A DNA stretch of 64,000 nt. Origin: Eudromia elegans (lineage: Eukaryota > Chordata > Aves > Tinamiformes > Tinamidae). The position numbers and the translations under genes are program-made. Within the stretch, counting starts at the first letter, position 1, and every line of letters begins with the position of its first letter. Positions 1-64,000 of the stretch are shown piece after piece. The notes beneath the pieces are model-generated. The model was not told where the DNA came from, searched no databases, and saw nothing but the letters and a program-made list of their open reading frames with translations. The stretch lies in the NCBI GenBank assembly GCA_003342815.1, contig PTEX01000032.1:2929302-2993301 (forward strand), read 5' to 3'.

Positions 1-435
1 CATGAACATGCAGGAACTCTGCAGCATGATGGGTATGAATGAAAGAATCATATCTCAGGAGCGAAGGAAGAGCAGACATGGTACCAACATCTCTTCTTCA
101 AGCTCTCTGGGGCCATCTAGCCTGCAGCACTCCTTCCTCCTGCTCTTCAAGAGCATCACATCGCATTCAAGAGCGCATCTACCTCTGTCCACACAGGCAG
201 GGACTAGGTCAAACCCAGACTCCCTTTTTCCCAAACAAGTCAAGTAAATGCATGCATAAATCTTGCCCATCTGAGTGTCTCGCAGTCTCTCTGTATTGCT
301 TTGAAGAAAGAAGAGTCTAAGTCACCACAGGAAGAAATGGTAGGTGCATTCTAAGGCATCAAGCTCCTTGTTAAATTAGATTACGTTTTATTAGAAACCA
401 CCATGTTGATCTGGTACTTTCCAGTGTGTTCCCCT

Positions 436-441
436 TTTATT
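436..441 (-). terminator. Poly-A signal (AATAAA) of the small secreted peptide gene
   Basis: The minus strand reads AATAAA about 250 nt after the proposed TGA at 692. It is the first such hexamer downstream of the stop and supports the short two-exon model. Confidence 0.4.
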
Positions 442-691
442 TTCCAGGATCTGCTGAGCCCATGCACAGCCCCAGAGGATGCTCCCATTGAGCTGTGCAG
501 GATCTGGGACTTGTAACTGAGGAATGCCAAGAACTTGGCTGGGGACCTATTTCCCTTGTCTCAGACACGCAGCCAAGCTGCTGCAGTTTTGGAAATCCCC
601 ATGGGTCAGTCAAGTGACCTGAAGAGTTCATGTACATTTGCTTCTCAGAAATCCAAGGCAAAGTGCCCCGGATGGGGCCAAGGCTCTATTG

Positions 692-1380
692 TCACAGCCT
701 CGCGAGAGGATCAGAGCATGGGTACAAGAGGTTGCCAAATTCAGCTGTCTTGCGGAGGTCTCTGAGATACAGGGCTAAACTCATGTTTTCTTTGGAGCTC
801 AGGCTGCAAATGGAGTCATTGGACCCAGATCCAGCTGACATGCTCTCTGGGAGTCTAAAAGGCCGTTTCATCTATATGCTCCAGCCTGGCTAACTCCCAG
901 GCAATTGCATCTCTCATGCAAGAATAGCTGAACATATCACCCAAACTCTGCTGTCTGCAGACCACAACAGCCCAAACAGACCCTCAGGAACGGGCTAGTC
1001 TCTTTTTGCTCAACTTGGTCACTGTAGGGATCTAACTACTTAACTCTAGTGTATGTACAACACTCCAGGCAATACTGTGGAAACCTCAGACCAGAAGACT
1101 TTTCTACCCCAAGAGAAGAGGGAGAAGCTGCTCTGTAGTACGTGTCTGGAGTAGGCAATTTCACACCAAACATTAGACATGGGCCAAATGAGTGGAGCCA
1201 GCAATCAGTGCCAGCTATAACATGGTGCACAAATTTAAAAAAATACCTGAGTTACATGCACAGACATGCAAGTCAGTTATCCTTACCTTGGACATCATTG
1301 CTTTCAGGGTAGACAGGATAAGCGTTAATGCAGCAAGCCAACAGCACGGCCAAGGTGACTACCATTATCCGGGACAGCAT
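692..1380 (-). CDS. Small secreted peptide precursor, two exons, unrecognised
   Basis: Two exons, 1287-1380 and 692-846, would encode about 82 residues. Exon 1 starts at the ATG at 1380 and gives a classical signal peptide (MLSRIMVVTLAVLLACC, likely cleaved near INA-YP). It ends at a consensus GT donor in phase 1. Exon 2 begins after a CCCAG acceptor in the matching phase, has two cysteines, a run resembling an amphipathic helix (LALYLRDLRKTAEF) and a TGA at 692-694. A TATA-like box lies about 70 bp upstream of the ATG, and an AATAAA lies about 250 bp after the stop, so the transcription unit is only about 1 kb. The ATG, signal peptide and exon-1 donor are seen directly. The choice of exon 2 is inferred from phase and from the single open frame. 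I do not recognise the family; hormone, apolipoprotein-like or antimicrobial roles are all possible. Confidence 0.45.
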
Positions 1381-1448
1381 CTTCTCTCCTTCTCCAAACA
1401 GGTAGCAATCCCCTAGGTGTCTGTAAGCAATGAAGTGTGAAGAGGCTC

Positions 1449-1460
1449 CCTTTTATGCCC
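1449..1460 (-). promoter_or_regulatory. TATA-like box of the small secreted peptide gene
   Basis: On the minus strand this reads GGGCATAAAAGG. It lies about 70 bp before the ATG at 1380, leaving a predicted 5' untranslated region of roughly 45 nt. Focused TATA promoters are common for small, highly or tissue-specifically expressed secreted proteins. Confidence 0.45.
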
Positions 1461-3168
1461 TCCAGCCTCATTCAGCTCTCTGCAATCAATATGCTATCAT
1501 CAGGTGTGTCGTCTTGTCTTCTGGGTTGGCCATTCATCCTAATGACAAGACACAATTGGCTCTGCTTTCTTCCCAGTCTGATCTGCACTCGATCATGCTT
1601 GACAAGGAGCTTTGACAAATGCTTGGCTGAGATTTCAAAGAACAGCCCTGTTTACCTTGGCTTTGCTGTGCTGGGGGAAGAATGGCTAAGGAAAGCAGTA
1701 GAGGCTCCCCATGCACCTGGTAGGGGCTGGACAGGGCTGGACAGGGCTCAGAGAAGGACATGGGGGGTGACACTGGGGCAAAACATGCAGAGCCACACTT
1801 CCTTTTCACATGAGATTGCTCCCCAAAGGTCACCAAGTGTTTCCCACCATTTCCCCTTTTGATGGCAGGACCAGGATGGTGACCTAGCCTCCCCTGCAAG
1901 GCCATATGCAGCTGATCTGCACCAGGTGCCTCACTCTCTCAGGACAGGGTCAGGTAAGGTATAACACTCCTCCTCAGATGACAGCAGCAGCTGGAACTTC
2001 CTTGCTAAGATAATGCACATCCTTGCGGGTGTTCAGAGGAGCCCGTCTCCTCGAGCTGCCATCCGGGGAGGACAAACTCCACACAGTGTCTGAATTCTGC
2101 TGGTACCAACACATTTAGACCAGGAATGTCCAGGCCAATAAGTCGCTGAGTGTGGAAGGCACTTGTGCTGGGTTTCACAAAAACGTGCACTTTGTGCAAT
2201 TGATAGCCAGTCCTGGACTTTGGACATTTTCAGCTTATAGTCAAATATTTTACTGACATTTTACTGACAAAGTTCACTTTCAAACTACCATCATATCAGC
2301 ATTGTAATTGTAAGCAATTTATTTAAATTATTTTGCCTAGGAATCTCAATTTAAAGAACTCCAGCTGAAACTGGTCAACCTTGTGACCCAAGACAGGCCT
2401 TCTTTGCTGTGACAGCCTCCTTCAGCTTCACTCATGGTGTCACACTTCTGAGAGCAGTAAGGACAAGACTGACAGGCACAAGAAGTTTAACCTCCCAGGA
2501 GCTATAAATCACCCTTGATTCTTACTCATGTGGGAGTGGGGACAGAAAGTTCCATCTGGTGCCTTTTCCATCCCTCGGAATGCTGGGGCTCAGCCAGGCT
2601 GGACAGTGCCATCTTCAGTGGTGCCACGAGAAAAGTCTCTTGGTGGGAGATCCACCTTTCTCCATTACTTGTGTCCTCTGCTTTCATGGGGAAGGATATC
2701 GCCAAGCCTTTGCTGAGGAATCCTGCAGGGCACTTGGGTGTCCAGGCAGCTATTGTGTTGCTGGCCGTGCCCCTGCTGACCATGAAAAGCCAACGGTGTC
2801 TGCAGGCCCAGGTACAGACTCTCATTTTTCATGAAGCAGCTTGAAGGCACATTAACGAGAGACCATTACTTCTGTGTGCACATCCCGAGGTGTCAGACAC
2901 AGATCTGAGTAGTAGATGGATGAGGCAAGACGGTCATCCATCCTGACCGAGTACACAAATAAGCTGGGAACTTTCTCCCGACAAAATCCATATCTAGGCT
3001 GTTTTTCATCTGTTCCTGTTCCCAGAGTGTCAGGTTCCATGCAGTATGATGAAAAAGCCTTGCTGCAGTTTTATCAGTTTAGCTGTCAGGGTATGACAAA
3101 GGGACTTGGGCAGAAAGTAGGAACCAGGGAGGGTCATCCCAGAGAGAAGGCAGCAGGAACCAGACTGG
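1461..3168. other. Intergenic, no gene seen
   Basis: Open frames here are short and lack codon bias, domain similarity or paired splice sites. A short repeat of GGGCTGGACA units lies near 1725-1748. Nothing else could be supported. Confidence 0.5.
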
Positions 3169-3852
3169 GACGTTAGCTCGATGCAGCATGGACCACATTT
3201 GCAGAAGCAGCTCAGCCCGAAAGGCTTTGGGGGCTCATAGTTTAAGGCAAAACACAGACACCCTTGAGTGGTCTGTAACTGGTAGGGTGGTTCACACAGT
3301 GGAGTATATTGTAGCTCACTGGAGGGAGGATAGTTGGGCCGTACAGCAGGATAACACCTGAATCTTCCTGTCTGGAAATACCTGTGGAAAAGAGGCAGGG
3401 ACCATCGTGCATAGTGACTTTGAGAACTGTCCTGAGCCCTGGTGATGCCATCGATGCAAAAGTGATGCAGATGCAATTTTACGGATATACAGACAGTGGA
3501 TGAAATGCCCCAAATGCACGGGTACATCAGCAGCAATAGCTGGAAAGTGGATGATGGCTCTGCCACTGAACTAAGGAAGAGCTTAGGGAGAGCTTTTCTG
3601 CAGTTGCTTTACCCCAACCCAGTCCCTTCCGCCTCTGAGGGCCTCACCTGGTCTCCAGGAGGCGGGCGGTTGGTGCGAGCACCAACACCAGCACCCTACA
3701 GGCTGCAGGAGGCAGACGTGCTCCGCTCCCAGCAGCAACAGCCAACAACTCGGGTGTCTGCGCAGCGCACACAGACGTTCGTGGCCTCCCCGGGCAGCTG
3801 GATGTGGACCAGTCACTTTGGTTGCGGGGTCAGCAGTCTGGAAAGGAGGCAC
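3169..3852 (-). other. Two candidate exons of an unassigned gene
   Basis: Two minus-strand segments carry good splice signals. The segment 3648-3852 (205 nt) follows a CTTGCAG acceptor, is open in one frame and ends at a CAG|gtgagg donor. The segment below 3383 follows a strong pyrimidine-rich CCACAG acceptor. In one frame the lower segment is rich in aromatic and proline residues (YPAVRPNYPPSSELQY) and then in cysteine. In the frame that matches the phase of the upper segment it ends at a TAA after 46 residues. No start exon was found and neither frame resembles a family I know. It may be a fragment of a real gene or chance. Confidence 0.2.
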
Positions 3853-5090
3853 CTGCAAGGGACAGAGGTAGAAGGCTGGCGTTTTGGTCACCGCGGTTGA
3901 CTTGCAGACTCTGGCAAGTCCTGGAGAATCCCAGGCTCTGCTGATACTGTCAAGAACCACGAGCGTTTAAAGGCTTACTAAAGTTTAACCATCATGATGA
4001 AGCATTTCTGATCTGCAGGATCCCTTCAGCTGAAGGAGCATGGAGACCACCTCTTTAAGGGCAGACTTGCTAGTCCAAAAGGCGAGGAGCTGTACGTGAG
4101 ACATGGTCCAGCTGATGGGCTGAAGCCAAGACACGGGTTTCACCTCCCCCTGCCCCTTCCAAGGCAAGCTGGCCTCTTATTTTGGCTCTGTCAGGCTGGT
4201 TATTTCAGACTTAATGTGGCTCTGTCATTTCAGGAGCTGCCATCTCCCTCATGTTTACAAGGTGCTGTGGTTCCCATCCGCCGTTGCAAAAGCCCCACGG
4301 GCCCCCGCGTGGAAATTTTCCCCTCTCCAATACTTCTACAGTTTATCTTGGAACAGGCCGGCAACTCATCTCTCCGAGAATTAGTAATAAAAAAATACCC
4401 GCTCCAATAGTTCTCAAGCTGTTGTTTCTAAGAAGGAGCTGTTTTCAGCTGCGTTCCCCTCGCCGCTTTGATCTGGCCCCGGCGGAAGCTTAGACACAGA
4501 CAATAGCACAAAACGCAGCTGGGAAGACGCCTAGTGATGGGAGCGAGTCAGAGATGTCGCGAGGCCCTGCAAGAACATCTCCCCACGAGGTGCCCTAGAT
4601 CGTGGTGGTCGGCCCCCGTGCTGATGTGCTCTGCAGGGTCGAGGTGGAGGTGAAAGCTGGACCAAGTCCCCGGCTCCTGGAGCTCTGAGGCCTCCAGCCT
4701 GCGCTCTCCATGCCGGCATGCCGGCCGTGCAGCGTCCAGATGAACGCTGCACCTCCTTGTTGTGGCTCTGGATGCTCTGCATGCTGCTCGCGCCTCTGAG
4801 AGTGGCTCCGGCAGAAACGGAGGGTGCAAAAACCCCTCTCGCTTCAACTCAGGAAATTCAGCTGCTAAAATGCCATGTCGAAATGTCACAAGCATTTGCC
4901 TTTTTCCACTGTTACTAATTCTGTGCCGTAGAGAGCAGGGACTGTCCAACTTTTCAAAGCACACTACGGGCTGGGGTGCTGCCCCATGGCTGACGAGCAG
5001 CTCACCTGAGTCACCCACGCTGAACCTGTGCCAGTGAGAACCGAGCCCTCCCCTCTCCTTGGCACTGCCCGCCGCCAAGCGGAGCAGCCC

Positions 5091-5152
5091 CACGCCCTGG
5101 GGCAGACCCCACGCCCTGGGGCAGACCCCACGCCCCGGGGCAGACCCCACGC
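5091..5152. repeat. 19-bp tandem repeat, three units plus a partial
   Basis: The unit CACGCCCTGGGGCAGACCC starts at 5091, 5110 and 5129, with one T-to-C change in the third copy, followed by a partial unit CACGC. It is a short GC-rich minisatellite in intergenic DNA. Confidence 0.9.
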
Positions 5153-7544
5153 GGTTGCAGCGCTCACCCGCCAGGCTGCAGGTGTGATTCGGGCCGACTG
5201 CAGCCGCCTGTGACACCCAGCTTGTTCTGAGGGCACGGGCATGGCCAAGGCAACCTGCTCAGACAAGAGCAACTCCCAGGGAGGTCTAGCACCTCTCTAA
5301 GACCTCAGGGTGTCATTAAGAGGTAAAAAGAACACCACTTTTAGGATCATATAGATGGAGACGGGGTGGAAGATTATGCTTAGGCCTCTATACATTGGAG
5401 TGCTCCAAATCCTGCTTTTGTCTCAAACTGCCACATTGATTTGCCTTTTTTTTTTCCTTGAAAATGAAAAGGCTATTTCACGTGATCTACAAGCACGACA
5501 GATACTTGTGCCCCAAATTTATCAAAAAAAGGAAAAAAAGAATAAAAACCCCAGCATACAATACGATAGCCACTCCCCAAATAAGGGAAATGAAATTTTC
5601 CTGCTCCTGCCAAGCCTGACATGAACTTTGCCAGATGCAAACCGAATGTGTGGGCAGTCCCAGTGTCCCCTTGAGGGGCCTGCTTGACTTTTCCTTTTCC
5701 TTTAAGAGTTCAGCCCAAGTACCTTCCATCCCACGTGTCCTCGGACTATGGCTAGCAGAGATTTTCCCCATCTGTGACACCTCTCCCTCTGGCTCCGGGA
5801 GCGCTTCCCTGGGGACCTGAGGGTGTCGAGGGCGCAGCCTCCGCTCCGGGTGCTCACACGGTCTCTGCCTCCGCGCTCCGGAAGGCCGCGGGAAGTTTCC
5901 ACTCCCGGGAGGAAGCGCGCAGCATGCGGCCGTGCCGCACACAGGGTTTCGCTATGACGGGCGCCGCCGGAGATCCCCCCTCGCCGGCGCAGCGCAGGGG
6001 TGGCCGAGACGGGCGCTTCTCACCAACCCGAGGCGCTGGTGGCACCGGGGCTGGGTTTCCATCCACGGCAGCCACGGAGGCCCCGCCGCCTTCCTGCACT
6101 TGCAATCAAAGACGCTGAGCTCGTCAGCACCGCAAACACCAGCCCTTGCTGCCTCAGGGCCACACGTGCAGGCCGGGGTGACCCAAGGACACCGTTGCTC
6201 AGCCCAAGAGCCAACCCCTGCTGCAGCAACTGGGTCTGCCAGTCGTTGGCTGCAAGGACGTGAGTGACACAATAGCAGACGGTTATTGAAATCCAGGCCA
6301 GGGCACTTGGAACGTGCCTTTACCTGTGCTGAGGACCTCCATGTGTTTTGAAATAGAAATTAAAATAAAAAAAGTGGGGAGGAGACATAGAGATTTCTGG
6401 GGAGGGCATTGGGAGAGCAAGCGGTGATGGGTGTGCTGAGGAGAGCAGGGACATAGAGAGTAGCCGTGCAGGGAGGTAGGAAACGTTACTGTGGTGGGGC
6501 ATGAGCTCTGGAGGGACCTTGTAGGCACCATGGGATCATCTAGAGCAGAAAGCACTCTGTTGTTTTCTCTTGGCAAGCTGGGCAATTTTCCTTGGTTCCT
6601 TCCAAGTCTGCTCGCACAGACACAGTCACAACAGGGAGAGCCAGCCCAAGCACCACGCTGAAGGTGGGTCCCCTTCAGAGCTCTTGCAAGGTCGTGTCTA
6701 CCCAAGCGGTTTCTCCCTTGCAAGCCCAGAATCCAGAAACACCAAAGGCCCCAAGCTCTAAAAGGGCTCCCATGTCAGAGCTCCCACGTTCCCTGCTGTG
6801 CACGGCCAGGGCTGCCCCACGGCCCCGCTCAGCTGCCGGAAAACCACAGCGGGTGCTGCAGGTTTCAGGGTGAATCAGCAGCGGAGGGGAGGGCTGGTGC
6901 TGGCGGGGAGGGGAGGCACAGCCAGCTCGGGGACCAGGACGGGCTCGTGCACAGCTGGGGTGACACGCAGCACGGGCAGGGAGGTGACTCACTGGGAACC
7001 CGTCCTGGAAGGAGCGGGGGCAGCTCCGTGCACCACGCCGGGGGCAGCGATTCCTCACCGCTTCCAGCTCCAGCAACCCCAGCCCCTGCGAGACTAAGGT
7101 GACGCTGCCAGGCACCGAGGAACCAGGGCGTCCCCTCGTTTCCCCAGCTGCAGGCACGGCCTCCCTGGGATCAATCCAGGCAGCCAAGCCCGCTGCAGGG
7201 CAACTCCAAAGGAGATTGCACCAGCTGTGGGAGATGGAGCCAGAAAACTATTCTGCAATTGCTAAAGTACCAGCTCATCCCCAGGCAACAGCTACACACA
7301 AACCAGCTGCAGGCAAAATTCCCTCCCAGGGAAGCCCCAAGTTTTCCTATCCCCTTTTCCAGACCCTACTTAAAGCAAGGAGTGCCGGTTTTGCAATGCA
7401 GAAACAGTCAGAGGTGGAAGAGACTTTCCAGTAAGAACTTAGTCATATAAAAGACAGCTCCAGAGCACAACCAGTATTTCCAGAGCAATGCTAGACAAAG
7501 CCAAAACAATATCACCCCCTCCTTAAGTACAAAAAAGTTTTTGT

Positions 7545-7650
7545 TTATATTATAAATATATATATTAAAGTGTATATATATATATAAACATACATAAATT
7601 CACACACAAACTTATATATACACAGCTTATATTCATATACACACAGATAC
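7545..7650. repeat. AT-rich microsatellite (TA/TATACA)
   Basis: Runs of TATATA mixed with TACATA and CACACA form an impure low-complexity tract about 100 bp long. It lies about 400 bp beyond the stop codon of the cytokine receptor gene, so it may fall in the 3' untranslated region or flank. Confidence 0.85.
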
Positions 7651-7850
7651 GTGCATGAAGGACAACAAAGTGACCGGGCAGTTCAAGGGCTGCCGACCTC
7701 CCTGCGTCTCTCGTGGTCTGTCCCAGAGCATGCTCGTGTCCGTGGGCCCAGGAGACGCACACGTGCCCGGGCGGGCGGTCACACAGCCGGGGCAGCCTGG
7801 GGACAGCCCTGGAGCTGCTCATGAGCCACACGAGGGGCTCCCGGTGGTAG

Positions 7851-8098
7851 GCACGCACCCAGCAGAGCCCTGCCCTCCTCTTACAGCCCTACCTTGTGCC
7901 AGGGCTCCAGATAGGCAACTAGCAGAGCCCCGCTGCCCTCTTACAGCCCTACCTTGTGCCAGGGCTCCAGACATGCACCCAGCAGAGCCCTGCTCCCCTC
8001 TTACAGCAGTACCTCGTGCCAGGGCTCTGTGCACGCACCCAGCAGAGCCCTGCCCTCCTCTTACACTCCCACCTCGTGCCAGGGCTCCTCGGGGACTG
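7851..8098. repeat. 60-bp minisatellite, four units, overlapping the receptor stop codon
   Basis: Four units of exactly 60 bp each contain AGCAGAGCCC, at 7861, 7921, 7981 and 8041. The unit at 8041-8098 contains the end of the cytokine receptor coding sequence and its TAA (8061-8063). Read on the minus strand, the units further downstream carry decayed copies of the same terminal codons and a TAA. The array therefore looks like repeated duplication of the coding tail into the 3' untranslated region. Confidence 0.9.
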
Positions 8099-11000
8099 GG
8101 GGCCGCATTTCGTAGCCGGGGGATGTGGCTTCCTGAGGGATACGGAAGGGCACCCGGAGGGGCTCGTGGCAGGAAGCGGCGGGAGGGACGTCTTGCTGCC
8201 CCGGAGGCGCCTGGTCCGAGTCACTCGGCTGCGTGTCGCTGTCACCCAGCTCTGGCTCGACTCCGAGGCCGTGCAGGTGACAGGGAGCAGGGAAGAGCTG
8301 TCCCCTGTCCTCCTCGCTGGCGGGCAGCTTCACAGAGCTGAGTGGTACCCAGGGCTGGCCGCAGGGCTCTGCAGTGTCGAGGCTCTCCCTCGAGTCCCCT
8401 TCTCCGGAAATTTTGTCCTGCTGAGTCGGAGAGGGGTGGCTGCCCGCTCCCGAGTGAGGGCACAGGCACCTGGAGTAGACCTGGAGCTGCAAGGAAAGCA
8501 GCATCTCAGATGTCTGGTAGTCTTCATTGCACCTACAGCCGCCACCATTCAGTGCCACCAACCCTCGCTGCTCCAAACATGCCCACGAGCTGCTGGGCAG
8601 CAACACTTCATCACCTTCCCCGTCATCCTCCGGCACCGAGGAGGTCTCAGAGTCCACCACATGTCCCAGCTGGCTGGGGGCGAAGGACAGGACCTTGCTT
8701 TCGGGCCAGTCCGGCCTAAATCCGTTGGCACAGTAGCCCCCCATCTCCTGGGAGAGACTTTCCCTAAGGAGCAGCTGGACTTGGGGCTGCCTCTGCTCAG
8801 CGACAGGTGCTGGACGGGAGAGGGGCACGGCCAGCGAGAGCAGGGCGAGCGAGTCCCCCTCAGGCTCCTGGGTGGGCATCCGGATGTTCACAGTCACCTC
8901 CTCGTTCAAAACAGCCTGCCAGGAAACAAGCAGCAAACCTGTGAGTCTGTGAACTGCCGCGAGTCCCGTGGTGAGCGACCATCTGCTCTCCAGGAAAGCC
9001 CATCTCCTGTGCTTGGACCCCAAGGGAACGCGCACGGGACTCTGCTCCTAGCTCAGGGGGCTCTGGAAACAGCAGAGGCCACTGCAGTTATTAGTGCTGC
9101 TGCTTTTCAAGTTGATTCCCAGGCATCAGGTGCTGGTCTGGGCTGCTGCCACCGCTAGGACTGGCACTGTCAGCACTGGGAAATGGGAGCACAGTGAGTA
9201 ACTGCATGTCAGGGAGAAAGGATGTTCTGGGGATTGTTTCCACAGCTCAACAGAACTGTAATCCCAGACAGACATCCAAGCCTTCTCTAAGTGCTGCATG
9301 TGACCCAAGGATAGAGCAGTTTCTTACTGTGGCAAGGCCACCGAGCGACCCAGGGTAGCATCCCCACTGTTTTTACTCTTCCTCCCCAAGCTGCTCCTGC
9401 TGGGCACAGAGCCAAGCAAACCCAGTGATGTCCAAAGGAGGAAGCTCCTAGTGCCAGGGACTGCACTCCAGGCCACGTGCTGCCCAAGCAAGCTTCTTCA
9501 GTGTGGCCTGTGGCTGCCTAATGTGTCCATCAGCATTTCTTACACTGCAGTATAAGGCACAGAGTAATGATGTGTTGAGCAGGTGAGGTACTAGGGCATG
9601 AGGAGTTAGTACACGATGTGGAGGGAAGGAAGCGCTGAGCTCCTTGAGAACACAGGCAATCCTGGCTCAGGCACAGCACACGGGAGGAGAAAGCTGGAGG
9701 GTGGTTGCTCACTCACAAGCGAGTTGGGGATGTGCGTCTCCGAGGGTCTCACGTACAGCCTGAGGAAGCAGAGCGCGGCCGCACACAGCACCAGCAAGGC
9801 AGCAATCAGTCCGGCGAGGAGGACCCAGGGAAAGGCTGCAGGGGGACAGAACAGGTCGAGACTTGATTAAAAAGAACCACTTGGCATCCCCAACAGCGTG
9901 TCCTATGCCAGCTTTTCCCTAGGGGTCCCACGGCAGGCTAGGATGACCCAGCGGCAGGCGGAGGGCAAGCCAGAGTCAGATGGCAAGAAGGCATCTTTCC
10001 CCAAGAGAAGAGGAGGGTCTTGATCGGTCACCAAACCCGACCAGAACAGCCAGAGGTTGTGTAATCCTTTGATGAACATCCATGCCCTGAACGAGGCCAA
10101 GGGGAAAGTAGAGCACCAGGAACAGCTAGAGAGCTCTCACCTCCGGGGCTGGCTGGCGTTGTGATGCACTGCACAGCCTCCCTTCTCTGCTCCTTGGGCA
10201 TGTTCACTGTCACTGTCCGGACACAGTATTTTGTGCTTGGTTTCAAGAACTTGAAGATGCAGAGGGCGTTCTTGCCCTTTGGTTCACACGGCACCTGGAA
10301 GCAGAGGGGGATGCTTGGCTAGGGGCCTGGCAACACCTCCCCAAGGTCCAGGGAAGGCCTGTGCACTGCTCTGCATCTTGCCATCAGGTAAAGCAGACGG
10401 AGTTAAGAAGCAGCATGTCCACCAGCCTCGACGTCATGGCACCAACGTGGAGCACAGACCACACCATCCCACTTCCCAGGACCTCCAGGATTTATTTTTG
10501 TACCCCAGGTGCCCTTCAATGTCTGAAACAGGTCCCAGAGCACAATATTTTTCTTTATAGCCAATTCATGCTCTCATTCTAGCAGGTATTGTTACGGTTC
10601 TTTTCCTACTCATATAGACAAGAGGAAAGGCTCTCCCCCTAGACCTCCAAATTTAATCTCTCCACCTCCCCAGCCCACATAGCAGCAAAATCAGTGACCT
10701 GGCTTGATCCTCAGCCCACGCAGGCATCTCTCTCCCAGCAGAAGGGTAGCGCGGTGACAGGACAGGTGACAAAACTGCCTGCTTGACCCCGTCAGTCTGC
10801 AGCCCAGATGCAGTGAGGAGGACTCAAAAGCATCTTGCTGAAAGCCCCACTTGGCTGCATCACAAAAGCTTTTGCAAATGCTGTGTCCTCTGGGCCTTGC
10901 CTGCCCCTGCCACGTAGTGGGGAAGCCCTTTTCTCCCCAGTACATACTTGCTGGACAAGTACGTCCTCTTCATAAAGGTTCAGCTGGTACCCCAGTCTTG

Positions 11001-13518
11001 TCAGCACTTTGTTGACGGGCTTGTAAGAGCCATTTCTCCTTTGGTATGGAGTGAGTGGCATGATGATGTCTATGCTAAGGCTGTTACCCTGGAGAAGCCA
11101 GGACAGCTCCGGAGGACCCACAACTGCTGTAGAAAATAAAAGCAGGGAGGGAAAAATCCTTCAAAACACAGGGCAGTCATCCAATTTGTCTAGAAATGTT
11201 GCTTTTCTCTTGATTGCTCCAGTCCTAATGCAAAGACGTTTCGAGCAAATTAAGCCCCCTCCCCAATTCATTTCCAGACCTGTAGAAACTCCAGGAACTC
11301 CCAGAGTTCTCATTCCACTATCTCTCTTTCCTAGTGTCTTGTTCTTCATGTAGCCCTAGTATAACACAGTCCTTCTCCAGCAGTTTTGCTCCTATCTCTG
11401 TCCTCTGATCAAGCTTCTCTACATTTTCCCATCAATATCAAACTTTCGCAGGGCCACATCCTCCCCATCAGCTCCCCCAGATGAGCAGGGACCCAGTTAG
11501 AGGAGTACCCAGGTCCAGATGAGTAGGGAACCAGTTAGAGGAGTCCCCAGGTCCTTACTGTCTCTGTAGGGCTGTAGTTCCCCAGAGCAGGCCCATTCGG
11601 ACAGCTTCTCTCCATCCACCGTTCTCACTCTTGCCCAGTAGATACCATGGATATCTTCAAAATACAGCCCACAACATGAGCTGGTGCTGTTCCCCCAACA
11701 GGCATCTACCTTGGTCCAGCTAGAAGAGGAAGAGGGTCTCCCTGAAGACCTCCAAGTGGAAAAAAAATGCAGTGAGAAGGTGCCAAAATGGGAAAAAACT
11801 ACTTTCTACCCCTTGCAAATATGATGAAGCAGAGTGGGTTGCAGAACATGGGTCATGCAGCCCAGGACACTCCTGGCAAACAAGAGCATTGCTCTCAGGT
11901 TGAGGAAGGTGATTATTCAGCACTGATGGGATCCCATCTGGAGGGCTGTGCTCAGCTCTGGACTCCCCAGGACAAGAGAGACACATCAGAGTGAGTCCAG
12001 CAACGGGCCACAGAGGACATTAAAGGATGGGAATGTATCTCATACGAGCTGGGACTCAGAGCGGAAGGACTCTTTAGCCTGAAGAGGAGAAGGCTCAGGG
12101 AGATCTTCTCAATGTGCACAAATATCTGATGGGAAGATGTCAAGAGAATGGGGCCAGCTTCTTCGCAGTGGTGCCCAGTGACAGGATAAGATGAAATGGG
12201 TGCAAACGGAAACACAGGAAATTTCATTTCAACATAAGGAATTTTTTTTTTCTTTTTTTTTCCTTTTTTTTTGCTGTGGAGGTTCTCAGATAAAGAAATA
12301 GGCTGCCTGGGCAGATTATGGAGTCTCTATCCTTGGGGATACTCAAATCCCGACTGGACATAGTCCTGAGCAACCTGCTGTAGGTGGCCCTGCTTGAATT
12401 AGGTGATATCCAGAGGTTCCTTCTAACCTCAACATTTCTGTTATTCTATGAGATTTACGTCAGGCAAACCCTCACAAGAGGGTACCCAGCTTCCTCCTGC
12501 CACAGCCCTCTGCTAGGATGCTCCGGCCTCAGAGAGTAATCACCCATATGAACCAGGTGGCCAGCCAGTGAGCCCACCCAGGCAGTGAGAATGGCACAGG
12601 AAGGTGCCAAACCAGGGCCGGGAGGCAGCGGGGCCAAACGCGCCCGTTCCCCTTCTCCTCGGTTTCATACGTACCAGCCCTTGCACTCCACCTGGTACCG
12701 GGCACTGCTGGGCGAACGAGGGTCCGGCTCCCACCTCAGGCAAGCGTGGAAGTTCTTGGCCACGAGTGTCACGTTTTGGGGAGGAAAGGGCATGCCTGGG
12801 GAGCAAGGGAAGGGGCATGAGGGCAAAGAGGGGCAACATTACCCTGCTCCAGCGTGGCCTGTGGGGAGATACACGCTCAATCGCTGCCGCTTAAGAAGGA
12901 CCTGCTGGTGTCCAAGCAGGTGCTGTTGGCTGGTCCGTTCCTCCTTTGCCAGCCCCACATTAACCCAGCTCATGGCCACCTTGTGCGGGTGTCACGGCTT
13001 CATGCAGACACCACGGGCCCACGTCTACCCAACAACCTCGCAACTCCAGTCCTGCCCAGGTGAACACCAGCTCCCCGAGGCCACAGCGTGGCCTCCTGGA
13101 AGCATGGCTCTGGCTGTCTGTGTTTTGGGGGTCTCCCACACGACCCAGCACACTTTGGAGTATTCCATGTGCAATCCCCTGAAAGGCAGCGACGGCTCCT
13201 CCAAGGACATGGACCAGAGGGCTGGGAAAACGCTCCCCACGCCTCTTTCAGCCACGTCAGGAAGATCAGCTCTGCTTGGAGGTTCCAAGACCACAGAAGA
13301 GTCCAGCTGATTTCCAAGTCTGTTCCCCTCTCCTTTTGTGCTTCTGAGAGCTCTCCCCATGCTTTCTTCCACTGCAGACCTCGCAAGCCAAGGCCGCAGT
13401 GAAGCACCCAGGACTTTGCCCCCTTCCCCAGCCCAACCATGGCTGTTCCAGAGCAGGACTTACCGCAGAGCAGAGCGCAGCTGATGAGAGCCAGCACCAG
13501 GCTGAGCGCAGCTCTCAT
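8061..13518 (-). CDS. Class II cytokine receptor, interferon-gamma receptor 1-like
   Basis: Seven exons: 13464-13518, 12675-12795, 11559-11719, 10948-11126, 10141-10294, 9717-9835 and 8061-8915. All have GT-AG borders and consistent phases, giving 547 residues. Residues 1-18 form a signal peptide. Two fibronectin-III domains follow: PPQNVTL opens the first and GPPELSW opens the second. Three N-glycosylation sites are visible. One transmembrane helix spans about residues 225-250. The cytoplasmic tail of about 295 residues starts with IPNSL, which aligns with the JAK1-binding LPKSL of IFNGR1, and ends near SPGYEMRPP (Tyr about 531), where IFNGR1 has its STAT1 site GYDKPH. These positions and DAC..N at the D1 disulfide favour an IFNGR1 paralogue. 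IFNLR1, IL22RA1 or IL10RA relatives are less likely alternatives. The usual IFNGR1 neighbours (IL20RA, IL22RA2) are not here. Confidence 0.8.
11880..12451 (+). mobile_element. CR1 LINE fragment, 3' end, sense on plus strand
   Basis: The sequence matches the CR1 3' region: reverse-transcriptase tail codons around 'cagcactgatgggatcccat', then the untranslated end, finishing in a GTTATTCTATGAG-type tail. It is 5'-truncated and carries frame breaks, and a T-rich stretch (12241-12271) is inserted in it. It lies in intron 2 of the cytokine receptor gene, antisense to it. The left boundary is approximate. Confidence 0.8.
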
Positions 13519-13728
13519 GGTCCCACCAGGCCAGGGCTCTTTGCCCCCAGCTCTACACCGGCAGGCTGGGGCTCATGGTGGCAGGGGTGGGTTGTCCGTG
13601 CTGCTTTCCCACATGGAAGCACAACAGAACCTGAGGTTAGAGGAAAAAAACTGTATTCCAAAGCCCTGGCTGCAAGGGGCGATGCTGGGCCCGTTCCGCA
13701 GCGGTGGAGGCACCACGTGCCCCAGGTG

Positions 13729-13845
13729 TGACTCACGCGTGTATTTTTCACCAGAGGAAGCTCAGGGCAGAAGGTTGGCACCAGCCTGGAGGTGACTCAG
13801 CCCTGCCCAGCTGCCTCCTCGCTGGGGCTGCCTCGGGGTGACTCA
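13729..13845. promoter_or_regulatory. Cluster of three TGACTCA (AP-1-type) motifs upstream of the cytokine receptor
   Basis: Perfect TGACTCA heptamers lie at 13729-13735, 13793-13799 and 13839-13845. They are 210-330 bp upstream of the receptor start codon on its 5' side. The heptamer is the consensus for AP-1 (FOS/JUN, also BATF) and for MAF/BACH half-composites. Three in 117 bp is far above chance, but binding is inferred. Confidence 0.5.
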
Positions 13846-16800
13846 CCACAGAGGCTGCAGGGAGGGAAGAGGCCTCGGTCTGTGCAAGACACAGAGCCCC
13901 GGGCCTGGCATTGCGCGAGCCAGGAGGTGACATTGGGGTGATGCTACAGCACGTCTTCTGTCCTCGAACCCTCCTCCGTTAGGTATCGGTATAAAATGGT
14001 ATGTATTAAATGCCAATTCCTGTCTCCAAAACCAGGGCACCATCTCCTTGTCCTCATGTCGCTTCAGCCCAGCTCCTTCCCAATTTTCACTCCTCTCTTC
14101 TCAGCTGATGGAGGCATTTCCAGGTGGCACAGAGGTGTCTTGCTCTCTCGGAAGTGCCGGGCATGCTTGTGGTTGTCCATTTGGAATTCCTTGGTTGTGG
14201 ACATGTGTTTCCTCCAGCAACTGAGGGGGGCCCAGGGCCCTTTCCAGACGCAGAAGGGTGGGAGCATTTCCTGCACCAGACGGGACGCTCGTTGGGCTCA
14301 TGCTCAGTGCCCCCTGCTCTTCCATCTTGCACTGGCCCCACAACAGCAGCACTCGCAGATCGATGTTGTGCCCGGAGCCGGATCATCAGCCCGGAGCGGC
14401 TGGTGACGCAGGACGGGTGTCAACTCCGCGCCCCGAGGGTTGGGATTGGCTGGTGGTTGGGGCCACAGGCTGGAGTGCGGTGATTAACCCCCCGCTCCTT
14501 CCCACGTCCCTTCTTTCACCAGCTTCCCCCACCTCGTCCTGCTATGCAGAAGTGCAGCGGCTCCCTCCTCCTGTCAGCAGCTGTTTATTTTGGCCCCACG
14601 TTACAGTGAACACAGGGACGCAAACGGAGCCCACCATGGTCTATTAAACACAGACAGAGCAGGTCTTTCAGCTCTGAAATCCAGAGCCAGGTTTCAGAGG
14701 CTTTGAGAGCATTCAGCAGAAGCATCATCAGCTACAAGCCTGGCTCCCTCGAGGCACCTGCCACAGGTTGTGGTGGAACAGGACATGGGGCTGGACAGAC
14801 CCAAAGCAGCCTCGCAGAGATGGTTTTGAGCTAACAAGACCATTGCCTCCCTGAAGGCATCACTTCCAGCTTCTGTGCCTCACCATCTTGGACTTCCCAA
14901 GGCCAGTGTGGCAGCTCACGGCTGCTCCCTCCCACCACGATGCAGCCGGGACGCCTGCACTCGCAGCACAGCCCTCTCCTGCAGCCTGCCCTTCCCCTCC
15001 TTCCTTACCTGTGGAGAAGAGCCTGGTGTTGTCCTGCCACCCGCCGCGCAGCCAGACTGTTCAGAGAGGGCCGCGAGGGACGTCCCACTCACCTGCTCAC
15101 AGCACAACACGTGATTTTACTTTGGTGGCTTGTGCTCTTTTTCCTGGGGCTAGTTGCCTTTTTTTTTTCTTGCTTCCTTGTTGACTGTGTCATCTCGTTA
15201 CAGACTTCCACCAAGCTCCGGGCTTGCTTAGAGGGCTCAGCAGTGCCCTCTGCAAGCAGTGAAGGACATAGCTTCACTTGAACACGAGCTGGCTGCTTCC
15301 AGTTTTACTAGGAGGTGGCTCCCTTGGCCAGAGAGCCACAGTCCTGAGAACAGAAAAGAGCACAGCCAAACATCAGGGCATGTGTCAGGACTACCCTGTG
15401 CCAGCCCATACGTGGCAGCACAAATGAGAACCAGGATCCCTTTAGAAAGCCAATGGCCTCCTGAGAACAGGTTTTATCCTCTTGAACATCAGCATCCCAG
15501 CTGGATGAACGGACCTGATGAGGTCTTCTGGATGGGCCTCACAAAGTGACTACTAGAGCAGTCTGGTCTCCAGCTCAGGCTAGAGGCAGCCTTGCACAGC
15601 CACCACATTTAGTCTCAAAGCTGCTGCTTTGCCCTAGGAACTGCTTCAGCAGAACCAGAAGAAAGCTGTGCGTGGCTCCGCAGTGCCTTGGGACGCCAAG
15701 CCTTGCTGAAAACAGGCAGCAGTGCAGCAACCCAACAGGGAGAGCAGAAGTACCAGAAATTAAGTTTTCTAATAGCATAATGCTGTGCAGGTGGCTGCAC
15801 ACAACAGGCTGAGGAGCAAGAGCACCCAAACTCGGGTCCCTCCAGCAGCCCACACTTCACGCTTGGCTGGCAGGAAAAGCCTCAACGTGCTCCACAGGAC
15901 GAGTGCAGACAGGCAGCAGTGCCAGCAGGGTCCTGGGACACACGGAGCATGCAGGACAGCGCGGCTGCAGCACAGCTCTTCAAGAACAAGGACACAGAGA
16001 TGGCAGCAGACTGGACGGATAGACTCTTTAATACCATCCTCACTATATACACCTTGCACACATCCACGGCCCCCCAGGATGGCGAGCAGATTGCATTTCT
16101 ACGTACATTCATTTATGGAGGGGGAGAGGCCAGACAGCAGAAGTCAGGAGCTGCCGACATCTCAGGAGGTTGGGTGCAGGACCAGGGCAAGCCCACCAAG
16201 CTGGGTGGCCCCAAATACCCATCCTGCTGCAGAAGAAGGGGATAAAAACTGGGCAGAGGATGCTTTAGCCATCCCAGCACACAGATTTGCCAGTGCTGTC
16301 AAAGGCTTTAAAGCCCACCTCCCTCCCCAAAAACTTTACTCCCTTACAAGATCAGTTTCCTCTCAGAAAAGCTCTTCCTCCCTTGCCCACTAGCTCCACT
16401 CAAGGTAGAGCACAAAGAGCAGAGCCAAGCATGCTGTTCACTCCATAAAAGAGCTGCAGCAAGCAAAAGAGAGATCATAAAGCTGCCAACAGCTCTTCTT
16501 GCAGCATCAGCAGCCCTTCTCCTCCACAGGTATGGGAGAAAAACCCTTTGCATTCTTTAAGTGCAGTGGGACTGCAGGGGCCAGCAAGCCTCAGGTGCAG
16601 GAAGGCCACTGGCAGGCAACCTCAGCCACACGAGCAGGGAGACACAGAGGAAAAGGGATGAATGTGTGCGGGAGTGTCTCAGCACACTGCTGGGAGACTG
16701 TCCCCAAGCAGCCCAGCGGGACCCAGGCCCCAGCCCCCTCTCTCTGGCCTTCACCAAGCATCTTTAAAGCAGCAAGTGTTACAGAGAGAGTGGTCTCTGT

Positions 16801-17126
16801 GCCTAGAGAAACATCAGTGCTTGCCCCAGACAGGACATGGGCTGTCTGCTCAGAGCACAGGGCATCAGGGGCTCCTGAGGACCACAGGGAGGACAGGTGT
16901 CTCCCCTCACAGATGGTGCTGCAGGGAGAAGCCAGCTCCAGTGGGAACAGTGGGATTTGCCCACCTCCCTGCGCTGCTCACAGGGTGGATGGACACGGTG
17001 CTGGCCAGCTTCTCCCTGGGTGAGGGAGCAGATAGTCCTGCCACAGTATCGAGTATCAGCACCTGTAGCCAGCCTCTGTGAACACAACTGTCTCTCTTCC
17101 TCCTCAGTGCAGTGTCCTGGGAACTG
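13846..17126. other. Intergenic, including the probable FAAH2 3' untranslated region
   Basis: FAAH2 is transcribed leftward and stops at 17127, so the right part of this stretch should be its 3' untranslated region. A minus-strand ATTAAA at 16027-16032 and an AATAAA at 14584-14589 are possible poly-A signals. No other gene could be supported, although GC-rich open frames occur. Confidence 0.4.
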
Positions 17127-20100
17127 CTAGGCTTTCCCAGGGAGTACCCATCCTCCAAAGGCCTTCTCCAGATATCGGGCTACTGCCAGTGTCAGGTGGT
17201 CGTTGTAGGTCCCTGCAACCAGTTGGATGCCCAGGGGCAGGCCCTCGCTGCTCAGGCCTAGTGGGCACTGTGTCACCGGTAAGCCCAAGACGTTGAAGAT
17301 AGCTGCAAGAGAGGAAGTTGCATCAGAGCAGACACTGGGCACAGCAATCAGTCACGCACAGGACAAGTCACTCCCTGATTCTGCAGGGGAAGTTCTCCCA
17401 TCCAATGGATAACTGCTGTCTCACACGGATCCGGGCTCCTGGGAGCAGGTCCTCTCTGTGGCAGCAGTCAAATAACACAACTGCCAGGCGGCACAGAGAG
17501 ACATGACAACAAGAAGCTGCTGCTGGCCACACTCATGTAACCCCAAAGCCAGGCAGCACTGCAGTGTGCTGCTGGCATCACAGAGCTTGAGAGCAAGGAA
17601 AGCCACAAAAATTGCCCCAGACTGTCAATATCAGTTCCTCAGGATATGTGGCAGCCTTTGGATGCTTGCTAAAATGCTGTGCCAGCTCCAGCAGCTTAAC
17701 ACATGCCTTCAGGACAGGGTGCAGCAGGAAAGCAAGGCCAAGTTCCTCCATAAGGGCAGCCCTGTCAGACCGAAGCCACATCAATCCACCTTGCAGACAG
17801 CAGGTGCAAAAGACAGTTTTAAATCATGACAATAATTCTTGTCTGACTGCCAGTGAACACCTAGCTGCTACAGGAAGTCCACTGTTGAGGCCCTCAACAG
17901 GTCTGCCCACCTACAGCTTTCCAGGCACCATGGCTCCAGAGAGCTCCCACTACAACCCGAGGGAGCCATGAAACCACTGAGAGTCACCCAAGAGCCTGGC
18001 TGTTGCTGGCACAAGTGCTGGGCATTGCTAACCTCTAGGGAGACTGCCACCATCACCTCTTTGGCTTGCAGGGGAGTGAGACACGCTGCCCAGGGTGCAC
18101 TCTTGGGATTGGTAAGGTTACATGTGCAACCCACCTCGCGGGCCAGGGCAGCTCACCTGTGTAGGCAAAGTTGAAGGGCATGCACAGGGGAGAGTGATGC
18201 TTGGGAGCCACGGTGGGATGGGAGGGGTACAGGAGCACCCCATCTGGCCCCAGCAAGGTCTCCATCTCAGCCTGCAGGCTCTTCCCCATGCTCACCAGCT
18301 TGGCGTTCCCACCAGAGTTCAGTTTCACCAGCTTCTCGGTCAACCCTAGAGCTACAGGGCAAGACACAAACAGGAATGAGGCATTAGAGCAGAATGAATA
18401 ACAGATCCATGTGTTGCACCAGGCCAGGGAGCACATTAGGCATACACAGCATCCCCAACCTCTTAAAGGAGTTAAGAATGAGGCCAAGGAGGGACCCAGA
18501 AAGCCCCTCTCCCTCCAGGCCTGCCCGTTCCCAGTGCGCATCTCTCCCTGCACGCAGTATGATGAGTCTTCCGATACCTCTGTGCTGCAGTAAAAGCTTT
18601 CAGACCACCTGAATAGGGCTTGCTTTTGCCACTTGAAGGAGTTTTTCGAGTCACTGGCTCATTTCACCTGGACTCAGCAGCAATGCCAGAGGCACTGTAC
18701 TCTCACTGTCTCTCAACACACATGCCCAAGCAGAGGTGGCAGAGTGAATTTGGCATTTATTAAACAGAAACTGCAGTTGTATCAGACACTAATTAGGTCC
18801 TCCACTGCCTGTAATACAGGTTGATCTCTAAAGCTGCTAAGTGACACAAGTACAGGTAGCTTGCCAGCTCCCTCTAAGTCCCATCAGTTCTGGCAGCGCT
18901 CATAAGAAGGGGCAAACCCTGACTGCAGCTCTGCTATCCTCGCTTTTCCCTCTTGGGAAATTTCCCATTCCTACTTATTGATGATCTGACCAACTCCCCC
19001 TCTCCCTAGAGCATGCACTTTCCCAGGGCTTAAAGACATCATGTCACTACTTAAAAACATTTTGAGGCTGCCCAGTATGAACTCTGGAGCCCTTCAGGTG
19101 GCAATGCAGGGCCACATTTTTGTTTCGCTTTATTCTCTCTGAAAAAAACGGAGATTAGAGCATTAATTCAACAATTCACCCAGCCCTACCACCACCATGG
19201 CATGCCACTTAGTTCCTTGCATGCTCACCAATGGCTGGGAAAGTATGGGAAGACATGCCCACGAGCCACTTGATCAGCTCCCACAGTGGCCACACTGGCT
19301 TCCCATGGTCCCCAAGCAGGTCCGTGAAGAGCTGTGCCTCCTGCAATCACACACATCCCCTCACTCAGCAAGAGCTCCATGTGGTTAGCACACAACGCTG
19401 AAGAGTGGACTGAAACTACAGCTACCTCTATGGCTCTTCAAATACCCCGATATGTCCTGATGAGAGAGTACATGCCCCCACAAAGTGGATCAAACTATTC
19501 CCATTCTCAGACAGATGGTGTCCATCACAACCTTTACATGACACTTGGACTAACCTAAAACAGGAGAATTTCCTCCTGCCAGACATATCAAGAAGGGGAC
19601 TAGCTCTGGGAAAAGTAAGCCCATCTTGCAGGCACCTTTCAAAGCTTCTTCGCCAAGATGACGCTATGAGAAATGCCCTGGACGTTTCCTGGGGGTATCT
19701 ACTATTGTTATATGACTCCAATAATCAGGCAAAAGGAGAGAGAAGGAACCAGACATGCCCTCCTGTGATATAGTTCCTTAGAAAGTGTGGTTTTTATTTT
19801 TTATTACTGCTGTCTGAACAGCAAAAGCATGCCACGTGTACACCCAGTTTCATTTTTACTATGAAATACTTCCACATATGCACAGAGCATGGTGAGGGGA
19901 ATCAAGCTAGAACACAATTACTAACATCATAAAATCATAGCACAATAAAAATAATAATAATAAAAAGTGCTTTCTGCTCCACACAGGCCTGCTAGTAAAG
20001 CGCTCTTAATCTACTGTTTCAATCTTGTTTTTCTAAACCATATTAATTTTATTAATCCCAGCCTGTAACATGGTCCTGGCCTGAGACACACAGCACACAG

Positions 20101-23100
20101 GTGAAGAGCCTGCTTGGCTAATTTGATATCAGCTTGACTCTTTGCTACAAGAGAGTCTGTACCCTGGCCTGGCTCTCTTACATACCTGCCCATCACTGTC
20201 CTTGGAAGACATCATGGCTGACCAGATCTGGAAAGAATACTTCATTTTGTGGATTGCCACGCGCTGAACTTGGATCCCCAGCTCTTCTTCCAGGTGCTCC
20301 ACTACCTAATGGAAACAGTGGGAAGGGTTTACAGAATCACAGACTGGTTACGATTGGGTGGGATCTCTAGAGATCATCTAGTCCAGTCCTTCTGCTCCAG
20401 GAGGGACACCTAGAGCACATGGCACAGGGTGGCATCCAGGTAGGTTTTGAACATCTCCAGAGAAGGAGAGTCTGCAACCTCTCTGGACAGCCTATTCCGG
20501 GGCTCCACCACTCTCACAGGAAAGAAGTTCTTCCTCACATGCAGATGGAACTTCCTGTGTTTCAATCTGTACCCATTACCCCTTGTCCTATCACTGGCCA
20601 CCACTGAGAAGAGTTTGCCCTCTCCTCCCTACATTCACCCCTCAGGTACTTATACATATTGATCAGATTCCTCTGTCTTCTCCAGGCTAAACAGGCCCAG
20701 CTCACTTAGTCTTTCCTGATAAGACAGATGCCCCAATCCCTTAATCATCTTTGTAGCTCTATACTTTTTCATTGCTCTTTACTTCTAAAAGGACATGATA
20801 TTTTGCAACACGTACATGCAAACCAGAGACAAGAAAGGCCTGCAGGACAGAGTCTGCAAACTAGGTTTCCTTAGCACATCCTGCCAGCTCTCTTCACATT
20901 CTTCAATGGAAGAAGCTCCAGATGCTAACAATGAACTGTGTTCTTCGAGCTCCCCCAGAACTCCACCATGTAACCCCCAGCTTAATGGAATTTGGATGCT
21001 CAAAACCAGCATCAAGAACAGCACAGAAGGTTTTATAAGCCTCTTAACAGTGTCACCACATGCCAGCACAGCAAAGCACTCTAGTGTGCAGCCACTGTGC
21101 TACCAAATGCAGTACCTGCAGTCAGGGCTCAGCTCCAGCCATGGATCATTTCCTTGGCATGGCTAAAGCCCAGACAGGAGTCTCAAGTGGACTAACACAC
21201 AGTATTCCTTTCATCACACAGTGCATCCTCAGGAGGTCACCGTAATATAAAGGAGAAAAATTAAGAAAGAAAAAATGCATCTACTGCAACAAAAATTGGG
21301 CCAAAACCTTTGGATGCTCCTCTAGGACATGGACAGCAGGTGACTACTACCAGCATGGGCACTTGCAACTGCTCACAAAATTTTTACCTCATTTCTGCTG
21401 TCACGCAGAAACAAAAGATCTTTCCACATTTTTCCCATTTCGAGAACATAAATGGGACTTGAAGCTGCCTAGACAGTGGCAGAGCCAGCAGCCCTCCAGC
21501 CCATTGCCATGTATAGCAGCCAGCCACAGCACATATCACTTTGTCCCCAAATGACTCCTCGAAGTGCTCTCCCCAGGTTTTATTTTCATGTTCAGCCCAG
21601 AGATAGTCAGCTGCCTAGATAATCCATTCCAGTTCCTTCCTACCTTCTTTTGCATCTGCAAGATCTCCTTGTCCACGGGCGACACAAAAATGGACCCCCC
21701 ATCATGATCCATGCAGTGGAACTTTATTTTCTCCAGCGACACCTTTTCATCCAGCTTCAGCCTGCAAAAGGAACGATACCACTTAACAATTTGTTTCTTA
21801 CTCCTGCCAGAGCTGCTCACACACGTGTCAATGTGAGAGATGTGTCCTGAGGACAACCACAGCAGAAAGGTGAGTCTCTGAAGACACACTGGCATCTCAG
21901 TGCAGTGCACCCAGTACAGTCCACCCACCTACTCAGACAACCAGTTTTAGGCCCCACTAGTTCTGCTGTCAGAACTGATAGAAAAAGGTAGGTCTCTCAA
22001 TATGCACTTGGTAATTACAGACCTTGGCCATGGCCAGGGTTGGAGCCATGCCACCGGCGCCACGGGGAAGTGATAGGAGCAACGGGGAAAGCAGCCACGT
22101 GCAGTGCAAGGAGCCAGCAGGGAGGCCACAGTGAGGAGCACGATCTGCCCGGTCTGTCCCCGTCTCCGCTTTGCTCCTTACCGACACGTGCACAAGTCAC
22201 GCTGCGGTACAAGGTGGACACTGCAGCACCGGCACGTTATCCTGCTCCTCTCCACCTCCTCTCAGCGAGCCACGAGCCCACGTGTGCCATGGTGAGAGCT
22301 GTCTAGGACAAGGCAGGGAGCAACGACTCGCAGACAGAGAGAGTGACCCTCGTGTCATTCAGCTAGTAATGCTTGCCCAGCCTTGACTAGAGCAAAGGAA
22401 AGGGCCTATTTCCTTTGGGAGAGGTGTCAAAATGGGCATTTTACTGCTTTCTCAGCATAAGAAGCTTCTCAGGTGCATTACACTACCAAGAGATCAAAAA
22501 GCCAGAGTCACGGTGGAAGATGAAAAACTAACTCTTCAGCAACAGGCAAGAGCAAGCACAAAAGCCCAAAGAAAGGCCAGTCTCACGAGGGAAGGGACAT
22601 GACACCCAATGCAAGGACAAGCCAGGCTGTGCTCCTGCCCTCAAGCCTCACTTGGAAGACAGTCATGGCTGACCAAGACAGAAAAGGAAGGAAAGCTGCC
22701 TGCAATGTCCCACTCAGGCCTAAATCAAACAAAATAAATCAGTAACAAGCAACCTGGGCTCCACAGACCTGACTTTCTAGACAAACTATCATGTCAAAAG
22801 GGGAATGAATTAAAAGGACCTGTTGCAATGGCCAAAACACAGCTGAAGGCAACGAAAGCAACCTACTTTTTGACTCCAGGTCCAGCCATGACCCGCAGCA
22901 TAGGCTCCAAGTCCTCCGCGTAACGGCACATGGGCCCCGTGCACAGGAAGCTGGTCCGCACCCCCTGAGCGTTTGGGAACTGGCCATCGTTGGGCACCAC
23001 TCCTGCAAGCAGAGAGGCACACGGGTCAGCCTCCAGCCAGGGCAGGCCCTGCAAGGACACAGGGGACACTGTCACTCGGGGTGCTGTGTGTGGCAGCACC

Positions 23101-24903
23101 ACGAGCAGTGACATGCACGAGCACAAAGAAGGAGAAGCACCCGGTTGGCACGGACCTGAGAGCCCGGCCTATTTCGCTGTGTCCCCAGAGGCTGATAACC
23201 GCCCCCAGACAGGCTTATGGAAAGGTGTCTTATGTCAATCTGCAGTTGCCAAGCTAGATGCTGACCTTGGGAAAACATCCCACACGGAGGCTGCAATACT
23301 GCGCGCAATCCGCTTCCCACCTCCCGTGCCTTTGATGCCCTGCCATAAAGGAACTTCCCACTGCCGAGTTACGGCACTGCCTGCTCAGTTGCAGCACTCC
23401 CAGCACGTCAAAAATTACATGATGACAACCAAGGAGCGTCCTGAACGCGTTCCTTGCACAGCCCTCCCTACACGTTTCACCTCAAGAGGCTCCTGGTGAG
23501 AGGGGGACATGCACGGCCCCCTCTGCCCCTCGTACAACGTCCCCTGCACCCGCTTCACCTGTGGTGGGTTTGTGGCCAAAGACTCCGTTGAAGAAGGCAG
23601 GCATCCGGATGCTGCCACCGATGTCGGAGCCCACACCGATCACCGAGCAGGCGGCTCCCAGGACACAGCCCTCCCCACCTGCACGGCAGAAGAGACAGCA
23701 AAAGCCCACAGGCTTGTAGACCAGGGTGCCCACGACACAGGAGCGCTGGGGCCGCTTCTCTTCGTGCTGCCACTCACATGCAGAGAGAGACAGGGCGACC
23801 CAGGCCCACGCTGAGGCACAGAGGTCTCACCTGAGCTGCCGCCCACGATGCGCTGCAGGTCGTAGGGGTTGTTGGTCCGCCCGTAGACCCTGTTGCTGGA
23901 CTCGTACCACATGCACAGCTCGCTGCAGTTGGTGACGCCCAGCGGGATGGCGCCCGCCTGCTTCAGCCGTGACACCACGGCGGCGTCTGAGGCGGCGATC
24001 ACGTTGCGGCGGCTCACCAGGCCCGATGTGTTGGGCATCCCTGTGGCGCCGGGATGGGCGAGCAGGGGCAGTGGTTGGTGCTGGCCCCCAGGGATTGCTC
24101 CCAGGGCTCCCAAGGGCAGGGGCGATAGGAAGAATGGCCACAGGGTGCCTGGGTACAAGGGATGCAGAGGGGAGAGGGGAGCCGTTCCCCAACGCCCAGG
24201 GCAGTGTAGGGGCGAGAGCCACTGGCAACGCACCGTGCAGCGCAAAGGCCTCCTTGACCGTGACGGGCACCCCCAGGAAGGGCAGCTTCTCCTCCAGCGC
24301 GTCGCCGTCGGGGCCCTCGGCGAGCAGCTTGTCCACCTGCCGGGCCTCCTCGAGGGCCTCCTCGAACCTGCGGGCGGGAGGCGGCGGGGGCAGCGTGGGG
24401 CAGGCGCGGCCGCGGGGCTGCCCCCGCGCACCTACCTGTCGCAGACCAGCGCGTTGGTGAGCGGGTTGACCTCCCGGTTGCGCTCCACGTAGGCCTCCAG
24501 CACCTCCACGCAGCTCACCTGCGGGCCGAGGGCAGCGTGAGCGCGCAGGCCCCGGCGGGGCCCCCGCGGCGCGGCCCGGCGCGGTGCCCACCTNNNNNNN
24601 NNNNNNNNNNNNNNNNNNNNNNNNNNNNNNNNNNNNNNNNNNNNNNNNNNNNNNNNNNNNNNNNNNNNNNNNNNNNNNNNNNNNNNNNNNNNNNNNNNNN
24701 NNNNNNNNNNNNNNNNNNNNNNNNNNNNNNNNNNNNNNNNNNNNNNNNNNNNNNNNNNNNNNNNNNNNNNNNNNNNNNNNNNNNNNNNNNNNNNNNNNNN
24801 NNNNNNNNNNNNNNNNNNNNNNNNNNNNNNNNNNNNNNNNNNNNNNNNNNNNNNNNNNNNNNNNNNNNNNNNNNNNNNNNNNNNNNNNNNNNNNNNNNNN
24901 NNN
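17127..24903 (-). CDS. FAAH2: Fatty-acid amide hydrolase 2 (5' exon in gap)
   Basis: A membrane-bound serine hydrolase of the amidase-signature family that cleaves fatty-acid amides such as oleamide and anandamide. Exons 2-11 are readable: 24436-24518, 24234-24367, 23831-24040, 23559-23678, 22867-23002, 21644-21761, 20186-20305, 19229-19340, 18157-18351 and 17127-17302. They give 467 residues ending in FGGWVLPGKA. The amidase Lys-Ser-Ser triad is intact: Lys in TVKEAF, Ser in IVGGSSG and Ser in GSDIGGSIR. The match to human FAAH2 is close throughout (for example NCSELCMWYESSN, LLYPSHPTVAPKHH), and it is not FAAH1. Exon 1, which encodes the N-terminal membrane anchor, starts at 24592 reading into the N gap, so the start codon is probably hidden there. 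The eleven-exon layout fits the mammalian gene. No disabling change is seen. Confidence 0.96.
20331..20775 (-). mobile_element. CR1 LINE fragment in a FAAH2 intron, abutting exon 8
   Basis: A minus-oriented CR1 3' fragment: the plus strand starts with ACAGAATCACAG and continues with 'tagagatcatctagtccagt', the signature CR1 tail, then the end of the reverse-transcriptase frame with breaks. Its 3' end lies only about 25 bp from the FAAH2 exon 20186-20305 on the acceptor side. Confidence 0.88.
24594..24903. other. Assembly gap (310 N)
   Basis: An unbroken run of N flanked by very GC-rich sequence. It hides FAAH2 exon 1 and part of the CpG-island promoter. Any open frame that crosses it is an artefact. 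Confidence 1.
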
Positions 24904-25110
24904 GCCCCGGGGCGGGGAGCGCCGCCCCGGCCCGCCCCGCGGCCCTGCGGCGCCCGCCCCCTGCCGCGCCTCAGGAGGCGTCATGGCGGCCCCGTGTAAC
25001 TGTCATGGCGGCCCCCAGCCCGCACGTAACTGTCATGGCGGCCTCCTCCTGTCGGGTCAGCCGTTATGGCGGCCCCCTCCCCTCAGCGTAAGCCGTCGTG
25101 GCGGCCCGCT
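24904..25110. promoter_or_regulatory. CpG-island promoter of FAAH2 with five YY1-like motifs
   Basis: GC-rich sequence upstream of FAAH2 carries ATGGCGGC at 24983, 25005, 25035 and 25066, and GTGGCGGC at 25098. The centres are 22, 30, 31 and 32 bp apart, inside an imperfect tandem repeat (core CTGTCATGGCGGC). ATGGCGGC is the core of the YY1 site (consensus AANATGGCGGC). The minus strand at 24984 also gives an ATG in a strong GCCGCCATG context. That ATG would make exon 1 unusually long for FAAH2, so I do not take it as the start. Confidence 0.55.
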
Positions 25111-28103
25111 CATCTAAACTGTCCTGTTCGCCCCTTCCCCTTAGGTAAACGGCAGCCCCCTGCCGTCATGCGAGCTGTCGTGGGGTCTCCCTCCCCTCAG
25201 TGCGGACCATCGTGATGGGCCCCTTCCTGCACATAAACTGTCACGGTCCCCCCGTCCCCTCATGTACTCCTCACATACCCATCAAAGTTACAAGGATTGG
25301 TGATGTTGGGGGAAAAAAAGGGAAAGGAAAGGAAAAGGAGTCAAAAAATAAAGGGAAAAAGAGGACCTGGAGAACGGGCTGTGAGTCAGGACTTGTCACG
25401 GCTCAACCCCTGCACCCCTGCAGCCGCACGGCCAGATTGCTGCGGCTCGGGATTTACCGGGGCTTTACCGGGGCTCCGTGCAAGCCCCTGCACCCACTGC
25501 TGCTTTCCAGAGCTACGGCAGCAACGGAGCCAGGGCAAAACCCCCCCTGCCTCCTAAACATCGCGTGTTGCTGGTCAGGGCAGAATTATTCCCACTCTGT
25601 GAGGCGGATCTGCCGGTTGTTCCTTGTCAGGTTCTTCACAGAAGCCAATAGACACTTGGAGGCAAAACTGCTCCTGCCCCGGGTCTCTGCTTCCCTCCGC
25701 AGCCCAGGAGCTTGAGACCTCCTGCACGGCCCGGCTCGGCGCTCCTGTTTGCAGTGCAGAGCCTCTCCTTTAATCCTTGGCAGCTTTCAGGAGCAGCGCT
25801 TTGAAATCCGTCACAGATTAGCTGACGTAGTTACGGCCCGAGCCCCTCGGATCCCCGCTAATCACCGCACGGCAGCTCCTACCCTTTCCCGTTAGGTCAA
25901 GCAGGAGAGCTGTGCCAGAAGAACAGCTAGCCCAGACCACGGGAATACAAAACAAAGCTCAGCCGAGCTTCATTTCCACAAAAACTGGGAATCCTGGGCT
26001 AGCTCGTGCTCTAGAGCCGAAGTATCGGTAAGCCGAAGATTAAAGTTACGACTGTACTTCATTTAGCAGAAGCAAACAAGCAAGCACGCTAGGAAGCCAG
26101 GTATTTCCGGATTAAATAAATAACCAAATAAATAAAAAAGCAGCCAAGAGCAAGAGGGTTGAGAATATGCAATGAAGCTCACGCATCCCAACCTGCTCCG
26201 CCACTTTATGATAAGGAACATGATCTAGTTGGAAGAAAACCACGGTTTGTACATCTTGACCTTATGCCAGTCATTGTCCTCAGTCATTTCATTAGAGCCT
26301 AGGGCTCATAAATAAAGAAACAGATAAAAGATTAGCAAGAATAAATGGAAATTGGAGCGGTTCTGCTGCCTCTACTTATGTGTGTTGTAACTACTGGTTA
26401 AGCAGGAAACCATGAAATGCACTGAGCCTCAGAGGCAGGGCTGGCGGAGAGCAAGGAGACAGACTCTGATCGAAGGTTTCGTGTTCTGGTTATCTTCACC
26501 AAATTCCTCAGGCTCTTCTGGATTTTTTCACCAAATAAAAATTTGGAGGGTGGAATGCCTTGACCACAGAATATTTTCCCTTGCAAAACAAGTAATTTTA
26601 AAGCTTATTTTTAAAAAAGGCTTCAAAACTAAACTATTGGTATGGAATAATGGTGAGGAGGGGGTACAGAGAAGGGCTGCTTAAAATTTCATGTTTAAAC
26701 ACAAGGCTTCAACCCAGAAATTCCTGCTGACTCCCAATATTTAGGAATTGCTACATCTCACTCCACGCAGTGACTAAGAGGGAGTGTGAGGCAGCAAATC
26801 ACTATGAGTGGGAAGAGCAAGGATTAATTTCATGATCTACAATTTTAATAATAGGAACTGGATGAGAAAATAAATTTATAGGAGCTTCCTCCGAGCCTGC
26901 TTTTGACTAGAGCCAGCCCTGAGCTGTGCTGTGTTCTGCGTTTCCATTCCTTGTCTAGCAGTCACAGAAGGCAGACTGTTTTGCCCAATGCAAGGTATTT
27001 GCACGGCCTGTGGTTATCAGCATTATGGAAACCATGCATTTCCCCAGGAAACGTCACTCGTGCTCTCACACAGCACATTGATTGCCTACAGTGGTGTCCC
27101 AAAACCACACGATGGGGCTGTTGGTTTGTGTCCTCTGCACCAGAAACCTGCTAAGGCAGCTTCATCTGCAAGATTGGCCTCAGTCTGTCAGTGTTAAAAC
27201 ACAGAGGTCAGAAAAAAGCAATTGCATCAAAACATGTGGAGGCCAAATCTGGGAGAGCCTAACGCAGGTCAAATGATGAGCTTTTCCTACGCTGTCATGG
27301 ACTGATTTATAGTTATTGCTTCCTCAGGAGCCTGACTGGAAGATTCCCTGCTAGCACTGCAGTTTCATGCTGATACTGACTATCTGTTGTGAGCACACAG
27401 GGTTTTGAAAAAAACAGGGCTTTGAAATTGCTCCATAAATCCTATCCCCACAGCTCCAGACACAGGAAGGCTGCGCTGAAGCAGAGAGGACTTCACAGGA
27501 ACTTTTGTCTGCTCAGAAGGTGCAGAGCTGCTTAGCAGTGAGGGTCCGTGGGAACACAGAAGAGCCTTTTGAAGTATGAGCTAAGAACTGGCAAGTACCT
27601 CCTCAACAAGGCCAGTTTGCAGCTGACTGGAGGTGCAAGTTATGAAAAGCTTCAGAAAGAGCTTCAGCTGAGCGAGATAGAAGTCTAAATCCAGTCCAGG
27701 CACTCTCACCCCACCAAATTCTGCTCCCTCCTCTCATGGGTTTTGGCAAGACAGCTCCTGCAGAGACACTTCTCCCAGTGTTAGAGCAGTTTCACTGCTC
27801 CCATTGGTGTTGGCAGCACCATTGAGCCCCCATGAACTGGTCTCCAGATTTCTCTATCGTGGATTGCTTTGACCAAGATTGAAAATAAAACTGGGCTTGG
27901 AAGGCTTGGGCAGTTTGCCATAACCACTTGTCTCATCTGCTGCATATGCTTTGTCCAAGGAACAAAATTTGCAGTTCCTGCTTCTATATATCCCAGACCT
28001 TTTCACCCCCAACCTCTCTTCCCAACTGCGAGCCACAAAGTGACCTGATGCTTTAAAGATCTCCAAAAGAAAATACGCATGCAGAGTGAGGCAGGCTCTT
28101 TCA
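25111..28103. other. Intergenic, no gene seen
   Basis: The first 200 bp continue the degenerate GTCATG-type repeat. A purine tract lies near 25310-25345 and A/T-rich unique sequence follows. No splice-supported open frame or recognisable repeat family was found. Confidence 0.45.
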
Positions 28104-28109
28104 TTTATT
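28104..28109 (-). terminator. Poly-A signal of the TMEM47-like gene
   Basis: AATAAA on the minus strand, about 195 nt beyond the TAG at 28303-28305. Confidence 0.5.
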
Positions 28110-28302
28110 CTTCTCAGCATCACAACACAGTCTGCAGGGTGCAGCCACCAAAACCAAAACCAGGAGCTCTCAGCCCTGCACCAGGCTTCCCCGGGACCTT
28201 CTTTCTCAGCTCATGTGCACAGATACCCCCATTCGCATGTTACAGATTTCCAGGTTGCTATAAAGACAGTCCAGCCACGTGATGTGGCCAGCTCTAACCC
28301 CC

Positions 28303-34037
<5,735 letters not shown>

Positions 34038-34339
34038 CCTTGCAGCCAGGGCACTCAGAGCGAAGCCGCTGGGTGCTCTCACTCGGCGCAACCCCTGCTG
34101 CCCTGCAGCGCGGTGAGAGCAGAGCAGAGCAGCGAGCGGGGCGGCGCGGGCAGCGCGGAGGGGGCAGCTCCGCTCCGCTGCGGTGCCGCGAGCCTCGCGC
34201 TCCTGGTGGACGCGGTGGACTCAGCAGCTGCCTGCGTGCCGGCTGCTCCAGCGCCGCCGCGCACACCCTCCCCTTGCCCCCCTCCCCAGACCGTTTGGCA
34301 AGGCGCCAGGCCCCGGCTGGCTCCCCAGCTCCTTGTTAA

Positions 34340-36980
34340 AACACACTTGGGCTGTGCAGCCCACCTCGACAGGAGCTGGGCTGTCCTGTGGCAGGCATCC
34401 CCCTCTCTCCTGCAGCCACATCCTCCGCAGGGATGCAGGAGCGTGCCCAGGACCATGCACGGGGGCTTGTGCAGCCCTCCTGGAGCTCAGTGGGATGCGC
34501 ACAGGGCCCGGTGCTGCCGTCTAACCTGGCTCCAGCTTCCAGGGTCCAGTAAGCACAGCAAACGGCCCCCAGCTCTGTCCTGGACCGTCCGGTGGTGGAG
34601 GAGGAGAGGGGACACTCAGACTCCGGAGGTGAAGCTAGGGGGAACTCGGGAATAGCGAGTACCACTGGCTTTCCCAGACCAGATTTCTCAAGCGTGTCTG
34701 CTGCCTTAGAAATGTCACCACTATCTGGCACAGAGGGAGATGAACTCCTGGAAACCTCTTTACTGGACCTGGCTTTGCAGCCAGGGGCCTCCATAGGGTT
34801 AAGAGCAGCAGCTTTGGCCCCCTGCCAGCCTGCAGCATATTTCACAGGCCACAGTGCACCATTCCCATCTGCTCACAACAGAATGCAGCCTTCAAGACAG
34901 CACCATTTGGTGAACTGCCTACCACAGACCACAATTTGGGGAAAGACTTCCAGGTTTTCCAGAGACTCGAGCATTCCCAGGCAGCTCCCGCAGCTCTGCC
35001 GGGCAGGGCTGGTGAAGGCATCGCTGCTGCTGAGCTTGGCAAAGGCCGAGATGTGCCTGGGTAAAGCCACGGCATGCGCCGGCCTTGAGCACCTTGCTGG
35101 GGTCCCTCTGGATCCTGCAGGACACACTGGTATCAGGGAAAGCCAGGGAAGGGAAGAGCAGCGTGGGAACACGTGGGTTGAAACCTGCTCAAGACCACTG
35201 TTTTCTTCAAAATTATTCTACCCACTAACCCTCTCCACTATGATACAGTCAGTTAATCCACTCAAGTGCCATAGCTCTTCATTTAAAGGCCACCCTCTAG
35301 TCCCTTTTGGGTTCAGATAAATTCATGCCACCAATATCAAGGTGGCAATAAATAACAATATAGTTTAATATTAACATTATGAGCATAGGATGCAACATCC
35401 GTCCCAGAACGCTGGTAGCTTCTGCTGACCAGCATTTATGGATATCTCCATCCTTCATCCAGTAAAACTGACTTCAACTTCTGCTAACCAAATTGGTTCA
35501 TTATTGCCATATATAATTTTTACTGATTTTTTTCCAAGTGTTTTCCAGCCTCGGTATTTTGATTGAGAAAGCTGTCTAGATGATAAGTTACTCCAAATAC
35601 TACCCATGTATTAAAACATGCGAAATAGCACATTTACTTTTGGTCATATGAGAAGTTGTCCAGCAAGTCTGATCAGTGATTTCCTCAAAACCACATGTCA
35701 CATCACAACAGCAAAGGTTGCTTTGAAATTCCCATGACGAGGTATCATCACCTTTTTGTGCAAGAGAAGACACCTAGCTAGGTCTTGAACCCAATCCAAG
35801 CCTCAGTTCTGGTGCATTTGCTCCCTCTAGTGTCTACAGCACCCCATACTCCTTTTTTTTTTTAAATGAATCCTCCATCCCTGAGTTGGATGTTTAACCA
35901 CAGCTTCACCTCAAAGACTTCGGTTTTGACTTGTGTTTTAACAGAAATTTGTGCAGCTGCTAACATGAACCCCTTGTCTATAGGGGTTCATTCCCATGGG
36001 GGTTTATTGCTTAATTACCTGACTTACGACCAATGAATAGATTCACTCTTGTGCAACCGTAGTTTTAGTAGCTGGTTCCATCTTTCCACTGCCCCATTCC
36101 TCCGAGGTCAGTGCGGTGGCTGCAAAGCCTATTGCGCTGCCTTTGAAGCTCACCAACCGTGCATTTCTTCACTCTGCAGACAGGATCCGTCACCACATCG
36201 CATCTCTCTGAGGAAAAACACCAAATCACTGGCTTAAACCAGCAGCTGCAGCTCGAGTGGGGCACACGTCCCCTCTATCTACTATCTCCAGTGCTAGAAA
36301 GGCCCCACGCAGGAGCAAACACAGGCAAGTGCTCAAGCGATGACGACAGATCAGTCCTTCTGGGGCAACGCTGTTTTAGCAAACTTAACGTAGTTGTCCC
36401 CCAAAGTCTGCCCCACACTCCACCCTGCTGAACTCTTGAACTAAATAAATAAAAAGGCTTTTTAGAGCTGTAGAAGAGCTGCAGCTCCGGGACGCACCTC
36501 GCGCTGTCAGCACCCCGGCCGGGACGTGCGTGGGCTCGTGCCTGTTGCGACGTGCCCCGCGAGCGCAGACGCTGCCTCGCGGCCCGTTCGGAGCACAAGG
36601 GCACGAGAGGGGTCAGCGGTGCCCACGGAGGAGGACCCTGCTGGCAGCTTTTCCTGCGGCAAGTCAGGCGGACAGGGGCAGAGCTCGCCGCTCCTGCTGC
36701 CACCCGCGGGGCCACCAAGGCCCGGGGGAGCCCCACAGGCCGCGGGTGACGCCGACACGTTTGGAAGGGCGGGCTGCGACCCGGCCTAGTCACTGCGGTG
36801 GTGCCCGGACCTGCCCCGCTCCTGCCGGGGGGGTTTGCAAACCAGTTTCGCTTGGCTTTACTCTCCAGCAGGACGGGAAGCCCCTGCCCGCTTCCCGGGG
36901 ATAAACCTCGGGCAGGGCGGCACCTCCCGGGCTCCCTTCCCGCGGCCAGCAGAGCCTGCAGGAGGGCGCTCGGTGCGGCC
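34340..36980. other. Intergenic, no gene supported
   Basis: This stretch lies between the divergent promoters of the TMEM47-like gene (leftward) and the plus-strand Ig gene. A 242-codon open frame at 34592-35320 has no family match and no splice context. The middle part (35300-36050) is A/T-rich and closed in all frames. Confidence 0.45.
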
Positions 36981-37019
36981 CGCTCCGCTTAGGGTAGAAC
37001 GCGCTCCCGAAGGCGCCCA

Positions 37020-37321
37020 GAGAGGCCCCCCGAGCTCAGGACGTTCCGTTGGAGGCGCGGCCCCCGCAACGGCTCCCGCACCGCCGCCGCCGCTTCCCCC
37101 GACCCTCGCGCTCCGGTTCGGTCCGATCGGGCCCGGCGGAGGCGGATGGGCGGGGCCTCGCCGCGCCCTCCCGCCCGCCTCCCCGTCCCGTCCGCGCCGC
37201 GCAGTCCCCGCCGGAGCGAGGTGAGGCCGCGCCGGGACGGGACGGGACGGGACGGGAGGGGCGCCGCCGGTGGCGGGGCTCGAACCGCCGCCGCTGACGC
37301 GCGTGTGCCCCTTGCCCGCAG
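37020..37321 (+). promoter_or_regulatory. CpG-island promoter and untranslated exon of the plus-strand Ig gene
   Basis: Dense CpG sequence with a GGGAC pentamer repeat (37234-37258). A GAG|gtgagg donor at 37220/37221 and a pyrimidine-rich CCCGCAG acceptor ending at 37321, directly before the ATG, suggest a noncoding first exon and a first intron of only about 100 bp. Confidence 0.5.
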
Positions 37322-40300
37322 ATGAGCGCGCGCTGCCCGTTGCTGCTGCTGCTGCTGCTGGTGGCGTGCGGAGCCGGCGCGGCCAGAGCCCGGAGCGCCA
37401 TCACAGGCAAGTGGCGCCGCCACGGCCCCTGCCCCGCGGGTGCTGCCCCCGCTGCCGTGCGCGCCGCGGTAAAACGTGTCCCCGCGTGTCGGGAGCGGCA
37501 GCGGGGACCGCGAGGCGCTGGGCTGCGAGCGCTCGGAGCGGCGCGGCTGTCCCTGGCTGCGTGCTGTGAAGCGGAGTGGCCGCGGTTTCCAGGCCTGGGA
37601 CACGGAGGGAATTTGTAGTCAGCGCGCGGCTACTTCCCTGCGTGGCTCCATACGGCTGTGCCACAGCTTGTCCCACAAGTGACCGCGCGCGTCCTGCCCT
37701 GCTCGTAGGCGCGCTGAGCCGGGAGCGGGCTGATACTGCCAGAGTAACACCCCTGTTCTCCTAGTAACATCCGTAGGCGCTCGTAACGGCGTGCGTTTCC
37801 CTCGGCAGCGCAAACGCTTCCGCCCTGCTACTCGGCGAGCCTGAGCCCCACGTCGGGGAGGCTCGTGTCGGCCGTGGGCTGCACGGTGCTGCTGGCGCCG
37901 CCGCCGCTCAACGCCAGCGCCATCGTGTTCTGGGAGTTCAGGAGCGGCCCGCGCGAGGAGGTCATCCTGAGCTACTACGTGGGCAAGCCCGTGAACACCG
38001 CGTCGGCCTACAGAAACCGCACGGCGTTCAACGAGACGGATTTCTCCCTGCAAATGCTGCTGCAGCTGGAGGACAGTGGAGAGTACCGCTTCCGGACGGC
38101 CTCGCAGGAAACCGACTGGCTCCACGTGGAAGTTATTGGTGAGCGGCCCTGGTGGCTTGGGTGGTGCCTCCGTGGCGTTGTTCTTAGGTTAACGCTGCCG
38201 AGTTTTGGAGTAGCCAGCAGTGCGCGCTGTCAGTCACAGGAAGAGGCAGAGGTATCTGTGAGATACTCCGAGGAAATGTAGTTGAAATTTAAACTTTAAG
38301 GCACAGACCTTGAACTGAAGCGAGGTACAGCCCCGGTGAATGGAGCTATGTGTGGGTACCAAGAGCTGTGGTGTTTAGAGGCTTCCTTTGCACCCTGTGG
38401 GCTGGGCAGAGGTTGGGTAAGACTGCAGGGACAGTCAGACATCACCTTTCTCTGTGTCCTCAGTTTTTGCTGTAGTCCAGCGGACTGTGGAGTAGGGAAG
38501 GGAGTCTTGGAAGTGCAGGTGGACTCTGATCTGGATTCGCTTTTGCACAGAATCACACATATCCCCCATGACTGTCTTTCTCTCAAATCTACTGATGTTT
38601 TCCCCTGAACAGAAATCCTCCCTTGGCGAGTCCTCCCCTAGCACGTGAGCTGCCTCATGGGCTCAGAGCGTCCACACCGAGGGGAGATGGTTCTCATGCC
38701 CTGTGCAGAGGAGGTTTCACCTTGCTTGCCAGCCTTGCAGAGCGAGGCGCGCAGAGAGTTGCTGGAGATGTTGCTGGGTCTGAATGCCCTTCAGCTGATT
38801 TGAGCTGATGCAAATGCACAGAATGGAGTTTGTGGAAATGCCTGAGCCTGTGCAGAGCCCCATTGGTCTCCTTGGACTTAGGGACATTCACATCAGTTAA
38901 TTAGAAGCAGCCCTAGGCTTGCAAACTCTATGAAGCAATCTCTTGAGTAGCTGAATAGGAAGGTGCTCTAGTTCTGCCATCGAGGAAGGGAGCAGGTGAA
39001 TGCTGATAGTTGTTCCACGTCTTGCAGAACCACTGCCTGTGCCTGAAATCATGGGCAACAGCTCTGTGAGAGCAGGCGATGACACTAAACTGATCTGCAG
39101 CATCTCAGAAGGCATAGTAGATTCCTACTGGTGGAGGAAGAACGGGGTGCTGCTTCTAGCGAGTGACCATTTCCAGTTTCTTCATAACAACACATTGCAC
39201 ATCACCGAAGTGACAATGAATGACAGCGGCTACTACACCTGCGTGGTCCGCAACAAAGTGAGCGAGAATGAAGCCTCCTTCCTGCTTCATGTTCAGCGTA
39301 AGTGGGTGCTTCCTCCTGCTCTCTGGGAAGGGAAACCCAGGAAACAACCAAGTGACAGGCCCAGGTCTGGGTGACCATGTCAAATCTAAAGCTTTCCCCC
39401 TAAAAAAGAAAGGTCACCTCTTCCGTCAAGAAGAGTTTCACAGCTTTCCCCTCCATAAGTCCACTGTTGTCTCCCCATCCCCAAATGCAACTCTCAGCTC
39501 CCTGAATTAGTGGAAATGAGTGGTGGGAATCATGGGGCTTGGGAGGGCAAATGCCACCCATGTTCTGTGTATTTCTTTGCTCTGAGTGTAGCTGCCCAGT
39601 GGCAAGTTTTTGCTTGAAGGGGGTGGATAGGGAGTAAATTCAGTCTGGCTACAAAGACTAGGAGTTGTCTCTCTTGCAGATCATGCAAACGTGGTCTTGC
39701 CTGTGATGATGGCGTGCGTTATCGTTGGCTCTCTGATAGGTGAGTGTTGGGATTCCCTCTTACCCCTGGCTTTTGGCCTTGTCACTCAAGAAGGGATGAG
39801 TGAAGGTGGAGCAGGGATGTCTTGATGCATGGTGGCCTCCCTGGCTGGCCTCTGCCTCTGTATGGGACATGCTGCAGAAAGATGTAGCTTTTCTAGTAAA
39901 AAACCTTTTGTGTTCTTTGATTTTTCTCTGGAAACAAATAATTTCGTTCCCACAGTGTCACACTCTCTGTTTCTTTCCTTTGCCTCTCTGTTTTGGGTAC
40001 TGAGGGGGAGAAACTCCTGCATGTCCAGAACAGGCCCATTAATATATTTTACCTTCCTTATCTGGGCAAAACTGCCTCTGAGTTCCCATGGACCCTGTCT
40101 GACTGATGAATGTCCCCCATCCCTTCTAGGGTAAAAGCAGATTAGGTCCCTCAATGTGGTCTGCTGCTGATTTCTGCCTGCAGAAGGGAAGCGTGCTTCC
40201 TGACTCAGTGGGCCTGTTTTCCTTCCTTTTTTGGAGCTGGAGAGCACTTTTTTTTCCAGCCTATCTCTAGGACCTAGTAAAGTTTCTCAGATTGCCAACA

Positions 40301-40908
40301 GCAAACTTGAAAAAAAAGTGAAATGCGTTAGTCAGGACCAGAGAAAAGACTCTGCAGGTTTAAAATAGATGTAGGAAGTTCTCTGTAGCTGATTTGTATT
40401 CATTTTTTACTTTTGGATTTTTTTTTTCTATATAATCACCCCAAGCATTGCATAGGTGCTGGGAAAGCTGCCCCGAGTGCTTCTGTTCCCATCCTCCCCC
40501 TGGCCACCCCCCTCACACCTGCTCACCCATGGCCAAAATTGGTGTCTGGCTCCGTTCCCTGGCCTTTCGCAGGGGTAGATACCAGCCCGAGACCGGGGCC
40601 AAGCAGATTTCTGCTGCTGTCCATAGACATGAGCACAGGGTTCCTCAAGACCAAAGGGTCGAATACCAACCAGCTTCCTGCAGGCAGTGACCCTGTGCCA
40701 GGGAGCGCTGACAGTGCCCAGCTCCCTGCTTGAAGTGTCCTGGTTGAGTGTTGCTACCCAAGAAGAAGAGGTGCCTGCTGCTTCTTCCTTTGGGAAGTGG
40801 TGTCTGACAACCGTCTCTAGAGTGTCTGATGGAGCCAATGAGTGGTTTCTTCCCAGGTGTTTTCGTGTGGTGTAGGAGGAGGGGACGCTTTTATCGCTGT
40901 GTCCGTAG
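37322..40908 (+). CDS. Two-Ig-domain, single-span receptor, CD2/HEPACAM-like (3' end uncertain)
   Basis: Exons 37322-37406, 37809-38138, 39028-39297, 39680-39739 and 40857-40908 encode about 265 residues. Exon 1 is a leucine-rich signal peptide (MSARCPLLLLLLLVACG). Exon 2 is a V-like domain with several N-glycosylation sites and no canonical second cysteine (GEYRFR where YxC is expected), as in CD2/SLAM and HEPACAM first domains. Exon 3 is a C2 domain with LICSISEG, WWRKNG and DSGYYTC. Exons 4 and 5 split one transmembrane helix (VVLPVMMACVIVGSLI, then GVFVW) followed by a basic CRRRGRFYR tail. The first coding intron has a GC donor (AG|gcaagt). A possible last exon at 41734 adds only a few residues before TGA at 41744-41746. 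The role is probably cell adhesion or immune-cell recognition, by family. Confidence 0.8.
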
Positions 40909-43900
40909 GTAAGATGCCTTGAGCCCCTTTTGCCATGCCTGGGACGTGGGGATGGTGCTGCTCCTGCATTGCTAGCTACAAGGCAAAACCTGCCTTGGCT
41001 ATAACTGAATAGGTGATAGGATCCTTGGCTAACCTGTGTCCATAGCTACAGATCCAAAAAACACTGTGAAGACACAGCCAGAGGGATACAGTTAGAGCCA
41101 GACACTGCTGAGGGGACAGGCCCTTCCACAGACAAGGGAGACAGCTGAGGGGCTCTCGCTTTCCATGTAGCATTATACCTCCCAGCTCTTCCATTTTGCT
41201 AAGTATGCCCACCTTGTGCACAGATCTCTGTACCAAGAGACCTTACAGCTGTGCAAAACAGGGTTCTTCTCTCCACTTTGTAAGTGGGGTTCTGGGGCAC
41301 CATAGGGCAAGGTGATGGGCTCTGGCCCTGCAGAAGGCTGGTGCCTGTATGGGAGGAGAGCCCTCATATCTCATGAGTCTCCAGCAGCCCTTTGAACCAA
41401 GGCTGACTGCAGGTGCGTTGTGTGAGCACCCTTGTGGAATCCAGGCACGCGGGCCCAAGGAGAGTTCTACGTGAAGCTAAGGTTCATGCTTCTGCCCTTT
41501 GCTATTTATGTCATTTCTCTGACACTGAGCAGGAGGCTGAGTAGAGTAGAAGTCCCGGTGGTAAGCAGAAGTACCAGAGAGTCTGCAATATCCTTCTAGA
41601 GCAGAGGAGCATCTTCCTGAGGTCTCTGCCAGGCAGCATGTTGCCTGTGAGTGATGGGTGGTGTCCACATACCAGAGGGTGGGAGTGGAACCTGGCTTAG
41701 TGCTCTATGGAAGCCTCTGCTCTCTCATTGCAGGTGGAGGGCCTGAGGGACTGCACCTCGCTCCGTTCCTCTCACATAGGTGATGGATGATGCCCAGGGA
41801 GCACTGGACACCTGCCAACGTGCACAATGATCTGATGCTGTCCCAGTCTCTTTTGGGCTCACTTAGTTGTTCAAGCTGCTGAAACTCACCAATACTTGCA
41901 GGACTTGTTTTGCAAAAAACACTGGCTTGGACTGCACCTGCGTTGTCCTGTTCTTCCCAAGGCTCCATGTGCACCTTCAGGGCAGTTGGGGCATGGCTTT
42001 CTCCAGAGGCTGTGAGGTGCTCTGCTACTCCGTGATGGGACACTCAGTGGGACTTGAACTGCCTCACTGTGGCTTTGATATGTCCCAGTGTGCCGCTGTT
42101 TTGGGGCACTTGGGGACTTGCTGGGATGTCCTTAGGGGTGAGAACATGGAGCTTATTTTGTGTTTGGCCCTTGGAAGGAGCAGAGGAAGCATGGTTTTGC
42201 TGTCACTGGAAAGCCTGGGAGATGAGTGGAGGCACTTCAGATCCACAGGAGATGGAAGGGTGAGGTATTACTGGGTAGGGTATGCAACGTGGTTTTGTTT
42301 TGAAGAACAAAGGCCAAAGAAATTCCCAGCTTTTTGCTGCTCATGCAGGAGATGATGGTTATGATCTGATTTGATACAGCCAGGGCAACCCTCCTTTCCA
42401 GCCCCAAACATCTGTCCATGACCCTTCTCCATGCTCCTTCTGTGGGGCTTTACCTACAAAAACAATCGTTCTAACTGAAATTACTTGGTTGGGGGCATAG
42501 CCTCTCAGCACGGACATCTTCACCCTGGAGAAAACTGGATCCTTTCCTGGGAGCACTAGGTCTTGCTAAGCGTCTTTCTGAATGTCGGGATGCCCCCAGA
42601 GTTTGCACCGTTGGGGAATGCTGGGGAGTTTGCACCCGTCTTTGGTTCTGACAGAGAGTTGCATTGAGCCTGGTGCCCTCTCCGAGCTGGTCCCCGGGCC
42701 CTCGGTGGCGTTGGCTGTTCTGAGTAGTTTAGCTGCTGGACAATCGCTTCTCTCCTGGAGTGGGGCAGCTGGTGGCTTGAGGGCCTCTTCCCTGCTGGCC
42801 TGCAGGCAGAAGGAGAACAGGTCCCTTCAGGTGGCTTCCAAGCTCTGCCCTGGGGTCACTGCACCAGCCCGATGTTCCTGTGGGCAGTTACTCTTGCTCC
42901 TTCAGAGATACCATTCAGATCCACGTAGCCAGAGGAAGGGAGCTTCCCCAGCAGAGAAATACCTCAGAATACCTCAGAAATACTTAGCTGAGAAAGCAGA
43001 ACCCTCCTGGCCTTGTCACATTCACCTGCTGCGAGGAAGGAGACAGGAGAGTTGAGCTTGCTTGCCTTGGTGTTTTTGTTCGTGTAGGTGTTGTTTTGTC
43101 TCCTGGTTGTCATAATAGGATTTTGAAAGCAATTTTTGACTATTTAGCATTGTCCAAGGAAAACACTAAAGCAGTGAGCAAATGGAGAGAGGTGAGGGTA
43201 GATTTTACTGGGGGTTGTGTTTTGCCTGTAGACCGTAACTCACTCCTACAGAAAAGCACATTCCTAGTGACTTGGGAGCGCTGAGTTTTGTTTTCCTCTC
43301 AGAATTTTGCCACCTCTTTGGAGAAAAGTTGGGCTGTTGACTATTCCTATGAAAATCCTTGAAAATAAACCTGATGTGGGCAAAATTTCTATAAAGCTGG
43401 TTTGGAAAAAAAAAAAAAGTTGGAATTTATGTGGTTGTTTGTTGCTGAAGAATTCTCGTCTCATTTGTGCTTTTCACTCTGTGGGAGAATAACTCATGAC
43501 TTGATTTCTTTGGGCTTTACATACTTTGACACTGCTCCAGTGCAGTAGCCTGAGAAGGGACGTAGCTGAGTCCTGTGTGCATAAGCCCCAGGGACATAAT
43601 CAGAAGATGAAAGGGGCTGGCTACAAGGGGCCATCTCTCAGCCTGGAATTAAGTTATGATTAAATTATCAAAGGAAGCAGGTTGCATGGATTAAACCAAA
43701 TTTGGTGTTAAGCTGTAATATGGATTTTTACATGTTTTACTTGAAAATAAATACAGCCAAGTGTTTGACAAAATATATTTTTTAACTTTTCTGAGAGTTG
43801 TCTGAAAATTGTTTTAGATTTTTTTTTTTTTTTAAAAAAAGGTCTTTTACTACTAATAAAAGTGTGTATGTGATTCCAGTGTATATTGCTGTGGTCTCAA

Positions 43901-46326
43901 GGGGAATAAAACACCTTCTGGTGTCTAAAGCCTGCAGAAACCGCAGCAGGCGAGGGATGAGGGATGTGTGCACGTGAGGAGGGACAGCCATAGCACCAGG
44001 TAGGGATGGTTGATTAGAAACTTTATATTGCTTTTCTCTCTGTCTTTAACTTTGAAACAGCCTGATTTGTTTGGGCAGCCTCGCTGCTTCTGCAAGGGGC
44101 CTGGAGTTGGGAACTGAGCTGCTGTTGGAAAATAACCTTGCTGGAAGTGTGGCTGGGGATATATTTAACCTGTTCCCTGCGTCACTGTGCCCAGGCAAAC
44201 AGGACATGCGGCGAGGCCTGAGGACAGTGCAGGCGTGGACAGTTTTCTGGCACAAAACTGCGTGAATGAGGAGAGCAAAGGTATCGCTTCGTTTCTATTT
44301 CACTGCTCGCTCATCCATCGGGACCGCCGTCCTGCTGCCTGTTTTGACCCTGCGCGCGCTCTCGTGGATGGAAGGCACTTCTGTCCCCTTTTGCTCACTC
44401 GTGGTGGCGTAGGCTGGTGTTCCTCTGGACCTTCCGTATTGGAACAAAGTGCTGTCCATGGACACCTCTTTCTGCAGCTTCCCACTTGCACAGATCACTG
44501 GGACACAGCTGTGCTGGGAGGCGATAATGTGATTTTTTTTCTGCAGAGCATCCATCACCTTTGTCCAAGAGATGCACTAGCCCAGCAGCACATCTCACAT
44601 CCCTAGCAGCTTTTCGGTGTTGTGCTTGTTTGTTTTTCCCCCTGTGACTTGAAACAGCTGCAAGGACTGTCCAATTTCCCCAGTTTTCATGAGGGGAAAA
44701 AGTTGTCCTGTCATGACCTGCAAAGCGAGGAAGAAGAGATGCAATAGAAATAATGCTGTGAGGAAAAGATGGGCTTAGCCACCTGATGCGATTCCTGACG
44801 AGATCCTTGGGCTATTCTGCTGCAGGACAGCTATGGGGCGCTGTCCCACGCTGCTCTGCTGACATTTTGTGTTTGTTTTTAACATTCATTATTACTCTGG
44901 GGCTACAGGAGTTGTCTTGGACTGTGATGCCACGGGCAGAATCAGAGCATGTTTCTGGGGCCTGCGGGAGGTTGTTTGTAGCAGGATCAAGGGCTGAGCA
45001 CATCCCCTCTCAGACGCTGCCCTGAGAAGACACACGGAGAGCCTGGAAAGGATTTTCTTTCTCTCGCTTTGTCCTTTTTGTCTCGGGGATGTACGGGCAG
45101 TGGAGGTACTCCTTCCTCGGTTGTCCTGGACACCACTGCCCTACCTGCAGCCTGGCTCTGCCCCGAAGCCTTGAAGACCTCCAGCTCCAGCAGCAACCTA
45201 GAATTGGCCACCACCGTCTTCCCAATACTCGTTGCAGACGGCCAACCCCAGCTCAGGTACTTGCTGGAGTAATGCATCCCGCTTCCTTCTCCAAATCTTC
45301 GTGCTTGTGACTCGGCGTCCTTCCTCCTTGATGTTTCTCCTCCCTTACCTGCTGTAGCAACCCACTGTCATCAGGCCTTAAGGCACAACAGCAGCCCCCG
45401 TGTGCCCTGCTTGCAGCAGTCCTGCTCCCTGCACTGCTCACAAGGACAGCCTGGCGTTAGGAACTCTGCAGGCTGAACAGGTCCCAGGGGTGGTTTTTTT
45501 TTTTTTTTTGCAGCTGCTGCTTCCTTTCTCTTGAGAAAGAGATAAGTCTGAAGGCCAAGCTGGGGAAAAGCCAGCAGAAACCTCCAGCCTGGGCTCCTGA
45601 GCTGCAGAGTCCCGTGCGATTTCTCTGCAGGTCAAGCTATGAAAGCTGCATTGTCTGCATGTTCCCTGGAGAAAGAAGCAAGCTGAGAGTTCTGGAAATT
45701 TCCACTGAAAAACCCCAGGCTGGCCCTCCAGCGTGGGCCAAAATCCTGGCGGACCAAGGGGTCCTCCCACTAAAACTTTATCACATGAAAATGAGCTGTA
45801 TGGTGGCAGCTGGGGAAGAGGAGGAGCCCGCAGGCAGTGGCCTTGCAGGTTACGGTTGAAGCACTGAAAGCAGCGGCGGAGGCAGGAAGGAAGGAAGGAA
45901 GGAAGGAAGGGGCTGCGCTCTCCTCCCTGCACGACTCGGCCTCTGCAAACCTCTCGGTGCTGCAAGCAGGGAAGCTTTCGAGCCCCACACGTCTCGGGAG
46001 CTGCGAGGAGCTGGGACTGAGCTCTGCCTTGAATGCAGCCCCGTGCAGAGCAGCTCGTCCTCAGCACTGCTCCATGTCTGGGTGCCTGCAGGGCCTTTCC
46101 CAGCCCTGGGGATGTGCTTTCCATCAGCAAGTGCATGGAATTGCAGGAATCCAGAGATTGGTTTGAAGTTCCAGTACCCTTCAACCAAGAAGCTGTGCCT
46201 CATCAGCATTTCATTTTCACCAGCCCCAGAGCAAGGGGTAAAAATGGTTTGCTGGGCAGGGCAGAGCCCACTCCCACATTCACAAACAGGACAGATTCAC
46301 AAATGGAAGTCCCCAGATTAAATGCG
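40909..46326. other. Downstream of the Ig gene; possible 3' untranslated sequence, no further gene supported
   Basis: Acceptor-like sites occur at 41733, 43302, 44475 and 44545, but none opens a convincing cytoplasmic tail. AATAAA-type signals near 43746 and 43904 on the plus strand could end the single-span Ig transcript. A GGAA microsatellite lies at 45885-45911. Confidence 0.35.
45885..45911. repeat. GGAA microsatellite
   Basis: About six and a half tandem GGAA units. Confidence 0.95.
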
Positions 46327-46332
46327 TTTATT
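46327..46332 (-). terminator. Poly-A signal of the first Ig-five-span gene
   Basis: AATAAA on the minus strand, about 1.0 kb beyond the stop at 47366, giving a plausible 3' untranslated region. Confidence 0.45.
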
Positions 46333-47365
46333 AGAGCAGCTGCAATGAGGAAGAGAGGAAAAGAACAGCGTTAAGCTATTTCTCAGCTTTTACAGGAGAA
46401 CACGTTTCAAGGCAGACCTCCCATACAAAGCTTGTTGACAGGAGGTGCTTCAACATCAGCTAAAATACTAAAGCTCAGAAAGCATGGAAGGCCACATGGT
46501 GAATCACTTAAAAGGCACTTGGATGGGAAATGACCTAAGAGGAGCCTGGTCTGGAGCTGCTCTCCTGCCCTGTCATCTCCCCAAAGGCCGGTTACTCCAC
46601 GTGTAGGTGAGCCAGGTAGTCCAGCCCGCTGCCGGGGTGCCCTGCAGAAGGCACCAACCAGGGGCACCAGGACCTGTCGTCACCTGCGGCAGCACGAGCA
46701 GCCACCCCAGAGCACTAACAGCCTGAGCACTTGCTTCGTTTTAAAAAGGGGGTTGTATCCATCAAAGGCACGGAAGGGAAGCATGGCAGAAAAGCAGCAT
46801 TTTGCTGAGTGTTCACATGAAAAGCAGTGCCTAGTTGGTGCTAGCCTAAACGGCAGCTTACGCTTGCCACGTTACAGTGGATGTTTCTCCATCTCCTTCC
46901 TGCTGCCCGCAACGTGCGAGCAGAGCTTTCCGGCACTCGGAGGGCTGACTCCTTAGTTTGCTTCCTGACTTGGTTCTCAAGGCTGTGTATGTACCTGCTA
47001 AGAAAGCACATGGCCGTGAACCCGTGTGCTCACGCTGCAACGGCGAGGAGCAGAGGGGCAATCGTTCAGTGCTGAGATCATGGCTAACAGACCGGTGGGT
47101 TCTTTCACATCCATTTGCGACCCTGTGTAGCTGTTTCAGAGTTGGATGCAGCAGGAGAAGGCCAGGTTTATAACCCACAGCTCCCAAGATGAGAACAAGA
47201 CCTAGGCCATTCTGCAGGAGGGCAGGCGGGCACTTCCCCGCAAACACTGAGCAGCTGCTACAACAACCCTGTTGTTTTCAACCCGTAGTTTCTCAGCCCC
47301 ACATTAATCACAAGTTTAACCTAAGTTACAGTTTTGCAATAGAAGAAATTCAAAATGGACAGTTA

Positions 47366-50300
47366 CTAGCAGTGCATTACCAAGGTTGTCGTGCCCAGTG
47401 CATCACGAGTGACGTCCAAGTTTTCTTTCTTGGCCTCTTTTTCTTTCTTGGCTTCTTTTTCTTTCTTATGACCTGCAAATAAAGGAAAAGCCATATTCCC
47501 CTTGGCGCTGAGGTTTCCATAAACGGCCAGGTCTTTTAGTCAGCACCTCAGACTTCTAGAGATATATGAAGAACAGCTGACTGCAGGGAAGTCAGCTTAA
47601 AATCTGGCCTTTTCTTTTCAGCTGAAAGCATCTTTTCCCAATATCCCCTGCAGGGAAGGGGTGGCAGCTAAGAGCAAGCATCTGCCAAGGGGCCGGAGAT
47701 GCCGACTGTGGTCCTGCAATGGGGGAAGGAAACCACTGGGCTACGTACACCATAGGAGGAAGGCCGCCATCGCAGGCAGGACGGCTGCAGCTGCCAGGGT
47801 GAAGCTGAGGGTCAGACTGGTGGACTCGGAGCAGCCTCGTTCTGCGGGACAGAGAGTGAGAACCGCTCAGTGTTTGGCCCTTTGGCCAACATCCCTCTCA
47901 AATACTTACATAACCTGAATGCAACCTGCCTGCCAATCCGCCCCAGGTGTGCCACCACTCCCCATAAGGAAGCTGAGCCTTTACCTTGGAGTTGCTGGAT
48001 GTTTTGGAGCAGAAGGCTGGTGAACAGGAGGAGGACAATCATTGCGGTGGGGGTTGCAGCGTCCAGGGTGACACGGAGCCCTAGGTGAGGAGAAAACTAC
48101 TGACGAGACAAACACATAAGGGATACAGGCCCACGCCTGGAGCAGATGAGCTCAGTGGGCAGGCAAGCAAGGCATGACCAGTGTCTCCAGATGTGCACCT
48201 CCAGCTGGGCACCCGGCCTCTCCCGGCGGAGAAAACTTGTCAAGTTTCCTCTTAGGCTCTTAACAGGCCTTTTCTGACAGATCTTAAACAGCAACTCACA
48301 TTTTTTGGACTTCAATTGGACGAGAGCGTCTGGTCTGCACACCAGTGTGACTGTGAGGAGGGCAGCTGTTATAACCACAGCAAACAGGAAAGGCCAGAGC
48401 AGTACAAAGGCAGCAGATACACCTGTTGGAGGCAGAATTAACTCAGAACTTAAGCCTTTTTCCTGGATGAGGAGCCTGAGACTTTTTTCCAGTGGTCTGA
48501 GGAAAAAAACAGAGAAAGTGATCTTCTTGGCGACCTTGCAAGAAGCCACTACACCTTTAGTGCAGCCTGGAGCTGTGGCTGCCAGCAGCAGCCACTCTTC
48601 CCTCTTTGAGAAGTCCTGGAAGACGGATGGTGGCACTTGAGGAGTGCAAAGAGACCAAGGCAGCACTCAGGGTTTAGAAGAGCAGAGAGGGGAGTCCGGA
48701 GGCCAAGCAGTGAGCTCTGACTTCAGTTTCTCTAAACCAAATACCATTAGATCAAAGATGCTGCCGTGAAAACGAAGATGAGAAACTGAAGCACTAAAAC
48801 CCAAATCAGATGAAGTGAACTCTTCGCAGAGAGATCCCACCTTCTTGCTGCATCCAGATGGAAGAGGAGGCGAGCAGGAGAAGAGAGGAGACAATCACCA
48901 GTACTTGGGCAAACACAGTCATCCATCTCTTCACTTCCTTTCCTAGGGAAAAGTTCCCAAGTGAGAGATCACAACCACACAAGCAGCGGGAATGGCGCAG
49001 ATGCAAAGGGAGGGCAAACACAAAACACATTTTTTGTCTTCATGCAGAATTTAATTCTTATAAGATTAAAAACAAAAACACAGAAGCAAAGAGAAAACCT
49101 GGTCAACTTCAGAGTGTTTTGCTTGATTTCAAAGCAGCCAGGAGAAATCAGCCAGACTTGGGATTGTTCCATTCTGAACAATCCCATCTAGAAATGCAGG
49201 CTTTACACCACATTTGCCCAATTTCTGCCTCCTATAGAAAGCTGATGGGTCTTGGATTTCCTCTGGAGATCCTTTTCATTGGGAAAGGTCCACATGGTAC
49301 ATGTGACATACAGCGGGCATGGTGAAGTCCTCTGAAGAGGCTGTCCTTAAGGGCAGGAACTTACACCACGGCCTTCAAATGCCAGCAGCATAAGGCTCAG
49401 AAACAAATACACAAGGGATAATTTTCCTGCCAGTTAGAGAACTTCCCCTCTGCCCTCCCCATGGCCTCTGCTGTTCTTGAGACTATTCATGGTGGGCTAA
49501 AGAACATGTTAGCAGCTTACAAAAAAAAGACCGTGGGAAGATTCACAGCCGATCATGTCTTTGGGTTTGTTTTTTGTACACCAACATGCATGTTGTTACT
49601 GAAGTGCCTATTTTAACCAGTAATGGTCTTGGGTATATATCTATAACAGCATGTCAAGTTTCTAAGAAGTCTTATCTCTTTGGCGAGCTACAGAAAGCTA
49701 ACAAGGACCACACGCATAGATCACATTTCCTCAAGCTACTGGAGCGTCACAGACTCAAGCAGACAGAAGGGGCTGGTTAGGGCTTCCTGCCCTCATCTGT
49801 CCTGTTCCTCTGTAGAGAGGAAAGGGTTTAGTTTGGGGAACTTGGGTGCTGCTCCAACACCCAGGCCTGACTCTTAACCAAGCTTACCGAGTTGTTTCTC
49901 TAGCTTACAGAGCAGGGCAATGAAGGAGACTGCAGAGCCTACAAAAAACACCAGTGCAACATCAGCCATTCTCTGGGCATGGTGGATGAGAGGCGGCAGA
50001 CCTGCAATGAAGGGAAGAGGGAAATCTCACCACTGAGGACAGCTCAGAAACACAGAAAGGCTACGGGTGTCCCAGGGAACTGCAAAGTGCTAGGAAGCTT
50101 TTAGGGAAGACTCCTAGGTCTTTCCTGCTTGGGAATGCACAGGAGTGACAGTTGCACCTTGTTGGGGCATGGAGACAATGTTCCATCAGCCAAAACTTGC
50201 TGTGCAGACAGGGAGAAGGAAGACCAGGCCTGGTACGGCATGCAAATACACAGAGCAAATCAAGTGCCAAGTGGCAGCACTAACCTGTCACCATCACATT

Positions 50301-52943
50301 CAGTTCTGCTTCCTTCCAGCTTACTTCATTGCTGACATTGCAGGAGTAGGAGCCGCAGTCCGCCCTCTCCCCCTTCTCGATCTGCAGCACGGCACCGTTT
50401 TCATGGACGTGGTAGCACCTCTCTGCGGGGAGAGGATGACCATCCTTCTTCCAGGAGATAGCATCCACTCTTCCTTTAGACACCGTGCAGAACAACTGGA
50501 TGGGTGAACCCACCAGGCCTGAACTGCCCTGGATCTTGGGTTGGGGTACAGTTTCTGGAAGAGAGATCACAGAGTGGCATGAGGACATTGCAGCCACCCC
50601 AGGATGGACACCAGCAGCCCACATGACCCTTGGGGACCAGGCATGGCATTCTGGACCCCAGGATATGGACCCAAAAGGCTGTTCCCACACAGACAGTGGT
50701 AGTGGGAAGAAGGAGGGCCAGAGAACCTACTTTCAAACTGGTCAGACTCCTCGTGGGCCAGACTTTGTGTGCTGGATACCCTTACTGTGAGCAAAAGGAG
50801 GGTTGACGCTCTGCCTCTGCTAATGCCTGTGTACCTGCACCAGCGAGGGCTGCTGCTGGCTACACCTGGACTTCCACTTAACAGCAACAGCGGGCTCCCT
50901 AAGTCCTTCTTCCCTGAGCACAACGTCCTGCATGCAGTACGCTCGTGTAGCAACACTGAGCTCTGTGAAAGGGCAGTTAAAAATGGGCTGAACTCTCTTT
51001 TCTGTTTATTTTTCAAATAAGTTCAGAAAACAGAGAAGGCAAAAATTCACAGAATTGCAGAATGGTTGAGCTTAGAAGGGACCTCTAGAGATCATCTAGT
51101 TCAACACCCCTGCTCCAGCAGAGACACCCAGAGCACATGGCACAGGGTGGCATCCAGGCCAGTTTGGAAGATCTCCAGAGGAGACTCCACAACCTCTCTG
51201 GGCAGCCTTTCCAGGGCTCCATCACACCCATTGGAAAGAAGTTCTTCCTCGCATGGAGATGGAACTGCCTGTGTTTCAACTCGCATGCATTTCCCCTTGT
51301 CTTATCACTGGCCACCACCAAGAAGAGTTTGGCCACATCCTCCCTACATTCTCCCCTCAGTTATTTGTCTTGATCGGGTAACCCCTCAGACTTCTCTAGG
51401 CTAAACAGGCCCAGCTCACTTTATCTTTCCCTATATGATAGATGCTCCACTCCCTTAATCATCTTTGTGGTTCTACACTGGACCCTCTCTAGAAGCAACA
51501 TGTCCCTCTTGTACTGGGGTGCCCAGAACTGCACCCAATACTCCACGTGTGGCCTCACCATTGCTGAGCAGAGGTGCTGCTGGCAACACTCCTGCTGATG
51601 CAGCCAGGATCCCATTGGCCTTCTTGGCCACAAAGGCAATGGGTAATTTGTTGTCCACCAGAACTCCCAAATCTCTCCAGAGAGCTGCTAGTCAGCCCTA
51701 ATCATGTACTGGTACCTGAAGTTATTCCTGCCCAGGTGCAGGACCCGGTGCTTGTCTGTGTAGAACCTCATGAGGTTCCTCTCTGCCCAACTCTCCAACC
51801 TGTCCAGGTCCCTCTGGATGGCAACGCAGCCCTCTGGAGTGTCGACCACTCCACCCAGTTTGGTGTTGTCTCCAGACTTGCTCAGGGCGCACTTTGTACC
51901 CTCATCCAAGTCATTGATGATCAAGTTGAACAGCACCGGGCTCAGTACTGACCCCTGGCCACAGACCTCCAAAAGGAAGAAGGTCTACAGGTACCCAAGG
52001 CCAGTAGATACCCTTAGGAACCGCTGTGCATGTTAGTGGGGAGCCAAAGGAGAGCTTCCCATCAGCCATGGCTGTGTGACAGATGCAGCCTCTTGTGAGA
52101 GTGTCCACAAGCCTAGCTACCCTCCCCATCTCTGATCTCTCCTGCTAGGACTTGCTAGTTTGTAAGGCAGCAGCTGCCCCTGAGGGGGTGGCCATGGCCT
52201 GTGCCAGGTGCTCAGCATCTAAATTCCTCAAATTGTTACTATGACAGTTGTTTTGCTTACTAAATTTGAGCAGAAATAACCTGAGGGGATTTTTATGACT
52301 TACTTCCCTGCTAGCAATGAAATCATTAGATAAAAAGCAGAGCTGAAGATGAGAACCCACACTAGGCAGGATATGTCCCCTGTTTCACTCACTCTGGGCT
52401 GAAGGCACCATGCATCTCCGTCTCTCCAAACGGAAACTCAGCCCACAGCCTGCTTGGGTCTCTCTAAACTCTCCCTAGTAATTCCTAGCACCTCTTTTAG
52501 GGCTGCAGTCCGTGCCCTTCCAGACGGTGATGAAACCACAAAGTCCTGCTCTATTCTGGTTACTATTCCTCCTCTGTGGACTCGTTTGCCATATAGGCTA
52601 TCAAATCTTTGTCCATGTCTCAACATGTTTGACTTACTGATAACTTGCAGGAATGTTGTCCTAGCTTTATCCTGCATCAGATCAACTGTTGCTTTATAGA
52701 CCCCGCTGTCACTCTCTTGTAGGTTTTGCAAGAGAAGGGAGCTGTTCTCTACATGGAAAGTCACTCTGCCTTCATAAGCTGAGTAGATGGTTGGAGACTG
52801 CGAATCGGCATAATACTGCAGGATGAGCACAGGAGTGGTGCCTTTTATGTATTCCCACTCTGTGAGGTTGATGTTCTCGATATCTGGTGCATGCAACAGC
52901 ACTGAGGATCCTTCAGCTACAACTCTTCTTTCTGTGATTTCCA
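47366..52943 (-). CDS. Two-Ig-domain protein with five transmembrane segments (signal exon not placed)
   Basis: Eight exons: 52638-52943 (V-like), 50285-50554 (C2), 49888-50001, 48841-48942, 48300-48422, 47985-48080, 47749-47841 (one membrane helix each) and 47366-47472 (tail). They give about 403 residues without the signal peptide, and every junction is phase 1. The V-like domain ([27 protein letters not shown]) lacks the usual disulfide, as in CD2/SLAM proteins. The C2 domain reads [14 protein letters not shown] and DCGSYSC. Helix cores are [61 protein letters not shown] and [19 protein letters not shown]. The loops after helices 1 and 3 and the tail are basic, placing the Ig domains outside. 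The tail holds KKEKEA repeats and ends VMHC. The architecture equals that of CD47, but the sequence does not resemble it. I know of no described family with this make-up. Confidence 0.82.
51049..51977 (-). mobile_element. CR1 LINE fragment in the intron between V and C2 exons
   Basis: Minus-oriented CR1: the plus strand begins CACAGAATTGCAGAATGG and continues with 'gatcatctagttcaacaccc', then the end of the reverse-transcriptase frame with several frame breaks. It is 5'-truncated. It has the same orientation as the host gene and is clearly older than the copy at 53.9-55.1 kb. Confidence 0.9.
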
Positions 52944-53855
52944 CTGCTGAAGAAGTGCATTGCAAAATCAAGAACAGACCTGCAGAGAGATGTCAGAGAA
53001 GGATGAGATATCAGTGAAGCAAAAACGAGAAGGAAACAAACGGTTTGCACAAGTCCCCACTCTCTTCCTGAAGCATTTTATGTCATGTCTGACTTCTCTC
53101 CTTTCACTCTCCCTCCTTTTTTTTTTTTTCCCCCCTCTGGTAAATGACAGCATTCTTACCACTGTGAAACCAATACTCACATTGAGTTTATATCTCACTA
53201 AGCTCTTAGAGGTGGTTAAGTATTGCAAAACCAGAGGCCACTCTAGCCCCAAAACTCCCTCAATGCATTTTAGTGCATTCAAAAGGTGCATTCAAAAGTG
53301 GACCGAAAATAACGCTCTGGGCTGAGCACAGAGGAAAGAAGAAAAGAGAAACTCCCCCAATGCATTTTAGTGCATTCAGACTGAAAGTAACTCTCTGGCC
53401 TAAGCACAGAAGAAAGGAAGAGAAACTCACGGTGCAGTAACTGGAAGACACGTCATCTCTAAAGGGTAATCAGCAGACATATTATGAGCAGAGAGTAAGG
53501 GAAACAGCAGAGGCCTTAGAGATACCTATGGAAAAGCTATCGTTAAGCATGTAGTAGAGGACCGCTGCCTTGTAGGAGGTGGCAGTAACACCCAGGAACG
53601 GTGACCTGAAGCCCTTGAGACCACTGGGAGGGAGGCAGCTGCCCCAAGGAGCAGTGACGTGTGACACGGGCTCACCACACGACCCCCAGCTCCTCAGTGA
53701 GGACGCGCAGATGGGCTGAGGCCAGCTCAACAGGACGTTACCTCCCAGCAGCATCCACCGTTCCTCCATATGCTCCCACAGGCAGCAGGGCAGCATCTGT
53801 CAGGAAAGGCAGCAGTTGTTTACCACGTAGAACCCGCCACAGAGGGAAAACAAGC

Positions 53856-55146
53856 ATAGAATCATAGAATCATAGAACGGCTAGGGTTGGAAGGGACCTG
53901 TAGAGGTCATCTAGTCCAACCCCCCTGCACACGCAGGGTCCCCTAGAGCATGTGGCACAGGGTGATGTCCAGGCGGCTTTTGAAGATCTCCAGAGAAGGA
54001 GACTCCACCACCTCTCTGGGCAGCCTGTTCCAGGGCTCTGTCACCCTCACCGTTAAGAAATTCTTCCTCAAGTTCCTGTGGAACTTTTGGTGCCTCAATT
54101 TTTGGCCATTTCCCCTAGTTCTATCACTAGCCACCACTGAGAAGAGGCCAGCCCCCTCCTCCTCACTCCCTGTCTTGAGATATTTATATACATTGATCAG
54201 ATCCCCTCTCAGTCTTCTCTTCTCCAGGCTGAAGAGGCCCAGCTCTCTCAGCCTTTCCTCATAGGGCAGATGTTCCAGACCCCTAATCATCTTTGTGGCC
54301 CTGCGCTGGACTCTCTCTAGTAGCTCCACGTCCCTCCTGCACTGGGGAGCCCAGAACTGCACACAGTACTCGAGGTGCGGCCTCACCAGGGCTGAGTAGA
54401 GGGGCAGAATCACCTCCCTCGACCTGCTGGAGACGCTCTGCTTAATGCACCCCAGGATCCCATTGGCCTTCTTGGCCACGAGGGCACACTGCTGCCTCAT
54501 GGTCAACTTGTCGTCCACCATGACGCCCAGGTCCCTCTCTGCGGGGCTGCTCTCCAGGAGGTCGGTCCCCAGCCTGTAGGCATGTCTAGGGTTATTCCTC
54601 CCCAGGTGCAGGACCCTACACTTGCCCTTGTTGAACTTCATGAGGTTACTCGCCGCCCAGCTGTCCAGTCTGTCCAGGTCCCTCTGGATGGCAGCGCAGC
54701 CCTCAGGGCTGTCAGCTATTCCTCCCAGCTTAGTATCATCAGCAAACTTGCTGAGGGAGCACTCCATCCCTTCATCTAGGTCATTAATGAATAAATTGAA
54801 CAGGACCGGACCAAGGACTGACCCCTGGGGGACACCACTATCCACAGGCCTCCAGCTGGATTCGGCACCGCCGATTACTACTCTCTGGGCCCTGTCATTT
54901 AGCCAGTTCCTAATCCACCTCACTGTCCACTCATCTAACCCACTCTTCTGGAGCTTGCCCAGGAGGATGCCGTGAGGGACGGTGTCAAAAGCCTTACTGA
55001 AGTCCAGATAGATCACATCCACCGCTCTGCCCTCATCTATCCATCTAGTCACCCCATCATAGAAGGCTATCAGGTTAGTCAAGCATGATCTCCCCTTGGT
55101 GAACCCATGCTGGCTACTCCTGAGCACCTTCTTCTCCTTCATGTGC
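53856..55146 (-). mobile_element. CR1 LINE, 5'-truncated, with an intact reverse-transcriptase reading frame
   Basis: Minus-oriented CR1 about 1.29 kb long. Its 3' end (plus-strand 53856-53880) carries tandem CATAGAAT units, the typical CR1 tail. The body is a single open frame (see the separate entry), and truncation falls near 55146. It lies 5' of the V exon of the Ig-five-span gene, probably in its first intron or promoter region. Confidence 0.95.
53943..55142 (-). CDS. CR1 reverse transcriptase, C-terminal 399 codons, uninterrupted
   Basis: The protein carries reverse-transcriptase blocks in order: [13 protein letters not shown] (catalytic Asp), [20 protein letters not shown] and FADDTKLGG (catalytic Asp pair). 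The thumb and C-terminal region typical of CR1 follow ([40 protein letters not shown]). The endonuclease domain and the N-terminal part of the reverse transcriptase are missing, so the copy cannot move by itself. The long frame without stops shows that the insertion is comparatively young. Confidence 0.93.
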
Positions 55147-58100
55147 CTGGAAGCATCACCATCCTAGTCTTCAGTTGTGTTATGGGCACGCATGTGATGT
55201 TAAATGTCAGTGACTTCAATCTAACCCACTTTGAGGCTAGCAAAAATTGCAATAACTCAGGCTGGAAAACACTTCCTGAAAAATCCTCTTGCAACTGTAA
55301 ACCCTTCTGTAATGAGTGTGTGGTGCTTCCTTGTACTGCATTTTGCAGGGAGCTCCTTGCCCTTCCCCTCCTACGTCAGCAGGCATTTGGAGTTCATATT
55401 AAAGGGGAAGCAAAAATAAAGAGGCGATTTATTTGCATCTGCTCATGGCCAATGTTTTGTTTAAGCCTAAGTCAGAAGTCGGGGGGGGATGGTGAACATT
55501 TTTAATGGCTTCCATAAAGAGAAATTTCTGTCTTACACCAAGTTCAACAGCAATGCAAACAGGAAGCCCTTTTCAGAAGGGCGGCGGTGGTTTCGTTGCA
55601 AATTTTAACTCAAACTTAGGCTAGCAGCGATAAGAATTGGCCCCATGAAGATAAGCATGCCTACGTCTGTAACATTTCTTCTTTAGTCTGTAGCATCTCC
55701 CCCATGTTTTGCTATCTTTGATATTTATATATTTATTCCTATAGGTATATTTATGGATAATTCTATTGCTATTTCCCTATTGGAAAAGCTCGCTAAGGCA
55801 AAGGCACAAACAGCAACACTCTTGACTGTCAGCACGTTACGAAGGAGCCGCTTTAGGGCTCTCTACTACAGTGGTCCTTGTGTCTCCTGTACTGTTTTGT
55901 GCAGTTTGTAGCAACCCAACATCAGCCCCTGATATGTGCTCTGAATTTGCTGCTTTCGCCTCCCACACTGCGCATAGCTTACAGCTGTCCATGTAAAATA
56001 AAACCATAAAAGGCATTCTGCATGCATAGGGAACATACAGTTCAAGTGGGTAGCAGTCATGAGGAGCTCATCTGTTCCAGCCATCTCACCCTGTATCATC
56101 TTGTGGGCGCCCACAGCAGCTCCCCAGCTGCTTGCTCCCCAGGGCTGATGAGGGTGCCTGGCCTCAGGCAGGGTGCAGCCACTTGGCATCCCTGGAATTG
56201 GATAAATAAAAGAAGGAGGAGCCACCAGTTGTCCTAAAACCCAGACTGACTGGAATGAGAAATCAGTGGGGGCAACCCTGTGTATACTTTCCTCTGGCCT
56301 TCTACACTGCTAATACTGTACTAGGAAGAAATAAAAGGCACGCGAGATTGCAAAGGGGGTGCACACACACACACACACACACGTGGGGGTTCCATCTGGC
56401 ACCGTGAGGTCCTTCAGTAAGGACCTAACAGAGGCATCGCGGGCCGATCCTCTGCCCTGTGTCTGCTGAGCCCTGGTCAACAGAAGAATGGCCGGCAGGG
56501 CGGGTAGCAAACCCAGTGGGGAGAAAAAAGGAGAATGCTACTCACCAGTAACGATCGGCAACCGAAGACAGAAGAAACAAATACGATCAACTCCTCCATG
56601 GGCCGGCCAGGCTCGCCAGCTTCCCGCCTGGAAAGGCGATGGCAGAGGGAAAGCTGTCCCGAAGCAGCTCTGTTCTGGAGCTGGCGGTGGGGGAGCAGCC
56701 CCCTGCTCCGGGTAGCCCCAAGGGCCTCGCCACTGTCGGGGAGAGGCACAGGGAGGAAAGGGGCTCCCACATGCGGGAGAGCTGAGGGAGCCCTTGCAGA
56801 AACGCTCTGCTAGCGGAGGATGGGGGAGGGGAGGAGAGGAAGTATGGTGAGATAAACAGAAACCGGCTGTCAGGGTACGCCTAAAAGCACTCCCAGCAAC
56901 TTGTGGTTTGAGGGGAGAAACCTGAGGGCGCAGGTGAGGACCTCCCTTCTACTGACAAAGCACAAGGGCAGCCGGGGCCGTTGGTGGGAGTAGCAGCCCC
57001 GTGCATTGCACACACCTGTGTCTCATTCCCTGTCCTCGCGGCACCAGCACTGCAGCAGCTCTGCTCCCAGGTGTATCCCATCAAGTGCTGAAACAGTTGT
57101 AATCTTTCGGCTGCTTCATCCTTTCGTTCAGTCTCCAGGTGGAGCTGGCTGTTAGGGCCATGGCTGCCACCTAAGTGCCTGTGCAAGCTTGGTGCTCTTT
57201 TCCAAAGGAGAGACCTCCTTTGTGTTGCTCATGCTGCTCCTCAGGAGGACACTTAAAGATACTCAGGTCCATCTTTGGAGACACTATCAGGGAGCCTCCC
57301 TCTCCCGGCTTCCTCCATCTCAGGCATTTTTGGTTTCTCCAAGGTTGAACTTCGTGTCCCAGCCCCACAAGCTGTGCACCAAGACCCCCTTGCTGGGGAC
57401 CCCTTCTCCCAGCTCCCCCTCGGACCACCTCTGTGCTCGTTTAGCCTCAGGAACAGATGCTCTCTGTTTATTAGCATTCCAAGCCGCCATCCCAAGCAAA
57501 CACTGCCCTTGGTGAAACCTTGCATCTGGCCTGCTCGGCGTGGCTTTGACTCTTTATCGTGCTAGACTAATTTGCTTTTTCTATTTTTTTTTTTAACCTT
57601 AATGGTATAATGAAGACCACACAGACCTACAAAGTCAATAAGTAACTCATGTTCCCCGCTGCTACCAGGCAACTGAGAAGTCAGACAGAAATAAGCATGC
57701 ATGGTCCACACCTCCCAGGTGAGCTTTTTCCATCAGTTACCAATTAGAGCTTCCTGTGGCTTTGTGGTTACATTGCCTTTATCATTATGCCGTTATGGAA
57801 ACATCAGTCAGATTCAAGTGCACTTTCTCTTGGGCTGGTTGTCAGGTTTCCTGCATATAGTACTGTACATGCTCCACTCCCTTAGTATGATTATCTAAAG
57901 GGGAACTGGGAGGACACCTGGAATGTCATAGAAAGGGGGGTATTCTTACTCTTCCCTTTAAGACCGTTGCAATCTGTTGTTCTCCGATTCTGGCAAGAAG
58001 CTGAGGGCGGATGGGGAAACGAAAGCCGCAACGAGCCCTGGGGCCTCTCACAGTTTAACGCTCACAGTTTACAGCTAAAACTCACGCGGTTTCAGCGCAT

Positions 58101-58527
58101 GGCAGTGAAACAACAGGCAGTTCACAGTGTCTACCCCCAACTTCCTGATTTTAGTGCGCGTTTCTCTTCACGACACCATCTTCTCTCCTTTCTGATACCC
58201 AGCGGCGTGCTCGTGCTAAGTTAGGTTTTTGGACAAGGCGCTCCTAAAAAGGACCTTTCCCATGGAAGTTAACAGTTTTTCCCCAAGGATTTGGTAACAC
58301 GGGCTCAGGAGCAGTTGTTTCCCTATGCCGTGGGGAGGCTGAGGAGCGGAGGTGAGACCCCCCCAGAGCCAGCACTGCCCCAGACCACGGGCAGGAGGGC
58401 AGTCCCTGCATACCCATCATCCATATGTTGCCTGACCGAGGTGCAAAGCTGCTGTTGTCTATTTGAAACATGTCAGAGCTGGGGCCCTGGTACCACGTGC
58501 TGCTTGCACGGAGACATTTACATGTAC
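55147..58527. other. Intergenic or 5' region of the Ig-five-span gene, no exon confirmed
   Basis: A CA-dinucleotide microsatellite is at 56362-56382. GC-rich sequence around 56590-56820 with a strong minus-strand donor (TTACTG|gtgagt, 56529) could be a promoter and untranslated exon, but its phase does not fit the V exon as coding sequence. An AATAAA on the minus strand at 57467-57472 could serve the second five-span gene. Confidence 0.3.
56362..56382. repeat. CA-dinucleotide microsatellite
   Basis: About ten tandem CA units. Confidence 0.95.
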
Positions 58528-58588
58528 CTGGTAGATTGAAGAGCATGTGGACACCACTTTGTGTTGTCAGAAGCAGAGGCAGCAGCAT
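58528..58588 (-). other. Candidate signal-peptide exon for the first Ig-five-span gene
   Basis: An ATG opens a hydrophobic start (MLLPLLLTTQSG), and after 61 nt a CAG|gtacat donor follows in phase 1, the phase that the V exon at 52943 needs. The hydrophobic core is short, the implied intron is 5.6 kb long and contains a CR1. An alternative phase-1 exon at 53742-53796 is less hydrophobic. Neither is proven. Confidence 0.2.
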
Positions 58589-59069
58589 AAGGGAGCTGAA
58601 TGTGGGTGGTGCTGCTGACCGCCTACCCCAAGCTCTGAGGCAGGAATGGTCCTTTTGCAGAGGTGGTAGAGGACAAGACTCACTTGGGGTAGCAAATCAG
58701 TGTGACCCTCCTTGATCCACCAGGCCCAGGACAGGCAGCGAGGGCGGCTGCTGGAGGGTAAGGAGGAATGCACACAGGCATAAGGATTAGGTGGTAGAGA
58801 ACTGTCTGTGCACCAGGTAGCACGCAGGCAGGCACAGCCCCCCTTGGCAGCACGGAGGGGTGAGGTGAACATATTTGGTTACCCATGTACGCTTAAAAGA
58901 GGAGACAGCCTCATTATCACAACAAATGAGCAGAAGAGTGTTTCAGCTACTTGCTTGCTTGGAAGTAACATTTCCTTATTTGCACCTTGTTTTAGAGAGA
59001 GAAAAAAAGGCAAAAATGAACTCTCAGTAACAAAACCGAAAAGGAGTAGACTTTTTTAATTGCCATTAT

Positions 59070-59245
59070 CTATCTATCTATATATATGTAATAAAGATCA
59101 CTCTTATTACAGAGGCTGCGCCCAGTGAACCTTGGACAGCGACAGGCTCTGCAAGCAGGAGGATGTTTGCAGTTACTCAGCCCACATGGGAAATACTTCC
59201 AGCCTCTAATGGGTTGAAACAGGATCCTTGATGATTTGCCAGAGC
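59070..59245 (-). other. Candidate last exon (cytoplasmic tail) of the second Ig-five-span gene
   Basis: A strong acceptor (CTTCCTTGCAG) at 59246 opens a frame in the phase required by the fifth membrane exon. It encodes about 58 residues, including HPPACRACRCP, with TAG at 59070-59072 and an ATTAAA 10-15 nt beyond it. The sequence does not resemble the lysine-rich tail of the paralogue, so this is a phase-consistent guess. Confidence 0.25.
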
Positions 59246-60391
59246 CTGCAAGGAAGAGTTGGCGAGGTATGCTGAGCATCGCTGGAGCTGCCCATTGCCG
59301 CCTCTGCGTAGGACCGAACCTGGGCTCATCCTGTTCCTTAAAGGAGAGCACTTTGTCCACTGGCAGCCTCACCGCCCCCTCCAGCTCCATGGACATCTCT
59401 TAGGGCCCCCAAGCCATGTGAATGACCTGCTGAATATGGATAACCCCAGAGAGGTGGAGATCCTGGCAGCGAGTGCCATGGAGCTGTTGCCTGCTGTGTG
59501 GAGGGAAAGGGCAATACGGTGCTGAGCATCTCCTACATTGGGCAGAGGCAAGAAGAGGGGTGAAGTTTCCTCTCTGCGCCCAACTATTTCCTGGCTCCCA
59601 GCCTTATCAAGGCACTGCAAATGGCCTCGTTCCTCTGCGGTTGTCTTTGCCCAAGGCTGTTTTGGGGAAGAAGAGCTGAGGTGGTGTTGGTGAGGCTGGG
59701 GCAGGAGTGGGATCTGCCCTGGGACTCTCCTGTGATGCTCGCACATGGGCTAAGCCTCATCTGCAGCACCACCGAGATGCAGAGAACTTGGAAAAATCAG
59801 CAGGAATTGGGGCTTGAAAGGATCAGCGCTTAACCCTTGAACAAGAGCTTTGTGGAGAGAACGGAGCAGATGCTCAGGCCAGATCTCTGCCAGAACCAAC
59901 TCCTCAGGCTGAGAGTGAAATGAGGAGCTGGAAAGGCAGAGCTGGACCACATCTGTCTTTGGGTCTGTGACTTGAGGCAGATTAGGTCATGTACACCTCT
60001 GTTTTCACTTCAAGGCAATCAAAATTAATGTGGAACAAGATAAGAGATTAACCTGTGTTTGTCCACCCAACTGGAATCATTTTCCTCTTCCCGACAACTC
60101 CTTCCCTGAGTTGTGTGATCTGCAAGACAGGAAGTCTGTTCCCAGGTGACAGAAGAAACGTATGAGAGGCGCCGTGCATACAGTACAGGATGTTACATTG
60201 GAAAAGGTGTTTGAAGCTCATGGGGAAGGGAAAAGGTAACTTGAGAGGCCTTGGGGTCCCGAGATCTTAGCAAAGGCCAGACCAATTAAGGTTTAATAAT
60301 TCACACGACCATTATGTGGGGAGAGGGCTGCTACACTGCTGGACAGCAGGTGCCCAAAGGCTCAGGGAAATTAGGGGGCAGGGGCACTTAC

Positions 60392-63300
60392 AGCGTAGGA
60401 AGATTGCAAGGATGGGGAGGGCAGACACCGCCGCCGTGCTGACCGCCAGGATGGTCACGTCCACAAACTCCGTGCAGCCCTGCTCTGTCATTCAAACAGG
60501 CAAAAGGAGGGCACGACACTCAGCCCGAGCCAGAAAGAGAAAAATAGAAAAATAGAAAGTGAAAGGGTTTCAGTCAAAAATTGATCATAGCTGCTCAAAA
60601 TGTGATGTCTTTTCACAAAAGCTTCAAAAGAGCATGTGACAAATGTGGACTTTTCCCCTGGGGCTCTTATTTCATCTCTCCAGATGCCCCAATCTGGGGG
60701 ATTTTTTGGGGGCAGACTCAAAGAGAAATAGAGAGCATGCACATCATGGCCAAGTCTTCATTTCAATGGGACAGATCTGTGAGGGCTTTCCAGACCTTGG
60801 CAATCTGAGTGCCGGCCCCTAGATCACGCCTTCTCACCGTGGCGATGGTAGATATTCTTCATCAGGAAGCTGGTAGTGAGCACCACCGAGAGCACCCCTC
60901 CAGGAGCAGCGTAGCCCATCGTGCGCTGTACTGGCGAGGGGAAGAGACGACGCAGCGTTACCGGGTGGCCACAGGCACCTGCAGCAGACGCAGGGCTGCC
61001 CTGGCCCACGGGGGACCCGCTTGTGACCTACAGGGGACTTTCACTGCTCCAAAGCTCAGCTCTGCGTTCTGTGAAGTAAAACTCTCAACAAGGCTGCATT
61101 TGGGGCACTTTCTAGCAATTTGACAGAACTTTAGGACAGAATTGCAGCAGAAGGAAAAATAACATTTTCATTAAAATCATGAAAGGCGAGACCTTTGGCA
61201 AAATAACCCTCTCCATCGGCCAGTTTTCCCTCCATCCCTACCCTCCTCAGTGGAGCAGCTCACCTGTTTTGCTTTTGAGATGGATGAGCTTTTCAGGCTG
61301 GAAAGTCACGGTGGCAGAGACCAGGAATGTTACCACAATCACATACACGAGGATGATCTCGGGCAGAATGAAGGCAATAGACGGGCCTGAGAGAAGACAG
61401 CACAAGGGTCAAAACCAGCTCTGCATTTGCCCTATTTACCGCCTTCATGGTTTTGCAGATGTCAATCGCATCCCTTCCCCACCCTCTCCTTTCCGAGTGT
61501 TTCATTCAGACATCCCAAAGCTCTAACTCTTCCAGGAGGCCTTTACCCTATATATATATATATATCCTATATATAATATTTATATATTTAGGGCATGGAT
61601 TTCTCTTGCATGCTGCACCCTGCGTGGGTGGAAGGAGTCGGGGCTGGAGTCCGCAGAGCACCCCAACGCGACCGCCCCCAGCCCACCTCGTACCTTCCTC
61701 GCGCATCCAGAGGATCAAGGCGGCGCTCGCCAGGCCGGAGGAGACGCACACCAGCCCGCACGTGTAGGCGCTGAGCCACCGCCACAGCTCCCCCCCTGCA
61801 CGGGCAGAGCGCTGCTGCAGTGACATCCCGAGACATCCCGAGACATCCCGCGCCATGCAGCCCTCCTCCCCCAGGTGCCACGGGGTACCCGGGACGCTTA
61901 TGGGGACCGACCGAGGCCATGTGGGTCCGAGAGGAGACCTGCCCCTCGGGACGGGAGTGAGGATGCTCAGGACCATCAGACAGTACTCGCCTCCTGCCCA
62001 TGCGCCTTCACTCAGCCTGAATAAATAGGGACTTACTTGGATGGGTTTCCAGCCTGTACGACTCTTAGCCTGTGTCACTATTTCTCCCGTTTCTTCTTGT
62101 ATTTCCTTCAGGGTTGCAATAGTAATAACTCCTGGGAAACTTCCTTTTCTATAAAAATGTCACTCAACTCTGTCTAACAAAAATGTCTAGAAGGTGCTAA
62201 TAGACTAAAATCAGAGTTTTTTTCTGTTAAAAAAAATAGCCCAAGGAAGATTCTCTCTTTATTCCTGTTCAGATCTGATACATGAGAATGAGGCAAGATG
62301 TTGAGACAGCTGGAAGGGGACATTTAACTATCATTTTTTCCCAAAGGAAGATAAGTTTCTCCACCCTCCCTCGCAGCATTTTCAGCATCATCCCTAGCAG
62401 ACTCACTTATCCTTTGCTTTTCTGATTGGCAGACAGGGAAAATTAAGCCCCATCCTGAGACGGCAGTAAAGACCACAGCAACCACTGCAATCCGCAGCGC
62501 ATCTTGTAAGGTTGGAGAGAGACCTGGAAAAAGAGGAGCCAAGAATCAGGCCACCAGCAGGACCGTCATAGTGTGCTCCTTGTCAACGGGACAGACTTGC
62601 TTTATTTGCCATCTGGTGGCCAAATTAGTGCTTGCCGCTGCAGGCTCCGGTTCATGAAAGGCCCGGCCTGGGAGAGGTGGTGCCACATGTACTTTGGTCA
62701 CTATCTCCTGGGATATCTCCTGCCCATCACCCTAGTCATGGTGGCAGTGATAGTCTGGAGAGGCCACAGCACCTTCTGCAGGAGGGAAGAGCCAGGCTCC
62801 CATTGCCATCCTGCCCAGGATGTACCCAGGCAGAAGTGGTGGGAGATGATGAGGGAAATGATGACGGTGGGAGATGGAAGGGGTCATGTGGGGTGCTGGA
62901 GGACAGAAAGGAGACCCCAACCCTGCTTGTTGGCAGTGCTGTGCCAGGCAGCCACTGTGAGGTTGCACTCTCAAGAGTAGACTGGGAATTGCCAGTCATC
63001 CTACCACAGAAGAACAACAGCTCCTGTCAGCTCCCCAGGATTCACCCTTGGACCATAATGTCCTGGGAAGGCTGGCCAAGCCTTTAGGGGGGTAGAGGCA
63101 GAGGGATGGAGTTATAACACCCAGTGAACCATGGGGAGACACGGAGAGCAGGAGTGGTGGGAGTGGATCCCTTTGGCAGCTCATGGAAAGCAGCAGTTTC
63201 CTGATGGCATTTTTTAGCCACACTGGTCGTGCCACAATCCCCAGGTCAGAAGCCAACACCGAGCAGTGATCACCTGCAATGGTCACGTTCAGGGAGGCCT

Positions 63301-63543
63301 CCTGCCAGCTTATCCCATTGCTGGCATTGCAGGAGTAGGAACCGCAGTCCGACTTCTGCACCTTCCTCAGGTACAAAACACTGATGCTGCTGGAGAGATA
63401 GAAACCTCTGTCCGGGGGAAGGGGCTGCCCATCCTTCTTCCAGGCAATGGTGTCCACTTTGCCCTCAGCCACGTCACAGAGCACCTCGATGGTGGACTGT
63501 GCCACTGGATCACTGCTCCGGAGTCGAGGGGGAGAGATGGGCT
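60392..63543 (-). CDS. Second Ig-five-span protein, partial (5' end outside window)
   Basis: Exons 63274-63543 (C2), 62407-62523, 61694-61795, 61264-61386, 60838-60930 and 60392-60484 (one helix each) encode 266 residues. All junctions are phase 1. The C2 domain (AEGKVDTIAWKKDG, DCGSYSC, ISWQEASLNV) is a clear paralogue of the one at 50285-50554. Helix exons pair with those of the first gene in order and length. Shared features are GL.P and EKQ around helix 1, RW and LV.VSS in exon 2, L..LKSK after helix 3, NI after helix 4 and E.GC before helix 5. Basic residues follow helices 1 and 3, giving the same topology. A V-like exon is expected beyond 64000. The last helix exon ends at a good GTAAGT donor, so a tail exon must follow; one candidate is at 59070-59245. 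Confidence 0.82.
61549..61590. repeat. TA-dinucleotide microsatellite
   Basis: TA repeats interrupted by CC, in the intron between the second and third helix exons of the second Ig-five-span gene. Confidence 0.9.
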
Positions 63544-64000
63544 CTGGAAAGGGGGCAGAGACACCAACACGTCTGTCAGACAGGACCTGGAGCATCTGCA
63601 GTGGGGAGCTGGTGGGAACCAAGGACACAAAGCTGTCTACAATGGGGCAAACACAGGTATCTGCCTGCAGGACTGCCCGTGGACGGGCATCTAGCACAGA
63701 CACAGCATCATACAGGGCTGCTCTGTTTTCTGTGTTTTGTTGTCTTTCTCCAGAGAGTGATATTATGGAGAAAGCTATGTGCTATTTACAATGTACTGTT
63801 AGCACTGTGATAGCACCTGTGAATAGCAAAACAACAAAACAACACAAAACAAAAACGAACAAAAAACCAAACAGCCCATCAGTCAACCTAAGGGCTTAGT
63901 TTCCACTATGATCAGAGAGGGAAATTTTTGCAACTTCTGCAGAAATCCACTAACTCCATCAGCTCGCCCCTGTGCCCCTGCAAAGGCTGCCCAAGGTGCT
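63544..64000. other. Intron of the second Ig-five-span gene
   Basis: No V-like exon is visible. A simple A-rich AAAAC tract covers about 63826-63868. The upstream exons should lie to the right of the window. Confidence 0.5.

Follow-up and report, generated by a model that had tools for sequence, protein, structure and literature searches.

Proteins of the CD2/SLAM family, 2B4/CD244 among them, are held in the membrane by a single span or a lipid anchor, as are CEACAM1, CEACAM5 and CEACAM6, and HEPACAM and HEPACAM2 have one span. To our knowledge, prominins carry no Ig domains. In the relevant passages of PMC8410850, prominins are described as having five spans and CD47 is singled out as the immune system's sole five-span receptor, with an SWF linker and a GLG motif in helix III as its hallmarks; passages of the same article and of PMC3564380 describe the disulfide that joins the Ig domain of CD47 to ECL2 and the role of this bond. 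PMC13278318 states that no more than one CEACAM gene, CEACAM1, is functional in birds.

A group of genes in the tinamou Eudromia elegans appears to join features of these systems, with a CD2-type V-C2 head followed by five membrane helices. Two of them lie on the minus strand of the window, the whole stretch of 64,000 nucleotides of contig PTEX01000032.1 that was analyzed, and all positions below are in window coordinates, including those beyond its end. The helix exons were delimited by splice borders and hydrophobicity, and the Ig exons by splice borders and the Pfam models named.

Gene 1
53742..53769, minus strand: probable signal-peptide exon (MEERWMLLG-G), with an ATG, a phase-1 end and a weak GT donor
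52638..52979, minus strand: remainder of the signal peptide and V-type Ig domain without cysteines (V-set, Receptor_2B4, splice borders)
50285..50554, minus strand: C2-type Ig domain, 270 nt, with an extra cysteine in DCGSYSC (I-set/Ig_3)
49888..50001, minus strand: helix 1 exon, 114 nt
48841..48942, minus strand: helix 2 exon, 102 nt
48300..48422, minus strand: helix 3 exon, 123 nt
47985..48080, minus strand: helix 4 exon, 96 nt
47749..47841, minus strand: helix 5 exon, 93 nt, with a weak donor site and, in outer loop 2 close to the exon start, the conserved GC(S/T)
47366..47472, minus strand: putative cytoplasmic tail and stop, short, lysine-rich and without tyrosine

Gene 2
66358-66412: the one plausible candidate for a first exon, beyond the window
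64384-64728, minus strand: V exon, just beyond the window end
63274..63543, minus strand: C2-type Ig domain, 270 nt, with an extra cysteine in DCGSYSC (Ig_3/I-set)
62407..62523, minus strand: helix 1 exon, 117 nt
61694..61795, minus strand: helix 2 exon, 102 nt
61264..61386, minus strand: helix 3 exon, 123 nt
60838..60930, minus strand: helix 4 exon, 93 nt
60392..60484, minus strand: helix 5 exon, 93 nt, with GC(S/T) conserved near its start

The original prediction, made from the sequence of the window, had described both genes as a C2 exon followed by five exons of one helix each, and this anatomy was recovered to the nucleotide: the C2 exons measure 270 nt in both, and the helix exons 114/117, 102/102, 123/123, 96/93 and 93/93 nt (gene 1/gene 2). 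The V, C2 and five helix exons of both genes are all bordered by an AG acceptor and a GT donor and are all of phase 1-1. The signal-peptide exon of gene 1, which was picked out by eye from the printed sequence and is in frame with the V exon, was missed by the automated first-exon scan because its donor is weak; the same scan found no plausible first exon for gene 3 (described below). The tail of gene 1 is probably joined to helix 5, since the phase fits. No convincing tail exon emerged from the exon scan for genes 2 and 3, so these copies may still have tails with signalling motifs.

The two genes had also been taken for a tandem pair. This is too narrow, as the family comprises at least three copies, which sit among six related Ig genes clustered here, including the following.

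89877-93388, plus strand: gene 3, identical to genes 1 and 2 in exon order and close to them in exon lengths
37808..39739, plus strand: single-span relative, with V (37.8-38.1 kb), C2 (39028-39297) and TM (39680-39739) exons

Gene 3 is located 26 kb past the window, on the strand opposite to genes 1 and 2, and its exon borders and phases conform to theirs. In a blind exon scan of 213.7 kb, genes 2 and 3 marked the only places where five helix exons lie within 3.6 kb; at gene 1 the scan detected four. In the single-span relative, exon 39680-39739 was the sole hydrophobic candidate found. Genome-wide, all relatives of the V exons fell within the cluster except for one weak match (E 0.2), and neither the C2 nor the V searches gave any sign of a further copy elsewhere. 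When the membrane part of gene 1 and that of gene 3 were each run as a single protein against the genome, both recovered their own exons, and gene 3 additionally matched helix 4 of gene 1 (E 0.6) and one place on C152 (E 0.43); both searches missed gene 2, so that equally distant copies could exist elsewhere in the genome. The genome searches covered this one bird, and the sauropsid distribution first suggested is a conjecture beyond it. A tree of V domains leaves a one-clade origin of the three five-span genes undecided and places the single-span neighbor on a long branch. Another neighbor, with a V domain only, is followed by an exon with the ITSM-like motifs TVYATV and TLYASV. The ITSM exon is out of phase with the TM exon of this neighbor, which ends in phase 1, since every acceptor available to the ITSM exon leaves it with 0 or 1 leading base. 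One exon or more must therefore be missing between them, and the ITSM exon belongs to this gene only putatively.

Several lines of evidence bear on the coherence of the five-span genes. Were the helix exons a separate multi-span gene, or pseudogenes, their junction with C2 would be only conceptual; a few exons do have weak splice sites, for instance the helix 5 donor of gene 1, which is consistent with such a reading. It is contradicted, however, by the agreement of phases at every junction from V to helix 5 in all three genes, with no stop in any of these exons, by C2-to-helix-1 introns so short (283 nt in gene 1, 750 nt in gene 2 and 160 nt in gene 3) that little space is left for a separate gene start, and by a GLxP motif that spans the C2/helix-1 junction and is conserved in all three. 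Second codon positions also differ less than third positions in all nine combinations of gene pair and part that were compared. A separate multi-pass gene, which the original prediction had named as an outcome that would contradict it, was rejected on the phases, the 160-nt intron and the junction residues, and we consider this reading as a whole very improbable.

Residues had been said to be conserved at matching places in the helix exons, and this was borne out quantitatively. Across the five helix exons, genes 1 and 2 share 38% identity over 169 aligned codons; of the 120 possible orders, the matched one scores best, and its sum lies 19 SD above that of residue-shuffled exons (reached by 0 of 300 shuffles). 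A membrane profile built from genes 1 and 2 matched gene 3 at 98.95% (E 1e-17, 154 columns), with 29 columns invariant across the three membrane parts. All three genes display five hydrophobic peaks, with inner loops that are net positive and outer loops that are net negative; the conceptual proteins thus obey the positive-inside rule and are predicted to have an external N-terminus and five spans, the number first proposed. The claim of one protein combining CD2/HEPACAM-type Ig domains with five spans would then apply to three paralogues rather than two.

By sequence, the Ig part of genes 1–3 belongs with the CD2/SLAM/HEPACAM/CEACAM group. The mature V domains have no cysteine in any of the three genes, i.e., they lack the canonical pair, as in the CD2/SLAM family, and a C2 domain follows as it does there. 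The CD2-family model Receptor_2B4 scored above its cut-off in gene 1 (22.4 bits) and gene 3 (29.3 bits), and is not listed for gene 2. The best single solved-structure match of the gene 1 Ig part is titin (4e-27), so the assignment relies on the cysteine-free V domain together with the other searches; titin aside, CEACAM1/5/6 gave the best matches (E 3e-19 to 7e-13) among solved structures that extend over its V and C2 domains together. The closest C2 exon outside the cluster in a one-way genome search (40% over 68 residues, E 5.6e-6) lies in a gene that we take to be HEPACAM2. An AlphaFold model of the V exon reached a pLDDT of 36 and thus lends no fold support. Within C2, the motif DCG is found in all three five-span genes, as opposed to DSG in the single-span neighbor. 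Genes 1 and 3 contain one further C2 cysteine, an alternative pairing partner that would speak against the tether considered below. Despite these Ig similarities, five helix exons in each of the three genes set them apart from the single span or anchor of CD2/SLAM proteins, as do five predicted spans from CEACAMs, which have a single span with an ITIM/ITSM tail or an anchor, and the gene 1 tail differs from those of SLAM receptors in having no ITSM.

The membrane part was not assigned to any described family. No Pfam family exceeded its curated cut-off for the membrane parts of genes 1–3, no prominin model was among their matches, and when these parts were combined into one profile, it retrieved nothing from solved structures up to E 10. 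Matches of the gene 1 membrane part to YbjO_DH-like (0.0038) and WLS-like_TM (0.014), and of the whole gene 1 protein to WLS-like_TM (1.5e-4), fall short of the curated cut-offs and do not recur among the listed matches of gene 2 or gene 3; they were discarded as hydrophobic noise.

The closest architectural counterpart is CD47, with which the predicted proteins share an external Ig part, five spans, an external N-terminus, one helix per phase-1-1 exon, and a cysteine in the outer loop just before helix 5, where all three genes encode GC(S/T). CD47 has a single CD47-type V domain, whereas V and C2 are found here. In sequence, genes 1–3 have no detectable kinship to the CD47 membrane part, in line with the original view of a separate family. 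The CD47 membrane model PF04549 matched none of the three genes while recognizing the CD47 of the same bird (control, 4e-39), and none of its five places genome-wide up to E 10 is on contig PTEX01000032.1. Similarly, the CD47-type V model PF08204 is absent from the Pfam matches of genes 1–3, and its six places genome-wide are all on other contigs. An hhalign comparison of the family membrane profile with CD47 gave 0.4% (E 0.15), against 98.95% for the within-family control, and the SWF linker and helix III GLG, both present in the CD47 of this bird, are missing from all three genes.

CD47 homology by sequence was accordingly rejected, the Pfam, hhalign and exon-by-exon tests all being negative where the within-family control works, yet we retained it as a rival because the exon layout is shared: the base may be a highly diverged CD47 relative, either because phase-1 recombination brought CD2-type Ig exons onto a duplicate of a CD47-like module or because CD47 and these genes share an ancestor. 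The CD47 of the same bird has five helix exons of 90/102/93/96/93 nt, all of phase 1-1 (chosen among listed candidates, a choice that the PF04549 match of 4e-39 bears out). Lengths equal to these occur at three of five positions in genes 1 and 3 (reached by 4 of 120 length orders) and at two of five in gene 2 (28 of 120). The summed exon score against CD47 lies 2.3 SD above shuffles for gene 1 (7 of 300 reach it) and 1.1 SD for gene 2 (49 of 300), but the matched order is not the best, 44 and 60 of 120 orders being equally good. With span number, sidedness and the cysteine before helix 5 on one side and the negative sequence tests on the other, we regard kinship to CD47 as unlikely.

Alternatively, the base may have arisen independently, through repeated phase-1 duplication of a membrane exon in a single-span CD2-type ancestor or from another membrane gene, in which case the likeness to CD47 would be convergence. 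The lack of both CD47 sequence kinship and a Pfam family for the membrane part is consistent with this origin, as is the presence of single-span relatives in the same cluster. Off-diagonal helix scores between genes 1 and 2 are nevertheless only 15-30, versus 44-64 on the diagonal, so the five helices bear no trace of copying from each other, and we regard an independent origin as less likely than not.

The family could already be annotated without a name in public bird genomes, or be described in the chicken SLAM (2013) or Xenopus CD2/SLAM (2011) papers. This seems rather unlikely: no named family with the same layout was found among the titles and abstract openings of the open-access matches listed, and the passage of PMC8410850 (2021) that names CD47 the sole 5-TM receptor of the immune system argues against it. 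Papers on chB6 and a CEACAM1 preprint were considered as prior descriptions and set aside, as the passages concerned do not describe the family.

Taken as a whole, the data are best explained by ligands or adhesion molecules that present a cysteine-free V domain and a C2 domain on a five-helix base and work in a CD47-like manner, a reading to which we assign a probability of about 0.56. Each of the three paralogues would encode one surface protein, comprising a signal peptide, the cysteine-free V, C2 and five helices, with the N-terminus outside. The only tail found, that of gene 1, is short and lysine-rich and has no signalling tyrosine. Ligand function or adhesion would be the main role of these proteins, with the V face possibly binding a receptor on an opposing cell. 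One candidate is a single-span V receptor encoded in this cluster, adjacency and the custom of the CD2 family being the grounds for suggesting this pairing. The C2 domain would serve as a stalk and the five-helix bundle as a rigid base. The extra C2 cysteine, found in all three genes and not in the single-span neighbor, might form a bond with the conserved outer-loop cysteine before helix 5, so that the Ig part would be held upright, by analogy with the Ig-to-ECL2 disulfide of CD47. This tether is a guess, and its partner would be C2 in genes 1–3 instead of the V domain as in CD47. The proteins would thus work like CD47 while standing, by the tests made, outside its family.

A broader proposal, which we consider improbable as a whole, is that these genes represent a second five-span lineage of vertebrate immune surface proteins that arrived at the same design as CD47, with a CD2-type V-C2 head, a base unrelated to CD47 and a cysteine tether, acting in birds as a self-marker or as counter-receptor for the adjacent receptors. 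If three bird genes combine the body plan of CD47 with a CD2-type head and a base that looks unrelated, CD47 would no longer be unique. Such a family would allow the contribution of five spans to an Ig ligand to be judged by natural comparison, and would suggest that receptors and their ligands may be clustered in birds.

Three genes in the 213.7 kb examined (the window, C236:2929302-2993301, and fetched flanks, with positions below 0 or above 64,000 lying in the flanks) encode, as far as the sequence can tell, a real and structurally consistent family that combines the body plan of CD47 with a CD2-type head. In genes 1 and 2, the V and C2 immunoglobulin (Ig) exons and the five exons holding one hydrophobic helix each (h1-h5) have AG/GT borders and are phase 1-1, two leading bases finishing a codon and one trailing base opening the next. 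Checking these borders returned exactly the C2 and helix exon lengths of the original prediction. Gene 1 additionally has a V exon, a short tail exon, and a plausible signal-peptide exon recognised by eye. Gene 3, in which every listed exon is again phase 1-1, came to light when V and helix criteria were applied to the flank. The two window genes do form a tandem pair as proposed, but the pair is not the whole set, since the third copy lies beyond the window on the opposite strand.

Exons of the five-span Ig genes (window coordinates)
47366-53769, - strand: gene 1; C2 and h1-h5 of 270, 114, 102, 123, 96, and 93 nt
60392-63543, - strand: gene 2, h5 to C2; C2 and h1-h5 of 270, 117, 102, 123, 93, and 93 nt
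64384-64728, - strand: gene 2 V, just past the window end
89877-90221, + strand: gene 3 V
90741-91013, + strand: gene 3 C2, 273 nt
91174-91287, + strand: gene 3 h1, 114 nt
91503-91604, + strand: gene 3 h2, 102 nt
92288-92404, + strand: gene 3 h3, 117 nt
92752-92847, + strand: gene 3 h4, 96 nt
93296-93388, + strand: gene 3 h5, 93 nt

A similarity-free scan of all 213.7 kb, which asked for a hydrophobic helix, passable splice sites, phase 1-1, and a length of 90-126 nt, yielded 43 candidate clusters (+ strand 14, - strand 29). Five candidates within 3.6 kb on one strand were found in three spans: one at gene 3 and two, overlapping each other, around gene 2, the count in one of these two including a further candidate at 58.5 kb. 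Gene 1 scored four because its h5 falls under the limits. Among the best eight spans per strand, the other three- and four-candidate spans begin inside genes 1-3, except for an unrelated three-candidate span near -5.6 kb.

The full conceptual proteins of the other two genes align to gene 1 at 42% and 36% identity, and the five-helix parts alone at 39% and 29%, with 29 invariant columns common to the three genes. Gene 3 was matched by a profile of genes 1 and 2 at a probability of 98.95% (E = 1e-17); the 154 aligned columns cover helices 1-4 and the beginning of the h5 exon. All three genes keep GLxP across the C2/h1 splice, the C2/h1 introns measure 283, 750, and 160 nt (genes 1, 2, and 3), and third codon positions differ more than second in 9 of 9 comparisons (gene pairs by parts). 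From this paralogue similarity, junction, intron, and codon-position pattern, we conclude for the conceptual proteins that one transcript is probably intended to join Ig and helix exons. Five hydrophobic peaks, with a mean hydropathy of 1.3-3.3 over 19 residues, are seen in each protein. Net charge is positive in loops 1 and 3 and negative in loops 2 and 4 of all three, which fits the predicted topology with the N-terminus outside. The gene 1 tail is lysine-rich and without tyrosine. Two repeat copies within the gene 1 span (51040-51960 and 53860-55170) presumably represent CR1 LINE 3' ends.

CD47 of the same bird (contig C302, C302:2288557-2298557, - strand) has a V exon and five one-helix exons, all phase 1-1, as in the five-span genes. 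Its helix exons, picked from several candidates (90, 102, 93, 96, and 93 nt), equal those of genes 1 and 3 in length at h2, h4, and h5 (4 of 120 orders as good) and those of gene 2 at h2 and h5 (28 of 120). PF04549 matched none of the three five-span membrane parts, against 4e-39 for the bird CD47 control; hhalign of CD47 with the five-helix part gave 0.4% (E = 0.15); and in exon-by-exon comparison 44 and 60 of the 120 orders did as well as the matched one or better. Relative to shuffled exons, gene 1 scored 2.3 SD above the mean against CD47 (7 of 300 shuffles reach its score) and gene 2 1.1 SD (49 of 300). The SWF linker and GLG motif, conserved features of CD47 according to PMC8410850, are present in bird CD47 and missing from all three five-span genes. 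Because the exon layout is shared but the sequence tests are negative and SWF and GLG are missing, we regard the five-span proteins as probably working like CD47, not as demonstrated CD47. Their proposed separateness from CD47 holds for detectable sequence kinship; the exon layout is shared and the lengths partly agree.

For CD47, PMC8410850 and PMC3564380 describe a disulfide between the second outer loop and the Ig domain that is important in SIRP-alpha binding. All three five-span genes have a GC(S/T) cysteine near the start of the h5 exon and a C2 cysteine within DCGSYSC, whereas DSG stands in place of DCG in the single-span neighbour (37-40 kb). The gene 2 C2 holds exactly three cysteines, the usual pair and the DCG one. 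We hypothesise that the DCG cysteine would bond to the GC(S/T) loop cysteine in a CD47-like tether, a pairing kept tentative because a fourth cysteine is present in the C2 domains of genes 1 and 3.

The V domains of all three genes are devoid of cysteines. Pfam assigned the Ig parts to V-set and I-set/Ig_3; genes 1 and 3 exceed the Receptor_2B4 cut-off, as does the single-span neighbour (22.9), and this model is absent from gene 2's Pfam list. Across the genome (944 Mb in 723 contigs), the gene 2 V exon matched genes 1 and 3 (3.5e-22, 2.6e-15), three further members of the same cluster (2.9e-5, 2.3e-4, 1.3e-3), and, outside the cluster, a single weak hit (0.2). Gene 3 C2 matched genes 1 and 2 (2e-16, 7e-18), followed among the 70 matches listed by a gene we take to be HEPACAM2-like (5.6e-6); most others inspected resemble titin-type Ig domains. 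Against solved structures, gene 1 matched titin best (4e-27), the next covering both V and C2 being CEACAM5, 1, and 6. The suggestion that the family is undescribed agrees with the open-access matches listed, none of which, by title or start of abstract, concerned an Ig plus five-span family besides CD47; subscription literature on the chicken SLAM family (2013) or Xenopus CD2/SLAM (2011) may nevertheless contain an earlier description.

Neighbouring genes were called from exon scans and Pfam, and the names CLIC, class II cytokine receptor, FAAH-type amidase, and claudin-like are presumptive. The Ig cluster comes next after the claudin-like candidate.

Neighbouring genes (window coordinates)
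Near -5 to -3 kb: CLIC gene (Pfam 3e-21)
8-13 kb, exons 8073-12795, - strand: class II cytokine receptor (Pfam Tissue_fac 1.8e-8)
20-24 kb, - strand: amidase of FAAH type (Pfam 1.3e-40)
Near 34 kb, - strand: possibly claudin-like gene (Pfam 0.0015, under its cut-off)
37322-40909, + strand: V-C2 relative (the single-span neighbour), for which a single hydrophobic exon candidate was found
70595-73622, - strand: V plus TM gene, TM exon 72366-72482, together with a downstream exon carrying ITSM-like motifs
About 79.8-80.2 kb, - strand: near-twin V exon, own TM exon near 79.3 kb

The cytokine receptor has an apparent long acidic cytoplasmic exon, and an exon at 1287-1420 (- strand), with no Pfam match, resembles a signal-peptide exon (MLSRIMVVTLAVLLACCINAYPVYPESNDVQ), which may belong to a small secreted peptide. 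The V-C2 relative has two cysteines in V and lacks the extra DCG cysteine in C2. No C2 exon was seen in the two V plus TM genes (about 73 and 80 kb, - strand). An exon 2.4 kb behind the V exon of the ~73-kb gene encodes TVYATV and TLYASV, both fitting the ITSM pattern as quoted in PMC13278318. The TM exon and this exon do not join in phase, which implies at least one intervening exon and makes the assignment to the same gene tentative. CD2-family receptors and their ligands are often encoded by adjacent genes; on this basis, we propose that the five-span proteins would be ligands or adhesion molecules, one candidate partner being a single-span neighbour in the cluster.
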